Assembly: GCF_016735675.1 (NCBI RefSeq)
Contig: NZ_JAERSG010000003.1
Span: 186,001 to 250,000 of the forward strand
Source: Nocardioides baculatus
GTDB lineage: Bacteria; Actinomycetota; Actinomycetes; Propionibacteriales; Nocardioidaceae
Reading direction: 5' to 3'
DNA length: 64,000 nucleotides
Part shown: piece after piece, positions 1-64,000 of the stretch
How positions within the stretch are numbered: position 1 is the stretch's first letter
Layout: each line of letters begins with the position of its first letter
Program-made: the position numbers and the translations under genes
The notes under the pieces: generated by a model
The model's input: only the letters and a program-made list of their open reading frames with translations
Told to the model about the DNA's origin: nothing
Databases searched by the model: none

Positions 1-77
1 GCGTAGACCGTGTTGGAGCGGGCGAACGGGATGCGGTTGCCGCCGACGACGGCGACGGGGCGAGTGGTCTTCTGCAT
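1..77 (-). CDS. Acetyl-CoA acyltransferase (thiolase), N-terminus only
   Basis: The first 25 or so codons of a leftward gene, cut by the window edge. The visible N-terminus (MQKTTRPVAVVGGNRIPFAR) has the VGGNRIPF start typical of FadA2/FadI-type thiolases. It is divergent from fabG4 and htdX, and in mycobacteria the same trio (fadA2, fabG4, htdX) is neighbouring, which supports the call. Only the start is visible, so the catalytic cysteines cannot be checked. Confidence 0.7.
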   Translation of the reverse strand, partial: MQKTTRPVAVVGGNRIPFARSNTVY

Positions 78-206
78 GTTCCTATCCTTGCCTGACAGGT
101 GCCGCTCGCCAACGGTGTGAGGGGCACGTCACGAAATGTGGACTCCGAGTGTCACAGCCAGTTACATGATGTCGAACGATCCCGCACCCGCAGAGGAAAG
201 TCATCC

Positions 207-1541
207 ATGAGCGACCGCTACCAGGGCTTCGTGTCCACCCCGATCGGCCAGCTGTTCGTCAAGAACCTCGGCCTGCCCAACCCGACGGAGCTCGAGCGCT
301 GGAGCGACGGCGCCCCGCTGGTCGACGGCGTGGTCGTGCTCGGCGGCGACGGCCGACTGGCCGAGGTCCTCCCGACCACGCTCGACGGCCTCGGCATCGC
401 CTCGACCGGAGAGCTCGAGGAGGGCGCCCGCGCCAAGGCCCTCGTCTTCGACGCCACCGGCATCACCGACACCGCCGGCCTGGTCGCGCTCCAGGAGTTC
501 TTCACCCCGCTCATGCGCCGGCTCGAGACCTGCCCGCGCGTCGTCGTGCTCGGCACGCCGCCGGAGACCCTGACCGGCTCGGAGCGGATCGCGCAGCGCG
601 CCCTCGAGGGCTTCACCCGCTCGCTCGGCAAGGAGATCGGCCGCGGCGGTGCCGTCCAGCTGGTGTACGTCGCCCCTGCCGCCGACGGTGCGACCAGCTC
701 GACGCTCGCCTTCCTGCTGTCCCCCAAGTCGGCCTACGTCTCGGGCCAGGTCGTCCGCATCGGCGCGCACGGCCCGACGGCCACCGACCAGGTCGATGAC
801 TGGACCCGGCCGCTGGCGGGGAAGGTCGCCCTCGTGACCGGCGCCAGCCGGGGCATCGGCGAGGAGATCGCCCGGGTGCTGCACCGCGACGGCGCCACGG
901 TCGTCGGCGTCGACGTCCCCCAGGCCGCCAGCGAGCTCCAGACCCTGATGACCGAGCTCGACGGCGACCACCTCGTCCTCGACATCACGGCCAAGGACGC
1001 GCCGCAGCGGATCGCGCACCACCTGCGCGAGCACCACGGCGGCGTCGACGTGGTGGTCCACAACGCCGGCATCACCCGCGACAAGAAGCTCGCCAACATG
1101 GCCGAGGACCGCTGGAGCAGCGTGATCGCGGTCAACCTCACCGCACCCGAGCTGATCACCCGCGAGCTGCTGGACTCCGGCGTCATCAACGCCGGCGGCC
1201 GCATCGTCGGCGTCGCCTCGATCGCCGGCATCGCGGGCAACGTCGGCCAGACCAACTACGCGACCTCCAAGGCCGGCGTCATCGGCTTCGTCGAGAGCCT
1301 GCGCGACGAGCTCGACAACGGCATCACGGTCAACGCCGTCGCGCCCGGCTTCATCATCACGCAGATGACGGCGGCCGTGCCGTTCGCGACCCGCGAGGTC
1401 GGGCAGCGCCTCAACGCGATGTCCCAGGGCGGGCTGCCCGTCGACGTCGCCGAGACCATCGCCTGGTTCGCCAGCACCGGCTCCGGCGCCGTCAACGGCA
1501 ACGTGGTCCGCGTCTGCGGCCAGATGATGCTGGGCGCCTGA
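207..1541 (+). CDS. fabG4: High-molecular-weight 3-oxoacyl-ACP/CoA reductase (FabG4 type)
   Basis: A 444-residue short-chain dehydrogenase that would reduce 3-oxoacyl thioesters with NAD(P)H. The first ~200 residues are the extra flavodoxin-like domain of the large FabG class. The second half carries the cofactor loop TGASRGIGEE, the NAG motif in VVHNAGITRD and the catalytic YATSK. The ATG at 207 was chosen over an upstream in-frame ATG because GAGGAAAG precedes it. The stop overlaps the ATG of the MaoC-like gene as TGATG, so the two are translationally coupled, matching the mycobacterial Rv0242c-Rv0241c pair. A role in fatty-acid or mycolate-like elongation or in beta-oxidation is family knowledge, not seen here. 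Confidence 0.88.
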   Translation: MSDRYQGFVSTPIGQLFVKNLGLPNPTELERWSDGAPLVDGVVVLGGDGRLAEVLPTTLDGLGIASTGELEEGARAKALVFDATGITDTAGLVALQEFFTPLMRRLETCPRVVVLGTPPETLTGSERIAQRALEGFTRSLGKEIGRGGAVQLVYVAPAADGATSSTLAFLLSPKSAYVSGQVVRIGAHGPTATDQVDDWTRPLAGKVALVTGASRGIGEEIARVLHRDGATVVGVDVPQAASELQTLMTELDGDHLVLDITAKDAPQRIAHHLREHHGGVDVVVHNAGITRDKKLANMAEDRWSSVIAVNLTAPELITRELLDSGVINAGGRIVGVASIAGIAGNVGQTNYATSKAGVIGFVESLRDELDNGITVNAVAPGFIITQMTAAVPFATREVGQRLNAMSQGGLPVDVAETIAWFASTGSGAVNGNVVRVCGQMMLGA

Positions 1542-2416
1542 TGCCCGAGCCGAAGACGCTCTCCGGCGAGCCGGGCGGGTTCACCACCCTGCTGCGCGCC
1601 GCCCTCCCGGTCGTGCCGGGCGTCAACCAACTGCCCGGGGTCCGCAAGGGACCGGCGAGCGCGTTCACCGGCCTGTCCTACGCCCGACGGGGCGTCGTCG
1701 CCGAGCGCGCCCGCGTCGACGCGTACGCCGCCGTGTGCGGCTTCCCCCGCAAGGACGTCGTACCCCTCACCTACCCGCACATGCTGGCGTTCCCGCTCCA
1801 CATGGCGATCATGAGCGACCCGGCGTTCCCCTACCCCGCCATCGGCATGGTGCACGTGGAGAACGCGATCACCGCCCACCGCGCCATCGCGATCGGGGAG
1901 TCGCTCGACGTCACCACGTCCGTCGGCGCCCCGCGACCGCACGCCAAGGGCGTCCTGCTCGACTTCGTGACCACCGTCGCTGGCGAGGACGGGACGGCAT
2001 GGGAGTCGACCTCGACCTACCTCCGCCGCGGCCGCACCGTCGACGGAGAGGTCGCCCCCGGCCTGTCGATCCCGGACGCCCCGACGGGTGGGGTCGAGTG
2101 GCGGCTGCCCGCCGACCTCGGCCGGACGTACGCCGCGGTGTCCGGCGACGCGAACCCGATCCACCTCTATCCGCTGACCGCCAAGGCGCTGGGGTTCCCG
2201 CGCCAGATCGCGCACGGCATGTGGACCAAGGCGCGATCGGTCGCCGCGATCGAGAACCGGCTGCCGTCGGCCGTCACGGTCGAGGTGGCCTTCAAGAAGC
2301 CGGTCTTCCTCCCCGGCACGGTGGCCTTCGCCGCCCGGCAGGACGACGACGGCTGGACCTTCGCGCTCACCAGCCCGAAGGACGGATCGCCCCACCTGAT
2401 GGGCCGTACACGCTGA
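1541..2416 (+). CDS. htdX: MaoC-like (R)-3-hydroxyacyl dehydratase (HtdX type)
   Basis: A 291-residue hot-dog-fold dehydratase that should interconvert 3-hydroxyacyl and enoyl thioesters, the step after FabG4. The C-terminal half holds the MaoC hydratase-2 signature (DANPIHLYPLTAKALGFPRQ, with the catalytic D and H), followed by IAHGMW. The N-terminal half is a degenerate hot-dog repeat, as in the double-hot-dog family. The length fits Rv0241c (HtdX). It overlaps fabG4 by one base and is followed convergently by tesB after 12 bp. Confidence 0.85.
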   Translation: MPEPKTLSGEPGGFTTLLRAALPVVPGVNQLPGVRKGPASAFTGLSYARRGVVAERARVDAYAAVCGFPRKDVVPLTYPHMLAFPLHMAIMSDPAFPYPAIGMVHVENAITAHRAIAIGESLDVTTSVGAPRPHAKGVLLDFVTTVAGEDGTAWESTSTYLRRGRTVDGEVAPGLSIPDAPTGGVEWRLPADLGRTYAAVSGDANPIHLYPLTAKALGFPRQIAHGMWTKARSVAAIENRLPSAVTVEVAFKKPVFLPGTVAFAARQDDDGWTFALTSPKDGSPHLMGRTR

Positions 2417-2428
2417 CCCCGTGCTGCT

Positions 2429-3295
2429 TCAGGGCTGGGGGTCGCGGACCCGGATCAGGCCCTCCTGGGCGACGGTCGCGACCAGCTCGCCGGTCCGGGA
2501 GAACACCCGCGCGAGCGCGAGACCGCGACCACCGCCGGCGAACGGCGAGAACTGGTCGTAGAGCCACCAGTCGTCCGCCCGGAACGGCCGGTGGAACCAG
2601 ATCGTGTGGTCGAGCGAGGCCGGCTGGAGCCGAGGTGAGGCGATGTGGATGCCGTGCGGCACGAGTGCGGCGCCGAGGAGCGTGAGGTCGCTGGCGTAGG
2701 TGAACGCCGCGGTCTGGAGCGTCGGGTCGTCGGGGATCGCACCGTCGACCTTGATCCAGAGCCGGGCCCGGGCGGCGTGCTCGGGGTCCTCGGCGATGCC
2801 GCGGCCGGTCACCCCGACGTGGCGGATGTCCATCGCCGCCCACTCGCGCTCCCAGTGCTCGGCCGCCTCGGGGCCGCGCTCACGCGCCAGCTCGACGAGC
2901 GGCAGGCCCTGCTCGGGCGGGACGACCTCGGGCATCCGGTCCTGGTGCTCGAGGCCCGGCTCGGGGATCTGGAAGTTGGCCGTCAGGTAGTAGATCGGCC
3001 GGCCGTGCTGGCGAGCCGCGACGCGACGGGTCGCGAAGGACCGCCCGTCACGGATCCGCTCGACGTCGTAGACGATCGGCACGGTCGTGTCACCCGGCCG
3101 CAGGAAGTAGGAGTGCAGCGAGTGCAGGACGAACTGCTGCTCCACGCTGCGGGTCGCGGCCACCACGGCCTGGGCGGCGACCTGGCCGCCGAAGACCCGC
3201 TGGCGCTCGGTGCGCGCCTGCGTGCCGCGGAAGAGGTCGACCTCGAGCTGCTCGAGGTCGAGGAGCGTGAGCAGCTCCTCGGCGCTGCCGGCCAT
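2429..3295 (-). CDS. tesB: Acyl-CoA thioesterase II
   Basis: A 288-residue double-hot-dog thioesterase that would hydrolyse fatty acyl-CoA to free acid and CoA. Family features seen are VFGGQVAAQAVVAA near residue 32, HSLHSYFLRPGD in the first domain, and LDHTIWFHRPFRADDWWLYD in the second. The start was placed at MAGSAEELL, because the reading frame extends further upstream only as antisense noise over the PAC2 gene. Its ATG overlaps the PAC2 stop by one base (TGATG), so it is the second gene of a two-gene leftward operon. Confidence 0.92.
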   Translation of the reverse strand: MAGSAEELLTLLDLEQLEVDLFRGTQARTERQRVFGGQVAAQAVVAATRSVEQQFVLHSLHSYFLRPGDTTVPIVYDVERIRDGRSFATRRVAARQHGRPIYYLTANFQIPEPGLEHQDRMPEVVPPEQGLPLVELARERGPEAAEHWEREWAAMDIRHVGVTGRGIAEDPEHAARARLWIKVDGAIPDDPTLQTAAFTYASDLTLLGAALVPHGIHIASPRLQPASLDHTIWFHRPFRADDWWLYDQFSPFAGGGRGLALARVFSRTGELVATVAQEGLIRVRDPQP

Positions 3296-4248
3296 CAGCG
3301 GCCGTCCCAGCCCGGGTCGTCGCCCGGGTCCTTGGGGTCGCCCTGGTCCTCGAGGTCGGCGAGGAACGCCTCGAAGGCGCTGCCGATCTCCTCGCCCGTG
3401 GGCAGCGGCTCGTCGCCGGCGAGCAGCGACGTGCCGGCGGCCTCGGCCTCGCGGAAGGAGTCGTACTGCTGCTCGAGGCCGCGGACGACGTCGCCCACCT
3501 CGGTGTTCTGCGAGAGGTAGCGGTCCACCTCGGCCTCGGTGATCTCGGCGGACTCCCGAAGGTCGGCGAGGTCGATCGTGAGCCGGGCGCCGATCTCGAG
3601 GTGCTCGAGCAGCACGAGCGCTGCCTGCGGGTACTCCATCTGCGCGAGGTAGTGCGGGATGTGCGCGACGAAGCCGAGCGCATCGTGGCCCCACTCCCCC
3701 AGCCGGATCTCCAGGAGCGCCTGGGCGCTCGCCGGGACCCGCAGCTCGCCCTGCCACGGGCTCTCGCCGGGGACGAGGTCGGGACGGTTGGCGTGCGGGG
3801 TGATCGCGATCGGACGCGTGTGCGGCACCGCCATGGGCACGGCGCCGAGCCCGACGACCCGCGAGACGCCGAAGTGCTCGACGACCTCGCGCACGGCCCG
3901 GGCGAAGGCCTCCCAGCGGATGTCGGGCTCGGGGCCGGCGAGCAGGAGGTACGGCGTACCGCCGGCGTCGCGCAGCGCGCGGACCAGCAGCCGGGGCGCC
4001 TCGTAGTCGGTGTAGTGGTCGCGCACGAAGGTCATCGGTGGGCGTCGTGCGCGGTAGTCGTGGAGCGAGTCGACGTCGAAGGTCGCCACGACCTTGCCGC
4101 CGTCGGAGAGGTCGGCGAGGTGACCCGCGGCGAGCTCGGCGGACTTGCCCGCGTCGAGGAATCCGGTGAGCACGCAGACCAGCGTCAGGTCGCCCGCGTC
4201 GGCGAGCACCTCGGCGTCGTCGACGATGTGCACGAGTCTGTCTGCCAT
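3295..4248 (-). CDS. PAC2 family protein (proteasome-assembly-chaperone-like)
   Basis: A 317-residue PAC2-fold protein. Typical stretches are LTGFLDAGKSAELAAGHL near the N-terminus, FDVDSLHDYRARRP, and GAVPMAVPHTRPIAITPHAN in the middle. Actinobacterial PAC2 proteins are usually found next to metabolic genes and their exact role is unsettled. Some relatives are linked to proteasome assembly. The start MADRLVHIVDD at 4248 is preferred over the long upstream extension, which runs into the divergent thiolase promoter. It is translationally coupled to tesB. Confidence 0.85.
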   Translation of the reverse strand: MADRLVHIVDDAEVLADAGDLTLVCVLTGFLDAGKSAELAAGHLADLSDGGKVVATFDVDSLHDYRARRPPMTFVRDHYTDYEAPRLLVRALRDAGGTPYLLLAGPEPDIRWEAFARAVREVVEHFGVSRVVGLGAVPMAVPHTRPIAITPHANRPDLVPGESPWQGELRVPASAQALLEIRLGEWGHDALGFVAHIPHYLAQMEYPQAALVLLEHLEIGARLTIDLADLRESAEITEAEVDRYLSQNTEVGDVVRGLEQQYDSFREAEAAGTSLLAGDEPLPTGEEIGSAFEAFLADLEDQGDPKDPGDDPGWDGR

Positions 4249-4312
4249 GGGGTCAACCCTAGTGACTGCACGCCAGTGACCCGACACACACCCGCCATGC
4301 TGGGCAGGCGTT

Positions 4313-4328
4313 GTTACCGAGGGGTAAC
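4313..4328. promoter_or_regulatory. Palindrome GTTACC-N4-GGTAAC in the fadA/PAC2 divergent promoter
   Basis: A perfect 6-4-6 inverted repeat (GTTACCGAGGGGTAAC) about 36 bases upstream of the fadA start and 65 bases from the divergent PAC2 start. Its size and place fit a dimeric repressor operator for the beta-oxidation operon. The regulator is not identified. Confidence 0.5.
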
Positions 4329-4364
4329 GTGACGCTCCCGAGTCCCCGAGATGCAGGAGCACCC

Positions 4365-5579
4365 GTGTCTTCCCACCCATCCAGCAGGGCCCAGCGTGAG
4401 GTCGTCTTCGTCGACGGCGTGCGCACCCCGTTCGGCAAGGCCAAGGGCCAGTACGCCGAGACGCGTGCCGATGACCTCGTCATCAAGTGCATCACCGACC
4501 TGATGCGGCGCAACCCGTCGCTGCCGCCCGAGCGCGTGGACGAGGTCGCCCTCGCCGCCACGACGCAGATCGGCGACCAGGGCCTGACCCTCGGCCGGAC
4601 GGCCGCGCTGCTGTCCGGCCTCCCCCAGAGCGTTCCGGGCTACTCGATCGACCGCATGTGCGCGGGCGCGATGACCGCAGTGACCAACGTGGCGTCCGGC
4701 ATCGCCTTCGGGGCGTACGACGTCGCGATCGCCGGCGGTGTCGAGCACATGGGCCGCCACCCGATGGGCGAGGGCGTCGACCCCAACCCGCGGATCCTGT
4801 CCGAGCGGATCGTCAACCCCGACGCCCTCGTGATGGGCAAGACCGCGGAGAACCTGCACGACCGCTACCCCACGATCACCAAGCAGCGCGTGGACGCGTA
4901 CGCCGTCCGGAGCCAGCAGAAGACCAAGGCGGCCTACGACGCCGGCAAGATCCAGCCCGACCTCGTCCCGGTCGCGACCCGCTCCGCCGAGGCGGGCTGG
5001 GGCCTGGCCACGCTGGACGAGCCGATGCGCCCCGAGACGACGATGGAGTCGCTGGCCGGCCTCAAGACGCCGTTCCGCTCGCACGGCAACGTGACCGCGG
5101 GCAACGCCGCCGGCATCAACGACGGTGCCACCGCCGCGCTGCTCGCCGACGAGGAGACCGCGCGCGAGCTCGGCCTCCCGGTCAAGATGCGCCTGGTGAC
5201 CTACGCCTTCGTGGGCGTCGAGCCCGAGGTGATGGGCGCCGGTCCGATCCCCGCGACCGAGAAGGCGCTGCGCCTGGCCGGCCTGACGATCGACGACATC
5301 GAGGCATTCGAGGTCAACGAGGCCTTCGCCGTGCAGGTGCTGGCCTTCCTCGAGCACTACGGCATCGCCGACGACGACGCACGCGTGAACCCCTACGGCG
5401 GTGCGATCGCGATGGGCCACCCGCTGGCCTCGTCCGGCGTACGCCTGATGAACCAGCTGGCGCGGCAGTTCGAGGAGCGCCCCGAGGTGCGCTACGGACT
5501 CACCACCATGTGCATCGGCATCGGCATGGGCGGCACGGTCATCTGGGAGAACCCGCACTGGACTGGAGAGAACGAGTGA
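4365..5579 (+). CDS. fadA: Acetyl-CoA C-acyltransferase (3-ketoacyl-CoA thiolase)
   Basis: A 404-residue thiolase, the last step of fatty-acid beta-oxidation, which cleaves 3-ketoacyl-CoA to acetyl-CoA and a shortened acyl-CoA. The nucleophilic cysteine is in MCAGAMTAVTNV, the catalytic histidine in GHPLASSG, and the second cysteine in TTMCIGIGMGG. A GTG start at 4365 is chosen because CAGGAG lies six bases upstream and it gives the family length. An upstream ATG would cover the operator. It overlaps fadB by four bases (GTGA), forming the beta-oxidation complex operon. Confidence 0.92.
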   Translation: MSSHPSSRAQREVVFVDGVRTPFGKAKGQYAETRADDLVIKCITDLMRRNPSLPPERVDEVALAATTQIGDQGLTLGRTAALLSGLPQSVPGYSIDRMCAGAMTAVTNVASGIAFGAYDVAIAGGVEHMGRHPMGEGVDPNPRILSERIVNPDALVMGKTAENLHDRYPTITKQRVDAYAVRSQQKTKAAYDAGKIQPDLVPVATRSAEAGWGLATLDEPMRPETTMESLAGLKTPFRSHGNVTAGNAAGINDGATAALLADEETARELGLPVKMRLVTYAFVGVEPEVMGAGPIPATEKALRLAGLTIDDIEAFEVNEAFAVQVLAFLEHYGIADDDARVNPYGGAIAMGHPLASSGVRLMNQLARQFEERPEVRYGLTTMCIGIGMGGTVIWENPHWTGENE

Positions 5580-7645
5580 ACGACATCTTCGAGCGCGCGC
5601 AGGCGATCGTCTCCGACGCCGAGCGTGTGACGCAGGCCCACCTGCGCACCGTCGCCCTGCCGGGCGTGACGATCGGGCTGATCACCCTCGACAACGGCGA
5701 GGACCACACCAAGCCCAACACCTTCGGGCCCGCCGGCCTGCTGTCGCTCAACACGGCGATCGACGCGGCGCTGGCCGACGACTCGATCGACGCGATCGCG
5801 GTCACCGGCAAGCCGTTCATCCTGGCCGCCGGCGCCGACCTCACCTCGATCCAGGGCGGCGGCCCTGACGCCGTACGCATCGTGGCCGAGCTCGGGCACG
5901 CGGTCTTTCGCAAGCTCCGCGAGGGCGGCAAGCCGTCGTTCGGCTTCATCAACGGCCTCGCCCTCGGCGGGGGCCTCGAGGTGGCGCTGCACTCCACCTA
6001 CCGCACGGTCATGGACTCGGCTCCCGCGCTGGGCCTGCCCGAGGTCATGCTCGGCCTGGTCCCCGGCTGGGGCGGCGCGTGGCTCGTGCCGAACCTGGTC
6101 GGCGCCGACAAGGCGGTGACGCTGATCCTCGAGAACCCGCTCAACCAGGGCAGGACGCTCGGCGGCCGGGCGGCGTACGACTTCGGGCTGGCCGACGCCG
6201 TGTTCGGCGGCGCCGACTACCTCGAGCAGTCGCTGCTGTGGGCGGCTTCCGTGGTGCGGGGCGACGTGGTCGTCGAGCGCGCCGAGGTGGACCGCGACGC
6301 CTGGGACGCCGCGATCGCGCGCGCCGAGGGCATCGTCGCCGCCAAGACCGGCGGTGGGTCCCCCGCCGCCAGGAAGGCCGTCGAGCTCATCGCGGCCGCC
6401 CGTGACAGCGACCGCGACACCGGCTTCGCGGCCGAGGACTTGGCACTGCACGCGCTGTCGCAGACGGCCGAGCTGCTCGCGTCGCTGTACTCCTTCGACC
6501 TGGTGCAGAAGCGGGCCAAGCGGCCCGCGGGCGCCCCCGACACGTCGCTCGCGCGGCCGGTGACCAAAGTGGGCATCGTGGGTGCGGGCCTGATGGCGAG
6601 CCAGCTCGCGCTGCTGTTCGTACGCCGCCTCGAGGTCCCGGTCGTGCTCACCGACCTCGACCAGGAGCGTGCCGACAAGGGCGTCGCCTACGTGCACGCC
6701 GAGATCGACAAGCTCCTCGCCAAGGGCCGGATCAACCAGGACAAGGCCAACCGCCACAAGGCCCTGGTGTCCGGTGCGACCGACAAGCAGGTCGCCTTCG
6801 GCGACGCCGACTTCGTCATCGAAGCCGTCTTCGAGGAGATGTCGGTCAAGAAGACCGTGTTCGCCGACGTCGAGAAGGTCGTGTCGGCCGAGTGCGTGCT
6901 GGCGACCAACACCTCGTCGCTGTCGATCACGGAGATGGCGGCCGACCTCGAGCACCCCGAGCGGGTCGTCGGCTTCCACTTCTTCAACCCCGTGGCGGTG
7001 ATGCCGCTGCTGGAGATCGTCCGCGGCGACGCCACCGACGACGCGACGCTCGCGACGGCCTTCGCCACCGGCAAGACGCTGAAGAAGACCTCGATCCTGG
7101 TCAAGGACAGCCCGTCCTTCATCGTGAACCGGCTGCTCGGCCGCTTCATGAGCGAGGTCGGCCGGATCGTCGACGAGGGCACGCCGGTGCAGGTCGCCGA
7201 CAACGCGTTCGCCGGCATCGCGCCGATGCCGCCGTTCGTCCTGCTCTCGCTCGTCGGACCCGCGATCGCGCTGCACAACAACGAGACGCTGAAGGGTGCG
7301 TTCCCCGACCGCTTCTACGTCTCCCCCGCCCTCGAGCGGATCGTGGCGGCGAAGAAGGCCGCCTACTACGGCCCGGACGGCGCCCTCGACCCCGAGGTCG
7401 AGGCGCTGCTCGAGAAGCCGTCCGACCCGGTCGTGCTCACCGCCGAGGAGGTCCGCGCCAAGACGCTGGCCGGCCTCGCCGAGGAGGCCCGCCTGATGCT
7501 CGACGAGGGCGTCGTCGCCGCCCCGCAGGACATCGACCTGGCGATGATCACCGGCGCCGGCTTCTCCTTCTGGAACGGCGGGCTGACCTTCATGCTCGAC
7601 GTCGCCGGGATCTCCGAGCAGGCCACGGGCAAGCGCTTCCACTGA
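5576..7645 (+). CDS. fadB: Fatty oxidation complex alpha subunit: enoyl-CoA hydratase / 3-hydroxyacyl-CoA dehydrogenase
   Basis: A 689-residue bifunctional enzyme. The N-terminal ~280 residues are a crotonase domain (oxyanion-hole stretch LAAGADLTSI; NGLALGGGLEVALH; LPEVMLGLVPGWGG). The following NAD-binding Rossmann domain begins VGIVGAGLMASQ, then come FHFFNPVAVMPLLEIV and KDSPSFIVNRLLGRF. It hydrates 2-enoyl-CoA and oxidises the 3-hydroxyacyl-CoA, feeding FadA. The Rossmann loop ends GLMA where GxMG is commoner, a minor variant. The GTG start overlaps the fadA stop and GGAGAG is the likely ribosome site. Confidence 0.93.
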   Translation: MNDIFERAQAIVSDAERVTQAHLRTVALPGVTIGLITLDNGEDHTKPNTFGPAGLLSLNTAIDAALADDSIDAIAVTGKPFILAAGADLTSIQGGGPDAVRIVAELGHAVFRKLREGGKPSFGFINGLALGGGLEVALHSTYRTVMDSAPALGLPEVMLGLVPGWGGAWLVPNLVGADKAVTLILENPLNQGRTLGGRAAYDFGLADAVFGGADYLEQSLLWAASVVRGDVVVERAEVDRDAWDAAIARAEGIVAAKTGGGSPAARKAVELIAAARDSDRDTGFAAEDLALHALSQTAELLASLYSFDLVQKRAKRPAGAPDTSLARPVTKVGIVGAGLMASQLALLFVRRLEVPVVLTDLDQERADKGVAYVHAEIDKLLAKGRINQDKANRHKALVSGATDKQVAFGDADFVIEAVFEEMSVKKTVFADVEKVVSAECVLATNTSSLSITEMAADLEHPERVVGFHFFNPVAVMPLLEIVRGDATDDATLATAFATGKTLKKTSILVKDSPSFIVNRLLGRFMSEVGRIVDEGTPVQVADNAFAGIAPMPPFVLLSLVGPAIALHNNETLKGAFPDRFYVSPALERIVAAKKAAYYGPDGALDPEVEALLEKPSDPVVLTAEEVRAKTLAGLAEEARLMLDEGVVAAPQDIDLAMITGAGFSFWNGGLTFMLDVAGISEQATGKRFH

Positions 7646-7656
7646 TCGCAGCGTCC

Positions 7657-7718
7657 CCTGGGGCGGTGGTCCAGCCACATCTCGTACGACGGAGACGTGG
7701 GTGGGCCACCGCCCCCGG
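7657..7718. terminator. Imperfect inverted repeat between convergent fadB and permease genes
   Basis: CCTGGGGCGGTGGTCC (7657-7672) pairs almost fully with GGGCCACCGCCCCCGG (7703-7718). It lies between two convergent genes, so it probably works as a bidirectional terminator. There is no T tract, which is usual in high-GC actinobacteria. Confidence 0.5.
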
Positions 7719-7726
7719 GGCGTACG

Positions 7727-9214
7727 TCAGTCTCGGACGGAGTAGTCCTGCGCGGGGACGCCGTGGCCGAGACCGACGCGGCTGTGCTTGTAGCCGTAGC
7801 CGAAGTAGATCGCGAAGCCCAGTGCCATCCAGACGAGGAACCGCAGCCAGGTCTCGGCGGTGAGGTTGAGCATCAGGAAGACGCAGATGGCGGCCGACAG
7901 CCACGGCAGGAACGGCGAGAACGGCACGCGGAACGACCGCTCCAGGTCGGGGCGGTTCTTCCGCAGGATCGGCACCGCGATCGACACCAGCGCGAACGCC
8001 GACAGGGTGCCGATGTTGACCATCTCCTCGAGCTTGCCGATCGGCGTCAGCGACGCGACCAGGGCGACCAGGACGCCGATGGCGACGGTGATCCGGACCG
8101 GCGTACCGGTCCGCGGGTTCACCTTCGCGAAGGCGACCGGCATCAGCCCGTCGCGGCTCATCGCGAAGAACACGCGGACGGCACCGATGATCAGCGTCAT
8201 CACGACCGTGGTCAGGCCCGCCACGGCGCCGGCGGAGATCAACGTCGCGTAGCCGTCCTTGCCCTGCGCGATGAACGCGTTGGCGAGCGCGGCGTCGGGG
8301 TTGATCTCGTCGTACTTCACCATCCCGGTGATCACCAGCGCGACGGCCATGTAGAGGACCGTGCAGACCACGAGCGAGCCGATGATGCCGCGGGGCAGGT
8401 CCTTCTGCGGGTTGCGCGCCTCCTCCGCGGTCGTCGCGACGACGTCGAAGCCGATGTAGGCGAAGAAGACGAGCGACGCGGCGAACAGGATGCCCGCGGT
8501 GCCGTACACCCCGGGTGCGCCGAAGACCGTCTGGATGAGCGGCGTGTGCAGCCACCCGGCCGACGTCTCCCCCGGCGCGCTGGGCGGGACGAAGGGCGTG
8601 TAGTTGTCGGTGTCGATGAACTGGATGCCCGCGAAGATCACGAACAGCACGATGAAGAGCTTGAGCGCGACGAGGGCGAGGTTGACCCGCAGCGACTCCT
8701 TGATGCCGAACGCCACGAGCGCCGTCAGCACGACCACCAGCAGGAACGCCGCGAGGTTGAAGGTGTCGCCGTAGCCGAGGTCCTCGGGCCAGCCGACGCC
8801 GATCTCGCCGAGGAACGTCTCGAAGTACGACGCCCAGCCCTGGGCGACCACGGAGGCGCCGAGGAGCAGCTCGAGGATCAGGTCCCAGCCGATGATCCAC
8901 GCGATCATCTCGCCCATCGTGGCGTAGGAGAACGTGTACGCCGACCCGGACACTGGCACGGTCGAGGCGAACTCGGCGTAGCAGAGCGCCGCGAGCCCGC
9001 AGCAGAGCGCGGCGATCATGAAGGAGAACACCACGCCCGGACCGGCGTAGGCCTGGGCGACCCGGCCGGTGAGCGTGAAGATGCCGGCGCCGATGATGAC
9101 GCCGATGCCGAAGACCGTCAGGTCGAGGGCGGTCAGGCTCTTCTTGAGCTTGAACTCCGGGTCCTCGGTGTCCGCCATCGAGTGCTCGATGGACTTGGTG
9201 CGCCAGATGCTCAT
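7727..9214 (-). CDS. APC-family amino-acid permease (cationic amino-acid transporter type)
   Basis: A 495-residue inner-membrane transporter with about twelve to fourteen hydrophobic segments. The start MSIWRTKSIEHSMADTE, followed by LTALDLTVFGIGVIIGAGIF (first membrane helix with the GAGIF motif), is typical of actinobacterial APC permeases related to YfnA and eukaryotic CATs. It should import an amino acid by proton symport; the substrate cannot be told. It is a single gene, separated from dxs by a hairpin. Confidence 0.88.
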   Translation of the reverse strand: MSIWRTKSIEHSMADTEDPEFKLKKSLTALDLTVFGIGVIIGAGIFTLTGRVAQAYAGPGVVFSFMIAALCCGLAALCYAEFASTVPVSGSAYTFSYATMGEMIAWIIGWDLILELLLGASVVAQGWASYFETFLGEIGVGWPEDLGYGDTFNLAAFLLVVVLTALVAFGIKESLRVNLALVALKLFIVLFVIFAGIQFIDTDNYTPFVPPSAPGETSAGWLHTPLIQTVFGAPGVYGTAGILFAASLVFFAYIGFDVVATTAEEARNPQKDLPRGIIGSLVVCTVLYMAVALVITGMVKYDEINPDAALANAFIAQGKDGYATLISAGAVAGLTTVVMTLIIGAVRVFFAMSRDGLMPVAFAKVNPRTGTPVRITVAIGVLVALVASLTPIGKLEEMVNIGTLSAFALVSIAVPILRKNRPDLERSFRVPFSPFLPWLSAAICVFLMLNLTAETWLRFLVWMALGFAIYFGYGYKHSRVGLGHGVPAQDYSVRD

Positions 9215-9232
9215 CCCGGCAAGGTAGACCCG

Positions 9233-9251
9233 CTCGCGGGCTACCCGCGAG
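9233..9251 (-). terminator. Hairpin downstream of dxs
   Basis: Perfect 8-bp stem CTCGCGGG-CTA-CCCGCGAG in the 55-bp gap between the dxs stop and the permease start. It is placed to end dxs transcription. Confidence 0.55.
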
Positions 9252-9269
9252 TCAGGTGTCGGCGCGTCG

Positions 9270-11165
9270 TCAGCCGACGGACGCGGAGCGCGGCTCGTCG
9301 TCGAGCGCAGTGACGTCCTCCACGATCTGGCGCGCCAGAGTCTGGGCGTCGAGGCCGATCCGGGCGAGGATGGCGTCGCGCTTGGCGTGGTCGAGGAACT
9401 CCTGCGGGATCCCGTGCAGGCGGAACGGCGTGTGGACGCCCGCGTCGTTGAGCGTCTGCAGCAGCACCGCGCCGCACCCGCCCACGCGGCCGTTGTCCTC
9501 GACGCTGACCACCAGCCGGTGCTCGCGGGCGAGCTCCACCACCGCCGGGTCGACCGGCTTGACCCAGCGAGGGTCGACGACGGTGACGCCGATGCCCTGG
9601 TCGGTCAGCCGCGAGGCCACCTCCACGGCAGTGGTCGCCATCGAGCCGACGGCGACGATCAGCACGTCCTGCTCGCCCTCGCGCACGAGCACGTCGGCGC
9701 CTCCGACCCGGTCGATCGCGGGTACGTCCTCGGGCGGCGGTCCCTTGGGGAACCGGACCACGGTCGGCGCGTCGTCGACCTGGACGGCCTCGTCGAGCAG
9801 CTCGCGCAGCCGGGTGACGTCGCGCGGAGCGGCGAGTCGCAGTCCGGGCACCACCTGGAGGATCGACATGTCCCACATGCCGTTGTGGCTCGCCCCGTCG
9901 TCGCCGGTCACCCCGGAGCGGTCGAGCACGAAGGTGACGCCGCACTTGTGGAGCGCGACGTCCATCAGCACCTGGTCGAAGGCCCGGTTGAGGAAGGTCG
10001 CGTAGACGGCGAACACCGGGTGCAGCCCGCCCATCGCCAGGCCCGCGGCCGAGGTGACCGCGTGCTGCTCGGCGATGCCGACGTCGAAGGTGCGCTCGGG
10101 GAACTTCTCGGCGAAGACGTCGAGCCCCACGGGGTGCATCATCGCCGCGGTGATCCCCACGACGTCCTCGCGGCGCTCGCCGAGCTCGACGATCGCCTCG
10201 GAGAAGTGGTCGGTCCAGATCTTGCCCTTGGGCTTCTCGGCGCCGGTCTGCACGTCGAACGGTCCGGGCGCGTGGAACTGGTCGGCCTCGTGCCGCATCG
10301 CGGGGTCGTAGCCCTGGCCCTTGCGGGTGATGGCGTGCACGATCACCGGGCCGCCGAACCGCTTGGCCTGGGCGAGCGCCTGCTCCATGGCCGCGCGGTC
10401 GTGCCCGTCGACCGGGCCGACGTACTTGAGGCCGAGGTCCTCGAACAGACCCTGCGGAGCGAGGGCGTCCTTCATGCCCTTCTTCATCGCGTGGAGCGCG
10501 TCGTAGGCGGCGTGCCCGACGCCGGGGACCTGGTTGAGGCGCTTCTTGACCAGGTCGAGCACCTGCTCGTAGCGCGGGTTGGTGCGCAGCGAGGTCAGCG
10601 CGGTCGCGAGTCCGCCGATGGTGGGTGTGTAGGAGCGCTCGTTGTCGTTGACGACGATCACCAGCCGGCTCGACCTGGCGATCGCGATGTTGTTGAGCGC
10701 CTCCCAGGCCATCCCGCCCGTCAGCGCGCCGTCGCCGATCACGGCGACGACGTGCCGGTCGTCGCCCTTGATGGCGTAGGCCTTCGCCAGCCCGTCGGCG
10801 TAGGACAGCGAGGTGCTGGCGTGGGAGTTCTCGACGATGTCGTGCTCCGACTCGGCCTGGCTGGGATAGCCGCTGACGCCGCCCTCCTTGCGGAGCGTGT
10901 CGAACGTGGCGTGGCGCCCCGTGACGAGCTTGTGCACGTAGGACTGGTGGCCGGTGTCGAACACCACGCGGTCGCGCGGGGAGTCGAAGACCCGGTGGAT
11001 CGCGAGCGTCAGCTCGACCACGCCGAGGTTGGGACCGAGGTGCCCGGAGTTGGTCGCGACGGTGCGGATCATCACGTCGCGGACCTCGGCGGCCAGCTCG
11101 TCCAGCTGCCCCTCGGACAGCCCGCGGAGGTCGCGCGGGGACGAGATCGAGTCGAGGAGTGCCAT
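9270..11165 (-). CDS. dxs: 1-deoxy-D-xylulose-5-phosphate synthase
   Basis: A 631-residue thiamine-diphosphate enzyme, the first step of the MEP isoprenoid pathway: pyruvate plus glyceraldehyde-3-phosphate gives DXP. Motifs seen are [18 protein letters not shown] (catalytic His region), [11 protein letters not shown], the ThDP-binding [16 protein letters not shown], and [17 protein letters not shown] with the conserved Glu, followed by the transketolase C-terminal domain. The length is standard. It stands alone, leftward, with a hairpin after its stop. Confidence 0.97.
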
Positions 11166-11181
11166 GTCGACCGAGTCTATT

Positions 11182-12108
11182 TCATGGCAGGTCGTGGACC
11201 GCCACCGCAGGCTCGTGGAGGCTCCCCAACCAGACCCTGCCCTCGTGCTCGCGGACCCCGGTGACCATGTGGAACCCCGGGTGCTGGATGTCGAGGTCGT
11301 GCACGAGCCTGCCGTCGTCGTCGTACGCCTGGGCGCGGATGGTGCGCTTCGGTGCGGGCTGGAGCGCCTCGGGGATCCTCGTGACCGCCCGGCGCAGCAG
11401 CATCGGAGCAGAGCCGAGCCGCTCGACCAACCTGTCCACCGGGCTCGCGAGGGTGACCCAGACGAGCCCGTCGCTGCCGCGGCTGATGTTGTCGGGATAG
11501 CCGGGGAGGTCCGTGACGAGGTGGTCGCGCTCCCCCGCCCGCGGACCGGTCAGCCAGAGGCGTACGACGGTGCGGCCGCGGCACTCGGCCACGGCGACGT
11601 AGGACTCGTCGGCGGCCAGCGCGACGCCGTTGGAGAACCGGAGCCCGTCGAGGACCACCGTCACCGTGCCTGCGGGGTCGCGCCGGACGAGCCGACCGGT
11701 GTGCGTGTCCTGGACGAAGTCGTCCTTCCACTGCGCGATGCCGTAGTGGCGAGAGGAGTCGCTGAACCAGATGGTGCCGTCGGCCGCCACGGCGGCGTTG
11801 TTGCAGAAGCGCATGGGCTCGCCGTCGACCCGGTCGAGCAGCACCTCGACAGCTCCCGTCCCCGGGTCAACCGCCAGGACGCCCCTCGTCGCGTCGCACA
11901 CCAGCAGCCGACCGTCGGGAAGCAGCTCGAGCCCGAGCGGGCGGCCGCCGGTGTCGGCGACCCGCTTCGTGCTCCCCGTGCGGGGGTCGATCGCCCAGAT
12001 CGCTCCGTCCTCCGTCCCGGTCCAGACGGTGCCGTCGGCGCCCACGAGGACGTCCTCGGCTCCCATCGACGGGACGGGGTGCACGGTCAACGAGCTGGGG
12101 GCGGTCAT
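11182..12108 (-). CDS. SMP-30/strictosidine-synthase-like beta-propeller protein
   Basis: A 308-residue six-bladed beta-propeller of the SMP-30/gluconolactonase/strictosidine-synthase group. Seen are [18 protein letters not shown], the metal-site stretch [40 protein letters not shown] and [20 protein letters not shown]. Members are lactonases or esterases, and the substrate is unknown here. It overlaps the triple-Nudix gene by four bases (ATGA), so the two form an operon. Confidence 0.8.
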
Positions 12109-13376
12109 GGCGCCATGCTCGCGTAGACGGGGCCGTCGAGGAAGGCGGGCACGATGTCGGCGGCCGCCGCGGTCAGGTCGAGCCCTCGGGCGACCTCGGG
12201 CTCCACGAAGACGATCCGACGACCCTCCCGGCAGTCGATGTCCGCATCGGTGAGGTCGGTGGCCGCCACGAACACCTGCATCCGGTCCCAGCTGCCGTGC
12301 GCCCGGGTGTGGTCGACGACGAACTCGCGGTAGACCTCGAGCGTGCCGGGCGCCAGGCGTACGCCGGTCTCCTCCTCCAGCTCGCGGTAGGCGGCCGGCT
12401 CGAAGTCCTCCCCCGGCTCGACGTGCCCACCGCTCAGGCCCCACTTCTCGGGGTCGATCGGCGCGTGCTCGTCGCGCTCTTGCAGCAGGATCCGGCCCGC
12501 GCGGTCGACCAGCAGGACGCCGGCGAAGGTGCGGCCGTCCGGGTCCGGGACGAACGGGTGGTCGGCGATCCACCGCCGCAGCTCCGGCGCGACGAGCGCC
12601 GTCGACGGCACGAGGTCGACGTCGGGCAGCGGGTCGGAGTCGACGAACACCATCTGGCGGCCCTCGTGGCACTCCACCTCGGTCTCCGTCGTACGGGCGA
12701 CGAAGGCGTGGAAGTGGAAGGTGCCGCGCTCGGTGACCAGCTCGAAGCGACCGAGGTCAGAGAGGTCCTCGGCGGTGAGGTGCACCCCGGTCTCCTCGGC
12801 GAGCTCGCGGACGGCTCCGTCCACCGGGGTCTCCCCCTCGTCGACGCCGCCTCCCGGGAAGCACCACATCTCCGGCCAGACGGGTGCGTGCTCGTCGCGC
12901 TCCTGCATCAGGACGCGGCCGCGCGGGTCGACCAGCGTCACCTGGACGAAGTCGGTGCGGACCGCCGTCGACGCCCACGCCAGCACCCGGTCGAGGGTCA
13001 GCGCGGTCGCTTGGTGCAGCGGACGACCACCCAGGTCCTGCGGGTCGACGAACCTCATCTGCCGGCCCTCTCCGCAGACCACGTCGTCGTCGGTCACCGA
13101 CATCCGGACGGCGAAGAGCTCGAGCTCGTCGTCCTCGCCGCAGGACTCGCTCCGGAACCTGTGCACGCCGAGGGAGTGGAGCCGGTCAGGCTCGACGACC
13201 AGGCCCGTCTCCTCGTGGAGCTCGCGCACGGCCGCGGCCCGGAAGTCCTCGCCGTCCTCGAGGTCGCCACCGGGGTAGCCCCAGCGTCCGGGGTCGTGGA
13301 GCGCGTCGTCGCCGCGCTCCTGCATGAGGAGCCGACCGGCAGGATCGAGGACGGCGACGGCCGAGAACCTGTGCAT
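12105..13376 (-). CDS. Triple-domain Nudix hydrolase
   Basis: A 423-residue protein made of three tandem Nudix domains. All three have an intact Nudix box of the form GX5EX7REUXEEXGU: GDLEDGEDFRAAAVRELHEE (first), GGVDEGETPVDGAVRELAEE (second) and GHVEPGEDFEPAAYRELEEE (third), each continuing TG(L/V). Each box is preceded by an LLMQER/VLMQER/ILLQER strand. Nudix enzymes hydrolyse nucleoside diphosphates linked to another moiety; the substrate is unknown. A single chain with three apparently active boxes is uncommon. No frameshift separates the units. Confidence 0.88.
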   Translation of the reverse strand: MHRFSAVAVLDPAGRLLMQERGDDALHDPGRWGYPGGDLEDGEDFRAAAVRELHEETGLVVEPDRLHSLGVHRFRSESCGEDDELELFAVRMSVTDDDVVCGEGRQMRFVDPQDLGGRPLHQATALTLDRVLAWASTAVRTDFVQVTLVDPRGRVLMQERDEHAPVWPEMWCFPGGGVDEGETPVDGAVRELAEETGVHLTAEDLSDLGRFELVTERGTFHFHAFVARTTETEVECHEGRQMVFVDSDPLPDVDLVPSTALVAPELRRWIADHPFVPDPDGRTFAGVLLVDRAGRILLQERDEHAPIDPEKWGLSGGHVEPGEDFEPAAYRELEEETGVRLAPGTLEVYREFVVDHTRAHGSWDRMQVFVAATDLTDADIDCREGRRIVFVEPEVARGLDLTAAAADIVPAFLDGPVYASMAP

Positions 13377-13401
13377 CGCTCGACCCTAGCCAGAGGGCAC
13401 G

Positions 13402-13818
13402 TCACATCCGGACGCGGTAGCGCCGCCCCCGCAGCGCCTCCTCGACCAGCCCCACCTCGCGGCGTACGGCGACCAGGCGGGCGTCCTCGAGCTGGAAGGT
13501 CTGCACGGCCGCCGTCACCACCGCCTCGTCGGCGACGTCCCTGAGGTCGCCGCGGATCTCGCTCAGGCCCCGCCGGGTCGCGAGCTGCTGGGCCTCGACG
13601 TGGAGCACGGCGAACCGCGCCAGGACGACCACGTGTCGCCGCAGTCCCGGGAACCGCCGGTAGTCGGGCGGGCACAGGTCGAGCAGCCAGCTGGCCGCCG
13701 TCGCCTCCCAGTCCGGCGCGTCCGGCGGCCGCACCTGGCGCGGCCAGCCCGGAGGAGCCACCCCGCGGTGGCCCTGCGGCGGCGTCGGCCGCTGTGGGGG
13801 TTGCGGAGTCGGGAACAC
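13402..13818 (-). CDS. Conserved hypothetical protein under a LexA box
   Basis: A 138-residue protein starting with a proline-rich tail (FPTPQPPQRPTPPQG), then a helical body (LLDLCPPDYRRFPGLRRHVV ... EALRGRRYRVRM). I recognise this only as a family of unknown function common in actinobacteria. The GTG at 13818 is chosen because longer starts would run through the SOS box into the GNAT gene. The perfect LexA site 13-28 bases upstream predicts DNA-damage induction, which is the best clue to its role. Confidence 0.75.
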   Translation of the reverse strand: MFPTPQPPQRPTPPQGHRGVAPPGWPRQVRPPDAPDWEATAASWLLDLCPPDYRRFPGLRRHVVVLARFAVLHVEAQQLATRRGLSEIRGDLRDVADEAVVTAAVQTFQLEDARLVAVRREVGLVEEALRGRRYRVRM

Positions 13819-13830
13819 CGATCGATCATA

Positions 13831-13846
13831 TCGAACGTGTGTTCGA
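13831..13846 (-). promoter_or_regulatory. LexA (SOS) box
   Basis: TCGAACGTGTGTTCGA is a perfect match to the actinobacterial LexA consensus TCGAAC-N4-GTTCGA. It sits between the GNAT stop (13851) and the start of the 138-residue gene (13818), upstream of the latter. Confidence 0.85.
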
Positions 13847-13850
13847 TGCG

Positions 13851-14450
13851 TCAGCCGATGCCGAGGGCCGCCTCGACCTCGGCGAGGTCCGGGTCGCGCA
13901 GGCCCGTGGAGTCGTGGCGCCACCAGACGTCGGGGTAGACGATGCGACCGGTCATCCAGTCCTCGAGCGCGAACGGCACGACCTGGAGCGCCGGAGCCGG
14001 CACCCGCATCGAGGGCGGCTCGATGCCGTGCGCGGCCGCCGGCCCGAAGCCGCGGGCGCCGTAGAACGCCGGACTGCCCTCGAGGACCAACGCCGGGCGT
14101 CCGACCGCCCGCGCCGCCTCGATCGCTGCCGCGACCAGTGCACTGCCGATCCCCCGCCGTTCCAGGTCCGGCCGGGTGCTCAGCGGCGAGAGCATCGTCA
14201 GGTCGACGAGCGCGCGGCGGGCGTCGAGCCAGCAGTGGCTGAGACCGACGTGACCGACGACCTGGCCCTCCACGACGGCGACGAGCTCGCCGAGGAGCAG
14301 GTCGCCCGCCCGGACCTCGGCCCAGAGGTCCGCCACCTGGACACCGCGCTCGGGCGCCCCGGCACCGAAGGCGGCACTGATCACCGCCAGCACGGCGTCG
14401 GCGTCGGTCGGCCCTGCGGGGCGGATCCCGACAGGGATCGGCTCGCTCAT
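13851..14450 (-). CDS. GNAT family N-acetyltransferase
   Basis: A 199-residue acetyltransferase. The acetyl-CoA pyrophosphate loop is in LERRGIGSALVAAAIEAARA (R/QxxGxG/A type), followed by LVLEGSPAFYGARGFGPA, a pattern common in GNATs. The acceptor is unknown. A GTG three codons upstream (14459) is an alternative start. The gene precedes, on the same strand, the LexA-regulated gene but is separated from it by the SOS box. Confidence 0.82.
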   Translation of the reverse strand: MSEPIPVGIRPAGPTDADAVLAVISAAFGAGAPERGVQVADLWAEVRAGDLLLGELVAVVEGQVVGHVGLSHCWLDARRALVDLTMLSPLSTRPDLERRGIGSALVAAAIEAARAVGRPALVLEGSPAFYGARGFGPAAAHGIEPPSMRVPAPALQVVPFALEDWMTGRIVYPDVWWRHDSTGLRDPDLAEVEAALGIG

Positions 14451-14460
14451 CCGCGACACG

Positions 14461-14988
14461 CTAGCGACCGACCCGCTCGCGGAGACCGGCCGCGAGTCCC
14501 ACGATCGTCAGCGCGTCGAACAGCCCGCCGCCGGTCTCGGCCAGTCGTTGGTGCTTCACCGGCCCCAGCCGCAGCCGCAGGTGCACCCGCGTGGCGCCGC
14601 TGCCGATGGGCGTGAGGTGCAGGCACCACGTCAGGTCGGTCCGGCCACGCCGCGAGGTGTAGAGCAGGTGCCGCGGGTGCTCGATCGAGGCCAGGGTGAA
14701 GGTGGCGTCCTTCCCGCCCCAGTCCGGTATCACGTCGCCGACCTCGTGCGCGAGCCAGCGCGGCTCGATCCGCCTCAGTGCCCTTCGGCTCCGGGGGACG
14801 AACCTCTCGACGGAGGCCGGGAGGTACCACCCGGCCCGCCGCTTGCCGAGCTGCACGAGCCACGGCCACACGTCGTCGGGCGAGGCGGGCAGGTCGAACC
14901 CGCGGTCCATCACGACGTCGGCGTCGACGAGGTCATCGCCGGGCAGTGGCGTACGCCGTTCGGCTGCGGTTGCACGCGCCAGGTCCAT
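14461..14988 (-). CDS. SRPBCC (START/Bet v1-like) family protein
   Basis: A 175-residue protein with the helix-grip SRPBCC pattern: DRGFDLPASPDDVWPWLVQL at the start, LYTSRRGRTDLTWCLHLTPI in the beta sheet and a C-terminal helix. Such proteins bind hydrophobic ligands, and no specific function can be given. Short gaps on both sides suggest cotranscription with the YjbQ gene and GNAT gene. Confidence 0.7.
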   Translation of the reverse strand: MDLARATAAERRTPLPGDDLVDADVVMDRGFDLPASPDDVWPWLVQLGKRRAGWYLPASVERFVPRSRRALRRIEPRWLAHEVGDVIPDWGGKDATFTLASIEHPRHLLYTSRRGRTDLTWCLHLTPIGSGATRVHLRLRLGPVKHQRLAETGGGLFDALTIVGLAAGLRERVGR

Positions 14989-15004
14989 CGACGTCAGCCC
15001 GCCC

Positions 15005-15409
15005 TCAACCGCGGAGGAGGGACCAGCGCACCTCGCGGCTGGCGTTGTCGACGTTGAGGTCCACGAGGCAGATGCTCTGCCACGTGCCGAGCGCCAGCCG
15101 GCCGTCGAGGACGGGCACCGTGCAGTGGGGCGGCACGATCGCCGGCATCACGTGCGAGCGTCCGTGGCCGGGCGAGCCGTGACGGTGCCGCCAGCGGTCG
15201 TCGGCGGGCAGCAGGTCGCCGAGAGCGGCGAGCAGGTCGTCGTCGGAGCCTGCCCCGGTCTCGATGATCGCCAGCCCCGCGGTCGCGTGCGGCACGAAGA
15301 CGTGCAGCAGGCCGTCAGCATGGCCGGCCACGAAGTCCGCCGCCTCCGCCGTCAGGTCGAGGACCACCTCCTCGCCGCCGGTCCGGTAGGTACGGGTCTC
15401 GGATTCCAT
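15005..15409 (-). CDS. YjbQ family protein (secondary thiamine-phosphate synthase enzyme)
   Basis: A 134-residue protein with the UPF0047/YjbQ signature: LLHVFVPHATAGLAIIETG, HRHGSPGHGRSHVMPAI and LGTWQSICLVDLN. E. coli YjbQ shows weak thiamine-phosphate synthase activity, and the true role is unclear. The ATG at 15409 gives the normal length, because the longer frame upstream is antisense to the lipoprotein gene. It is divergent from that lipoprotein gene. Confidence 0.88.
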   Translation of the reverse strand: MESETRTYRTGGEEVVLDLTAEAADFVAGHADGLLHVFVPHATAGLAIIETGAGSDDDLLAALGDLLPADDRWRHRHGSPGHGRSHVMPAIVPPHCTVPVLDGRLALGTWQSICLVDLNVDNASREVRWSLLRG

Positions 15410-15447
15410 GCGCGCCACGCTAGCGCCGGACGCCCTAGCCTTCAGGC

Positions 15448-16440
15448 ATGTCCCGACCCCGCGCGACCGCAGCCCTCGTGCTGGCAGTGCTGCTCGCGGC
15501 GTGCAGCTCGCCCGACGAGTCGGACCGGACCCCCGCGACCCCGTCCCCCAGCACCTCGACGGCCGAGCCGACCGTCGATCCGGAGGTCGCACCCTTCGTC
15601 ACCGTCGGCACCGGACCGATCGGCCTCGCCGCCGAGGGCGACGACATGTGGGTGGTGCTGAGCGGCGACGACGCGGTCACGCGCGTCCGGGCCGGCGGCG
15701 ATGGCCCCGACCTGACCGTCGCCGTCCTCGGTACGCCGCTCCGCGCGGTCGCCCTCGACGGCTCGCTCTGGGTGACGTCCTTCCGCGGCGAGCAGCTGGT
15801 GCGCATCGACACCGCCACCGGCGACACCACCGCCACCATCCCCACCGGCGCCGGACCGGAGGGCCTCACGGCCGGCTTCGGCTCGGTCTGGTTCGTCGAG
15901 CAGGACGCCGGACGACTCGTTCGCGTCGATCCTGCGACGGCGAAGGTCGCCTCCCGGACCGACATCGGCGTCGGCGCCCGCCTCCCCCACGCAGGGAGGA
16001 AGGCCGTCTATGTCGCCGCCTTCGCCGACGACCGCGTCCTGCGGGTCGACCCGCGCACCCTCGACGTACGCCGCTCGGAGAAGGTCTGCAGCGGCCCGCA
16101 AGGCATGGCCGAGGCCGCCGGTCGGCTGTGGGTGGCCTGCACGTTCTCGGACGAGGTGGTCTCGCTCGACCCGGTCACTCTCGAGCGGCTGTCCCGGACC
16201 CCGGTCGAGGGCCTCCCGGACTCGGTCGTCGCGGACGACGGCCGGCTGCTGGTCGTCGCGGAGGAGGGACCGCGGCTCGTGGTGGTCGACCCGTCGACCG
16301 GCGAGGTCACCGACGACCAGGTGCTCGGCGCGGAGAGCGCGCTCTACGACAGCGCGAACCTCGACGTGGCCGTCGCGGGCGGCCAGGCGTGGGTCTCGTC
16401 CTTCACGGCCGACCGGGTCTACCGCGTGCCACTGCCCTGA
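15448..16440 (+). CDS. Secreted beta-propeller lipoprotein (YVTN/SMP-30-like)
   Basis: A 330-residue protein with a signal peptide ending in a lipobox (LLAAC, Cys about residue 19), then a Ser/Thr/Pro-rich linker and repeated blades such as LDGSLWVTSFRGEQLVRIDT, GSVWFVEQDAGRLVRVDP and RLWVACTFSDEVVSLDPV. It is anchored outside the membrane and probably acts by binding, since no catalytic motif was seen. It is convergent with the thiamine-binding protein gene. Confidence 0.8.
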   Translation: MSRPRATAALVLAVLLAACSSPDESDRTPATPSPSTSTAEPTVDPEVAPFVTVGTGPIGLAAEGDDMWVVLSGDDAVTRVRAGGDGPDLTVAVLGTPLRAVALDGSLWVTSFRGEQLVRIDTATGDTTATIPTGAGPEGLTAGFGSVWFVEQDAGRLVRVDPATAKVASRTDIGVGARLPHAGRKAVYVAAFADDRVLRVDPRTLDVRRSEKVCSGPQGMAEAAGRLWVACTFSDEVVSLDPVTLERLSRTPVEGLPDSVVADDGRLLVVAEEGPRLVVVDPSTGEVTDDQVLGAESALYDSANLDVAVAGGQAWVSSFTADRVYRVPLP

Positions 16441-16455
16441 CCGGTCAGTCGGCGG

Positions 16456-16758
16456 TCAGTCCTCGGCGAGCGCCTGCTCGATGCGCTCCACCTTGGCGGT
16501 GAGCTGGCCCTCGTAGCCCGGCCGGATGTCGGCCTTCAGCACGAGCCCGACGCGCGGCGACACCTGCGACACGACGTCGACGGCCTGCTTCACGACCGCC
16601 ATCACCTCGTCCCACTCGCCCTCGATGGTGGTGAACATCGAGGTGGTCTCGTGGGGCAGTCCGGACGCCCGTACGACGCGTACGGCCTCCGCGACAGCCC
16701 CGGTGACCGACCCGCTCGGGTCGCTGGACGTGGGTGAGATCGAGAAGGCGACGAGCAT
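16456..16758 (-). CDS. MTH1187/YkoF-type thiamine-binding protein
   Basis: A 100-residue protein of the MTH1187 (DUF77) family: MLVAFSISPTSS start, ASGLPHETTSMFTTIEGEWD in the middle, then GLVLKADIRPG. Relatives form ferredoxin-like tetramers and some bind thiamine. It starts at 16758, where the family begins; the upstream extension is not supported. It is divergent from the alpha/beta hydrolase across a promoter with a large inverted repeat. Confidence 0.8.
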   Translation of the reverse strand: MLVAFSISPTSSDPSGSVTGAVAEAVRVVRASGLPHETTSMFTTIEGEWDEVMAVVKQAVDVVSQVSPRVGLVLKADIRPGYEGQLTAKVERIEQALAED

Positions 16759-16785
16759 GTCGCCGACGCTATCGACCACTGCCCC

Positions 16786-16821
16786 GTTCCACCCGGGCGG
16801 GTGCGCCCATTGGGGTGGAAC
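16786..16821. promoter_or_regulatory. Nested inverted repeat in a divergent promoter
   Basis: GTTCCACCC (16786-16794) and GGGTGGAAC (16813-16821) are perfect inverted repeats, with a nested GGGCG-GGTG-CGCCC stem between them. The site is 27 bases from one divergent start and 79 from the other, so an operator is likely. Confidence 0.45.
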
Positions 16822-16900
16822 GACCCATCCGGCGGCGTGCCTACGGTCGAAGCACCAGCCCAACGGTCTCCTTCCGAGACCTCTACGAAGGGATCACCAC

Positions 16901-17737
16901 GTGCCTGACGTCACCGCAAGCTCCGGCCTGCTGAGCTCCACCAAGGTCCATGTCGAGGACTCCGGCGGCTCCGGCCGTCCCGTCGTCCTGATCCACGGCT
17001 GGCCGCTGTCCGGCGAGTCGTGGGGCGAGCAGGTCGGTCCGCTGAGCGCCGCGGGCTACCGCGTCGTGGCCTACGACCGCCGCGGCTTCGGCCGCAGCGA
17101 CAAGCCGTCGAAGGGTTACGACTACGACACGCTCGCCGACGACCTGGACGGCGTGCTCAAGGAGCTCGACCTCACCGACGTCACCCTCGTCGGGTTCTCG
17201 ATGGGTGGCGGCGAGGTCGCCCGCTACATCGCTAGGCACGGCGAGGACCGCGTCCACTCGGCCGTCTTCGCGGCCGCCGTCCCGCCCTTCCTGATGAAGT
17301 CCGACGACAACCCGGACGGTCCGCTCACCGAGGACGCGGCGAAGGAGATGGAGGACGGCCTCAAGGAGGACCGCACCACGTTCTTCGACGGCTTCACGCA
17401 GGACTTCTTCTCCGCCGACGGCGAGCTCAAGGTCACCGAGGAGCAGCGCCAGGAGGCCATCGCGCTGGCGCACCAGAGCGACCAGACGGCGGCTCTGGGC
17501 TGCATGGAGGCCTTCGGCACCACCGACTTCCGTGACGACCTGACCAAGATCACCGTCCCCACGTTGGTCATCCACGGCGACTCCGACGGCATCGTGCCGT
17601 TCGAGGGCTCGGGCAAGCGCACCCACGAGGCGGTGGCCGGCTCCGAGCTGGTGGTCGTCGAGGGTGCCCCGCACGGCTTCAACGTCAGCCACGCCGACGA
17701 GTTCAACCAGGCGCTGCTGGGCTTCCTGCAGCGCTGA
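16901..17737 (+). CDS. Alpha/beta hydrolase (non-haem haloperoxidase-like)
   Basis: A 278-residue alpha/beta hydrolase close to the bacterial cofactor-free haloperoxidase/esterase group. It has the oxyanion HGWPLSGESW, the nucleophile elbow GFSMGGGEV, the acid in IHGDSDGIVP and the histidine in GAPHGFN. The GTG at 16901 follows GAAGGGA at a normal distance. The natural substrate is probably an ester and is not known. Confidence 0.87.
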   Translation: MPDVTASSGLLSSTKVHVEDSGGSGRPVVLIHGWPLSGESWGEQVGPLSAAGYRVVAYDRRGFGRSDKPSKGYDYDTLADDLDGVLKELDLTDVTLVGFSMGGGEVARYIARHGEDRVHSAVFAAAVPPFLMKSDDNPDGPLTEDAAKEMEDGLKEDRTTFFDGFTQDFFSADGELKVTEEQRQEAIALAHQSDQTAALGCMEAFGTTDFRDDLTKITVPTLVIHGDSDGIVPFEGSGKRTHEAVAGSELVVVEGAPHGFNVSHADEFNQALLGFLQR

Positions 17738-17755
17738 GCCGCCGGCTGCCGGGAG

Positions 17756-18454
17756 TCAGGCGTTGACGCCGTCTCCCGGCAGTGCCCCGGTGGGGTCAGG
17801 GGTGCCGCCCTGGCAGCTGACCCCGAACTCCGGCGCCGTGTGCCCGTCGCCGTACTCCTCCAGGAACAGACCGAGCCGCTCGTCGTCCGCGCCGTCGAGC
17901 TGGAGCTGTGCGCCCCACACGGTGATGACCACGGGTGAGGGCAGTCCCTCTCGCGGCGACATGATCCCGTTGTCGGGCAGCTGCGCAGCGAGCTCCTCGA
18001 GATCGGAGGCGGACAGGTCGGGGTCGTGGGTGATCCAGACCGTCCCGTGCTCGAGGTCGTGGACCGCGTTCTCCTCGCGCACCGGCTCGTCGTAGACACC
18101 GCAGTCGAGCCAGATCGGGGCGTGCGCGCCACCGGCGGGCGGGTCCTGCGGATAGGTGACGTCGTCCGTCGTGTGGGCGCGGTCGGTGATGTCCCAGGTC
18201 TCGACGAGCGTGAGGTCGAGTGCCCGTTGCGCCTGCTCCTCGCCGCGCAGGGCCTTGTCGACCAGCGGTGCGGCCAGCGCGGCCCCGAGGACCAGCACGG
18301 CACCGACCGTGGCCAGGACCAGCGGCAGCCGGCTCGGGCGCTGCTCCTCGACGACGGGAACCTGCTCGTACGACGTCTCCGCGTGCGGCTCGTACGGCAC
18401 TCCGTCAGGTGACGCCTCCGGCACAGGCTCGGGCGTCTGGTCGGCGTCGTTCAC
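17756..18454 (-). CDS. DUF3105 membrane-anchored protein
   Basis: A 232-residue protein with an acidic Pro/Glu-rich N-terminus, one membrane segment (about residues 43-65) and an extracytoplasmic DUF3105 domain. Family hallmarks seen are PPAGGAHAPIWLDCGVYDEP and AVHDLEHGTVWITHDPDL. The function is unknown; actinobacteria commonly carry it. A GTG at 18454 is the start. Confidence 0.85.
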   Translation of the reverse strand: MNDADQTPEPVPEASPDGVPYEPHAETSYEQVPVVEEQRPSRLPLVLATVGAVLVLGAALAAPLVDKALRGEEQAQRALDLTLVETWDITDRAHTTDDVTYPQDPPAGGAHAPIWLDCGVYDEPVREENAVHDLEHGTVWITHDPDLSASDLEELAAQLPDNGIMSPREGLPSPVVITVWGAQLQLDGADDERLGLFLEEYGDGHTAPEFGVSCQGGTPDPTGALPGDGVNA

Positions 18455-18537
18455 CGCGTCAGGCTACCGACGTCCTCCACGTCGCTCCGATCGACGGGGA
18501 GTGCCGGTCGGAGTCCGTTCCCAGAAATCCCCCGATC

Positions 18538-18578
18538 AGTGGAGCCTGCGGCCCGACCTACCGGCCGCTGGCTCCACT
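18538..18578. repeat. Long near-perfect hairpin
   Basis: AGTGGAGCC-T-GCGGCC is followed by a 9-base loop and then GGCCGC-T-GGCTCCACT, i.e. 15 pairs with one T-T mismatch. It lies in the gap between acnA and the DUF3105 gene. It may be a terminator or an RNA stabiliser. Confidence 0.5.
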
Positions 18579-18597
18579 GTCACCACGAGGACGCGAA

Positions 18598-18635
18598 CAC
18601 GGCCGCGCCCAGGAGCTCCTGGACGCGGCCGCGTG
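18598..18635 (-). terminator. Hairpin downstream of acnA
   Basis: Arms CACGGCCGCGCCCAGGAG and CTCCTGGACGCGGCCGCGTG pair over most of their length. The hairpin begins 19 bases after the acnA stop and has no U tract. It is best read as the acnA terminator. Confidence 0.6.
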
Positions 18636-18653
18636 CTCAGCCCGTGTGGTGCG

Positions 18654-21488
<2,835 letters not shown>

Positions 21489-21587
21489 CAGCCACATCTC
21501 CTCGGGGAGCTAGCGGGTTCGCGTCCATCCTGCCCTCGCACGCGAGGTGCCGGGAAGGTGGGTGACCCTGTTCTTGGGACATCACAT

Positions 21588-21605
21588 TATCTTGACATCA
21601 AGATA
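21588..21605. promoter_or_regulatory. Perfect palindromic operator upstream of acnA
   Basis: TATCTTGA-CA-TCAAGATA is an 18-bp perfect inverted repeat, 100 bases before acnA and 37 before the divergent P-loop gene. It stands out as an A/T-rich block in G/C-rich DNA. In Streptomyces the MarR-family regulator TamR controls aconitase through a palindrome; similarity of the motif is from memory and unverified. Confidence 0.65.
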
Positions 21606-21641
21606 CCACAGGCACCACAGCGGCTCGGCTAGCCTCCCCGC

Positions 21642-22172
21642 GTGCCGACCCTCCTCCACCTCAACGGTCCGTCCGGCGTCGGGAAGTCGACGCTCGCCCG
21701 CGAGCACGCCGCCGCCCACCCGGGCACGCTGCTGCTCGACATCGACGAGCTCCGGCCCTGGGTCTCCGGGTGGGAGGACGACTTCGTCGGCACCGGGGAG
21801 GCGGTCAGGCAGACCGCGCTCGCGATGATGACGGCCTACCTGCGCAGCGGGCGCGACGTGGTCCTCCCCCAGCTCATCGTCACCCCCGCCCAGGTCGACC
21901 GGTTCGTGGCGGCCGCGGCCGACGCGGGAGCGGCGTACGTCGGCGTGGTGCTGGACGCGGCGCCCGACGACGTCCTGCACCGACTGCACCACCGCGCCGA
22001 GACGCCCGTGACTGCGGTGATCTCGCGGATCATCGAGGAGCGCGGCGGTGACGACCTGGTCCTCGAGGGCAGGCGCCAGCTGCTCGACCTCGCCCGAAAG
22101 AACGGCTGCCCCCTCGTCGACACGACGGACCGCGAGGCCGCCCTGCGGGAGCTCGCCGCGCTGGTGTCCTAG
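21642..22172 (+). CDS. P-loop NTPase / small kinase-like protein
   Basis: A 176-residue protein with a Walker A loop (LNGPSGVGKSTLAREHA) at its start, and LLDIDELRPWVSGW after the second strand, the pattern of small nucleoside or antibiotic kinases (AAA_33 group). The substrate is unknown. The GTG start has no clear ribosome site, and the transcript may be nearly leaderless. It is divergent from acnA and overlaps the next convergent gene by four bases. Confidence 0.78.
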   Translation: MPTLLHLNGPSGVGKSTLAREHAAAHPGTLLLDIDELRPWVSGWEDDFVGTGEAVRQTALAMMTAYLRSGRDVVLPQLIVTPAQVDRFVAAAADAGAAYVGVVLDAAPDDVLHRLHHRAETPVTAVISRIIEERGGDDLVLEGRRQLLDLARKNGCPLVDTTDREAALRELAALVS

Positions 22173-22525
22173 TCGATGCCGGCCATCTGGTCGAGGCGCT
22201 GCAGCAGGTCGTGGGCAGCGAGCTCCACCTTTTTGTGCCGCCACTCCGAGGCGCGGTAGACGCACGCGATCAGGCCGCTGCGGTGGACGCGCCGCAGGTC
22301 GCCGTAGACGAATGCGTGGCGGGCCTTGGTGCCGTCGTTCGCGCCCTCGGTGAGCCCGAGGTGCCAGGCCGCGTAGTCCTCGAACGGATGCTTCTCGAGG
22401 TAGGCGTTCTGCGCCTCGGCGCTCGGCTGGACGTCGCCCCAGTCGCTCTCGAGGACGTACTGCCGCCCGTCGATCAGCCGGCGGGCGTGGGCGACGGCGT
22501 CCTGGTTGACCTCGTAGGTGGCCAT
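22169..22525 (-). CDS. Conserved hypothetical protein
   Basis: A 118-residue protein (MATYEVNQDAVAHARRLIDG ... LLQRLDQMAGID) that I know only as an actinobacterial conserved protein of unknown function. It contains a Trp/Tyr-rich stretch (FEDYAAWHLGLTEGAND) and KARHAFVYGDLRRVHRSGL. It is the last host gene before the integrated element and was probably the original downstream neighbour of the rumA-like gene. Confidence 0.72.
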   Translation of the reverse strand: MATYEVNQDAVAHARRLIDGRQYVLESDWGDVQPSAEAQNAYLEKHPFEDYAAWHLGLTEGANDGTKARHAFVYGDLRRVHRSGLIACVYRASEWRHKKVELAAHDLLQRLDQMAGID

Positions 22526-22565
22526 GGGTCCACCCTCCTCCGATCGCTGGGCGCCGACCACACCC

Positions 22566-22631
22566 TCAGCGGCGCACGGGCTCCAGCAGGGCGACGCACT
22601 CGACGTGGTGGGTCATCGGGAAGCCGTACAT
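22566..22631 (-). pseudogene. Displaced 3' end of the rumA-like rRNA methyltransferase gene
   Basis: Read leftward, 21 codons give MYGFPMTHHVECVALLEPVR plus a final Arg and a stop. The intact gene at 61.4 kb ends FPMTHHVECVALLTKS. The fragment has the right strand, frame and stop, and no upstream gene. The host gene's own tail was evidently pushed here when the element inserted into its 3' end and supplied a replacement tail. Codons left of the core here are host-like (GAG, GTC, GCC). Confidence 0.82.
22612..22623. repeat. attL core (direct repeat of attR)
   Basis: GTCATCGGGAAG, identical to 61482-61493 and in the same orientation. Similarity continues leftward with a few mismatches (coding constraint of the methyltransferase tail) and stops to the right, as expected at a recombination core. 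Confidence 0.75.
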
Positions 22632-22928
22632 GACCCTGAGCGTAAGTGCGATCCTTTGCGGTCGCGTGCGCTCAGGAGGCCGAACGAGCCAGTCACCTGC
22701 GGCAATGCCCTTTGGGACGCGCGCGGGCGTCGGCGTCCAGGTGCGGGTGATTGCGAATCAAAGCGAGCCCAATTCGAGCCCTCCCACCGACGAGCGCCGA
22801 CGGTCGCAAGCGTCCACAGCGCGGTTGGCTGGGGCCCTCGTCGCAGTTGCCCGCGAGCTCGTCGAGAAGGAATGCCGCGCCTCCTACCAGAGTCCGTTCC
22901 CAGCCGGGTCGGCGACCCAGCGGCTTCT
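22624..22928. other. Left end of the element, no convincing gene
   Basis: About 300 bases without a supported gene between attL and the SDR gene. It holds the arm-type-like repeats at 22759-22780 and is slightly richer in A/T than the host DNA. Confidence 0.6.
22759..22780. repeat. Arm-type integrase-site-like repeats, left end
   Basis: CAAAGCGAGCC (22759-22769) differs by one base from the CAAAGTGAGCC repeats beside attR, has the same orientation, and is followed at once by CAATTCGAGCC. It lies about 136 bases from the core, similar to the spacing on the right. Confidence 0.55.
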
Positions 22929-23633
22929 TCAGTTGAAGCGGGACATGCCTCCGTCAACCGGAACGAGCGTGCCGGTGACATATGAAGAGGCTGGCGACAG
23001 CAAGAATGCCGCCACCCGTGCGAACTCTTGCGGACTCCCGTGCCGGCCAAGGGGTACGGCACCTGGTTCGAGACGAGACGAGTCGATGGCACCCGCCAGT
23101 AGTCCGTTCACCCTGATGCCTCGCGGTCCGAGCTCCCCTGCCAGCTCGAGCGCCACAGTGGCGAGACCACGTTCCAGCGCGTCAGCGACAGCCTGACCGG
23201 TGTCCGGCTCGTAGACCGCAGTGGACAAAGCGAGAGCAATCGACCCGCCCGCCGGCAGGGAGTCAGCAAGGACTCGCATGGCACGAACGGCGCGGAGGAA
23301 CATGTCCTGGAAGGAGTCGGTCCACGCTGCATCGGTCACCTCCAGAGCCCCTCCCTCCCGGATGTCCCCAGCCGAGATGACCGCGCCGTCTAGTCGTCCC
23401 CATGTGGCCTCGGCGCAGGCGACCAAGTGGGCAGGGGCCTGTCCTTCTCCGGGCGCCACAGCAACAGCGTGGGAGGCGCCAAGGTCTTCTACAAGCGTGG
23501 AAAGGTCGTGTTCGCCGCGGGCCCCGAGCACCACTCGCGCGCCCTCAGAGATCAGTACTCGGGCCACTTCTCGGCCCCACGTGGTCGCCCCGTCGTCGAC
23601 GAGGTACACCCGCCGGTCGAGATCGAGGTTCAT
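22929..23633 (-). CDS. Divergent short-chain dehydrogenase-like protein lacking the catalytic Tyr-Lys
   Basis: A 234-residue SDR-fold protein, last in the meta-cleavage operon, 20 bases after the aldehyde dehydrogenase. The family end is clear (ELAGELGPRGIRVNGLLAGA, then TGTLVPVDGGMSRFN). The cofactor loop is degraded (VDDGATTWGREVARVL instead of TGxxxGIG). Where YxxxK should stand the sequence is DTGQAVADALERG. It is therefore unlikely to be a normal dehydrogenase; a structural or binding role, or decay, is possible. No frameshift or stop interrupts it. Confidence 0.75.
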   Translation of the reverse strand: MNLDLDRRVYLVDDGATTWGREVARVLISEGARVVLGARGEHDLSTLVEDLGASHAVAVAPGEGQAPAHLVACAEATWGRLDGAVISAGDIREGGALEVTDAAWTDSFQDMFLRAVRAMRVLADSLPAGGSIALALSTAVYEPDTGQAVADALERGLATVALELAGELGPRGIRVNGLLAGAIDSSRLEPGAVPLGRHGSPQEFARVAAFLLSPASSYVTGTLVPVDGGMSRFN

Positions 23634-23653
23634 GTCGCAAGCCTAGGCCGTCA

Positions 23654-25096
23654 TCACCGCTGTATCTGCATGACGACGGCCTTGGGCTCGGTGAAGAACT
23701 CGCGGCTGAAGTTGCCCCCTTCACGGCCTACGCCTGAGTCCCCGACACCGCCGAAGGGCGTGCGCAGGTCGCGGATGAAGAAGCAGTTCACCCACACCGT
23801 CCCCGCGCGGAGACGGGAGGCGACGCGGTGCGCCCGTGAGAGGTTTTCGGTGAACAGCATCGCGTTGAGTCCGTAACGGGTGTCGTTAGCCAGGCCGACG
23901 ACCTCGTCCTCGGACTCGAAGCGGTTCACCACGCACACCGGTCCAAAGATCTCGTCGCAGTACGCCGGCGCAGTCAGCGGCAGGTCGGCGACGATGGTGG
24001 GGCGGACCAGCCACCGGCCGTCCTCGTCGACCCCCCCGGTGAGGACCTTGCCTCCGTCGGCACCAACGCCCTCGACGTACGACGACACCTTTTCGAAGTG
24101 CTTCCTGCTGGCCAGGCTGGAGAACTTCGTCGCCGGGTCGAACGGGTCGCCGATGACCAGCGCTTCGGCGGCAGCCACAAAGCGGGCCATGAACTCCTCG
24201 TAGATCGCCGCGGCGACGTAGAGCCGCGATCCAGCGAGGCAGATCTGACCGGAGTTGCGGAAGATCGCCTCGACCGCCCAGTGGACGGCGTTGTCGAGGT
24301 CGGCGTCCTCGAAGATGATGTTGGCGCCCTTCCCGCCGAGCTCGAGCGAGACCGGTGCAAGGTGTCCGGCGGCCGACGCCATCACGTGCTTGCCGGTCGT
24401 GGAAGACCCCGTGAAGGTCACCCGGTCGACGCGGTCGTCGGCGGTGAGGGACGAGCCGGCCGGGCGGCCGTGCCCATTGAGCACGTTGAGCACGCCCGGA
24501 GGGAAGCCTGCCTCCGTCGCGAGCCGACCCAGCATCGTCACCGACGCCGGCGTGTCCTCGGACGGCTTGATGATGCACGTGTTGCCCCAGGCGAGCGCCG
24601 GCGCGATCTTCCAGCTGGCCATCATGAGGGGGAAGTTCCAGGGACTGATGGCCGCGACCACGCCGGCGGGTCCGTACTCGCTGTACGAGTGGTGCCCGGA
24701 GTCCATCGGGTAGACCTCACCGCAGTGGTCGCGCTGGTGATCGGCGAAGAAGCGGAAGTTCCACACCGAGCGCCCGACGTCGTGCTTGGACTGGGCGAAG
24801 GGCTTGCCCATGTTGGTGGTGTCGAGGGTGGCGAGCTCGTCGGACCGCTCCTCCATCAGGTCGGCCAGCTTGTGGATCGCAACCGCCCTCTCCGCCCGGC
24901 CCAGTCGAGGCCAGTCGCCCTCGTCGAAGGCCCGGCGCGAGCTTGCGACGGCTCGGTCGGCGTCCTCGGCGGCACCCTCGGCCGCGTCGGCCCAGACCTC
25001 CTGCGTCCAGGGGTTCCACACCTCGAAGGTGGTGCCGTCCGCGGACGGCACCTCTTTGCCGTCGATGACGTGACCGAAGAACTGGCGCTCGCTCAT
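23654..25096 (-). CDS. 2-hydroxymuconic semialdehyde dehydrogenase
   Basis: A 480-residue aldehyde dehydrogenase, here most likely oxidising the catechol meta-cleavage product 2-hydroxymuconic semialdehyde to 4-oxalocrotonate (the DmpC/XylG step). It has ISPWNFPLMMASWKIAPALA, the NAD loop FTGSSTTGKHV, the catalytic Glu in LELGGKGANI and the Cys in NSGQICLAGSR. The tail NCFFIRDLRTPFGGVGDSGV is characteristic of this subfamily. It overlaps the tautomerase gene by four bases, and the tautomerase and decarboxylase that follow in the pathway are its direct neighbours. Confidence 0.9.
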   Translation of the reverse strand: MSERQFFGHVIDGKEVPSADGTTFEVWNPWTQEVWADAAEGAAEDADRAVASSRRAFDEGDWPRLGRAERAVAIHKLADLMEERSDELATLDTTNMGKPFAQSKHDVGRSVWNFRFFADHQRDHCGEVYPMDSGHHSYSEYGPAGVVAAISPWNFPLMMASWKIAPALAWGNTCIIKPSEDTPASVTMLGRLATEAGFPPGVLNVLNGHGRPAGSSLTADDRVDRVTFTGSSTTGKHVMASAAGHLAPVSLELGGKGANIIFEDADLDNAVHWAVEAIFRNSGQICLAGSRLYVAAAIYEEFMARFVAAAEALVIGDPFDPATKFSSLASRKHFEKVSSYVEGVGADGGKVLTGGVDEDGRWLVRPTIVADLPLTAPAYCDEIFGPVCVVNRFESEDEVVGLANDTRYGLNAMLFTENLSRAHRVASRLRAGTVWVNCFFIRDLRTPFGGVGDSGVGREGGNFSREFFTEPKAVVMQIQR

Positions 25097-25302
25097 GGCG
25101 TCCCCTCTCGTTGCTTGCGCTCGGCGATCGTGACGTCCCCGGCAGCCCAGTGGGTCTCGGGCACCTCGCGCACGACGATGCGCACACTGGCCAACGGCGC
25201 GTCGACGGACTCGCCCGCCGCCTTCGTCAGCGCACTGATCAGCGTCCGGATCTGCTCGGGGGTGCGGCCCTCCGTCAGGGTCACCTCGATGAACGGCATC
25301 AC
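25093..25302 (-). CDS. dmpI: 4-oxalocrotonate tautomerase family protein
   Basis: A 69-residue tautomerase. After removal of Met the chain begins with the catalytic Pro1 (PFIEVTLTEGRTPEQI), and an Arg-rich middle (VRIVVREVPETHWAAG) supplies the other active-site residues. It isomerises the enol and keto forms of 2-hydroxymuconate/4-oxalocrotonate. It is coupled on both sides by ATGA overlaps to the decarboxylase and the dehydrogenase. Confidence 0.88.
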   Translation of the reverse strand: MMPFIEVTLTEGRTPEQIRTLISALTKAAGESVDAPLASVRIVVREVPETHWAAGDVTIAERKQREGTP

Positions 25303-26081
25303 TCGCCTCCGTTGATGAAGATCGAACCCAGGTGGGTGAAGTGCATCGCGGTCGACGAGCTCGGCGGCGCGGGTACGGCGTCGGTCATCCCACCGGTCAG
25401 CACGATCCAGCCGGGCTTGATGACGTGTCCGCGCTTCGCGAGTTCGTTGGCGGCCAGCGCGAGCGCCTCTCCTGGGTGCCCGAGGACCGCAGCGCCGGTC
25501 GCCGAGTCGACGATCTGCCCGTCCACCTCCACCAGCGCTGCCTCCAGCGTCAGGTCCAGTCCGCTCGGCGGCAGCCCGACCGGACCGGTGACGAACACGC
25601 CGGAGGAGGCGTTGTCGGCGGCGACGTCGCCTGCCTTGAACCGGAAGTCGCGGTAGCGGCTGTCGATGATCTCGGCACCGCCCCAGACGGACTCGACCGC
25701 ACGCATCGCGGTGGCACAGCTCACGCCTGGACCGGTGAGCTCCCGGCCCATGACGAAGACGATCTCGGGCTCGATGCGGGGGTGGATCAGCCGGGACTGC
25801 GGGACCGGGTCACCGGCGGGCAGGACCATTGCGTCGGTCAGCCACGCCACGAAGGGCACGTCGATGCCCATCCGCTGCTGCTTGGCCTTGCTGGTCAGGC
25901 CGAGCTTGATGCCGACGAGCGTCTCGCCGCGGTCCAGCCGCGCCTGCAGGTTCCGGTCCTGGATCTCGTAGCCGGTCGCCAGGTCCAGCTCGGGCCACTC
26001 GTCGGTGAACGGTGCCCGATCGACACGCTCGTCCTCGCAGCGCAGCAGATCGGCTCCGACGGAGGCGACGTCCCAGGCCAT
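25299..26081 (-). CDS. 4-oxalocrotonate decarboxylase (2-oxo-3-hexenedioate decarboxylase) family
   Basis: A 260-residue member of the hydratase/decarboxylase (FAH-like) family: GIKLGLTSKAKQQRMGIDVP, HPRIEPEIVFVMGRELTGPG with the metal-binding EPE, and DNASSGVFVTGP. The family also contains 2-hydroxypenta-2,4-dienoate hydratase. Because a second member at 28.2 kb lies next to the acetaldehyde dehydrogenase and this one lies beside the tautomerase, this copy is assigned as the decarboxylase (DmpH-like). It overlaps the aldolase stop by one base. Confidence 0.85.
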   Translation of the reverse strand: MAWDVASVGADLLRCEDERVDRAPFTDEWPELDLATGYEIQDRNLQARLDRGETLVGIKLGLTSKAKQQRMGIDVPFVAWLTDAMVLPAGDPVPQSRLIHPRIEPEIVFVMGRELTGPGVSCATAMRAVESVWGGAEIIDSRYRDFRFKAGDVAADNASSGVFVTGPVGLPPSGLDLTLEAALVEVDGQIVDSATGAAVLGHPGEALALAANELAKRGHVIKPGWIVLTGGMTDAVPAPPSSSTAMHFTHLGSIFINGGE

Positions 26082-27220
26082 CAGCGGACCCCCGACCCGG
26101 CGAGGTCGCCGAGCTCCTTCTCCTGGGCGAGCTCGAGCGCGATGTCGATGATCATGTCCTCCTGGCCGCCGACGTAGCCGTACTCGCCGACCTTCTGCAG
26201 GATCTCGTGCGCCGGCACGCCGTAGCGCTCCGCCGCCCTCTCGGCGTGCAGTAGGAACGAGGAGTAGACGCCGGCGTACCCCTGGGTGATCGAGGACCGG
26301 TCCATCCAGGGCAGTCGTGGGATGAAGGGCCGCACCACCTCCTCGGCCGCCGAGAGCACCTCTCCGAGGTCGATGCCGGTGCGGATGCCCATCCGCTCGA
26401 ACGTGGCCGCGAGGACCTCGGTCGGCGAGTTGCCGGCACCCGCCCCGAGCGCGCACAGGGCACCGTCGATCTGCACCGCGCCGTTCTGGTATGCCAGGAC
26501 GGAGTTGGCAACGCCCATGCTGAGGTTCTGGTGGCCGTGGAACCCCACCTGCGCGCCGTCCCGGCCGACTTCCTCGACCACCGCGGTGATGCGCTCCTGG
26601 GCGTCAGAGAGGATCAAGGCGCCGGCCGAGTCCACGACGTAGACGCACTCCGCACCGGCATCCACCATCGTCCGTGCGTTCCTGGCCAGCACGTCGGGGG
26701 TGGTGCTGTGCGACAGCATCAGGAACCCGACGGTCTCCATGCCCAAGGCCCGTGCCTCGCCGAAGTGCTGGGTCGACACGTCGGCCTCGGTGCAGTGGGT
26801 CGCGATCCGAGCCACGGAGGCTCCGACTGCGTGCGCCTGCTTGAGGTCCCGGACTGTCGCCAGGCCAGGGAGCATCAGCACCGCGATCTTCGCCTGGGTG
26901 GCCTCGTCGACTGCGGCCCGGATGAGGTCGAGCTCGTCGACGAGGCTGAAGCCGTAGTTGAAGCTCGAGCCGCCGAGACCATCGCCGTGGGTCACCTCGA
27001 TCGCCTGGACGCCGGCGCGGTCGAGCGCCGAGACGACCCCGCGCACCTGCTCCTCGGTGAACTGGTGGCTCATCGCGTGCGAGCCGTCTCGCAACGTGGA
27101 GTCGGTGATCCGCAGGTCCCGCTCGCCACCAGCCGCGGTGGCGTTGGCGAGCACCTCCGTCTCGGTCACTTCGCGGTCTACCACCGGAACGTCCTCGGGG
27201 CGGATCGTCATGTCACCCAT
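26081..27220 (-). CDS. dmpG: 4-hydroxy-2-oxovalerate aldolase
   Basis: A 379-residue DmpG-type aldolase that splits 4-hydroxy-2-oxovalerate into pyruvate and acetaldehyde. Motifs seen are ITDSTLRDGSHAMSHQFTEE (catalytic Arg/Asp), EVTHGDGLGGSSFNYGF, the metal-binding GFHGHQNLSMGVANSV, and DGALCALGAGAGNSPTEV. The N-terminus is ~35 residues longer than classic DmpG. MTIRPED three codons downstream is an alternative start. It pairs with the acylating dehydrogenase, with which family members channel acetaldehyde. Confidence 0.93.
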   Translation of the reverse strand: MGDMTIRPEDVPVVDREVTETEVLANATAAGGERDLRITDSTLRDGSHAMSHQFTEEQVRGVVSALDRAGVQAIEVTHGDGLGGSSFNYGFSLVDELDLIRAAVDEATQAKIAVLMLPGLATVRDLKQAHAVGASVARIATHCTEADVSTQHFGEARALGMETVGFLMLSHSTTPDVLARNARTMVDAGAECVYVVDSAGALILSDAQERITAVVEEVGRDGAQVGFHGHQNLSMGVANSVLAYQNGAVQIDGALCALGAGAGNSPTEVLAATFERMGIRTGIDLGEVLSAAEEVVRPFIPRLPWMDRSSITQGYAGVYSSFLLHAERAAERYGVPAHEILQKVGEYGYVGGQEDMIIDIALELAQEKELGDLAGSGVR

Positions 27221-27225
27221 CGCGG

Positions 27226-28221
27226 TCAGACACCTGCTTCCTGGGGCATCGTTGTCGTGTCGGGCAGGTCGCCGAGGTCTGCCGACGACTTCCACGTGGT
27301 GTCGACGCCGAGCCGGTGCGCGACCATGAGGTCACCCACCCGCGCGGCGGCGGCGGTGATGATGTCGAGGTTGCCGGCGTAGTCGGGCAGGTAGTCACCG
27401 CGCCCCTTGACCTCGATCGGGATGAACACCCGAGCCTGGCCGCGCCAGGCGTCGCGGGCCGGGTCGAACTGGGGTGCGGCGCGCAGGTGGTAGCCCGGGA
27501 CGTACTCCTGGACCGTGGCCTCCATGGCGTGAATCGACTCCAGCAGCCGGTCCTGGAGCTCGCCGGGCTCGCCAGCCTCCGGCGGGATCGCGCAGAACAC
27601 CGTGTTGCGCATCATCAGCGGCGGCTCGACCGGGTTCAGGATGATGATTGCCTTGCCACGCTCTGCCCCGCCGACAGCCTCGACGGCGTTGCTCGTCGTC
27701 TCGGTGAACTCGTCGATGTTGGCGCGGGTGCCGGGCCCGGCGGACCGGCTCGACACCGACGCGACGATCTCGGCGTACGGCACCGGGACGACGGAGGAGA
27801 CGGCGCTGACCATGGGCACGGTGGCCTGTCCCCCGCAGGTGATCATGTTGACGTTCGGGGCGTCGAGGTTGAACGACAGATTGACCGGCGGGCAGAGGTA
27901 GGGCCCCACGGCGGCCGGGGTCAGGTCGACGGCGAGGATGCCGGCCTCGGCATAGCGGGGCGCGTTCGCCGAGTGCGCCTTCGCCGAGGTGGCCTCGAAG
28001 ACGATGTCGGGGAGCTCGTCCTGGGCGAGGAGCCAATCAACACCCTCGGCACTGACCTCCAGCCCGAGCCGCTTCGCGCGGGCGAGGCCGTCCGATGTCG
28101 GGTCGACGCCCACCATGTAGCGGGGCTCGATGATGTCGCTGCGCCGAATTAGCTTGAACATCAGGTCGGTGCCGATGTTGCCGGGCCCGACGATCGCTGC
28201 CGTTGCCTTGCCCTTGCTCAT
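27226..28221 (-). CDS. dmpF: Acetaldehyde dehydrogenase (acylating)
   Basis: A 331-residue DmpF/MhpF-type enzyme turning acetaldehyde, NAD+ and CoA into acetyl-CoA. It has the Rossmann loop [16 protein letters not shown], the catalytic Cys in [33 protein letters not shown] and [15 protein letters not shown]. The ATG at 28221 overlaps the hydratase stop (ATGA). The long frame upstream is antisense-like noise over that hydratase gene. Confidence 0.94.
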
Positions 28222-29036
28222 GCGGTTTCCTCTCGAGAGCTGTCGAAGCGGGCGGTGACGCTGCCCAGCCCGGCGAAGGTGGCGGTGACGGTGTCTCCGG
28301 GGGCCACCGGGACCATGGCGCAGACCGCGCCCGGCAGCACCACGTGGCCCTCCTCGAGCGTCACTCCACGCGCGCCGACGGTGTTGGCGAGCCACACCAG
28401 GGTCCTCAGGGGCGAGCCGAGCACGGCTCCCCCGGCGCCGGTCCCGACCACCGACCCGTTCCTGGTCATCACGGCTCCGGCGAGGCGCAGGTCGACGTCG
28501 CTGATCGCGGTCGGGGTGGACCCGAGCACCAGGGCCCCCGAGCTGGCGTTGTCGGCGATCGTGTCGAACAATCCGATCTTCCAGTCCTCGATGCGGCTGT
28601 CGACGATCTCGAGCGCAGGAAGGACGAAGTCCACCGCAGCCAGCGCCTCGTGCGCGGTGACGCCGGGACCACGCAGAGGCCGCTTCAGCACGAACGCGAC
28701 CTCCGGCTCGATGCGTGGCTGCATGAACCTGTCCGCCGGGATCGGCTCGTGCTCGAGGTAGAAGAAGTCGTCGAGGAGGTGGCCGTAGTCGGGCTGGTCC
28801 ACCCCCAGGAGCCGCTGCATCGCTGCGCTGGTGAGGCCGACCTTGTGGCCCCTGACGGTGCGGCCGGCTTCGGCGAACCAAGAGATCTGCAGCAGCTGGA
28901 TGGCGTAGGCGTCCTCGAGGGTCAGCCCGTCGTACGTCGACGTCAGCGGCTGCACCGGCTTGCCGGTCGTGTAGGCGTCGAAGAGCGACCGCGCCGCTGC
29001 GGTGCGGGTCTCCTGATCGAGTCCAGGGCTTGTCAC
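28218..29036 (-). CDS. 2-hydroxypenta-2,4-dienoate (2-keto-4-pentenoate) hydratase
   Basis: A 272-residue FAH-family hydratase: [40 protein letters not shown] with the metal-binding EPE, and [12 protein letters not shown]. It should add water to 2-hydroxypentadienoate to give 4-hydroxy-2-oxovalerate for the aldolase. The GTG start at 29036 overlaps the reductase stop as GTGA. Assignment as hydratase rather than decarboxylase rests on its neighbours. Confidence 0.87.
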
Positions 29037-30001
29037 AGGTCCAGCTCCAGCCGCTCGCAGGTGGGCTTCGAGCAGCAGATCATCATCTTGTCCATCGCAG
29101 CCTGCTCCCGCTTGGTGAGCACCAGGTCCTGGTGGTCCACGGTCCCGGACAGCACCGGGGTGACACATGAGCCGCAGATCCCGTCGCGGCAGTCGTTCTC
29201 GACCTCGATGCCCAGGGCCAGGACGGTCTCGAGAATGTTCGCGTCCGGGCGCATGCGCAGCGTGTGACCCGACCTCGCCAGCACCAGCTCGTAGTTGTCG
29301 CCGTCGAGCGGGACCGGCTCCGGACGGTCGACACCGGCGCTGCTGAACAGCTCGAACCGGACGATGTCCTGGTCCGGGCCGTGCACGCGCTCGGCTGCCG
29401 CCTGGACCGCACGCAGCAACGGGAGCGGCCCGCAGACGTAGACGAGGCCGTTATCAGGCAGCGCTTTGACGACCTCGTCCAGGTCCGGCCTCCCGTCGGT
29501 GTCCTCGGCGAGGAAGGTGGCCCGGTCACCGAGGGCGCCGAGCCGCGTGCGGAAGGCCATCGTGCCGCGTGAGCGCCCCCCGTAGGTGAGCGTGAACGGG
29601 CGGCCCTCGCGGTCCAGGTGCTCGGCGAACGTCATGATCGGGGTGATGCCGACACCGCCGGCGACCAGGGCATGGAAGGGCGCGTCCTCGAGGGCGAAGC
29701 TCTGCTTGGGGCGGGTCACCAGCAGCCGCTGGCCGACCCTCAGCTCGTCGTGGACGTACCGCGACCCCCCGCGCCCCTCGGGCTCGCGCAGCACCGCGAT
29801 CTGGTAGTGGGTCAGGTCGGAGGGATCTCCGCAGAGGGAGTACTGCCGGGTGCTGCCGTCGGGCACGTACACGTCGATGTGCGCGCCCGGCTCCCAGACG
29901 GGCAGCGGGTCGTTGCTCTCGATGCGCTCCAGGCGCAGGGACAGGACCCCTTCCGCCTCGAGGGTCATCTGGGTGACGAGGAGCTCGCGCTGCTCAACCA
30001 T
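29033..30001 (-). CDS. PDR/VanB-type FMN and [2Fe-2S] oxidoreductase (Rieske oxygenase reductase)
   Basis: A 322-residue phthalate-dioxygenase-reductase-type protein that would pass electrons from NADH to the Rieske oxygenase. The order is an FMN-binding domain ([11 protein letters not shown]), an NAD domain ([18 protein letters not shown] ... [10 protein letters not shown]), and a C-terminal plant-type ferredoxin with Cys ligands in [13 protein letters not shown] and a final Cys in MMICCSKP. It overlaps the HAD gene by eight bases and the hydratase by four, inside the same operon as the oxygenase. Confidence 0.92.
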
Positions 30002-30659
30002 GGGCCGGCCCCTCCGCCAGGCCGAGGAGCTTGCGCACCTCGGCGAACGACGTGTCAGGGTCCGACACGTCGAACCACACCGACGGGATCCCGAGCGCCT
30101 CTGCACCGCGGATGTTCGAACTCTGGTCGTCGAGGAAGACCATGTCGGCGAAGCCCACGTCGAGTCGCTCGGAGAGCAGCTCGTAGAGGCGCGGCGCGGG
30201 CTTGAGATGGCCCTCGACCGAGCCGTCGACCACCACGTCCACGTCGCCGACGATCTCGATCCCGTCGATCCACTCCTCGGTGTGGAACGCGCGCAAGTCG
30301 TTGGTCAGGATGGCGATCTTCAGCCCCTCGGCGTGTGCGTCGCGGACCAGGGCTCGCGCCTGCTCCCGCACCAGCGCGGGGCGGGGCGGCTCGTAAAGGT
30401 GGGCGATCATCGCGCGGATGTCGGACCCGTGACCGGTATGGCGGTCCCACTCGAGGGCTCGCTCGTCCCAGTAGTGGCGCTCGGTGATCCGCCCCGCCTG
30501 GAGGTCCGCCCACGTCGGGTCAGGCTGGTCCACCGTGGCCAACGGGCCACGCTCGTGGAGCAGAGCGTGGGCCGGTGTCCCGGGCAGCTCGGCCACGAGC
30601 TCGAAGGGCGTCAGCAGCACCGGGCCGCCGAAGTCCAGGACGAGTGCAGGTCGGGTCAT
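29994..30659 (-). CDS. HAD-superfamily hydrolase (putative phosphatase)
   Basis: A 221-residue HAD protein. Motif I is LVLDFGGPVLLTPFE, in which the first Asp is present but the usual second Asp is Gly, as in the common DFGG subgroup. Motif II is in IAILTNDLRAFH, motif III is the Lys in GHLKPAPRLYELL and motif IV is in MVFLDDQSSNIRGA. In this operon, beside phenylphosphate-synthase-like subunits, an aryl-phosphate phosphatase role is attractive but inferred. It is embedded between the zinc-ribbon and reductase genes with a one-base gap and an eight-base overlap. Confidence 0.85.
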   Translation of the reverse strand: MTRPALVLDFGGPVLLTPFELVAELPGTPAHALLHERGPLATVDQPDPTWADLQAGRITERHYWDERALEWDRHTGHGSDIRAMIAHLYEPPRPALVREQARALVRDAHAEGLKIAILTNDLRAFHTEEWIDGIEIVGDVDVVVDGSVEGHLKPAPRLYELLSERLDVGFADMVFLDDQSSNIRGAEALGIPSVWFDVSDPDTSFAEVRKLLGLAEGPAHG

Positions 30660-30660
30660 C

Positions 30661-30957
30661 TCAGTGCTCCGGCTCCTCGATGATGGCCCGGTCGAAGAGC
30701 ACGACGTTGCCGGTCCACTTGCAGGCCGCGCACCAGGTCAGGAACACCCGGTCGGTGCCGCTCCACCACTCGGTGATCAGCCCGCGATCCAGCGCAGCAG
30801 AGCAGCCCGGGCAGAACTTGGGCTTGTCCAGGAGGTGGTGGGCGGCATCGGAGGCGAACCAGTCACCCGGAGGCGGCAGCCGGTACGGGTCGGGAGGTAG
30901 TGCCGGCATCGGCCCGTGATGGGCCGCGCGTCGCGCCTCCTCGTTGAGGTCAGGCAC
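30661..30957 (-). CDS. Small zinc-ribbon protein linked to the Rieske oxygenase
   Basis: A 98-residue protein with two CxxC knuckles (KPKFCPGCSAALDRG and TWCAACKWTGNVV), the spacing of a zinc ribbon. No named family was recognised. The GTG start overlaps the Rieske oxygenase stop by eight bases (GTGCCTGA) and the HAD gene starts one base after its stop, so it is made with the oxygenase. It could be an assembly or accessory factor for the oxygenase or the phosphorylating enzyme; this is a guess from position only. Confidence 0.7.
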   Translation of the reverse strand: MPDLNEEARRAAHHGPMPALPPDPYRLPPPGDWFASDAAHHLLDKPKFCPGCSAALDRGLITEWWSGTDRVFLTWCAACKWTGNVVLFDRAIIEEPEH

Positions 30958-32206
30958 CGGAGCCTGCCTTGTCGCGCGTCTCCGCCGCAGCGTGGTGCAG
31001 GGCGAGCAGCTCCTCACGGATCGGGCTGTAGCGCATCGACCCGCCGTTGATCCACGCATCGACGAACTCCGTGCCGGCCCCGAACTTGTCCTTCTCGCAC
31101 GGCAGGTGGATCACGTCGTGCTTGTCGCGCACCACACCCGGCGGGTCCTCGCCGTCCTCGACCGCGGCCATGGCCTCCTTGAACATCTTGCGGAGCATGG
31201 CGACGCCCTGGTCGGAGCGTCCGAGGTGTTCCTGCGACCGGTCGGTGATCGCGCCCTGCGAGACCCACGCCATCACGTCCTGCCCCTCGACGTAGTCGGT
31301 GATGAACTCACCGTTCTCGTCGCGGTACGGGAACTCGTAGACCGAGGGCCGATCCTGCTTCTCCCACTCCCCTCCCTCGGGGTGGTGGAGGGTGTAGAAG
31401 AGCTTCCAGGTCGTCGTGTCGTCGATGGGGACCCGGATCTGCATCTGGTCGATCCACTGGCCACCGACGCGCATGCCGTAGGGGAACATCAACGGGTGGC
31501 CGATGGCCCAGTCGTCGCTGTCCTCGCCGTGACCCTCGAGCACGCGGCGCTTGATGATGCCGTACTCGAACTCCTCGAACGCGACCTTGATGTGCTTCTT
31601 CTGGAAGGACTTCGGTGCGTCAAATCCCTGGGTCTCGCCGAGGAACTGGAAGTACGCGCCGTGCAGCCACTCGACGTGGTGCGGGTCGACGGAGTTCTCC
31701 ATGATCTGCAGCCAGTTGCATGGCAACGTCGCCGTGCCGACCTCCCGGATGCCGTCGAGCACGTAGACGTCGAAGGGAGGCAGCTCGGGCACCGGACCGG
31801 GACCGACGTAGACCCACACCATCCCGCCCATCGTCCGGGCGGAGCCGGCCTTGGCCTTGATCTTCTCGCGGAACGTGGTGTTGTCGTTCTCGGCCGGCTG
31901 CTCGACGCACTGTCCGTCGAAGTCGTACTTCCAGCCGTGGTAGCCGCAGCGGATGCCGTCCTCGTGCACGATGCCGTAGGTCAGCGACGCACGACGGTGC
32001 GGGCAGGCTTCGCCGATGATGCCGTACTTGCCGGACGGGGTCTTGTAGAGCGTCCAGTTCTCCCCGAGCAACCGGACGGTCTTGCTGGGCCTGGCGTCGA
32101 AGTCCTGCTCGAACGCGATCGGGTACCAGTAGCGGCGCAGCAGCTCGCCCATCCTGGTGCCGGGTCCGACACGGGTCATTTCTTCGTTCTGTTCAACGGT
32201 CAGCAT
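30950..32206 (-). CDS. Rieske [2Fe-2S] non-haem iron oxygenase, large subunit
   Basis: A 418-residue oxygenase of the phthalate dioxygenase / O-demethylase-like group (alpha subunit only, no beta subunit nearby). The Rieske ligands are C68-x-H70 (ACPHRRASL) and C87-x2-H90 (RCGYHGWKYDFDG). The mononuclear iron motif is NSVDPHHVEWLHG with D174, H177 and H182. AAGGAG precedes the ATG. It would hydroxylate or demethylate an aromatic ring using the reductase at 29.0 kb. Its place between the phosphorylating enzyme and the ring-cleavage genes suggests that the substrate may be an aryl phosphate. Confidence 0.92.
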   Translation of the reverse strand: MLTVEQNEEMTRVGPGTRMGELLRRYWYPIAFEQDFDARPSKTVRLLGENWTLYKTPSGKYGIIGEACPHRRASLTYGIVHEDGIRCGYHGWKYDFDGQCVEQPAENDNTTFREKIKAKAGSARTMGGMVWVYVGPGPVPELPPFDVYVLDGIREVGTATLPCNWLQIMENSVDPHHVEWLHGAYFQFLGETQGFDAPKSFQKKHIKVAFEEFEYGIIKRRVLEGHGEDSDDWAIGHPLMFPYGMRVGGQWIDQMQIRVPIDDTTTWKLFYTLHHPEGGEWEKQDRPSVYEFPYRDENGEFITDYVEGQDVMAWVSQGAITDRSQEHLGRSDQGVAMLRKMFKEAMAAVEDGEDPPGVVRDKHDVIHLPCEKDKFGAGTEFVDAWINGGSMRYSPIREELLALHHAAAETRDKAGSGA

Positions 32207-32268
32207 CGATGTTGCTCCTTCTCGTCTGGTGGTCCGGGGCGCCCGGTCCGGCTGGAGAGCGCGTGCTC

Positions 32269-34080
32269 TCAGTCCAGGACCGTGACCTTCCCGGTGTTGC
32301 CGTCGACCCGGAGCATCTGTCCGGTCTTGAGGTTCTTGGTGCCGAAGGCCGTGCCGGTGACCGCCGGCAGGCCGTACTCGCGGCAGACGATCGCTGCGTG
32401 GCTCATCATTCCGCCGACGTCGGTCACCGTGGCTTTGATCTTCCCGAAGACCGGTGCCCACGAGGGGGCGGTCAGCGGGGCCACGAGGATCTCCCCGTCC
32501 TGGATCTCGCCGATCTGGTCAGCGTTGAAGATCACCCGCGCCGGTCCCTCGACCAGCCCCGGCGACGCGGCGAACCCGCTCAGCGACCCGTCGTCGGAGT
32601 CACTGCCCGTGTTCAGCCAGGCCGCCACCGAGTCGGAGGTGATGCCCCACAACATGACGGTGAAAGGCTCGGTCACGACCTCAGGCGGAACGCCGAGAGC
32701 GGGCGGCGGCGACCAGGTCTTGAGGGACTCGTGGACGCCGTGGCGACGCTCGATCTCCGCCGGCCAGTACGCCGGACCGCGCGAGGGAGCGCCCACCGCC
32801 CATCCGGCGTAGAGGTCGAAGAGCACGTCGGCGAGCTCGTTCCGGCGGAACATGAACACGTCGTCGACCTCGGTGATGAAGCCTGCGGTCTTGAGCACCT
32901 CGCCGAGCTCGCGCATCTTGCGCCAGATCACCGAGTGCGCCCAGTGCTCGACGTAAAAGTTGTGGTTCTCGACGTAGGGGAAGACGGTGCGCGAGAGGCC
33001 GAGCTTGCCGTCAAAGGCGGCGCGGTCCTCGTCGGAGTCGAGCAGCTCGCGGTACTCCGACACGACCCGGTCGCGCTCGGTGTGCAGCGCCTCGACCGGT
33101 CGGTTGAGGTCGACGCCCTCCTTCACCTTGGCGATGTAGTCGGTGATGTAGCCCAACGGCACCTCGACGTTCTGGATCCAGATCTTGTCGGAGTGGTAGA
33201 AGCCGGACCCGGTGGAGAAGTTGAACCAGGGCTCGGCGGCCTCGTCCCACTCGGCGATCCAGGCACGGCCGGCCTCGTCGGTCTCGAGCTTGGCCCACAC
33301 GTCCTCGGGGCTGCCGCCGTCGAAGTGACTGTCGATGCCGCTGCTCACGGCCAGCCGGGCGAGCGACTTGAGGTGGTCGTCGGGCTTGAACAGGTCGACG
33401 TGCACGCCGGCGACCATCTTGGCGATCGCGAGGTCGGGGATCGAGGGGAAGGCGGCTTTGCAGAACCCGAAGAAGTCGAGGTAGGCGGCGTAGCCGAGGT
33501 TGAGGAACTCGAAGTGGTGCTGCCACAACGTGACGACGTGGTCCAGCAGGCGGTGGTACGTCGACAGCAGCCGGTCACCCGAACCGCGCCCGGCACCCGA
33601 GGTGATGACGTCGAGGTCCTCCATCTCCGGCAGGGCGCTGAAGTCGAGCTCGGTCATCTGCTGGACGAGGGCCCGCACCTTGACCAGCCAGTCGTCGTAC
33701 AACCGGTCCCAGTTGGCGAAGTAGAAGCCGGCCCGCTCCATGAAGTGCGGGACCCGGGCCTCGATGTCGGCCTCGGGGGCGGGGACGGGGCTCAGGAAGA
33801 CGTAGCCGTTCAGGATGCGGAAGTCGACGCCGTAGGCGGGCGGCACCAGGTAGTGCCGGGTGTTGTACTGCCCGAGCGAGGCGATGGCCACCTCGAAGAC
33901 GTGGGCGTCCCAGGGCGTGAGGGCCTCAGGCCAGTGGACGCCGTCGTGGAACCAGAAGCCCGCGTCCTCGTAGTCGCGTCGCTCCTCGGAGAAGACCGCG
34001 GAGTAGGAGTAGAGGTCCTGCCAGCCCTCGGCGCCGTCGGGCGCCTCGATCTCGAAGGGGCTCGGGAAGCGATCAGCCAT
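32269..34080 (-). CDS. PEP-utilising swivelling-domain protein, phenylphosphate-synthase alpha (PpsA/CreI)-like
   Basis: A 603-residue protein whose C-terminus is the phosphohistidine swivelling domain of PEP-synthase enzymes: DVGGMMSHAAIVCREYGLPA, with the phospho-accepting His at about residue 561, then LKTGQMLRVDGNTGKVTV. The rest matches no classic PEP synthase. Thauera phenylphosphate synthase has a ~70 kDa subunit of this build with His569 and a separate ~40 kDa ATP-grasp subunit, exactly the two-gene split seen here. Corynebacterium CreI/CreH, which phosphorylate p-cresol, are built alike. The likely job is ATP-dependent phosphorylation of a phenol via phosphohistidine. The third Thauera subunit (PpsC, CBS domains) is absent. 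Confidence 0.82.
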   Translation of the reverse strand: MADRFPSPFEIEAPDGAEGWQDLYSYSAVFSEERRDYEDAGFWFHDGVHWPEALTPWDAHVFEVAIASLGQYNTRHYLVPPAYGVDFRILNGYVFLSPVPAPEADIEARVPHFMERAGFYFANWDRLYDDWLVKVRALVQQMTELDFSALPEMEDLDVITSGAGRGSGDRLLSTYHRLLDHVVTLWQHHFEFLNLGYAAYLDFFGFCKAAFPSIPDLAIAKMVAGVHVDLFKPDDHLKSLARLAVSSGIDSHFDGGSPEDVWAKLETDEAGRAWIAEWDEAAEPWFNFSTGSGFYHSDKIWIQNVEVPLGYITDYIAKVKEGVDLNRPVEALHTERDRVVSEYRELLDSDEDRAAFDGKLGLSRTVFPYVENHNFYVEHWAHSVIWRKMRELGEVLKTAGFITEVDDVFMFRRNELADVLFDLYAGWAVGAPSRGPAYWPAEIERRHGVHESLKTWSPPPALGVPPEVVTEPFTVMLWGITSDSVAAWLNTGSDSDDGSLSGFAASPGLVEGPARVIFNADQIGEIQDGEILVAPLTAPSWAPVFGKIKATVTDVGGMMSHAAIVCREYGLPAVTGTAFGTKNLKTGQMLRVDGNTGKVTVLD

Positions 34081-34149
34081 GGGAATCAGTCCTTGCGTCT
34101 GGGTGGGTTCGAGTCGGAGGGGATGCGCGTAGCGCTGTGCTGACCCGAG

Positions 34150-35277
34150 TCAGCCCGTCGCGGCCCCCTTTCTGGCGGACAGCGGATTGACGAGGGTGTC
34201 GACGATCGAGGCCATCAGGTCCGTCTCGCGGGCGACGGAGTGGCGCTTCTTGCTCCACACGGTCTCGGGGCGCGCCTGCAAGAGCACCACGTCGGAGCCG
34301 GACGGCAGGTCGTCGTCGAGCGCCCACTCGATGTCCTGGGGGCAGCCGTAGTGCTTCTCCGCGGTCCTGGCCAGCCGTGCGATGGCGATGATCTCGTCGT
34401 CGGTGAGCGACGGTGCGTTGACCTTGTCGTCGGACAGCTCGACCCGGGTGACCCTGGGTGCGGCGCCGTCGTCGGACTCGGTGAGCAGGTGGGCGTGGGT
34501 CTTGGGGCTGATCGTGCGGCGGTTGATGGTCCACATGACCTTGTCGACCAGGAAGTTGTCGGGCGTGACGTCGCCGGAGACGACGCCCTCGCCGAAGCCC
34601 CAGGCGGAGTCGATGCAGATGCCGGACCTGTCTCCGTTGCTGGGGTCGAGAGTGAAGGCGACCCCGGCGGCGCGCGGACGGACCATCTTCTGCACGGCGA
34701 CGGCCATGTCGACCTCGTCGTGCGGGTAGCCCATCTCGGCGCGGTAGACGATGGCGCGCTCGGTGAACAGGCTGGCCCAGCACTCGCGGACCTTCTGGCG
34801 CACGGCGTCGACCCCGCACACCCAGAGATAGGTGTCGTGCTCACCGGCGAAGGACGCGTCCGGGGAGTCCTCCGACGTCGCAGACGAGCGCACGGCGACG
34901 GGCACGTCCGGCACGCCGGCGAGCGTGCACAGCTCGGCGTAGCTCTCGTCGAGGAGTCTCTGGTGCTCGTCCAACAGCCGCCAGCTCGTCACCATCTCGC
35001 GCGCCCGGGCCGCTGCCTCCTTGAGCGCGGCGGAGTCGGTGATGTCGGTGGCAGCGAGGAGCTCGCTGATGCTCGGCATCAGACCGGAGGCCTGGCCGGC
35101 CTCGGCGAACGCTCGGGTGGTGATCGCGAAGCCCGGCGGGACGGGAAGTCCTGCCTGGCTCATGACCCCCAGCGAGGCGCACTTGCCACCGACGTGCGGG
35201 TGGTGCTCGGTGGCAAGACTTCCGAACGGCACGATGCTCGGGTACTCGGTCATCTCGTGTGCTGTCATGTCAGTCAT
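34150..35277 (-). CDS. PEP/pyruvate-binding ATP-grasp subunit, phenylphosphate-synthase beta (PpsB/CreH)-like
   Basis: A 375-residue protein equal to the N-terminal ATP-binding half of PEP synthase: VGGKCASLGVMSQAGLPVPP, VAVRSSATSEDSPDASFAGE, GVAFTLDPSNGDRSGICIDS, AWGFGEGVVSGDVTPD and DIEWALDD. It lacks the swivelling and PEP-binding domains, the former being supplied by the 603-residue neighbour. Together they should use ATP to phosphorylate a His and then a phenolic hydroxyl. The ATG overlaps the histidine-phosphatase stop (ATGA); a 69-base gap follows before the alpha-like subunit. Confidence 0.85.
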   Translation of the reverse strand: MTDMTAHEMTEYPSIVPFGSLATEHHPHVGGKCASLGVMSQAGLPVPPGFAITTRAFAEAGQASGLMPSISELLAATDITDSAALKEAAARAREMVTSWRLLDEHQRLLDESYAELCTLAGVPDVPVAVRSSATSEDSPDASFAGEHDTYLWVCGVDAVRQKVRECWASLFTERAIVYRAEMGYPHDEVDMAVAVQKMVRPRAAGVAFTLDPSNGDRSGICIDSAWGFGEGVVSGDVTPDNFLVDKVMWTINRRTISPKTHAHLLTESDDGAAPRVTRVELSDDKVNAPSLTDDEIIAIARLARTAEKHYGCPQDIEWALDDDLPSGSDVVLLQARPETVWSKKRHSVARETDLMASIVDTLVNPLSARKGAATG

Positions 35278-36314
35278 TCCTGGAAGCGGGGGTCGGAGTT
35301 GGCGGGCAGGGCATCGAGGTCGGGGATCACGACCTCCTGGACGCGGTTGCGGTAGAGCACGAGCGCGGTGTGGCCGCCCGCGACGAGCCGAACGCGCACG
35401 AACTCGGTGTTGAAGGGCTCGCCCGGGTCGTAGCCCATCGCGAGGGTCGCGAACGCCCGGATCGGGCCGGAGTGCGTCGCGACCACGACCGTGTCGGCCG
35501 ATGTCCGCGCGTGGGCGTCGAGGATGCCGCGCCAGAAGCGACGCACGCACGAGACGGGCGGTTCGAAGTAGAGCATCGGCATCGTCAGCCAGTGGGTGAT
35601 GGGGTCGCCACCGCCCTTCTGGATGCCCCAGAACCGGTCGATGTCCACCAGCCAGCCGGGCCGTTCGCCCAGGCCGACGCGCTCGTACTTCTCGATCTCC
35701 CGGTGATAGATCCGGAAGGCGCTGGTCACGTCGCGCGGACCCTCGGGGGTAGCGACCTCGAAGTTGCGGAAGTTGGGGTCGTCGAGCAGCTCGCCGATCT
35801 CGGGGCGACCCCTACCGAAGAGCTCGACGTTGTCGAGGAGGCCGCGCCGTATGTGCTCGGCGGTCTGGCGGGCGCGATTGGTCGGGGCGCACAACAGCTC
35901 GAGCTTTGTGCCGTCGGTGACCCGGCGGGCGAGCTCCTGCCCGCGCCGGTGGGCCTGCCAGGAGCCGAGCGGGGTGAGGCCGGACTCCGAGGAGTAGCCC
36001 TGTGTCTCCCCGTGCCGGACGAGGTAGATGTCGCAGTCGACGTCGGCGATCTGGTCACGGCGCTCCGGGACGATCTCCTTGGTGCGGGTCACCTCGGCCC
36101 ACGCGCGCGAGGAGCCGACGACGTTGCCGTCGTACTCCACGGGCTCCGCGCCGGCACCCCGGTTGCGGAACTGACGCAGGTAGAGCGGGACGGACTCGTC
36201 GGACTCGTCGGGCGTGGCCGGCGGCGCTCCCTTGCGGGACTGGTGACGGTTGAGATACGCCGGGGCGTCCGGTCGCTCGGTGCGTGGCAGGGAGGCCGGC
36301 TTCTCGATGGTCAT
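35274..36314 (-). CDS. Histidine-phosphatase (phosphoglycerate-mutase-like) family protein
   Basis: A 346-residue protein with an unusual ~94-residue N-terminal extension, then the branch signature IYLVRHGETQGYSSESGLTP (catalytic His about residue 101), LCAPTNRARQTAEHI and the second His in VVVATHSGPIRAFATLAMGY. It is coupled to the ATP-grasp gene. In an operon that appears to make an aryl phosphate, the simplest role is removal of the phosphate after oxygenation or proofreading of dead-end phosphates. The substrate is inferred. Confidence 0.85.
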   Translation of the reverse strand: MTIEKPASLPRTERPDAPAYLNRHQSRKGAPPATPDESDESVPLYLRQFRNRGAGAEPVEYDGNVVGSSRAWAEVTRTKEIVPERRDQIADVDCDIYLVRHGETQGYSSESGLTPLGSWQAHRRGQELARRVTDGTKLELLCAPTNRARQTAEHIRRGLLDNVELFGRGRPEIGELLDDPNFRNFEVATPEGPRDVTSAFRIYHREIEKYERVGLGERPGWLVDIDRFWGIQKGGGDPITHWLTMPMLYFEPPVSCVRRFWRGILDAHARTSADTVVVATHSGPIRAFATLAMGYDPGEPFNTEFVRVRLVAGGHTALVLYRNRVQEVVIPDLDALPANSDPRFQE

Positions 36315-36322
36315 CGCCGGCC

Positions 36323-37234
36323 TCAGCTGTGCACCGTGAGGAACTGCTGGTTCACGACGCCGTCGTAGTAGAACATCGCCCGCCCCATCTCGGCCTCGGT
36401 CCAGGTCACCGGCTCGGCCCCGGGGTCGACCCAGTAGCCGCCGGTGAACATCTCGTTGCGATTGCCGACCGGGTCGAAGAAGTAGAGGCACTGACCGCGC
36501 GTGACACCGTGGCGTGTGGGGTTCATCTCGATGTTGACGCCGTGGTAGACGCAGGCGTCTGCGGCGTTGCGCAGGTCGTTCCAGCCGTCCACCCAGAAGG
36601 CAAAGTGGTGCAGCCCCTGGTTGGGCCCGGTGATGAAGGCGATGTCGTGCGAGCGGTGTGACACCTCGAGCCAGCTGGCGATCTGGTAGCCGTCGTCGCC
36701 GACGATCTGCTCGGTGAGCCGGAAGTCGAGGTGCTCGGTGAGGAACCTCGTGTTGGTGTCTACCTCCTCCGCCGTCAGGAACACGTGGTCGACCCTCGGC
36801 GGCGCGATGCCGACGAGACCCATCGGGCGTGGTGGCGGGTTGGTCTGCGGGAGCAGGTTGCCGACCTGCTGCATGCCGTAGACCAGCTCCATCTCGTGCC
36901 CGCTGGGCAGGAGGAACCGGATCGACGTGCCGTGGCCGGGCGCCCATTCGTCGGCCGCATACCGGCGTACGGCGATGCCGGCTGCCTCGAGGCGCTGCTG
37001 GTAGTGGTCGAGGTCCTCCGCATCGGTAACCTTGAACCCGAAGTGGTTGAGCCCGTGGGTCGGCTCGTGGGTCAGGACGACACTGTGGTGCTGGTGCTCG
37101 TCCCAGCACTTCATGAAGACGCGCGAGGAGTCGCGCGCGGTCTCGATCATGCCGATGACCTCGGAGTAGTAGGCGGTCGCGAGCTCGAGGTCCGGCACGC
37201 GGAGCTCGACGTGGGACAGGCGCAGGATCGTCAT
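36323..37234 (-). CDS. Catechol 2,3-dioxygenase (extradiol, VOC fold), copy 2
   Basis: A 303-residue type I extradiol dioxygenase that opens a catechol ring next to the two hydroxyls. Iron ligands line up with XylE: H150 (PPRVDHVFL), H209/210 (GLHHFAFW) and E261 (NRNEMFTGGY). Its length is that of classic catechol 2,3-dioxygenase. It overlaps copy 1 by one base (TGATG). The two copies are clearly diverged rather than a recent duplication, so they may differ in substrate. Confidence 0.92.
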   Translation of the reverse strand: MTILRLSHVELRVPDLELATAYYSEVIGMIETARDSSRVFMKCWDEHQHHSVVLTHEPTHGLNHFGFKVTDAEDLDHYQQRLEAAGIAVRRYAADEWAPGHGTSIRFLLPSGHEMELVYGMQQVGNLLPQTNPPPRPMGLVGIAPPRVDHVFLTAEEVDTNTRFLTEHLDFRLTEQIVGDDGYQIASWLEVSHRSHDIAFITGPNQGLHHFAFWVDGWNDLRNAADACVYHGVNIEMNPTRHGVTRGQCLYFFDPVGNRNEMFTGGYWVDPGAEPVTWTEAEMGRAMFYYDGVVNQQFLTVHS

Positions 37235-38325
37235 CAGGTGTGCACTCTCATGAAGCGTTCGTTGAGCTCGCCCTCGTAGTAGAAGACGGCGCGACCGATG
37301 TTGTCCTCGGTCCAGGTCAGGGTCGGGAAGTCGGGATCGGGGCGGTAGCCACCGGTGAAGACCTCGTTGCGGGTGCCGAGGGGGTCGAAGAAGTAGATGG
37401 TCGAGCCGCGAGTGATGCCGTGACGCGTCGGACCGACGTCGAGCTGGATGCCGTTGTAGGCGAGCACGTCGGCAGCGTCACGGACGTCGTCCCAGTCGTC
37501 GAGCCAGAACGCGAAGTGGTGCAGGCCTCCGTTGGGGCCGTGCACGATCGCCAGGTCGTGCGGTGAGTGGGAGCGCTCCAGCCAGGTGCCCAGCTGGTGG
37601 CCGTTCCCGTCGAGGAGCTGCTCGGTGATGCGGAACCCCAGCACGTCCATGTAGAACTGCGTCGACTCGCCGACCTCCTCGGCGTTGATGAGCATGTGGT
37701 CCATCCGCGGCGGCGCGATCATGTCGCGCGGGAAGGGCTGATCGTCCGACGCGTTGTCGGGCAGGTGCCGCGGCCGGGTCGTCCCGACCTTCTCCACGTC
37801 CGCGACGAGCTCCATGACGTGGCCGCTTGGCGTGGAGAACCGGATCGACTCCCCCTGGCCCAGCGTCTGCCCCTTGCTGATGCGCTCCACTGGGAACCCG
37901 TAGCGCGACACCCGGTTCTCCAGGTCAGCGAGGTCGTCCTCGTGGTGGACCTTGAACGACATCAGGTCCATCCCCATGCGTGGCGCATACCGCAAACGCA
38001 GGGAGTGGTGGTCCTCTTCGTCCCAGCACTTGAGGTAGACCGAGTCCTCGGTGCGGGCGGTGACGTCCATGCCCATCACGCCGGTGTAGTAGGCGGTGGC
38101 CAGGTCGAGGTCGGTGCAGGTGACGTCTACGTGACCGAGCCGCAGGATTCCGCGAGGACGGCCGGCGACGGTGCCGCGGGATTGCTGCCGCGAGTCGGAC
38201 GGGTCGACCCGCAGACCGTCGGCCGGTTCACCGAACGGAAAGTCGCGGGTCGTGCCTGCTGGAGTCCCCTCGGCGAGATCGACATGTCCCGCCTCGGGAG
38301 CTGTGACGCCCTTCACATTTGCCAT
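37234..38325 (-). CDS. Catechol 2,3-dioxygenase (extradiol, VOC fold), copy 1 with N-terminal extension
   Basis: A 363-residue extradiol dioxygenase, first gene of the leftward operon. The ligand motifs are present: PPRMDHMLI, GLHHFAFWLDDW and TRNEVFTGGY. About 57 extra residues (MANVKGVTAPEAGH... to RPRGILRLGH) precede the usual start of the fold and are Asp/Pro/Gly-rich. ATG 38325 is the best start; no good ribosome site was found for an internal start. The divergent operator region begins one base upstream. Confidence 0.9.
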   Translation of the reverse strand: MANVKGVTAPEAGHVDLAEGTPAGTTRDFPFGEPADGLRVDPSDSRQQSRGTVAGRPRGILRLGHVDVTCTDLDLATAYYTGVMGMDVTARTEDSVYLKCWDEEDHHSLRLRYAPRMGMDLMSFKVHHEDDLADLENRVSRYGFPVERISKGQTLGQGESIRFSTPSGHVMELVADVEKVGTTRPRHLPDNASDDQPFPRDMIAPPRMDHMLINAEEVGESTQFYMDVLGFRITEQLLDGNGHQLGTWLERSHSPHDLAIVHGPNGGLHHFAFWLDDWDDVRDAADVLAYNGIQLDVGPTRHGITRGSTIYFFDPLGTRNEVFTGGYRPDPDFPTLTWTEDNIGRAVFYYEGELNERFMRVHT

Positions 38326-38397
38326 GTCCTGAACGTAGGACGGTCTGGAACCAAGCCGGATACGGTGTTCCTCCATACGGAACGCAAAGTCCTACGT
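38326..38397. promoter_or_regulatory. Divergent promoter with three inverted repeats (likely IclR operators)
   Basis: ACGTAGGAC (38333-38341) and GTCCTACGT (38389-38397) are a perfect 9-bp inverted pair 47 bases apart. GTTCC-N7-GGAAC (38367-38383) lies between them, and GTCCT-N6-AGGAC (38326-38341) abuts the dioxygenase start. The region separates the leftward catabolic operon from the regulator genes, so it should hold both promoters and the regulator sites. Confidence 0.6.
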
Positions 38398-38420
38398 GAT
38401 CGCAGAGGGGTGACGCTGGG

Positions 38421-39077
38421 ATGGTGGACAGCAAGGCGACCCCCGAGGCCAAGCGCGAGGCGGTGCGCGACTACGTCTGGGCCGTGCACACGACCTACCT
38501 CGACCATGTCCAGCACCTGCCGCCCGGTGAGCGGGCTCGGCTACCCCTGGTGGCGGCCGACAACGTCACGGTCATCGCAGCGGCCGCCCGCGGGCTGCAC
38601 CTGATCGCCACCTCCGATGCGCTCCCTGCTCCCATCGGGCAGGAGGTCGAGATCGTCGACGAGCACCTCGGCACGCGGTGGTCACTACGGTTCTTCGACC
38701 CGTCGGTGATCCCCGCCCTCGGTGTGTCGCCCGATGACAGCCCGGAGTCGGTCCGGGCAACCCTCGGCGTCTCCGGCGCGATCTACCACCTGACCGTCGC
38801 GGACGGTGGTGGCCTGACCCCGCACCACGCCCAGCACTCCGGCGTCGCGTTGGCCAACCTGCACGCGAAGACGTCTCGCGACCTCGAGGGTCTCCGGCGT
38901 GAGCTCCCGCGTCAGGCCGCCCTGGTGGACGAGTTCGCGGCATGCGTACGCCTCGGCCTGGACCGAGCCGCGGCACTGGTGGCCGCCGAGCTCTCCGGCG
39001 GGAGGCTGGTCCCGGCGCCGGGGACGACCGCAGCTTCCTCCCTCGCCGCCCTGCTCGAGGACGTTCGGTCGCGATGA
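38421..39077 (+). CDS. Unknown protein cotranscribed with an IclR regulator
   Basis: A 218-residue protein starting MVDSKATPEAKREAVRDYVW. No family was recognised. It is predicted soluble, with an alpha/beta middle (LRFFDPSVIPALGVSPDDSP, SGAIYHLTVADGGGLTPHHA) and a helical end. Its stop overlaps the IclR start (ATGA). The location suggests a role in sensing or regulating the catabolic operon, but nothing in the sequence proves it. Confidence 0.75.
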   Translation: MVDSKATPEAKREAVRDYVWAVHTTYLDHVQHLPPGERARLPLVAADNVTVIAAAARGLHLIATSDALPAPIGQEVEIVDEHLGTRWSLRFFDPSVIPALGVSPDDSPESVRATLGVSGAIYHLTVADGGGLTPHHAQHSGVALANLHAKTSRDLEGLRRELPRQAALVDEFAACVRLGLDRAAALVAAELSGGRLVPAPGTTAASSLAALLEDVRSR

Positions 39078-39826
39078 CGCTCTCCAGCGTCGCCACCGCT
39101 GCCCGGATCCTGCGCGAGTTCGGCAAGCACAGCACCCAGCTGGGAGTCAGCCAGCTCGCCCGTCGTGTCGGGGTCGGCAAGAGCACGGCCCACCGCGTCC
39201 TGTGGACGCTGGTCGAGGAAGGCCTCGTCGAGAAGGTCGAGGAGACCGGCCTGTTCCGGCTCACCTCGACGATGGGCTCGCTGGGCGCCAGCGCCGAGAC
39301 CTCGCAGCGGCTGCACGAGGCAGCCACACACCCCCTCGACCAGCTGCGCACCAAGACCCGCGGCACGATGCACGTTGCCATCCTCGACGGCATCGACGTG
39401 CTCTACGTCGAGCGCCGCGAGGGTCTCGGCACCCTCCAGGTATTTCGTGCCGTCGGGAGTCGCAACTCCGCCTACATGACGGCCAGTGGGAAGGTGCTGC
39501 TCGCGTTCCTCCCCGCCGAGCAGCAGCGAAGCCTCATCGAGGAGATACGCCTGACCCCGAAGACAGCGCGGACGATCACCACGCGCGCGGCGTTCCTCGC
39601 CGAGCTCCATCGCGTGCGCAGCCAGGGCTATGGCGAGAACCGCGGCGAGTGGCAACCAGGCATGTGCTCGATCGCGGCACCGATCCGCGACCCCCTGGGC
39701 CAGGTGGTCGCCTCGGTCTCCGTGGCGGAGTACGTCGAGGACGTCGAGCCCGGCCTGCGTCACCTCGCCGGCCCGATCATCGAGACCGCGAAACGCATCT
39801 CGGCCGGACTGGGATGGCACGAGTGA
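39074..39826 (+). CDS. IclR-family transcriptional regulator
   Basis: A 250-residue regulator with an N-terminal winged helix (LGVSQLARRVGVGKSTAHRV) and a C-terminal effector domain (RGTMHVAILDGIDVLYVERR; YMTASGKVLLAFLP; GYGENRGEWQPGMCSIAAPI). Aromatic catabolic operons are often run by IclR proteins. It is divergent from the meta-cleavage operon and most likely binds the inverted repeats at 38326-38397. It overlaps the next gene by up to 13 bases. Confidence 0.92.
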   Translation: MTLSSVATAARILREFGKHSTQLGVSQLARRVGVGKSTAHRVLWTLVEEGLVEKVEETGLFRLTSTMGSLGASAETSQRLHEAATHPLDQLRTKTRGTMHVAILDGIDVLYVERREGLGTLQVFRAVGSRNSAYMTASGKVLLAFLPAEQQRSLIEEIRLTPKTARTITTRAAFLAELHRVRSQGYGENRGEWQPGMCSIAAPIRDPLGQVVASVSVAEYVEDVEPGLRHLAGPIIETAKRISAGLGWHE

Positions 39827-41019
39827 CCGGGTCCTGGGAGCGGCTGTGCCTCGTCGAGGAGGTGCCCCGCGACCGACCTCTCGGCCTCGTGGTCGGAGAC
39901 ACCGGCCAGGACCGCGACCGGGTGTGCGTGGTCACCAGACCGGACGGGCAATTCATCGCGATGCTCGACCGCTGCCCGCACCGCGACATCCCTCTCTCCG
40001 GTGGGCTCGTGAAGGCCGGAGTGCTCACCTGCCCGGGCCACTTCTGGTGCTTCGACCTCGAGACGGGCCGGCGCACCGACGAGCCGAGCCACGCAGCGAC
40101 GCTCTACCCGACGCGCGTGGTGGACGGCTGGGTCGAGGCCCAGGTGCCGGCGCCCGCGCCCCGCGTCTCCATGCGCGAGTGGCTGCTCGCCGAAGCCGGG
40201 CGTCCCACGTATCCCGAGATCGGTGAGTCGGTGGTTGTCGACGGGGTGCTGACCAACTACCACGACGAGGGTTCGGGTCCGCCTGTCGTGCTCATCCACG
40301 GTTCCGGGCCCGGAGTCAGTGCTTGGGCCAACTGGCGACTCACACTGCCTGCGCTCGCCGAGAGCTTCCGGGTGCTCGCGCCCGACGTGCTGGGCTTCGG
40401 CTACACCGAGCGGCCCTCGAACGCTCGCTACGACCTCGCGGCCTGGACGGGTCACCTGCTCGGGTTCCTCGACGCGCTCGAACTCGACCGCGTGTCCCTC
40501 GTGGGGAACAGCTTCGGTGGCGCCCTCGCGCTGAGCATCGCCACGAGGGTTCCCGACCGGGTGGACAAGCTGGTCCTCATGGGCAGCGTCGGCGTCCCGT
40601 TCGAGCTCACCCCGGGCCTCGATGCCGTCTGGGGCTTCGAGCCGTCACTGGCGAACATGCGGGCCCTGCTCGACGTCTTCGCCCACGACCGGTCCCTCGT
40701 CGACGACGACCTCGCACGGCTGCGGCTGGAGGCGGCGACCCGACCGGGGGTCCAGGAGGCCTTCGACGCGATGTTCCCCGCTCCTCGCCAGGCGGCCGTC
40801 GATGCGATGACCATCCCGGACCGAGACATCTCGGCGTTACCCCACCAGACGCTGGTGGTCCACGGCCGGGACGACCGGGTCATCCCGCTGAGCAACTCGT
40901 TGCGCCTCCTGGAGCTCATCGACCAGGCTCAGCTGCACGTGTTCGGACGGTGCGGACACTGGGTGCAGATCGAGCACGCCGAGCGATTCAACCGGCTCGT
41001 GACCGACTTCCTCGGCTGA
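39814..41019 (+). CDS. Fusion: Rieske ferredoxin + meta-cleavage product hydrolase
   Basis: One uninterrupted 401-residue chain. Residues ~8-112 form a Rieske [2Fe-2S] domain with C54-P-H56 (DRCPHRDIPLSGG) and C73-P-G-H76 (LTCPGHFWCFD). Residues ~130-401 are a DmpD/XylF/BphD-type alpha/beta hydrolase: oxyanion VLIHGSGPGVSAWANWR, nucleophile S233 in GNSFGGALAL, acid in HGRDDRVIPLS (D354) and H382 in RCGHWVQIEH. The first half would carry electrons to an oxygenase and the second would hydrolyse the ring-fission product. Such a fusion is unusual. GTG 39823 (GTGA overlap with the IclR stop) is an alternative start. Confidence 0.88.
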   Translation: MARVTGSWERLCLVEEVPRDRPLGLVVGDTGQDRDRVCVVTRPDGQFIAMLDRCPHRDIPLSGGLVKAGVLTCPGHFWCFDLETGRRTDEPSHAATLYPTRVVDGWVEAQVPAPAPRVSMREWLLAEAGRPTYPEIGESVVVDGVLTNYHDEGSGPPVVLIHGSGPGVSAWANWRLTLPALAESFRVLAPDVLGFGYTERPSNARYDLAAWTGHLLGFLDALELDRVSLVGNSFGGALALSIATRVPDRVDKLVLMGSVGVPFELTPGLDAVWGFEPSLANMRALLDVFAHDRSLVDDDLARLRLEAATRPGVQEAFDAMFPAPRQAAVDAMTIPDRDISALPHQTLVVHGRDDRVIPLSNSLRLLELIDQAQLHVFGRCGHWVQIEHAERFNRLVTDFLG

Positions 41020-41030
41020 GCCGGAGGTTG

Positions 41031-41260
41031 AGGATCGGCCGCAGCCTCGTCGAGGACCACGAGGTCCGCCGAGACGACTGTCGGACGGCGGCTGTCCAGG
41101 TGGCCACCCGGATGCGCGCGGTGAACTCGACCTTCGCCAGGATCCTCTCGACGTGGCCGTCGACCGTGCGGTGCGAGATGACCAGCTTCTCAGCGCGCGC
41201 GGTTGCTCAGGCCTTCTGCGGTCAGCGCCGCTGCGGGCTCCACGCCGACTGCCCGGCACA
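41031..41260 (-). pseudogene. Remnant of a LuxR-type regulator (C-terminal HTH), frameshifted
   Basis: Read leftward, one frame gives ALTAEGLSNRAR then a stop, and the next frame continues EKLVISHRTVDGHVERILAK and VEFTARMRVATW, together the end of a LuxR HTH. A small deletion at about 41193 breaks it, and no receiver or sensor domain lies upstream. Confidence 0.65.
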
Positions 41261-41574
41261 AACTCGTGGTGCTAGACGACCGGGCGGCCACCGAGCACCT
41301 TGCTCCAGGCTCCGGGTCGTCGGACCAACGGCCTGCGCCCGCCAGATAGGCCCGCCTACGGCACTGGCGGCCTGCTCCCGTAGAGACAAACCGCGCTGAG
41401 TGCCCTCGGGGATTTCCGCGCGCCTCTCCGAGTCCTCCGATGCGCTGCGCGTTGGTCCACGGGCGATCCTGGAGCCCCAACGCCGCACGACGCATGACGC
41501 GCGCCGGTTCCTCCAACACAGCCCCGGGTGGGCGAGCCCAAAGTGCGCTCAGTGCGCCATAAGGAGAATTGTCA
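41261..41574. other. No gene seen
   Basis: About 310 bases between two broken regulator remnants. No frame gives a recognisable protein on either strand. It is probably decayed regulator sequence. Confidence 0.5.
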
Positions 41575-41818
41575 TGTCCTACGACGACGGTGACGGCACC
41601 GACCTCGTACCCACGCTCGCGACGTACCTCGATCTCGGCGGCAGGTACGTCGACACGGCACGTGCGCTCTCGGTTCACCGCAACACGCTGCGCTACCGGC
41701 TCGACCGCATCACCGAGATCTCGGGCCACGACCTCGCCGACGTCGACACGAAGCTCAACCTGCACCTGGCACTCCGCGCCTGGCGGCTCCGCCGCGCCCC
41801 CAGGCGCTCAACGCCTCG
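41575..41818 (+). pseudogene. Remnant of a PucR/CdaR-type regulator (C-terminal HTH)
   Basis: The frame from the ATG at 41575 contains GTDLVPTLATYLDLGGRYVD, TARALSVHRNTLRYRLDRIT and LNLHLALRAWRLRR, the whole PucR C-terminal HTH. The upstream sensor domain is missing. After ALRAW the frame runs on antisense through the MFS gene, so the true end is lost. A GGAG-like site precedes the ATG, so expression of the fragment cannot be excluded. Confidence 0.65.
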
Positions 41819-43180
41819 TCAGACCTTCTGTCGCTTCCCTGCCCGGACGTCCGTGTCGAGCCGGCCGCGCGTCTCGGGGCTCCACAGCACGGCTGCGATG
41901 AAGACCGCCGCCGCGCCGATGATGAACGCCACCAGTCGGCCCGGGATGTCGGAGACGGTCGGGCTCAGCAGGTTGACGAAGGTGGGCAGCAGGCCACCGA
42001 GCATGAAGCCGGTGTTCCACGAGACCGCGGTGCCTCGGGAGCGGATCGCGGTCGGGTAGCGCTCGTTGAGGAAGATCATCACCGGCGAGTAGGCCGCGTT
42101 GGCCAGGAAGGCGAGCAGGCACGCTGCGAGCATGATCCGCGTCGTACTGCCGGGGTCGCTGCGGGAGATGAAGAGCGTGAGGATCGGCAGGGCGACGATG
42201 TTGACCGCGCCAAGGGTCAACATGGTCCTGCGGCGGCCGTATCGCTGGCTGGCCTCTCCTGCGATGACCGACGCGACGACGACGACCAGGCTGCTGACAA
42301 GCAGCACCCCGCCGCGCGGACCGGACGGCATCCCCACAACCGAGTCGAGCATCGTGGGCAGGAAGCCGGACGTCAGGTAGTACATCGCTCCACCACCCGC
42401 GGCGACCGCGATGTTGAGAAGCGTGATGCTGCGGTACTCGCCCTTGACCAGGTCCAGGAACCGCATCCGCGCAGCCGGCGCACCGGACTTCGCGGCCTCT
42501 TGGGCCTTGAGCCACATCGGCGACTCCTCGACCTTGCGCAGCACGAAGAGGCTGAGCAGACCGCCCATCAGGCCGCTGAAGAACATCACCCGCCAGCCGA
42601 ACTCGTTGAACGAGTCGCCGGGGTAGAACCGGCTCACGATGATGAACACGACGCTGGCCATGGCCGCACCCAGCCCGGCGCCGCCGGCACCGATCAGACC
42701 GCTCATCAGGCCGCGCCAGCGCGGCGGGACGCTCTCGGTGCCCAGGGTGTGCGTGGTGGCGGTCACGCCTCCGACGAACAGGCCCTGGATGACGCGCAGG
42801 ATCAGGAAGATGATCGGGGCGGCGACGCCGATCGAGGCGTATGTCGGCACCAGGCCCATGGCCGCCGTCGACAAACCGACGCCGGCCATCACCGTGACCA
42901 TGATGGTCTTGCGGCCCTTGCGGTCGGCGAGCTCGCCGAAGAAGGCCGCGCCGGCGGGTCGCATCACGATGCTGACGGCGAATGATGCGAAGACCAGCGC
43001 GAGGCTGAGCGTCTCCGACTCTGCCGGGAAGATCTGCTGGCCGACAGCCTTCGCGACGTAGAGCAGAAGGAACAGGTCGAACAGGTCGAACGCCCAGCCG
43101 GCCACGGAGGCAAAGGCGGCAGGCAGCGCCGACTTGCTCGGCGGTGCGCCGGCAGCGGGGTCAGTTGTGGGCTGGGACAT
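41819..43180 (-). CDS. MFS transporter, metabolite:H+ symporter (MHS) type
   Basis: A 453-residue membrane transporter with about twelve helices. The MFS loop motif is GELADRKGRKTIMVTVMAG, and GWAFDLFDLFLLLYVAKAVG is the first helix typical of acid/H+ symporters. It is the last gene of the molybdenum-hydroxylase operon, three bases after the preceding stop, so it probably imports that pathway's acid substrate (furoate-like, inferred). Its end touches the PucR remnant on the opposite strand. Confidence 0.88.
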   Translation of the reverse strand: MSQPTTDPAAGAPPSKSALPAAFASVAGWAFDLFDLFLLLYVAKAVGQQIFPAESETLSLALVFASFAVSIVMRPAGAAFFGELADRKGRKTIMVTVMAGVGLSTAAMGLVPTYASIGVAAPIIFLILRVIQGLFVGGVTATTHTLGTESVPPRWRGLMSGLIGAGGAGLGAAMASVVFIIVSRFYPGDSFNEFGWRVMFFSGLMGGLLSLFVLRKVEESPMWLKAQEAAKSGAPAARMRFLDLVKGEYRSITLLNIAVAAGGGAMYYLTSGFLPTMLDSVVGMPSGPRGGVLLVSSLVVVVASVIAGEASQRYGRRRTMLTLGAVNIVALPILTLFISRSDPGSTTRIMLAACLLAFLANAAYSPVMIFLNERYPTAIRSRGTAVSWNTGFMLGGLLPTFVNLLSPTVSDIPGRLVAFIIGAAAVFIAAVLWSPETRGRLDTDVRAGKRQKV

Positions 43181-43183
43181 GGG

Positions 43184-44434
43184 TCACCGTTCGTCTCTGG
43201 AGGGGGTACGACGCCCGTCGCGTCGCGTGTGGTCCCGGCTGCGTTGCCGGAGGTTCCTGTAGCGGGTCCGGGCCCTGTCGGACAGCGCGCCGAAGAGGAT
43301 CGCCATGGCGCCGGGCGGCTTGGCGCCGACATCGGGCTCGGCGCCGGCCGCGGCCCGGTCCATGCCCCGGGCGAAGTCCTCGAACATGCGGCGACTGACG
43401 TCGCCGGCGAGGGAGCGCCCGAAGCTCGCGATCCGGCCGGTGAGGAAGACCCTGGCCTCGGCGTGCAGCGAGACGCCGGTGCCTGAAGGGGTGGCCGTCA
43501 TCACGATCTCCGCCTGGGCGCCGCCGCCACCGGTGTCCTTGCCCTGGGCCTTCAGGGTGAGGCGGTCGTCGCGCTGCTCGAGCACGTGCGCGATGCCGTC
43601 GAAGGACAGGCGGACGGGCCCGAGAGCGATCCGGGCCCGTCCGCGGTACCAGTCGTCCCCGAGCTCGTCGGTCAGCTCCGCGCCGGGCAGGCAGCGGGCG
43701 AGCAGCCGGATGTCGTGGAAGACCCCAGCCACCTCGTCCGGCGTCGACTCGAGCTGGCTGGTGACATCGACGACGATGGTGGGCTCGCCGGTGGGCAGGG
43801 CGATCTCGTCGGGGTGGTCCCCGGGCACGGCGACCTCGGCGGATTCCGTGGCCGCGGCGGCGCCCGCACCGGTCGGTGTACGCCCGACCAGGGTGCGCTG
43901 GGCACAGTTGCCGGGCCCGGGCAGGCCGGCGCGGTGGGCGTTGGCCACCTCGTCGACGGCGTCGATGATGTTGCGGTAGCCCGTGCACCGGCACAGGACC
44001 CCGGACAGCTCCTCGGGCAGGTCGCCGGTCGCGACGTCGGGCTCGTGGGTGAGCAGGTCGTAGGAGCTCATCAGGAAGCCGGGCGTGCAGAAGCCGCACT
44101 GGAGTGCGTGGTGCTTGCTGAACGACTCCTGCAGCGGGTGCAGGTCGTCCTGGCGCCCGAGGCCCTCCACGGTGACGATCTCGGCACCGTCGAGTTGGAC
44201 CGCGAACAGCAGGCAGGCGCGGGAGGCCTGGCCGTCGACGAGGATGGTGCACATCCCGCAGATCCCGTGCTCGCACCCGACGTGGGTGCCGGTCAGTCCG
44301 AGGTGGTCCCGGAGCGCGTCCGAGAGCGTCACCCGGGCCGGGAGCGACATGGTGACGTCGCTGCCGTTGACGGTCATGGTGACGTCGACGGTCTCGTCGG
44401 CCTCGGTGCGGGCGTAGGCGTTCGGGAGGCTCAC
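43184..44434 (-). CDS. Fusion: molybdenum hydroxylase [2Fe-2S] small subunit + CoxG/SRPBCC domain
   Basis: A 416-residue protein. Residues ~15-175 are the CoxS/HmfC-type iron-sulphur subunit with both clusters: GCEHGICGMCTILVDG and, after QCGFCTPGFLMSSYDLL, GVLCRCTGYRNIIDAV. An Ala/Gly/Thr linker leads to a CoxG-like SRPBCC domain (~220-370: ARCLPGAELTDELGDDWYRG, TPSGTGVSLHAEARVFLTGR). CoxG proteins help place carbon-monoxide dehydrogenase at the membrane, and here the domain is joined directly to the electron-transfer subunit. It overlaps the FAD subunit by four bases. Confidence 0.87.
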   Translation of the reverse strand: MSLPNAYARTEADETVDVTMTVNGSDVTMSLPARVTLSDALRDHLGLTGTHVGCEHGICGMCTILVDGQASRACLLFAVQLDGAEIVTVEGLGRQDDLHPLQESFSKHHALQCGFCTPGFLMSSYDLLTHEPDVATGDLPEELSGVLCRCTGYRNIIDAVDEVANAHRAGLPGPGNCAQRTLVGRTPTGAGAAAATESAEVAVPGDHPDEIALPTGEPTIVVDVTSQLESTPDEVAGVFHDIRLLARCLPGAELTDELGDDWYRGRARIALGPVRLSFDGIAHVLEQRDDRLTLKAQGKDTGGGGAQAEIVMTATPSGTGVSLHAEARVFLTGRIASFGRSLAGDVSRRMFEDFARGMDRAAAGAEPDVGAKPPGAMAILFGALSDRARTRYRNLRQRSRDHTRRDGRRTPSRDER

Positions 44435-45339
44435 GAGGACTCCCCCTCTCGAATGGGTCGGATGGATTTCAGGTACGCCCGCACGACCTGGCGCGAGACC
44501 AGGCCGGCCATCAGCTGGCGGCGGTACGCCGCACTCGCGTGGGCGTCGCCACCCGTGTCGACCACGTCATCGGCGATGCCGGCGGCGTGGTCCCCCAGCG
44601 CCCGGCCCAGGCCGGCCTCATCGGGTTCGGCGCCGGTGGCGTCGAGTGCTGCGCGCAGCTGCTGGGAGACGTCGCGGGTGACCGGATGGTCGGAGATGCC
44701 GAAGCAGCTGATCCGGGCGTCGGGCCCCGCGGCGGTGCTGCGCACGCGGACCGCGACGCCCGCCAGGGCGAAGTCGCCGTGCCGGCGGGCGAACTCGCCG
44801 AACCCGAAGCCCTCGCCGTCCTCGGCCACCGGGAACCGGACCTCTGTCAGCAGCTCCTCGGGCAGGACCGCGGTGCTCATCGCACCGGTGAAGAACTCGC
44901 TCGCCGGGATCTCCCGGACGCCCCCCGTGCTGGCGACCACCATGGTGGCGTCCAGGCAGGAGGCGACGGCGGGCAGCTCGGCCGACGGGTCGGCGTGCGC
45001 GATGCTGCCGCAGACGGTCCCGCGGCTGCGGATCTCCCGGTGGCCGACCCAGGGCAGCGCGAGTCGCAGCAGGGGTACGGCCGCCGCGGCGTCGTCGTAC
45101 TGGACCTGTCGCTGGCGCACCGTCGCACCCACCCGGAGGTGGCCGTTGCTGCGCGACATCCGGTTGAGCTCGGGGACCGCGTTGATGTCGACGAGCGTGG
45201 ACGGGCGCCCCAGTCGCATCGCCAGCACCGGCACGAGGGACTGGCCACCGGCCAGCACCTTGGCGCCGTCCCGGCCGAGCTCGGCCAGGGCGTCCTCGGT
45301 CGTGCCGGGGCGTACGTAGGCGAACGGGGCAGGCTTCAC
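44431..45339 (-). CDS. Molybdenum hydroxylase FAD-binding subunit (CoxM/HmfB-like)
   Basis: A 302-residue flavoprotein subunit of the xanthine dehydrogenase family. FAD motifs seen are KVLAGGQSLVPVLAMRL and RSRGTVCGSIAHADPSAELP. It passes electrons from the iron-sulphur subunit to an acceptor. The GTG start at 45339 was chosen because it gives the family start KPAPFAYVRPGTTEDAL; the frame upstream is noise over the hydratase gene. It is seven bases from the preceding gene. Confidence 0.9.
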   Translation of the reverse strand: MKPAPFAYVRPGTTEDALAELGRDGAKVLAGGQSLVPVLAMRLGRPSTLVDINAVPELNRMSRSNGHLRVGATVRQRQVQYDDAAAAVPLLRLALPWVGHREIRSRGTVCGSIAHADPSAELPAVASCLDATMVVASTGGVREIPASEFFTGAMSTAVLPEELLTEVRFPVAEDGEGFGFGEFARRHGDFALAGVAVRVRSTAAGPDARISCFGISDHPVTRDVSQQLRAALDATGAEPDEAGLGRALGDHAAGIADDVVDTGGDAHASAAYRRQLMAGLVSRQVVRAYLKSIRPIREGESS

Positions 45340-45346
45340 AGCTGGT

Positions 45347-46126
45347 TCACCGACCCTGGAACTTCGGCGCGCGCTTCTCCTCGAACGCGGCGACGCCCTC
45401 GGCGAAGTCGTGGCTCGCACGCAGCATCGAGTAGGCCTTGCGCTCCAGCTCGATGCCCGTGTAGAGCGGGCCGTCGATGCCCCGGTCGAGGACCTCCTTG
45501 GCGGTCCGCAGCGCCATCGGCGAGTAGCCCAGCAGCATGGCGACGACCTCGTCGGTCCGCCTTTCGAGCTCATCGGCGTCGGCGCAGTTGTGCGAGGTGA
45601 GTCCCCAGTCGAGGGCCTGCCGTCCGGTGATCCGCTCGCCGGTGAGGATGTGGTACTTCGCTCGCGACAGGCCGATCAGGCGAGCCAGTCGCTGCGTGCC
45701 ACCGCTGCCGGGGATCATGCCGAGCTTCATCTCGGGCAGGGCGAACCGCGACCGGTCGGTTGCGATCCGGATGTCGCAGGCGAGCGCCAGCTCGAGGCCG
45801 ACGCCGAAGCAGTAGCCGTCGATCGCGGCGATCACGGGCTTGGGGCTGCGGGCGGCCGCGGTCACGTTGTGGCCGAGGTCGGTCAGGTCGACCGGGTCGA
45901 CCTCCATGAAGCCGGCGATGTCGCCGCCGGAGGTGAAGTGCTCGCCCTCGGCGCGGATCACGACGACCTTCACGTCCCGGTCCGCGTCGATCTCGACGAA
46001 GCGGTCGGCCATCACCTGGCGGGTCTCCCAGGTGATGACGTTGTAGCGGCCGTGCGACAGCGTCAGGTTGGCGACCCTGCCATCGTGACTGCGGTCGAGC
46101 CGGATCTCTCCTCCAGTGAGGGGCAT
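45347..46126 (-). CDS. Enoyl-CoA hydratase family protein, 2-oxoglutaryl-CoA hydrolase (HmfE)-like
   Basis: A 259-residue crotonase. The oxyanion stretch is GEHFTSGGDIAGFMEV, and AIDGYCFGVGLELALACDIR and LPEMKLGMIPGSGGTQRLAR follow. GRYNVITW, YCFGVG and the KRAPKFQGR end resemble, from memory, HmfE of furoate degraders, which hydrolyses 2-oxoglutaryl-CoA. Its place between the molybdenum subunits fits the hmfABCDE set. A normal enoyl-CoA hydratase role cannot be ruled out. Confidence 0.8.
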   Translation of the reverse strand: MPLTGGEIRLDRSHDGRVANLTLSHGRYNVITWETRQVMADRFVEIDADRDVKVVVIRAEGEHFTSGGDIAGFMEVDPVDLTDLGHNVTAAARSPKPVIAAIDGYCFGVGLELALACDIRIATDRSRFALPEMKLGMIPGSGGTQRLARLIGLSRAKYHILTGERITGRQALDWGLTSHNCADADELERRTDEVVAMLLGYSPMALRTAKEVLDRGIDGPLYTGIELERKAYSMLRASHDFAEGVAAFEEKRAPKFQGR

Positions 46127-46127
46127 G

Positions 46128-48545
46128 TCAGGTTCCTTTCGTCTGGTGGAGCAGTTGGTGAAGGACGTTTCCGTGCAGGGGCAGCGAGCTGATCGCGACG
46201 CCCTCGGGCGCCAGCGCGTCGGCGACGGCGTTGGCTATCGCGACCGGCAGGCTCATCGAGCTGCCCTCGCCGGAGCCCTTCGCGCCGAGTCGGGTGAGCG
46301 GCGAGGGCGTGACCACGTGGTCGCTGATGAGCGGGAAGGACGACTCCGCCGAGGTGGGGCACAGGTAGTCCATGAAGGTGCCCGCGGTCGGCTGGCCCGC
46401 GTCGGAGTAGGTCATCTCCTCGTACAGCGCACCGCCGAGGGCCTGCGCCAGGGCACCGTGGATCTGGCCGTCGAGCAGCGTCTGGTTCAGGATCGTGCCG
46501 GCGTCGTGCACGCTCGAGACGTTCTCGACCGAGACCCGCATCGTCTCCGGGTCGATCCGGACGACCACCACCTCGGCCACGAACCCGTAGCAGAGGCTGG
46601 AGTTGATCTGGTCGGTCCGAGAGGCCGCCTTGGACTGCGGCGGGGTGAAGGCCGCCTCCTCGTAGAGGCGCGCCGGGACACCCTCGGGCAGCGAGCCCGG
46701 GTCCCAGTGCACCAGCCCGGCGGCGTGCCTGAACTCGACCGACCGGTCCGGGTCCTCCATCACGCGCACGTGGCCGTCGGCCAGCTCCAGTGAGTCGGGG
46801 TCGGCTTCGAGCAGTACGCCTGCCGCGAGCTTGATGGTGGCTGCGATGCCGTCGGCGGCCTCGAGCAGGGCACTGGTCAGCAGCGGCGCGAACCGGGAGG
46901 AGTAGCTGCCGGAGCTGATCGTCCACGGGGTGCTGGCGGTGTCCATCTCGACGCGCGGCCGGACCTGCTCGACGGGGAGGCCGAGGTGCTGGGCGACGAT
47001 GTCGCGGGCCACGGTGGCGTGGCCCTGTCCCTGCGGGACCGTGCCGAGCAGCACCGAGACCACTCCCTGCAGGTCGACGCTGATCCGGACGTGCTCGGTC
47101 GAGCCCGACTTGCCTCGCTTCGCCGTCCGGTCCTGCACCGGCGTCGCCAGGCCGACGTAGCCGATGTTGGTGGCGGACGGGTCGACGATGGTGGCCATGC
47201 CGATGCCCATCCACTCCCCGTTCTCGCGGGCGACGGCCTGTTCCTTGCGCAGCCTGTCGTAGTCGACGTTCTGAAGGGCCAGCTCGAAGGCGCGGTGGTA
47301 GTCACCGCTGTCGTAGATCCCTCCGCTGGGCGTGGCGTGCGGGAACTGGTCCGCGTTGAGCAGGTTGCGGCGGCGTACGTCGGCCGGGTCGAGCCCGAGC
47401 TCGGCCGCGATGTCGTCGATCAGTCGCTCGAGACCGAAGTAGAGCTGCTGGCCGCCGAACCCCCGGTTGAGCCCGGTCGGTGCCTTGTTGGTGACGACCG
47501 CGCGGGCCCGGATCTCGACCTCGTCGATGCGGTAGGTGCCGGTGATGTTGCCGAAGCAGCGGTAGAGCGTGCTGGGCTCGGGAGGACGCAGGTAGGCGCC
47601 CACGTTGTCCACCAGGTCGACGCGCAGGGCGTTGACGACACCGTCGGCGTCGACCGCCGCCGAGAACGTCATCAGCCGGTCGGAGCCCGACGAGCTGGCC
47701 TGCAGGTGCTCGAGCCGGTCCTCGGTCCAGCGCACCGGCCGGCCGGCGTGCTTGCTGGCGAGTGCCATCAGCGCGATGTAGGGGTAGACGGCCGACTTGA
47801 TGCCGAAGCTGCCCCCGATGTCGGCCGGGACGATGAGCCGCAGCGACGAGGTCGGGATGCCGAGGCAGCCGGCTACGACCGGGGCCATCGAGAACGGTCC
47901 GTGGAAGTTCGACCAGGCGGTGACCTCGGGCCCGTCGGCGCGGTCCTGCCAGTCGGCGACGACGGAGTAGCACTCCATCGGCATAGAGGAGTACCGCGGG
48001 AACGAGTAGCGGCCCGTCACGGTGTGGGGCGCCCGGTCGAAGGCCGCGTCGACCTCGCCGAACGTGAAGGTGCGATCGGTGGCGACGTTGCTGTCGGCCT
48101 GGTCGTGCAGCCGGGGTGCGTCGTCCTCGAGCGCCTGGTCCGTCCGTACGACGGCGGGCAGCACCTCGTACTCGATCTCGACGAGCTCCGCGGCGTCCTC
48201 GGCGGAGTAGCGGTCCGCGGCAACGACCACCACCACGGGCTCGCCCACGAACCGGGTCTTGTCGGTCGCGGTCGGGTAGTAGGGGGTCGGCGCCTTCACC
48301 GACAGAGGGAACGGCCGCAGGGTGGCCAGGACCTCGTCCGGACCGATGACGGCGGCCACGCCCGGGTGCCTGCGCGCGGCGTCGAGGTTCACTGCCTTGA
48401 TCCGGGCGTGCGCGTGCGGGCTGCGCACCACGGCGGCGACGAGGGTGCCGGGCAGCGGGTCCATGTCGTCGAGGAAGCGCCCCTGCCCGGTCAGCAGGGC
48501 GGCGTCCTCGATGCGGCTGGGTCCGGTCTTGCTCGGCGTGCTCAT
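46128..48545 (-). CDS. Xanthine-dehydrogenase-family molybdopterin-binding subunit (HmfA/CoxL-like)
   Basis: An 805-residue catalytic subunit holding the molybdenum cofactor. Motifs seen are RIEDAALLTGQGRFLDDMDP, RFVGEPVVVVVAADRY, IGGSFGIKSAVYPYIALMAL, GLNRGFGGQQLYFGLERLID, GTVPQGQGHATVARDIVAQH and the active-site Glu in GAKGSGEGSSMSLP. The AYxCSFR loop of true CO dehydrogenase is absent, so this is not CoxL proper. With the CoA ligase it probably hydroxylates an aromatic or furan acyl-CoA. It overlaps the ligase by four bases. Confidence 0.9.
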   Translation of the reverse strand: MSTPSKTGPSRIEDAALLTGQGRFLDDMDPLPGTLVAAVVRSPHAHARIKAVNLDAARRHPGVAAVIGPDEVLATLRPFPLSVKAPTPYYPTATDKTRFVGEPVVVVVAADRYSAEDAAELVEIEYEVLPAVVRTDQALEDDAPRLHDQADSNVATDRTFTFGEVDAAFDRAPHTVTGRYSFPRYSSMPMECYSVVADWQDRADGPEVTAWSNFHGPFSMAPVVAGCLGIPTSSLRLIVPADIGGSFGIKSAVYPYIALMALASKHAGRPVRWTEDRLEHLQASSSGSDRLMTFSAAVDADGVVNALRVDLVDNVGAYLRPPEPSTLYRCFGNITGTYRIDEVEIRARAVVTNKAPTGLNRGFGGQQLYFGLERLIDDIAAELGLDPADVRRRNLLNADQFPHATPSGGIYDSGDYHRAFELALQNVDYDRLRKEQAVARENGEWMGIGMATIVDPSATNIGYVGLATPVQDRTAKRGKSGSTEHVRISVDLQGVVSVLLGTVPQGQGHATVARDIVAQHLGLPVEQVRPRVEMDTASTPWTISSGSYSSRFAPLLTSALLEAADGIAATIKLAAGVLLEADPDSLELADGHVRVMEDPDRSVEFRHAAGLVHWDPGSLPEGVPARLYEEAAFTPPQSKAASRTDQINSSLCYGFVAEVVVVRIDPETMRVSVENVSSVHDAGTILNQTLLDGQIHGALAQALGGALYEEMTYSDAGQPTAGTFMDYLCPTSAESSFPLISDHVVTPSPLTRLGAKGSGEGSSMSLPVAIANAVADALAPEGVAISSLPLHGNVLHQLLHQTKGT

Positions 48546-50113
48546 CGCGGCGTCGTTCCGGTGGAGTCCGCGAGCGCCGAGAAGTCGCCGGCGACCAGGT
48601 GTCGGCGCAGGGTCTTGCCGACGGCCGACCTGGGGATCCGGTCGACCACGACGATGCGCTTGGGCCGCTTCATCGACGGCAGGCCGGAGGCGTCGCGGAC
48701 GTAGGCCTCGACCTTCGCGAGGGTGTGGGCCGGGTCGACGCCCGGCGGCCCGACCACAAAGGCGGTGACCGCGTGCCCCCACTTGTCGTCCGGTGTGCCC
48801 GCCACGATGACCTCGGCCAGGTCGGGACACCGCGCGAGGGCGTTCTCGATCTCCTCGGGATAGATGTTCTCCCCGCCGGAGTTGATCATGTCGTCGACCC
48901 GCCCGGAGACCCATAGGTCACCGTCCTCGTCGGTGGTGGCCAGGTCGCCGGTGAAGTACCAGCCGTCGCGGATCGACTTCGCGTCGGCGTCCGGACGGTT
49001 CCAGTAGCCCGCGAACGCCTCGGGGCTGTCCATGGAGACCGCGACCTGGCCCTGCTCGCCGTCCGCGACGACCTGGTCGGGGTGGGCGCCGGGGTCGGGA
49101 TCGACGAGCCGGAGCCGGGAGAAGACCCCGGCGCGGCCGGCGCACCCGGGCTTCGCGATGCCGTCGGGACCGATCGAGAACGTGTAGATCTCGGTGCTGC
49201 CGAAGTGGTTGACGAACCGTTCAGGGTTCAGGGTCTCCCCCAGCCCCTCGGCCAGGGTCGGAGTCATCGACGCCCCGGCGTAGGCCAGCTTGCGCACCGA
49301 CGTCGCCTCGCCGAGGCGCCCGGTCTGGAGCAGCGCCCAGAAGATCGTCGGCACGAGGTAGAGCGCGCCGACCTTCTCCCGGACAATGAGCTCGAGTGAC
49401 GCGTCGGCGTCGAACTTCGCCTGGGGCACCCAGGTGCCGGCGGCCAGGACGGTGGCCAGCAGGCTGCGCAGACCCATCGTGTGGAAGAGCGGCATCACGC
49501 CGAGGGTCACCTCGCCGGGGGCATGGCCGGTCTGCAGCAGGTGGGCGAGCGCCGAGTGGAACTCGGCGGCGTGCGTGCGCGGCACCCCCTTGGGGCGACC
49601 GGTGGTGCCGGAGGTGTAGAGCATCACGCTGATGTCAGCATCACTCGGCACGAAGGAGACCGGGCCGGAGCGGGCTTGTTCGATCGCGGCCGTCAAGGAG
49701 ACCGTGCCCCGGGGCGCGTCGGCAGCGGCGCCGGCCCACACGACGGTGGGCGGCTGCTCGATGCTCTCCAGCGCCAGCGCGACCAGGGCGTGGGTGGTCT
49801 CGTCGACCGCGAGCAGCACCGGCAAGCAGTCGGAGATGCAGTACGCGAGCTCGTCGGGGCCGAACCTGGTCGAGAGCGGGAGCGAGGCGATGCCGGCCTT
49901 CTGCGCGGCCAGGTGCAGCGTGGCGAGAGGCTCCCCGCCCTGGAGCAGGAAGATCGCCCGTTTCCCGGGACCGGCGCCGAGCGCGCCGAGGGCGTGTGCC
50001 ACCCGGTCCGTCCGGGCGTCCCACTCGGCGTACGTCATGGGAGCAGGGCCGCCGACGGCCCGGCGATGCGGGTAGCGCTCCGTGGTACATCGGAAGGCGG
50101 TGGCAAGATCCAT
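48542..50113 (-). CDS. Acyl-CoA synthetase (aryl/furoyl-CoA ligase-like, HmfD-type)
   Basis: A 523-residue AMP-forming ligase, first gene of the operon. Motifs seen are the P-loop MLYTSGTTGRPKGVPRTHAA, VNHFGSTEIYTFSIG, YFTGDLATTDEDGDLWVSGR and the catalytic Lys near the end in PRSAVGKTLRRHL. It would activate a carboxylic acid (2-furoate, or a hydroxybenzoate-like acid) for the molybdenum hydroxylase. The ATG at 50113 is divergent from the PadR regulator across a 71-base promoter. Confidence 0.88.
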   Translation of the reverse strand: MDLATAFRCTTERYPHRRAVGGPAPMTYAEWDARTDRVAHALGALGAGPGKRAIFLLQGGEPLATLHLAAQKAGIASLPLSTRFGPDELAYCISDCLPVLLAVDETTHALVALALESIEQPPTVVWAGAAADAPRGTVSLTAAIEQARSGPVSFVPSDADISVMLYTSGTTGRPKGVPRTHAAEFHSALAHLLQTGHAPGEVTLGVMPLFHTMGLRSLLATVLAAGTWVPQAKFDADASLELIVREKVGALYLVPTIFWALLQTGRLGEATSVRKLAYAGASMTPTLAEGLGETLNPERFVNHFGSTEIYTFSIGPDGIAKPGCAGRAGVFSRLRLVDPDPGAHPDQVVADGEQGQVAVSMDSPEAFAGYWNRPDADAKSIRDGWYFTGDLATTDEDGDLWVSGRVDDMINSGGENIYPEEIENALARCPDLAEVIVAGTPDDKWGHAVTAFVVGPPGVDPAHTLAKVEAYVRDASGLPSMKRPKRIVVVDRIPRSAVGKTLRRHLVAGDFSALADSTGTTPR

Positions 50114-50172
50114 GGTCCCGATCCGATCGTCTGATTCATACGGTCTGGTTCGAACGACCCGAAGGTTACGGT

Positions 50173-50186
50173 ATGGTTCGGACCAT
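50173..50186. promoter_or_regulatory. Likely PadR operator
   Basis: ATGGT-TCGG-ACCAT is an inverted repeat overlapping the PadR start. The 71-base gap to the CoA ligase also holds TTCGAA and an outer CATAC/GTATG pair. PadR proteins bind such dyads and usually repress themselves and the divergent operon. Confidence 0.5.
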
Positions 50187-50724
50187 GTCAATGGGAAAGT
50201 TGACCACCACGTCGTACGTCGTCCTCGGCATGATCGCGATGCGGGGGCCGAGCACCTCGTACGACCTCAAGCGCGCGGTGAACCACTCGGTCGGCTACTT
50301 CTGGCCCTTCCCGCACGCCCAGCTCTACTCCGAGCCGAAACGGCTCGGGGAGCTGGGGCTCCTCGACCTCGAGGTGGAGTCCGAGGGCAGACGTCGGCAG
50401 ACCTACACGATCACGTACGAGGGCCGCGACGCACTGAGCGCCTGGTTGGCCGAGCCCACCACGGAGCAGCTCCAGGTGCGCGACGTCGCCGAGCTCAAGC
50501 TGTTCTTCGGCGAGTTCGCCCAGCCGGAGGACGTGCTGAACCTGGCGCGTGAGCAGATCCTCCAGCACCAGGACCGCATCGAGGTCTACGAGTCGATGCA
50601 GGCCCGCTTCTCCGAGCGTGACGAGGTCGCCGACCGCATGGTGCCCCTGCAGCTGGGGCTCGAGCTCGAGTACGCCGCGCTGAAGTTCTGGCGCAAGCTG
50701 GAGAAGGAACGCAGCTCTCAGTAG
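50185..50724 (+). CDS. PadR-family transcriptional regulator
   Basis: A 179-residue regulator with the N-terminal PadR winged helix ([20 protein letters not shown], then [20 protein letters not shown] and [20 protein letters not shown]) and a C-terminal helical dimer domain. It is divergent from the CoA-ligase/molybdenum-hydroxylase operon and is its likely repressor, released by the acid or its CoA ester. An in-frame ATG at 50173 is an alternative start. Confidence 0.9.
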
Positions 50725-50847
50725 CCCCGCCACGGACGGTGTCGTCCGGTTGCCCTCCGCGTTGGGGATGACCTGCGGCTGCCCACCTTCCATCGCCGCG
50801 ATCACCGAGTTCGGCGTTTCCAGGTCGATGCCGACTGCCCTGCCCAT
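50725..50847 (-). pseudogene. 5' fragment of dnaK
   Basis: Leftward from the ATG at 50847: [20 protein letters not shown] then [20 protein letters not shown], the start of DnaK/Hsp70, whose consensus is GIDLGTTNSV. The conserved Gly and Thr of the ATP loop are changed to Glu and Pro, and the similarity ends after ~42 codons. It is a degraded fragment, not a gene. Confidence 0.8.
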
Positions 50848-50952
50848 GACCACTCAATCCGCCGGAAGCTCGTGTGAGGGCCATGCTCCTCGCGGCTCCG
50901 GGTCGCCTGCATCCCGTGAACGGGTGCTTCTGGGCGGGGCGGCCGCTGCCTG
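50848..50952. other. Short junction without a gene
   Basis: About 100 bases between the dnaK fragment and the broken LuxR gene. No signal was seen. Confidence 0.4.
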
Positions 50953-51473
50953 CTAGTGGATGGGCAGACGGTGCTGCAGCGCCAGCACGGTCAGCTCGAC
51001 CCGCGAGTGGATGTCGAGCTTGAGGTAGACATGTTTGAGATGGGCGTCCACGGTGTGACGGGAGAGGTAGAGCTCCACGGCGATACTGCGGTTGGTCATC
51101 CCCTGAGCCACCCGGCCACGACGCGCAGCTCGCCGTCGGTGAGTGACGCCCATCCTTGGTCCGTGCCCTCCTCGCCGGGCGAACCTACCCTGACCATGGG
51201 ATACCGGTTCGCCGCGGCGACGCTGGCGGCGGGGTAATCCGTCGGCGGTAGGTAGTGGGGGTTGTCGATCACCGTTCGGTCCAGCACGACCTTGGGGTGG
51301 GTATAGAGCAGCTCGACGAGCGTGTCGGCGCCGAACCTCGGCAGGTCGTAGAGGCAGATGAGGATGGCGGGCATGTGCTCGACGACCTGGGCGCGCGGGT
51401 CGCCTCCATGCCGCCCTAGGGCGGATGCCGGGCAGTGTCCCCACACTACGCCGCTGACCATGCGGGCGCTCAC
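50953..51473 (-). pseudogene. Frameshifted MEDS-domain LuxR-type regulator remnant
   Basis: One frame gives HMPAILICLYDLPRFGADTL, VELLYTHPKVVLDRTVIDNP and LTDGELRVVAGWLRG, then stops. The adjacent frame continues GMTNRSIAVELYLSRHTVDA and HLKHVYLKLDIHSRVELTVL. Together they are the end of a MEDS (DcmR-type sensory) domain plus a LuxR HTH. A single-base shift near 51100 separates the two, and most of the sensor domain is missing. Confidence 0.72.
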
Positions 51474-51589
51474 AGCAAGAAGCCAACAGCGCCCTCATAC
51501 CGCAGCGTGCGCGCATCCTCTCGTTCGGCGATCCGCACTAGCCCCAGTTCGTGTCCCAGAAGTCAGATCGTGAGCAAGCTCGTGAGGGG

Positions 51590-51872
51590 GTGGCGACGTA
51601 CCACGAGGCGGAGCTCGCCGAACTTCGTCGCACACGTAGCCGCCGCGAATGACCGGTTCCGCAGCGGCGAACTCAGGGCCTTCGACGTCGACGAGGTCTT
51701 GTTCCAGTACTCACGCGCCGCGAAAGAACTCTGGAAGTTCTGCAACATCGGCAACGCCCAGGTGACAGCGGGCCAGCTGCACAGAGCTCCCCTGAGCGAC
51801 TGGTGGGAACGCGGGACACCGAGACGGGCAAGACGTCCCGTCGACGACCTACCGACCAGCGAATTTGAGTGA
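51590..51872 (+). pseudogene. Frameshifted small conserved actinobacterial protein
   Basis: The frame from GTG 51590 reads VATYHEAELAELRRTRS and stops. Shifting one base near 51620 gives HVAAANDRFRSGELRAFDVD, then EVLFQYSRAAKELWKFCN and LSDWWERG. The joined product resembles a small conserved protein of unknown function that I recall in other actinobacterial genomes. It is interrupted here by a single indel. Confidence 0.55.
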
Positions 51873-52169
51873 CAGCCAGGCGGCCGAACGTGCGACATTC
51901 CGCCGCGTACCGTCCGGGGCGCGACATTGCGCCGCCTGTCGGGGACGCTCGCAGCTTCTGGGCTTGCCGAGATGAGTGCGCGACGGTGGGCCAATCTCCT
52001 CGAGGACTCGGTCTTTCGCGGGTGGGCCATTCTTACCTCTCCAGGTTCACCACAAGCGGTTTGGCGAGTGGTGACGTCGCTGCTACACCAGGCGGCTCGG
52101 GCGCCAGACGTGCACGAGGAGCCTCTGTCCTGCGCTTACCGCCGAGCATGGGTTCCACGCCCGGTCCGA
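51873..52169. other. No gene seen
   Basis: About 300 bases between the broken small gene and the beta-lactamase-like gene. No coding or RNA signal was recognised. Confidence 0.45.
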
Positions 52170-53345
52170 TCAGAGCGCGGCGTACACCGCCTCCTCAAAG
52201 TCTCCGTAGAGCTTCCAGGCCTCGTGACGCGTGATGAAGGGCAGCGAGTTGGTGTAGATCGAGGCGCAGATACCGGTCGTGCGGTCGATGAAGAAGTGGG
52301 TGTTGAAGAGCCCCGCCCACGACCCGGTGCCGGCGCGGCGGCGGCCAGGGATGTCATGGCTGTTGAGCAGGAGTCCGTAGCCCCACTTGTTGCCGGGGCC
52401 GGCATACATCGTGTCGGTGATCGGCGGGTCGGCGGTCGGGATCTCGGCGGGGAAGTCGAGGTCGCCGATCTGGTTGGTGAAGGCGGCGTCGACCGTGGCT
52501 TCGTCCAGGATGCGCACGCCGTTGAGCTCGCCACCTCGCAGGAGCGCCTGCTCGAAGCGGATGTAGTCGCGGGGGGTGGAGAAGAGGCCGTGGCCGCCCG
52601 CCCACCAGTCGGGTTCAGTGTTGAGGATGTTGCCAGCCGACGCCCATGTGCCGTCCTCGCCCTTCACGTGGACGGTGACGGCGTTGTCCATCTGCGTCTG
52701 GTCCGGGTGGAATGTGGTGCTGCTCATGCCGAGCGGGCCAGCGATGCCCTCGTCGATGACTGCGTCCAGCCTCTTGCTGGCGACGGCCTCCACGACGCGG
52801 CCGAGCCAGTCGGTGTTGATGCCGTACACGTACTTCTCCCCGGGGTGCGCCGTCATGGGCGCACCGAAGGCGGCCATCGATCCGGGTACGACGTTCGGGA
52901 CGCCAGTCGCCGCTTCGTACTTCACGAGCTGGTCGTTCCAGAACCAGTACCCCAGGCCAGAGGTGTGCGTCACGAGGTGGTGAACCGTGGCCTTCGTGCG
53001 CGGCTCGACCAGGATGGGCTCGTCCCCGTCGAACCCCTCGAGCACCTTGACGTCGGCAAAGTCCGGGACGTACTCCTCCACCGGAGCGTCGAAGTCGAGC
53101 TCGCCACGTTCCTTCTGCTGCAGCGCAGCGACGGTGCAGACCATCTTGGTCATCGACATGATGCGGAAGTGGGTGGAGGTGCCGACCGGGTCATCAGACT
53201 CTCCCGCTATGCGGATCCCGGCGCCGCCCTCGTAGAGGACGCCGTCGCGGTCGGCGACGATCGCTGCGACGTGCGGCACTGCGCCGTCCGACACGGCGTC
53301 TGCGAGCACGCGGTCGATCCCGGATCCGTCGATGTGTGTGGCCAT
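52170..53345 (-). CDS. Serine hydrolase of the class C beta-lactamase / esterase family
   Basis: A 391-residue serine hydrolase. The catalytic SxxK is in FRIMSMTKMVCTVAAL, the YxN-type motif is YVYGINTDWLGRVVEA, and GMSSTTFHPDQTQMDNAVTV and WGYGLLLNSHDIPGRR follow. No signal peptide was seen, so it is probably an intracellular esterase (EstB-like) rather than a secreted beta-lactamase. It is divergent from another esterase across a promoter with two palindromes, suggesting shared control. Confidence 0.85.
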   Translation of the reverse strand: MATHIDGSGIDRVLADAVSDGAVPHVAAIVADRDGVLYEGGAGIRIAGESDDPVGTSTHFRIMSMTKMVCTVAALQQKERGELDFDAPVEEYVPDFADVKVLEGFDGDEPILVEPRTKATVHHLVTHTSGLGYWFWNDQLVKYEAATGVPNVVPGSMAAFGAPMTAHPGEKYVYGINTDWLGRVVEAVASKRLDAVIDEGIAGPLGMSSTTFHPDQTQMDNAVTVHVKGEDGTWASAGNILNTEPDWWAGGHGLFSTPRDYIRFEQALLRGGELNGVRILDEATVDAAFTNQIGDLDFPAEIPTADPPITDTMYAGPGNKWGYGLLLNSHDIPGRRRAGTGSWAGLFNTHFFIDRTTGICASIYTNSLPFITRHEAWKLYGDFEEAVYAAL

Positions 53346-53453
53346 GGCTGCTCCTCAGAGTGCGGGGACGGTTTCTCCGTCCGGCTGCCGACCACCGTCT
53401 TCCAACCGGTGGCGAGTGGGAACCGACAACACGTCTGGGTCGGAGGAGTGACG

Positions 53454-53489
53454 ACCGCCACATGGCGGTGGCAGGCTGGCGAGCCAGCC
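53454..53489. promoter_or_regulatory. Two adjacent palindromes in a divergent promoter
   Basis: ACCGCCA-CA-TGGCGGT (53454-53469) and GGCTGG-CGAG-CCAGCC (53474-53489) are both perfect inverted repeats. They lie between the two divergent hydrolase genes and may be operators, perhaps for the PucR-like regulator downstream. Confidence 0.5.
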
Positions 53490-53542
53490 GATCTACTAAG
53501 ACAGACTGCGGTTTCCTGATTGCAGAAGATGCGGAGAGACCT

Positions 53543-54517
53543 GTGACAGCCGAGGTGCAGCCCGTCGCGCGCCCGCCATTCGACGCTGAGCTGCGGGCCG
53601 GCCTGGCGGTGGTTGGCGGCATGTTCCCGCCGACGATCACGCCCGACCTCATCGACTTCATGCGTACGTCCTACGCGGCGCCGCCGATCGATGACCTCCT
53701 CCTTGCGAAGGGCATCGTCTGCACCGACGACGTGGTCGTCGCTCCGGACGGGCATGAGGTCGCCGTGTCGGTGCTGCGTCCCAAGGATGCGCTTGGTGAG
53801 CGCCCGGGGGTGGTGTATGCGCACTCGGGCGGGCTGATGTTCGGCGACCGCTTCAGCGGGATCGACCTGGTTCTCGACTGGGTGTCCGACTTCGGCGCGG
53901 TCCTCGTGACGGTGGAGTATCGGCTGGCACCCGAGCACCGGCACCCGTACCCCTTCGACGACATGTACGCCGCGCTCGAGGCCGCTGCCTCGCGTGCAGG
54001 GGATTGGGGCCTGCGGCGTGACCGCCTCGTGGTCGCAGGAGCGAGCGCCGGAGGTGGGCTCGCAGCAGGCCTTGCGCTCGCAGCCCGCGACCGGAACGGA
54101 CCGGCGCTACGGGGTCAGGTACTCGACTACCCGATGCTCGACGACCGCGGCACCACGGCCTCGACCCACCAGTTCGACGGCATCGGCGTGTGGGACCGCG
54201 TCAGCAACGAGACCGGCTGGACCGCTCTGCTCGGCGACGCCCGTGGCACCGAGGCGGTGTCAGAGTACGCCGCCCCCGCCCGCGCAACGGACCTCTCGGG
54301 CCTGCCGCCGGCGTTCATCGACGTGGGTGCCGCCGAGATCTTCCGCGACGAGGCGATCGCCTACGCAGACGGGATCTGGCGTGTGGGCGGTGACGCGGAG
54401 CTGCACGTGTGGTCGGGGGCCTTCCACGCATGCGACATCTTTGCCGCCCATACCTCCGTCGGCCGCGCCATGATCCGGGCCAGGAACGACTGGGTCGAGC
54501 GGATCATCGCCGACTGA
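53543..54517 (+). CDS. Alpha/beta hydrolase, hormone-sensitive-lipase-like esterase
   Basis: A 324-residue HSL-family esterase. The oxyanion motif is YAHSGGLMFGD (HSGG where HGGG is usual), then VEYRLAPEHRHPYPFDDMYA, the nucleophile in VAGASAGGGLAAGLAL, an acid in IDVGAAEIFRDEA and the His in GAFHACDIF. The GTG at 53543 gives the family length. Earlier codons in the same frame cover the palindromic promoter. The substrate ester is unknown. Confidence 0.87.
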   Translation: MTAEVQPVARPPFDAELRAGLAVVGGMFPPTITPDLIDFMRTSYAAPPIDDLLLAKGIVCTDDVVVAPDGHEVAVSVLRPKDALGERPGVVYAHSGGLMFGDRFSGIDLVLDWVSDFGAVLVTVEYRLAPEHRHPYPFDDMYAALEAAASRAGDWGLRRDRLVVAGASAGGGLAAGLALAARDRNGPALRGQVLDYPMLDDRGTTASTHQFDGIGVWDRVSNETGWTALLGDARGTEAVSEYAAPARATDLSGLPPAFIDVGAAEIFRDEAIAYADGIWRVGGDAELHVWSGAFHACDIFAAHTSVGRAMIRARNDWVERIIAD

Positions 54518-54553
54518 GAACCGGACTACGCTCGCTCGCAGAAGGAGGTCGTC

Positions 54554-55600
54554 GTGCAGGAGCTGCTCGGCCGCATTGCCCGGCTCGACCCGAGCGCGAG
54601 CCTCGGGCTGCGCGTCATCGCCTGCTTCGACGAGCTCATGGTCGGCAATGTCAACACGCGCGCGCTGCTTGCCGCTGCCGCATCGCTCGCTGGCTGCATC
54701 GCCGGCTTCCACTCCGAGACGCCGGGCCGGACCGTGCGCATCGATCCCCGCGGCCATCACGCGGACGACATACGACCGGAGGTGGACCCGGCCTTCCAGC
54801 AGGATGTGAGCGACGGACTGACAGTGTGGTTGGAGCGGAACGGGGCGCGGCAGCCCAACGACGCCATCGTGCTGGAGCGACTCGCCCTGGCGGTCCGCAT
54901 GCGGCACGGCCGCGGGCGTGAGAGCGACCACCGGCGCGACCTGAGCCTGCTGCTCGATCCCGAAGTGGACGTGCAGGCCCGCTGCGTCTCCGCGATCACC
55001 CTCGGACTGCGTCCGGGAACGCGCTACCGAGTGGTCTGTGCGCCGCTCTTTGCCGTGTGGCCCGAGCACCCCCAGGGCCCCGAGGACGTCGTTGCAACGC
55101 GTTTCGGTGCAATCCACGCGCTGGTCCTACCGGCCAGTGCCCACGAGGTGACCGCTGTACCCAGCGGGGTCGGCGTGGCCACCGAGGTGGAGGACCTCCA
55201 CCACTCCTTCCGCACAGCTCTCGTCGCGCTGCGGCTGTGCGATCCGCCGGCGGTCGGGTCGGTCCTGGCCGACGACTTCGGCGGACTGATCGGGCTGCTC
55301 GCCGACGCGCCGGACAGTTCCTTCCAGCCCGACGTCGCGCTGGTCGACGCGGTGATGGCCTATGCGTGGGGCGCGGAGACCTTGGCCTCGGTGGTCCGGT
55401 CACACTCGTTGCGGCAGGCAGCTCGCGAAGCCGGCGTGCACCACAGCACGATGCAGTCGCGCCTCGAGACCGTGAACGCGACCCTCGGGTTCGACCCGTT
55501 CGAGGGCTACGGGCGCACACGCCTTGGAACGGCGTACCTCGTCTGGCGCCTGCGCCACTCGCGCGTCTTGGACCTGCCCGCGCCCACCGCCACACCTTGA
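54554..55600 (+). CDS. PucR-like helix-turn-helix regulator
   Basis: A 348-residue protein with a C-terminal PucR-type HTH (SLRQAAREAGVHHSTMQSRL, then GRTRLGTAYLVWRLR) and a long N-terminal sensor region without a named domain (MVGNVNTRALLAAAASLAGC). The HTH differs from the standard RNTL pattern. GAAGGAGG precedes the GTG start. It follows the HSL esterase by 36 bases and may control the two hydrolases. Confidence 0.8.
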   Translation: MQELLGRIARLDPSASLGLRVIACFDELMVGNVNTRALLAAAASLAGCIAGFHSETPGRTVRIDPRGHHADDIRPEVDPAFQQDVSDGLTVWLERNGARQPNDAIVLERLALAVRMRHGRGRESDHRRDLSLLLDPEVDVQARCVSAITLGLRPGTRYRVVCAPLFAVWPEHPQGPEDVVATRFGAIHALVLPASAHEVTAVPSGVGVATEVEDLHHSFRTALVALRLCDPPAVGSVLADDFGGLIGLLADAPDSSFQPDVALVDAVMAYAWGAETLASVVRSHSLRQAAREAGVHHSTMQSRLETVNATLGFDPFEGYGRTRLGTAYLVWRLRHSRVLDLPAPTATP

Positions 55601-56004
55601 GGGTTCTGACGGTCGGTTCGGCTAGATCCGCGATCACACCGGTATCTTGAAGGGCCCCGCTGTTGCGTCTTTCCGCCGCCTGACGGCGCATCTTGAGTAT
55701 CCGGACATGACATGCCGATGGGCGGGGTCCCTCGAACTTGAGGCGACAACATGCGCATCTCCGCATGCAAGTACGCGACCGCGACCGGCGGACCTCATTT
55801 CCGGCGTTGACTCGCTCGCACTGGCATTGTGGCGCGTCGAAGTCGGAGACCCGATGGTCGGCGCGATTGTCGAACATGCGGATCGGCTCCGATGAGCGCA
55901 CGGAACAGCAGATGTGCGGGTGTATCCAGACTCCGGCTGAGCACGCGCCGCATGGCTTTCAGCAAACCGCTCCGCCATCAACGCGCGAGTCCCCCCGCCG
56001 TACC
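55601..56004. other. No convincing gene
   Basis: About 400 bases, less G/C-biased than the neighbours. Short frames exist on both strands, but none has a family pattern or ribosome site. It separates the cargo from the element backbone. Confidence 0.5.
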
Positions 56005-56349
56005 ATGACCAGGGTGAGCCAGATCATTACTGATCAGCGGGATGACCGCCTCGCTACGGTGCTCGCTATCACCGCCACGGTCCTGACTGCCGGTTACATG
56101 CTGCCGTGGATGGTGGCTGCTGTCAGGGGCAAGGCGAATCACTGGTCCGTCTTCTGGGTCAACCTGCTGCTCGACTGGACGATAGTGGGATGGGTCGTCG
56201 CCATCATCATGGCGATGGGCCCGCACCGGGTGCTTAGCGTGTACCGACCGGGACGTTGGCGCCGTGGCTTCCCCGCTCGGAGTGTCGGCGCACGGACCCT
56301 CGCCAACGTCCCTGACCAAGAGGTCCGTTCAGCGCACTCGCACCCGTGA
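56005..56349 (+). CDS. Superinfection immunity protein (Imm_superinfect family)
   Basis: A 114-residue membrane protein with two hydrophobic segments (LATVLAITATVLTAGYMLPW and WVNLLLDWTIVGWVVAIIMA). The pattern of a charged gap then HWSVFWVNLLLDWT-GWVVAII matches the family that includes phage T4 Imm, which blocks DNA entry by related phages. ATG 56005 is the start. On this element it may protect against a second element or a phage; that is inference. Confidence 0.75.
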   Translation: MTRVSQIITDQRDDRLATVLAITATVLTAGYMLPWMVAAVRGKANHWSVFWVNLLLDWTIVGWVVAIIMAMGPHRVLSVYRPGRWRRGFPARSVGARTLANVPDQEVRSAHSHP

Positions 56350-56368
56350 CCCATTCCGCCGCGACTGC

Positions 56369-56587
56369 CTATCCCCGTCCCACGCGGTCGGGAGATCGTC
56401 TCTTTCTGAGCCAGCTCGGAGTTCGGCTCTTCGATTTCGAGGTCAGGTGCCAGGCCTTGCAGAGGCCGCACCAGTAGGACCCGGTCGGAGCCTTTTGACC
56501 ATCTGACCGGCAAGAGTTCTGAATCGCGTGCAAGGCGCGTTCCGCGCCCCCCTGGCTTGGATAGGACTTCTTCGAGCAGTCGAGCAT
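56369..56587 (-). CDS. Small Cys/His protein of mobile elements
   Basis: A 72-residue protein with a probable zinc site: the Cys near the start (LDCSKKSYPSQGGAERALHA) and SYWCGLCKAWHLTSK near the middle. Similar small proteins with CxxC...WHLTSK are frequent on actinobacterial elements, and the function is unknown. GAGGAA lies upstream of the ATG. The opposite strand over this region has no better gene. Confidence 0.55.
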   Translation of the reverse strand: MLDCSKKSYPSQGGAERALHAIQNSCRSDGQKAPTGSYWCGLCKAWHLTSKSKSRTPSWLRKRRSPDRVGRG

Positions 56588-56871
56588 CGCGACCGTTCCT
56601 CAGGGCGCATGCTCAACTGGCTCATATCCAGCCCGGCACGATGGGTTCGCGGCAGAAGTCGCTCGGCCCGGTTCGGAGCGTGTATGTCTCCGTCTGACGA
56701 GACGTCAGATTACCGACCAACTCCCTTCGATGGCCAGCCTCCACCGTGCAACAGTCGCCGTGCGTCGCTTCGCCGCGTATACGGGGCTCCGCTCCGACAG
56801 TCTTGTCCTCGCGCTCGCACCTAACTCTTGACCGCAGCTCGCACGGTGGGCTGCCCAGCTCAGGAGTCAGA

Positions 56872-57291
56872 ATGTCCATTCCCACCCAGATGAGCCTGGT
56901 CGGCTTCGTCGCGTCGGCGCCGGAGCTCCACTTCACCAAGCAGGGCGCCGAGTGCTGCCGGCTGCGCGTCGGCGTCGAACAGTGGCGCAAGGAGGTCGAC
57001 GGGAGCTTCACCAAGCTCGACCCGACTTTCCACGACATGTTCGCGTTCGAGAGCACGGCCCGCGAGACCTACGCGCGGTTCCGCAAGGGCGACTCGTTCG
57101 TCGCGAGCGGCTACATCCACGAGTACGAGGTCGAGAGCCGCGACGGCGCCAGCGTGATCAAGGAAGAGTTCGTCGCCAAGAAGATCGGCCACAACATCAA
57201 CAAGACCGACTACCTCGTGCAGCGCGGCCGCCACGCGGCACCGGATCGCTCGCTGACACCAGTCCCTGAGCCGCCGCCCATCGCGATCTGA
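56872..57291 (+). CDS. Single-stranded DNA-binding protein-like (OB fold)
   Basis: A 139-residue SSB-family protein: MSLVGFVASAPELHFTKQGA, CRLRVGVEQWRKEVDG, FHDMFAFESTARETYARFRK and GDSFVASGYIHEYEVESRDG. It lacks the acidic C-terminal DDDIPF tail of chromosomal SSB, as plasmid and ICE versions often do. CAGGAG precedes the ATG. It starts the backbone gene run leading to the integrase. Confidence 0.82.
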   Translation: MSIPTQMSLVGFVASAPELHFTKQGAECCRLRVGVEQWRKEVDGSFTKLDPTFHDMFAFESTARETYARFRKGDSFVASGYIHEYEVESRDGASVIKEEFVAKKIGHNINKTDYLVQRGRHAAPDRSLTPVPEPPPIAI

Positions 57292-57304
57292 GACGCGGTC
57301 GACC

Positions 57305-57832
57305 ATGGGCATGTACGACGAGCCCGACGAAGACTACCGCGGCGTCACCGACCTTCTCGAGCGTCCGCCGGAGTCGATCAACTGGAATCTCCTCGGTTCC
57401 GAGGAGGCTGACCGCGAGTGGCATGACCTGGACGCCTGGGTGACCTGGCTGAAGGTTACCTTCGGGCTGCCGGCGTCGATCGTCCCGCCGCACTGGCACC
57501 GCCACGACGAGTTCGTCTGGGAGTTCTCCGCCCTGCACACCCACTGGCTCAGCTGCTACCACGAGACCGCGAGCCCGTCGGCACCGATCGCGTGGATGCG
57601 TGACTTCGCCGAGGCCCGAAACCGGCTGCGGGACTGGGTCGCGATCTGCGGCACCCGCCTCGACCGCGATCGCCCGACCCGCCAGACGGTCTGGCCCGGC
57701 GAGAAGGGTGTGGAACTCGGCGGCGAGATCTCCATCACCGACCGCCGGCGCGACTTCGAGGAGGTTGTGCGCGCCGACGTGTGCAGGCGCGGAGCCGCCG
57801 AGGCCGTGGCCAGGCGGTCCGTGCTCGGCTGA
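57305..57832 (+). CDS. DUF4913-like element protein
   Basis: A 175-residue protein: INWNLLGSEEADREWHDLDA, WVTWLKVTFGLPASIVPPHW, and HRHDEFVWEFSALHTHWLSC. The conserved W and H residues and length resemble DUF4913 proteins, which occur on actinobacterial integrative elements and plasmids. The function is unknown. It follows the SSB-like gene by 13 bases. Confidence 0.6.
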   Translation: MGMYDEPDEDYRGVTDLLERPPESINWNLLGSEEADREWHDLDAWVTWLKVTFGLPASIVPPHWHRHDEFVWEFSALHTHWLSCYHETASPSAPIAWMRDFAEARNRLRDWVAICGTRLDRDRPTRQTVWPGEKGVELGGEISITDRRRDFEEVVRADVCRRGAAEAVARRSVLG

Positions 57833-57949
57833 GCCAGATCCGCCTCATGGGCGCCGCCGCGCACCTTCATTCCACAGCCTTCGCGACCTTCAGCGCCCCG
57901 CCTCGACGAATTGGCGACGGTGGCATTCCAGCCACGAAGGGAGTCGATC

Positions 57950-58249
57950 GTGCTTCTCCCCCACGTACAGACGCTGGCGCAAGCTCGGTCCTACCTCGCT
58001 GCGCTCGCCGATCAGGCCTCGACGGTCGACGCCTCGTCGGCATACGAGCGCGTCCTCATCGAGCTCGATCGAATCCACGCGGACGAATGCCCATCGGCCG
58101 ACACCGAGGGGCTGACTGAGGACCGCGCCGTTCTGCTGGCCGTAGCCACGTCGGCGCTGGAAGAGCTAGAGCATTACGGCATCGACCCGCTCACCATCGA
58201 GCTCGTCATCGCGATGCTCGATGACGCATACGCCTTGGACGGCACCTGA
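57950..58249 (+). CDS. Small hypothetical element protein
   Basis: A 99-residue, mostly helical acidic protein (LLPHVQTLAQARSYLAALAD ... DAYALDGT). No family was recognised. The GTG at 57950 has AAGGGA upstream. Its stop overlaps the next ATG (TGATG), so the two are coupled. Confidence 0.6.
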   Translation: MLLPHVQTLAQARSYLAALADQASTVDASSAYERVLIELDRIHADECPSADTEGLTEDRAVLLAVATSALEELEHYGIDPLTIELVIAMLDDAYALDGT

Positions 58250-59565
58250 TGTACGGCGAAACCGGGGCGGCGATGCGCGCAGAGCTCGCGGCTCTTCTCC
58301 GGCAGCACCGCATCCAGCAACGGCTGGTAGGGGCGACGACCGAGGAGCGCGAGGAACTCGGCGGACTGATCCGGACCTACCGCCAGACCGTGCTCGTCTG
58401 GCTCTGCCAAGCGATGCGCGCGGCCAGCCCGCTCGCGTTCTCCAACATGCCGCCGGCACAGCCGAACCCGTTCCGGTCAGTCGGCTCACGCGGCTCCCAT
58501 CTGACTGCAGCCAGCGAACTGGCGCGAGCCATCGACATCGCACGACAGCAGTCGAGCGCGCGCCCCGCGTCAACGGATGCATTGGCCACGCCGAACGCCA
58601 ACCCGATGGTGGACCGATGGCGCCTCACCGCCCGCGTAGCGGCCCTCGCCGAACACGACACCAGCGAGCAGGTGTCAGCGCAGATGACCGCGCCCCAGGC
58701 TCAGGCTCTCGTCGGCGACGTCGCCGCGCTGACCCAAGCACTGGTCGTCCCCGACCAGCGGTACAAGAACACACCCGGTTGGGAGCCGCTCGCCCAGAGC
58801 GCTCGTCTCGGCTGGGCATCGCTGGCTGCGGCGCTCGACGTGAACCTCGGCCAACCTGACTACGCGGTCGATCACCTCGGCTGGCGACCGAAGACGAAGC
58901 TCATCGCCGGTCCGGTGCGTCCAGGGATCCTCGGCGTGCTGCAGGCGCAGCACAACCTCGTGATCCGGATGAAGTCCGTGCCCAACGCGACCAACCTTCG
59001 CCTCGTCGTGGACTCCCAACGCCTCGTCTCCGCGCACCTCGCGCCGTACGCCGCCCGCATCGACGAACGACTCGCCGGGCGATGGGCCGAACGTGCCGAG
59101 ACCTACTCCGTCGTTCAGAAGCAATTGCGCGAGATCGGCGGGCTTCTCGGGAAGGGCGGACTGGCCGTGGCCGAAGGCGCGACTGCCGTGGCGCGGCTGA
59201 AGGCCCTCCCCCACGACACGATCGTCGAGCCACGCGTCCTCTCCGGGTTCCAGTTGCTCTTCAACCGGCTCGACAACCGCATCGCCGACATCATCGAGGA
59301 CGGGATCGAGCAGGGTGCCTTCTTCAAGCGCGTGACGCTCCCGCGCCTGGTCGGCGGGGGCGGACAACTGGTCCGCCCGGTCCGCGAACGCTTCGTACCC
59401 GTCACGTCGTCGACCGATCTCGCAGTCGTGAAGACCGTCCGCGAGCGGCTGCGACCCAAGGATGAAGTGCCGATGTCCACACCGGGACCGACGCGAGTCG
59501 ACCTGCACTCCGCGCTGATCCACCGTCCGACCGAAGAAGGGGCCGTCGATGTCCCGAACATCTAA
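58249..59565 (+). CDS. Hypothetical element backbone protein
   Basis: A 438-residue protein of unknown function, mostly helical, with no membrane segment or nucleotide-binding motif. Recognisable stretches such as VVDSQRLVSAHLAPYAARID and LRPKDEVPMSTPGP gave no family. It is coupled to the gene before it and followed by the excisionase, so it belongs to the element backbone, possibly in replication or maintenance. Confidence 0.65.
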   Translation: MYGETGAAMRAELAALLRQHRIQQRLVGATTEEREELGGLIRTYRQTVLVWLCQAMRAASPLAFSNMPPAQPNPFRSVGSRGSHLTAASELARAIDIARQQSSARPASTDALATPNANPMVDRWRLTARVAALAEHDTSEQVSAQMTAPQAQALVGDVAALTQALVVPDQRYKNTPGWEPLAQSARLGWASLAAALDVNLGQPDYAVDHLGWRPKTKLIAGPVRPGILGVLQAQHNLVIRMKSVPNATNLRLVVDSQRLVSAHLAPYAARIDERLAGRWAERAETYSVVQKQLREIGGLLGKGGLAVAEGATAVARLKALPHDTIVEPRVLSGFQLLFNRLDNRIADIIEDGIEQGAFFKRVTLPRLVGGGGQLVRPVRERFVPVTSSTDLAVVKTVRERLRPKDEVPMSTPGPTRVDLHSALIHRPTEEGAVDVPNI

Positions 59566-59625
59566 CCCCCACACCATCGGCGGCGCCCGAGCACCTAGGC
59601 AGTCATGCCGACCGGAGGAGAGCAA

Positions 59626-59967
59626 ATGTCCACCGACATGAGCACGTCAGACAGCGTCGTCTCGATGGTGCGAGACCCGTTCCTGAACACCGAGGCTGCG
59701 TGCGGCTACCGCGGCGTTCCCAAAGCGACGCTGCTGACCTGGCGGGTTCGCCGTCCTGGCTACGGCCCGCGAGCTGTCAAGGCCGGTGGCCGGCTCAAGT
59801 ACCGCCTCTCGGAGCTCGACCGATGGCTGAGTGCCCACGAGGAGTCCTTCACGGAGGACGAGGAGAGCGACGAACACCCTTTTCGCGAGGTTGTCCATCC
59901 CCGGCGCCGTGCCAGTCGCGTGCGAGGTGCTGCTCTCCGGGCGACCGACCCCGGAGAGCTCGCCTGA
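59626..59967 (+). CDS. Excisionase-like helix-turn-helix protein
   Basis: A 113-residue protein with a MerR/AlpA-type winged helix: FLNTEAACGYRGVPKATLLT followed by WRVRRPGYGPRAVKAGGRLK and YRLSELDRWL. It lies 18 bases before the integrase, the usual place of xis, and should steer excision. GGAGGAGAG precedes ATG 59626; ATG 59605 is an alternative. A basic tail follows the HTH. Confidence 0.82.
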   Translation: MSTDMSTSDSVVSMVRDPFLNTEAACGYRGVPKATLLTWRVRRPGYGPRAVKAGGRLKYRLSELDRWLSAHEESFTEDEESDEHPFREVVHPRRRASRVRGAALRATDPGELA

Positions 59968-59985
59968 GGACCAAAGGAGAGAAGA

Positions 59986-61230
59986 ATGGCCAGACAACGG
60001 CTGATGGTCGGCACCTACGGGGAGATCAGTTGCTTCCAGTTGGAGAACGGGTCGTGGCAGGCGCGCGCCCGCTACTGCGACGTCGATGGTGTCGTGCGTC
60101 AATACCGCAAGAACGGTGAGACCAAGACCAAGGCGAGGGCCAACCTCAAGGCGTTCTTCGTCGAGCACACCGGCACCTTCGGTGACGGTGCCCTCGCGCC
60201 GGACGACACCGTTCAGGACCTCCTCGACCTCTGGTTCCAGAAGATGAAGCAGGCGGACGGCGGACCACGCTCGGAGACTCTGAGCTACTACGGCTCCCAC
60301 GTCCGCTGGATCCTCGACCCCGACAAGACCGAGCACCCGCTGGGCGCCTACCAGCTCCGACACGTGCGACCGGTGATCATCCAGGCCGCGCTAGACAGCG
60401 CTGGCGTCTCTCCCGACCTTCGCAAACGCATACGCAGCGTCCTCGTGCGCGCGTTCAACATGGCGATCTTCCACGAGGCCATTAACGGCAACCCGGCCAC
60501 GGCCGTCCCTTCGGTCCCTGTGCCACGAAACAAGAAGAAGCCTGTTGCCGTGAAAGACCTGGACGCCGTGCGCGCCGCCATCCGCGAGTGGGCCAACGCC
60601 GAGAAGCGGAACGGTCCGAAAAGCGTCGATCTGCCCGACATCGTCGAGATGCTCATCGCCACCGGTATGCGGATCGGCGAGCTGCTCGCCCTGCGCTGGT
60701 CCGACATCGAGCTGACGCCGCCGCCCGAACGGCGGGACGACGACGGGTGGTTCCCGTGGCTGATGGTGAACGGCCAGATCACATCGAGAGGCAAGCGGGT
60801 CGACTACGGCAAGACCCACGCCGCGATCCGCCCCATCGCGCTCCCGGACTGGGCTGCGGCGCTGCTACGCCGACGCAAGGTTGCCCAGCCACCCAACGCC
60901 CTCGACGCAGTGTTCATCACCCGCAACGGCACCTGGCACTTCCCCACCAACGTCCAGGGCCGGCTGTGGCATATCCGCCACCTTGCCGACTACGCAGACC
61001 TCGCCGCCCTCCAGGACGTCTCACCCCACTCGTTCCGCCGAACCGTGGCCACCGAGATCGACGAGGTCTACGACGCCGAGGCCGCCATGAACCAGCTCGG
61101 CCACACGTCCAAGGCGGTCACCGAGCGGCACTACATCAACCGACGGCTCGTCGTGCCCGACTACCGGGCCGCCACCGACCGCCTTGCTCCCGGCCCCGAG
61201 ACGAGCGAAGGGTCGACTCCCGGGCTCTGA
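59986..61230 (+). CDS. int: Tyrosine recombinase / integrase
   Basis: A 414-residue phage-type integrase. An N-terminal arm-binding domain and a SAM-like core-binding domain (PDDTVQDLLDLWFQKMKQAD) are followed by the catalytic domain: Arg in LIATGMRIGELLALRWSDIE, HxxR in VSPHSFRRTVATEID, His in NQLGHTSKAVTERHYINRRL and the Tyr nucleophile in that same stretch. All catalytic residues are present, so it is probably active. Its gene ends ~250 bases from the attR core. It most likely catalyses integration at the rumA-like gene. Confidence 0.95.
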   Translation: MARQRLMVGTYGEISCFQLENGSWQARARYCDVDGVVRQYRKNGETKTKARANLKAFFVEHTGTFGDGALAPDDTVQDLLDLWFQKMKQADGGPRSETLSYYGSHVRWILDPDKTEHPLGAYQLRHVRPVIIQAALDSAGVSPDLRKRIRSVLVRAFNMAIFHEAINGNPATAVPSVPVPRNKKKPVAVKDLDAVRAAIREWANAEKRNGPKSVDLPDIVEMLIATGMRIGELLALRWSDIELTPPPERRDDDGWFPWLMVNGQITSRGKRVDYGKTHAAIRPIALPDWAAALLRRRKVAQPPNALDAVFITRNGTWHFPTNVQGRLWHIRHLADYADLAALQDVSPHSFRRTVATEIDEVYDAEAAMNQLGHTSKAVTERHYINRRLVVPDYRAATDRLAPGPETSEGSTPGL

Positions 61231-61350
61231 GACGGCTTCGGCGGTCACGAATGGCCTTCCCGGCCCGTGGACGCGCTCTGAGCCGCCCACGGGCCGTTCT
61301 GCGCGCCCTCAGGCCGTCCCGACAGGGCGAGTGAGGCGTCACAAACCGAG

Positions 61351-61400
61351 CCCGAGAACTCAAAGTGAGCCCAAAGTGAGCCTTAAGGCCCGTTCTCGGG
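61351..61400. repeat. Tandem arm-type repeats within an inverted repeat, right end
   Basis: CAAAGTGAGCC occurs twice in tandem (61361-61371, 61372-61382), flanked by the inverted pair CCCGAGAAC (61351-61359) and GTTCTCGGG (61392-61400). The tandem repeats lie ~100-120 bases from the core, typical for integrase arm sites. The outer hairpin may also end integrase transcription. Confidence 0.65.
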
Positions 61401-61426
61401 ACTCGCGCCCGAGAGCCCAGATCACA

Positions 61427-62632
61427 TCAGCGCAGGTCAGAGCCGCTTTTCGTCAGCAGAGCAACGCATTCGACGTGGTGCGTCATCGGGAAGAGGTCGA
61501 AGGCCCGGATCGCGGTGAGCTGGTAGTCGTGCTCGGCGAAGATCGCGACGTCGCGGCCGAGGGCGGCGGGGTCGCAGGCGACGTAGGCCACCGCGCGGGG
61601 GCGGCGGTCGACGACCTGCTCCACCACGGCGCGCTTGGCGCCCTCGCGCGGGGGGTCGAGGACGACGAGGTCGAAGGGCTCGTCGAGGCCGGACCGGAGG
61701 ACGCGGTCCATCGGGCCGCACTCGACGCCGGCCGTCTCGAGCGCGGCGAGGTTGCCGCGGGCGTGCTGGCAGGCCGTACGGTCCGCCTCGACCGCGACCA
61801 CGCGCGCGCCGGTCGCCTCGCCGACGAAGCGGGCGAACAGCCCCACGCCGGCGTAGAGGTCGAGGGCCCGCTCCCCCGGCTGCGGGGCGAGCAGGTCCAT
61901 GACGGCCTCGACCAGCACGCGCGGGGCCTCGGGGTGGACCTGCCAGAAGCCGTCGCCGGCGACGCTGAACGGGTGGGTCTGGCCCGCCGCGGAGACGTCG
62001 TGGGTGACCGGGTCTCGTGACGGGCGCTGCGCGCCCTCCTCGACCAGCGGTGGGCGGGCGCCGTCGGCCGCGATCAGGCAGTCGTCGACGAGGACCAGGT
62101 CGTGGGAGCGGTGGACGCGCATGGCGGGACGCCCGTCGGGCGTCACGGCGTAGCGCTGCCGCGTACGCCAGCGCAGGCCGTCGTCGTCACGGCCCGGCAC
62201 CGGCACGGCCTGCACCTCGAGGCCGCTGACGATCTCCGAGTCGGGGTCGAGGCGGCCGAGCCGGACGAGCTGCTCGCGCACGACCGCGGTCTTGAGGTCG
62301 CGCTGGGCGGGCAGCGAGGCGTGCTGGAAGTCGCAGCCACCGCACAGGCCGGGGCCGGCGTAGGGGCACGGCGGCTCGACCCGCTCGGGCGTGGCCTCCA
62401 CGACCTCCACGGCGTCACCGCGCCAGAACCGGTCGCCGTCGGTGCCCTCGGTGATCTCGACGACGACGCGCTCGCCGGGCAGCGCGTGGCGCACGAACAC
62501 CACGCGCGCCTCCGGCTCGGGGAGGCGTACGACGCAGTGGCCTCCGTGGGCGACCGGACCCACCTCGCCCTCGAAGCGCTCACCCACCCGCGACCGACCC
62601 CGGGCCCGGCGCGGGCGGTTGGTGCGGCTCAT
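61427..62632 (-). CDS. 23S rRNA (uracil-5-)-methyltransferase-like TRAM protein (hybrid 3' end)
   Basis: A 401-residue RumA/RlmCD-type RNA methyltransferase: a TRAM domain at the start (GERFEGEVGPVAHGGHCVVR), iron-sulphur Cys in PCPYAGPGLCGGCDFQHASL, a SAM motif in ALDLYAGVGLFARFVGEATG, VLDPPREGAKRAVVEQV, the catalytic Cys in VAYVACDPAALGRDVAIF and a FPMTHHVECVALL end. The last ~22 codons are supplied by the inserted element, and they use GAA, GTT, GCT and AAA where the host uses G/C-ending codons. It overlaps the attR core, which lies inside its 3' end. Confidence 0.9.
   Translation of the reverse strand: MSRTNRPRRARGRSRVGERFEGEVGPVAHGGHCVVRLPEPEARVVFVRHALPGERVVVEITEGTDGDRFWRGDAVEVVEATPERVEPPCPYAGPGLCGGCDFQHASLPAQRDLKTAVVREQLVRLGRLDPDSEIVSGLEVQAVPVPGRDDDGLRWRTRQRYAVTPDGRPAMRVHRSHDLVLVDDCLIAADGARPPLVEEGAQRPSRDPVTHDVSAAGQTHPFSVAGDGFWQVHPEAPRVLVEAVMDLLAPQPGERALDLYAGVGLFARFVGEATGARVVAVEADRTACQHARGNLAALETAGVECGPMDRVLRSGLDEPFDLVVLDPPREGAKRAVVEQVVDRRPRAVAYVACDPAALGRDVAIFAEHDYQLTAIRAFDLFPMTHHVECVALLTKSGSDLR
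61482..61493. repeat. attR core (direct repeat of attL)
   Basis: GTCATCGGGAAG, identical to 22612-22623. On the coding strand it reads CTTCCCGATGAC and encodes FPMT near the end of the methyltransferase. Confidence 0.75.
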
Positions 62633-62642
62633 CGCAGGGTGG

Positions 62643-64000
62643 TCATACGTCGTCGATCTGGCGGGGCGTGTCCCCCGACGCCACGCGGCCGCGGCGCAGG
62701 TCGCCGGCGTGCACGCGCTCCTCGTCGAGCCGTCCCCGCTCCTGGGCCAGCTGGGAGGAGCGCAGCTGGTAGGGGACGGAGATGACCATCACGCCGGGCG
62801 TGAAGAGCAGGCGGCCCTTGAGCCGGAGCGCCGTCTGGTTGTGCAGCAGCTGCTCCCACCAGCGCCCGACGACGTACTCCGGGATGTAGACCGCGACGAC
62901 CCCGCGCGGGCTGGCCCGGCGGATCTCCTGGGTGTACTCGACGATCGGCCGGACCACCTCGCGGTAGGGCGAGTGCAGCACCTTGAGCGGGATGTCGAGG
63001 TGCCGGTCGTCCCACTCCTCCAGCAGCCGGTTGGTGGCCTTGGCGTCGATGCTGACGTAGATCGCCTCGAGCACGTTGGGGCGGGTGGCGCGGGCGAAGG
63101 CCAGCGCGCGCAGGGTCGGCTTGTGCAGCTTGGAGGCGAGCACGATCGCGTGCACGCGGGTCGGCATGACCTTGTCCTGCTCATCGGCCGCGAGCTCGAG
63201 CTCCACCCGGGCGTAGTGGCGCCCGATCGCCTTCATCACCATGAAGAAGAACGCCATCGCCAGGATCGTGATCCAGGCGCCCGCGAGGAACTTGGTGATG
63301 AGGACGATCACCAGGACGACGGCGGTCATGCCGAGGCCGAAGGTGTTGATCGCGCGCGAGCGCAGCATCCGACGGCGTACGGCCGGGTCGCGCTCGGTGG
63401 CGAGGTGCCGCGTCCAGTGGCGGATCATGCCGAGCTGGCTCAGGTTGAACGAGACGAACACCCCGACGATGTAGAGCTGGATCAGCTTGGTGGTCTCGGC
63501 GTCGAAGACGATGATCAGCAGGATCGACATGGCGGCGAGGAAGACGATGCCGTTGCTGTAGGCGAGACGGTCACCGCGCGAGCCCAGCGAGCGCGGCGCC
63601 AGACCGTCCTGGGCGAGGATCGAGCCGAGCACCGGGAAGCCGTTGAACGCCGTGTTGGCCGCGAGCACCAGGATGATGCCGGTGACCGTGACGACGAAGT
63701 AGAAGCCGGGCGGGAAGTGGTCGAAGACGCCGTTGGCGATCTGCGAGATCACCGGGTGCTGGTCGTAGCCCTCCGGCAGCCCGCTACCGCCGGCGGCGCG
63801 CAGCTTGTCGAGGTGGTGCGGGTCGACGTAGCGGATGCTCATCTTCTTGGCGAGGACGATGACGCTCATCATCATCGAGATCGCGATCAGGCCCAGCATG
63901 AGCAAGGTGGTCGCAGCGTTGCGGCTCTTCGGCTTGCGGAAGGCCGGCACGCCGTTGCTGATCGCCTCGACGCCGGTCAGCGCCGCACAGCCCGAGGAGA
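62643..64000 (-). CDS. APC-family permease, N-terminus beyond the window
   Basis: About 450 codons of a leftward membrane transporter, its start lying beyond 64000. Visible parts include ALTGVEAISNGVPAFRKPKS, several helices (LLMLGLIAISMMMSVIVLAK; FYFVVTVTGIILVLAANTAF), and a ~190-residue cytoplasmic C-terminal domain (MPTRVHAIVLASKLHKPTLR), as in large actinobacterial APC permeases. Its stop is ten bases before the methyltransferase start, so the two are cotranscribed. The substrate is unknown; potassium has been suggested for relatives beside trk genes. Confidence 0.85.
   Translation of the reverse strand, partial: SSGCAALTGVEAISNGVPAFRKPKSRNAATTLLMLGLIAISMMMSVIVLAKKMSIRYVDPHHLDKLRAAGGSGLPEGYDQHPVISQIANGVFDHFPPGFYFVVTVTGIILVLAANTAFNGFPVLGSILAQDGLAPRSLGSRGDRLAYSNGIVFLAAMSILLIIVFDAETTKLIQLYIVGVFVSFNLSQLGMIRHWTRHLATERDPAVRRRMLRSRAINTFGLGMTAVVLVIVLITKFLAGAWITILAMAFFFMVMKAIGRHYARVELELAADEQDKVMPTRVHAIVLASKLHKPTLRALAFARATRPNVLEAIYVSIDAKATNRLLEEWDDRHLDIPLKVLHSPYREVVRPIVEYTQEIRRASPRGVVAVYIPEYVVGRWWEQLLHNQTALRLKGRLLFTPGVMVISVPYQLRSSQLAQERGRLDEERVHAGDLRRGRVASGDTPRQIDDV

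Follow-up and report, generated by a model that had tools for sequence, protein, structure and literature searches.

A candidate phosphorylation-first aerobic aromatic catabolic gene block pairing a phenol-type dikinase with a Rieske oxygenase in Actinomycetota

Introduction

To our knowledge, the known aerobic routes from phenols to catechols use a monooxygenase that acts on the free phenol. In the anaerobic phenol pathway of Thauera and Azoarcus (Pps, Ppc), phenol is instead converted to phenylphosphate, and aryl phosphates are also used in the Cre pathway for 4-cresol in Corynebacterium (CreHI) and in the Hpe pathway for acetovanillone (HpeHI). A comparable logic is found in aniline dioxygenase systems, in which the Rieske oxygenase that makes the catechol works with a ligase that activates the substrate and a hydrolase that keeps the intermediate in check; where such a system replaced a naphthalene dioxygenase, the dihydrodiol dehydrogenase gene was truncated (PMC11335346). 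One reading is that the dehydrogenase had become unnecessary there.

Here we analysed a 64,000-nt stretch of the Nocardioides baculatus genome (contig NZ_JAERSG010000003.1, positions 186,001 to 250,000; hereafter the window), in which a dikinase, a Rieske oxygenase and catechol meta-cleavage genes share one operon. If the reading developed below is correct, it would add a new aerobic route for phenol breakdown, with phosphorylation first and a Rieske oxygenase last, as well as a further use of aryl phosphates besides P450 enzymes (Cre) and carboxylases (Hpe, Pps), and would assign a function to a gene block spread across Actinomycetota.

Results

The genes named in a preliminary description of this locus were all confirmed on the minus strand, with neighbours overlapping or separated by short gaps, and Pfam and NCBIfam profiles recovered the dikinase subunits, histidine phosphatase, Rieske oxygenase, reductase and lower pathway as described. 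The operon had been placed at 28218-38325; this gene content stood, whereas the lower end did not, as the operon runs past 28218 down to 23654. Both enzymes proposed as catechol 2,3-dioxygenases scored above the curated TIGR03211 cut-off of 320.2 bits, the first (37234..38325) with 366.8 bits and the second (36323..37234) with 372 bits. Residues H210, H270 and E321 of the first, which we take to be its metal ligands, were invariant in 48 relatives, as were H150, H210 and E261 of the second in 53. The first dioxygenase gene probably starts at 38325, the upstream ATG at 38376 sitting inside a conserved palindrome. Further down follow the oxygenase reductase with a C-terminal 2Fe-2S domain (29033..30001; PF00175 and PF00111), a 2-oxopent-4-enoate hydratase-like protein (28218..29036; TIGR03220 at 285.3 bits, under its cut-off of 408.8), acetaldehyde dehydrogenase (27226..28221; PF09290), 4-hydroxy-2-oxovalerate aldolase (26081..27220; PF00682 and PF07836), an FAA-hydrolase-fold protein (25299..26081; PF01557) that from its position is presumably 4-oxalocrotonate decarboxylase, 4-oxalocrotonate tautomerase (25093..25299; PF01361, 2.4e-14) and an aldehyde dehydrogenase of the hydroxymuconic semialdehyde type by position (23654..25096; PF00171). 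This gene content is that of a catechol meta-cleavage pathway. The N. baculatus genome gave no match to the phenol-hydroxylase families PF02332, PF07976 and PF03241, which did match control sequences.

On the plus strand, divergent from the operon, a conserved 218-aa orphan protein (38421..39077) runs into a gene for an IclR-family regulator (38942..39826 as the listed ORF, with the true start probably near 39077; PF01614, PF09339). The orphan was present at 44 of the 46 loci with enough flank, and profile searches with its family of 49 gave no credible Pfam or PDB match. Within the intervening gap lies a semi-palindromic possible operator, GTTCCGTATGGAGGAAC (38367..38383, minus strand), which occurred once in the window and in 0 of 100 shuffles, and similar sites were clear in the same gap at 34 of 48 block loci. 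A protein that joins a Rieske-type ferredoxin domain to an alpha/beta hydrolase (39823..41019, plus strand; PF00355 and PF00561) may serve in a hydrolytic branch.

The dikinase is encoded by two adjacent minus-strand genes, one for an ATP-grasp subunit like PpsB, CreI and HpeI (34150..35277; PF01326, 353 bits) and one for a swivel and substrate subunit like PpsA, CreH and HpeH (32269..34080; PF00391; NF006150 at 866.9 bits, cut-off 650), the same division of domains as in PpsAB, CreHI and HpeHI. Comparisons with proteins from cre-, pps- and hpe-type clusters, used in place of the characterised Corynebacterium and Thauera proteins themselves, gave 55%, 49% and 49% identity for the swivel subunit (overall range 45-55% across about 600 residues, full length), and 51% (cre-type) and 48% (pps-type) for the ATP-grasp subunit. 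NF006150 was also the best family for the Rhodococcus ruber cre-type subunit. The best PDB match of the ATP-grasp subunit was 9goj, a stand-alone ATP-grasp chain whose visible N-terminal stretch is identical to the HpeI-like protein of Rhodococcus JS3073. The swivel motif TDVGGMMSH fits T/SxxGGxxxH, and its histidine H561 was invariant in a 48-row alignment together with M559 (Met, not Thr, at the second position ahead of the His). H561 aligned with H581 of the HpeH-like and H569 of the PpsA-like protein, the same residue numbers as appear in PMC12167813 and PMC7500099. By sequence profile, rifampin phosphotransferase matched the swivel subunit in the swivel domain only. The possibility that the two subunits act on pyruvate, raised in the preliminary description, became unlikely, as Pfam found just ATP-binding and swivel domains and no PEP/pyruvate-binding domain in them. 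We rejected a PEP-synthase or pyruvate function because of this missing domain and because the swivel subunit scored above cut-off with the PRK08296 families, which also contain cre-, pps- and hpe-type subunits. The profile match and the identities bear out the earlier naming as phenylphosphate-synthase-like, and the sequences support a dikinase of the phenolic type (the PpsAB/CreHI/HpeHI group), with the corresponding activity predicted.

The Rieske oxygenase alpha subunit (30950..32206, minus strand, likely start 32206; PF00355) is of the phthalate-dioxygenase type, its best solved-structure matches (7fhr, 7fjl) being of the phthalate 4,5-dioxygenase type. Oxygenases of this type act on dianionic substrates. 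The iron ligands, earlier described as all present, were intact: 95% or more of 72 dikinase-linked relatives, and 80% or more of 7 dehydrogenase-linked ones, retained C68/H70/C87/H90 with D174 and H177/H182. Alignment of these two sets revealed no clear phosphate-specific residues, because the basic residues conserved on the dikinase-linked side were for the most part shared by the dehydrogenase-linked enzymes. Next to it is encoded an 82-aa zinc-ribbon-like protein (30661..30909, minus strand), a partner of this Rieske family that gave no Pfam or NCBIfam match and whose C33, C36, C60 and C63 were invariant in 57 relatives. A small protein resembling it also stands after the dikinase-less Rieske gene of locus L128.

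The co-occurrence of PpsA/PpsB-like genes with Rieske genes, proposed earlier as a check, was evident in other genomes. Close relatives of the Rieske subunit (at least 61% identity) and of the dikinase subunit (at least 63%) occurred in the same 15 of 394 class genomes, from 4 families. Of 69 loci whose downstream sequence extended for 2 kb or more, 57 had a Rieske gene within 4 kb of the dikinase; the dikinases of the other 12, which had none, were all 52-61% identical. Starting from the Rieske gene, 32 places (19 from a first search and 13 new ones from a second) comprised 25 with a dikinase within 6 kb, 4 with a Gfo/Idh gene and no dikinase, 2 contig ends and 1 distant relative with neither. 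In a mixed collection comprising 84 unique Rieske sequences, biased in that most loci were fetched via the dikinase, 72 had a dikinase without Gfo/Idh, 1 had both (L056), 7 had Gfo/Idh without a dikinase (L127, L128, L130, L164, L165, L209, L210) and 4 had neither, these being contig ends (L152, L211) and distant relatives (L129, 39%; L167, 41%). A script had tallied these classes as 71/1/7/5; L149 was moved to the dikinase-linked class as the same place as L166, which has a second type of dikinase. Chance clustering was rejected because the arrangement of the block recurs in many genomes across Actinomycetota, and these observations support the dikinase and the Rieske oxygenase as conserved partners.

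The second dikinase type, 27-28% identical to that of the window, adjoined a Rieske gene at 2 places (L110, L166), and no Rieske gene was found in the available sequence of L217-L220 (L218 being a whole 8.3-kb contig, L219 and L220 more distant), so its link to Rieske enzymes is weak. This type would better suit an aromatic amine as substrate, for which the dikinase would make phenylphosphoamidate from aniline and the Rieske oxygenase would convert it to catechol. Oxidation of glutamyl-activated aniline to catechol by a Rieske enzyme is established (PMC11335346), and the phenylphosphate synthase relative Pas of Desulfatiglans anilini was active on aniline in a coupled assay and also produced phenylphosphate from phenol (PMC7500099). 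Against an amine, the alpha subunit of Pas shares only some 27-28% identity with PpsA (PMC7500099), compared with 45-55% between the window subunit and phenol-type subunits. For the window itself we consider an amine substrate very improbable. All 4 haloarchaeal plasmid records examined carried a divergent dikinase together with a Rieske enzyme of a different, alpha-beta type and a metallophosphoesterase.

We found no partner cis-dihydrodiol dehydrogenase conserved beside the dikinase-linked Rieske genes. A Gfo/Idh/MocA dehydrogenase was present at 7 of 7 dikinase-less relatives with readable flanks (48-54% identity; 7 of 9 counting the distant L129 and L167), most of which also had a phthalate-pathway-like protein. 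In contrast, tblastn with three query proteins (E 1e-6, at which distant ones may escape) found none within 6 kb of the 25 dikinase-linked places, several of which have short flanks. Among 116 non-core neighbour ORFs scanned by Pfam (from 61 loci and no farther than 7.2 kb away, out of 182 found), SDR domains occurred in 4, after removal of SDRs resembling the one at 22929 in the window, which itself had counterparts in L047, L049 and, weakly, L072 among 80 loci. These scans did not support cis-2,3-dihydroxylation with a conserved dehydrogenase; a dehydrogenase could be encoded elsewhere in these genomes. The pattern fits an activated substrate, and a kinase without a dihydrodiol dehydrogenase is what would be expected if phosphate did away with the need for that enzyme, in parallel to aniline oxidation.

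The pattern would also suit O-demethylation, which needs no dehydrogenase: guaiacol would be phosphorylated, demethylation by the Rieske oxygenase would yield catechol monophosphate plus formaldehyde, and catechol would be freed by the histidine phosphatase. An obligatory phosphatase would fit its frequent presence, and the oxygenase has partial Pfam matches to LigXa_C and VanA_C, families that include O-demethylases. Even so, we judge this unlikely, considering that the Gfo/Idh and phthalate-pathway-like neighbours of the nearest dikinase-less relatives point to ring dihydroxylation and that no formaldehyde-specific family was evident among the 25 commonest families of the 116 ORFs, 3 of which had zinc-type alcohol dehydrogenase domains.

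Alternatively, phosphorylation might be a parallel trapping or detoxification step, with the phosphatase regenerating phenol and the Rieske oxygenase acting on free phenol or another compound. Conserved gene order is no proof that one enzyme's product feeds the next, and trapping has been proposed as the purpose of phosphorylation by HpeHI, whose KM is sub-micromolar (PMC12167813). We give such a parallel role a low probability: the dikinase-Rieske pair was retained where lower-pathway genes vary, the dikinase occupies the place that a dehydrogenase takes beside relatives of this Rieske, and those dehydrogenase-linked relatives resemble enzymes acting on dianionic aromatics, a class to which phenol does not belong.

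A phosphatase candidate was present at all 46 loci with enough flank, as a histidine phosphatase in 42 and an HAD protein in the other 4. The window's histidine phosphatase (35274..36314, minus strand; PF00300, branch 1) has R100-H101, R147 and H281 invariant in 55 relatives. The protein previously called an HAD phosphatase (29994..30659, minus strand; PF00702) belongs to that superfamily, but its DFGG motif I lacks the second Asp (D9-F-G11), which makes the phosphatase label uncertain. In the Cre pathway the phosphatase comes into play once the substrate has been modified. The Hpe phosphatase likewise acts after substrate alteration (PMC9618137). Such late action speaks for a catechol monophosphate rather than for immediate phosphate loss.

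Discussion

Judging from gene content and conservation, this block probably encodes a phosphorylation-first aerobic aromatic catabolic pathway, a credible new variant whose reactions, substrate and step order we infer. The two-component dikinase would move a phosphate from ATP via phospho-H561 onto the hydroxyl group of phenol itself or of a simply substituted phenol. The substrate would thereby be trapped as an aryl phosphate, and the Rieske oxygenase with its reductase would then oxidise this dianion. We moderately favour attack at C1-C2, by which phosphate would be expelled and the ring would re-aromatise to catechol without a dihydrodiol dehydrogenase, the histidine phosphatase then limiting aryl phosphate or clearing by-products; ortho-hydroxylation to catechol monophosphate, hydrolysed by the histidine phosphatase, would be a close alternative. 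Catechol would finally be meta-cleaved and enter the standard lower pathway. The substrate may be phenol, an alkylphenol, guaiacol or aniline. This sequence of phosphorylation, Rieske oxidation and meta-cleavage had been proposed in the preliminary description; the dikinase type, the conserved partnership and the lack of a conserved dehydrogenase speak for it, while reactions, substrate and the fate of the phosphate keep the status of predictions.

We know of no case of an aryl phosphate as a Rieske substrate. The proposed route would point to a new kind of substrate for these enzymes, along with two associated orphan protein families. More tentatively, and with less confidence than in the pathway itself, phosphate might be a traceless activating and leaving group for Rieske dioxygenases, taking phenyl phosphate to catechol without a dehydrogenase, that arose more than once (in the actinobacterial block, with the second dikinase of L110 and L166, and in haloarchaea). 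If the pathway operates as proposed, why cells spend ATP on phenols would become testable: to trap traces of substrate, to give the oxygenase an anionic handle, or to make the dehydrogenase dispensable.

In agreement with the earlier claim that no described pathway has this gene set, an open-access literature search gave no description of a dikinase-Rieske pairing. Among the types compared, Cre has the closest dikinase, with the 55% identity and shared best NCBIfam family given above. Cre-type clusters on Rhodococcus plasmids, which we call Cre pathways by gene content, share an aerobic actinomycetotal host and an IclR regulator with the window; they combine the kinase with a cytochrome P450, ferredoxin, reductase, SDR, aldehyde dehydrogenase and HD-domain protein and, unlike the window, their gene run lacks both a Rieske alpha subunit and a catechol dioxygenase. 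Hpe resembles the window in having a phosphatase and a two-component dikinase split into an ATP-grasp and a swivel subunit (PMC9618137, PMC12167813), but employs biotin-dependent carboxylation in place of oxygenation. The anaerobic Pps-Ppc pathway, with dikinase subunits 48-49% identical, differs in its phenylphosphate carboxylase and CBS-domain subunit and has no oxygenase. Pfam scans of the operon genes found no cytochrome P450, no biotin-dependent or UbiD-type carboxylase and no glutamine-synthetase-like activating ligase; a plain Cre, Hpe or Pps pathway was rejected because the P450 and carboxylase are missing. Similar in logic only are the aniline and 1-naphthylamine dioxygenase systems (AtdA1-A5, NpaA1-A5), with ATP-dependent activation, a hydrolase, a Rieske oxygenase, a reductase and a catechol-type product (PMC11335346); these employ a glutamine-synthetase-like ligase and an amide rather than a dikinase and a phosphate, and the activating proteins are unrelated. 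Finally, the phthalate-type relatives in our comparison have a Gfo/Idh dehydrogenase as partner, whereas the Rieske oxygenase of the window has a dikinase.

Gene content of the operon

A tight series of genes runs on the minus strand from 38325 down to 23654. It opens with two catechol 2,3-dioxygenases, a histidine phosphatase, the ATP-grasp protein (34150-35277) and the swivelling-His protein (32269-34080), continues with the Rieske alpha subunit, a four-Cys zinc-ribbon-like protein, a HAD protein and the reductase (29033-30001), and ends with a hydratase-like protein, acetaldehyde dehydrogenase, aldolase, a decarboxylase-like protein, tautomerase and aldehyde dehydrogenase. Profile searches found these genes and the metal ligands of the Rieske oxygenase were conserved, confirming the gene set named in the preliminary description. 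The residues expected to be catalytic were invariant in the phosphatase (55 aligned relatives) and in the two ring-cleavage enzymes (48 and 53 aligned relatives).

Divergent from the operon are genes for a 218-aa orphan, for an IclR regulator and for an unusual fusion of a Rieske-type ferredoxin domain to an alpha/beta hydrolase (39823-41019). In the orphan family (38421-39077), H60, H123, H135 and H139 were invariant and H23, H136 and H148 nearly so; 44 of 46 loci have the orphan next to the gene for the IclR regulator, and no credible relative was found in Pfam or PDB. The gap that separates the orphan gene from the first dioxygenase gene contains the semi-palindrome GTTCCGTATGGAGGAAC (38367-38383). 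Of 48 block loci, 34 have a clear site of this kind in the gap: when 20 segments were drawn at random from the locus, no more than 4 equalled its best site. For the remaining 14 loci the number was 9 or more. The 82-aa four-Cys protein (30661-30909) follows the Rieske family with the dikinase and sometimes without it (Peribacillus loci L128, L164 and L165), and so may assist the oxygenase in assembly or in electron transfer.

Elsewhere in the window, a neighbouring run (41819-50191) of an MFS transporter, a xanthine-dehydrogenase-type hydroxylase with 2Fe-2S/CoxG, FAD and molybdopterin subunits, an enoyl-CoA hydratase and an AMP-forming ligase is perhaps an aromatic acid CoA pathway. A single-strand-binding protein, a small HTH protein and a tyrosine integrase at 56746-61230 suggest that a mobile element has integrated there. 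In the whole 64-kb window, ARAGORN reported no tRNA gene.

Identity of the dikinase

The nearest named match of the swivel subunit was a Nocardioides allogilvus protein (99% identity). Among the pathway types compared, it was 55% identical to the cre-type (4-cresol) subunit of a Rhodococcus ruber plasmid cluster, 49% to the pps-type (anaerobic phenol) subunit of an Azoarcus pps-ppc cluster, and 49% and 45% to the hpe-type (acetovanillone) HpeH-like proteins of Rhodococcus JS3073 and Rhizobium, respectively. The best NCBIfam model was NF006150 for the window and cre-type subunits, NF006152 for pps-type and NF006153 for hpe-type. The motif histidine was residue 581, just after Cys580, in the JS3073 protein, as in HpeH (PMC12167813), and residue 569 in the Azoarcus protein, as given for the Thauera subunit in PMC7500099; these matches calibrated the identification of the dikinase, whose own motif is TDVGGMMSH (H561). 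For the ATP-grasp subunit, the best solved relative was 9goj, a stand-alone ATP-grasp chain.

A quick tree was built from 92 dikinase subunits, some of whose placings are unsure because of long branches. The Rieske-linked sequences fell in one 69-row group (SH-aLRT 96), and the branch next to it held three cre-type rows. Loci L104 and L107 lay within this group, yet were without a Rieske gene in the sequence covered.

A second, divergent two-component dikinase, possibly of an aromatic-amine type, was 27-28% identical to that of the window (L110:4393-7327, L166:4529-7584, L217, L218, L219 and L220). It has a CDGGGMLSH motif in L110 and L166, and adjoins HAD and Rieske genes twice and meta-cleavage genes once (L220).

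Recurrence of the gene block

A scan with the dikinase subunit gave 186 confirmed stretches, of which the best 80 were used; each gene was counted only in loci whose flank on the side concerned was long enough. Of the loci so counted, 73 of 74 had the ATP-grasp gene within 3 kb, and 57 of 69 had the Rieske gene within 4 kb; the 12 loci without Rieske had dikinases 52-61% identical. Also beside the dikinase were the histidine phosphatase (52/68), the zinc-ribbon protein (56/65), the 218-aa orphan (42/59) and, within 5 kb, HAD (33/56). Sources included soil genera such as Nocardioides, as well as Pseudonocardia, Candidatus Nanopelagicales, Acidimicrobiia and unclassified Actinomycetota. N. allogilvus and N. 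psychrotolerans are among the Nocardioides that carry the block. A few MAGs bear the labels Bifidobacterium breve, Rubrivirga or Acidobacteria (L093, L100, L114, L070); in the dikinase tree their blocks are nested within the actinobacterial ones, and the contigs may be mislabelled or misbinned.

Across 394 class genomes, matches at E 1e-80 or better came from 16 genomes for the Rieske enzyme and 21 for the dikinase. With identity limits of at least 61% (Rieske) and 63% (dikinase), chosen after a gap in the values was seen, both searches gave the identical 15 genomes, from four families; six further dikinases (≤55%) had no such Rieske enzyme in the same genomes. The arrangement that the preliminary description had proposed to look for recurs in many genomes; in the best-80 set, a catechol dioxygenase accompanied the dikinase in 48 of 63 loci.

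The comparison with plasmids covered all ten records spanning at least 80% of the dikinase subunit. Four haloarchaeal records (L038, L039, L040 and L041; L039 and L041 nearly identical to each other) encoded dikinases 39-40% identical, each accompanied, within about 7 kb, by a metallophosphoesterase and a Rieske oxygenase of the alpha-beta type, a dikinase-Rieske-phosphatase pairing with another Rieske type. These four plasmids also carry a 158-aa orphan and an aldehyde dehydrogenase.

Dikinase or dehydrogenase beside the Rieske oxygenase

Searches starting from the Rieske enzyme, and therefore free of bias from fetching loci by kinase, covered 394 genomes (E 1e-80) and 396 genomes (E 1e-60) and gave 32 places. 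A dikinase lay within 6 kb in 25 of them, 24 of the main type and one of the second divergent type (L166), whereas four places (G145:C124, G161:C26, G650 and G699; 49-54% identity) had a Gfo/Idh/MocA dehydrogenase and no dikinase. Two places were at contig ends (G354, with the dikinase on another contig, and G718), and the distant G235 (41-44%) had neither partner. Among the best 4 of 590 matching plasmid records, three (48-49%) had Gfo/Idh without dikinase and one (39%) neither. By tblastn, no Gfo/Idh gene was found within 6 kb of the 25 dikinase-linked places; in the larger set fetched by kinase, one occurred at a single locus (L056). The partner states, dikinase and dehydrogenase, required two changes on the Rieske tree.

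Six of the seven dehydrogenase-linked relatives also carry a protein that we take to be like 4,5-dihydroxyphthalate decarboxylase, its Pfam similarity being to NMT1/phosphonate-binding only. The one such relative checked had a LigB-type ring-cleavage gene, and the Caballeronia loci an ORF resembling, by eye, a tripartite-transporter subunit. These relatives look like dioxygenases for dicarboxylic aromatics requiring a dihydrodiol dehydrogenase. The dikinase-linked enzymes are without this partner, and have a kinase and a phosphatase.

Proposed substrate and chemistry

The preliminary description knew of no described aerobic pathway with this exact set, and among the top matches listed in our search of open-access literature, with most subscription papers outside its scope, none described the pairing of a dikinase and a Rieske oxygenase. 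Both the dikinase and the meta-cleavage genes belong to known kinds; new here are the way they are combined with the Rieske enzyme and the substrate that this implies for it.

Catechol and methylcatechols would suit the two ring-cleavage enzymes and the lower pathway, and the conserved core of the block is without a side-chain enzyme. A hydroxylase search of the own genome, confined to PF02332, PF07976 and PF03241, gave zero matches, while control sequences did match. Aniline is possible in principle as the dikinase substrate because a distant relative acts on it (PMC7500099), but sequence identity favours phenols.

An aryl phosphate is a dianionic aromatic, as dicarboxylic aromatics are. If the Rieske enzyme added oxygen at the phosphate-bearing carbon, phosphate could leave and the ring would re-aromatise unaided. 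Ortho-hydroxylation followed by dephosphorylation is nearly as likely, because all 46 loci with enough flank had a phosphatase candidate (42 a histidine phosphatase, 4 HAD only) and HpeD prefers the carboxylated product (PMC9618137), both of which speak against direct phosphate loss. O-demethylation by the Rieske enzyme is a separate rival explanation. Direct loss of phosphate with unaided re-aromatisation would share its economy with aniline-type systems, in which, as described in PMC11335346, a ligase, a hydrolase limiting the intermediate and a Rieske oxygenase lead to catechol, and a dihydrodiol dehydrogenase gene is truncated where a system of this type has taken the place of naphthalene dioxygenase.
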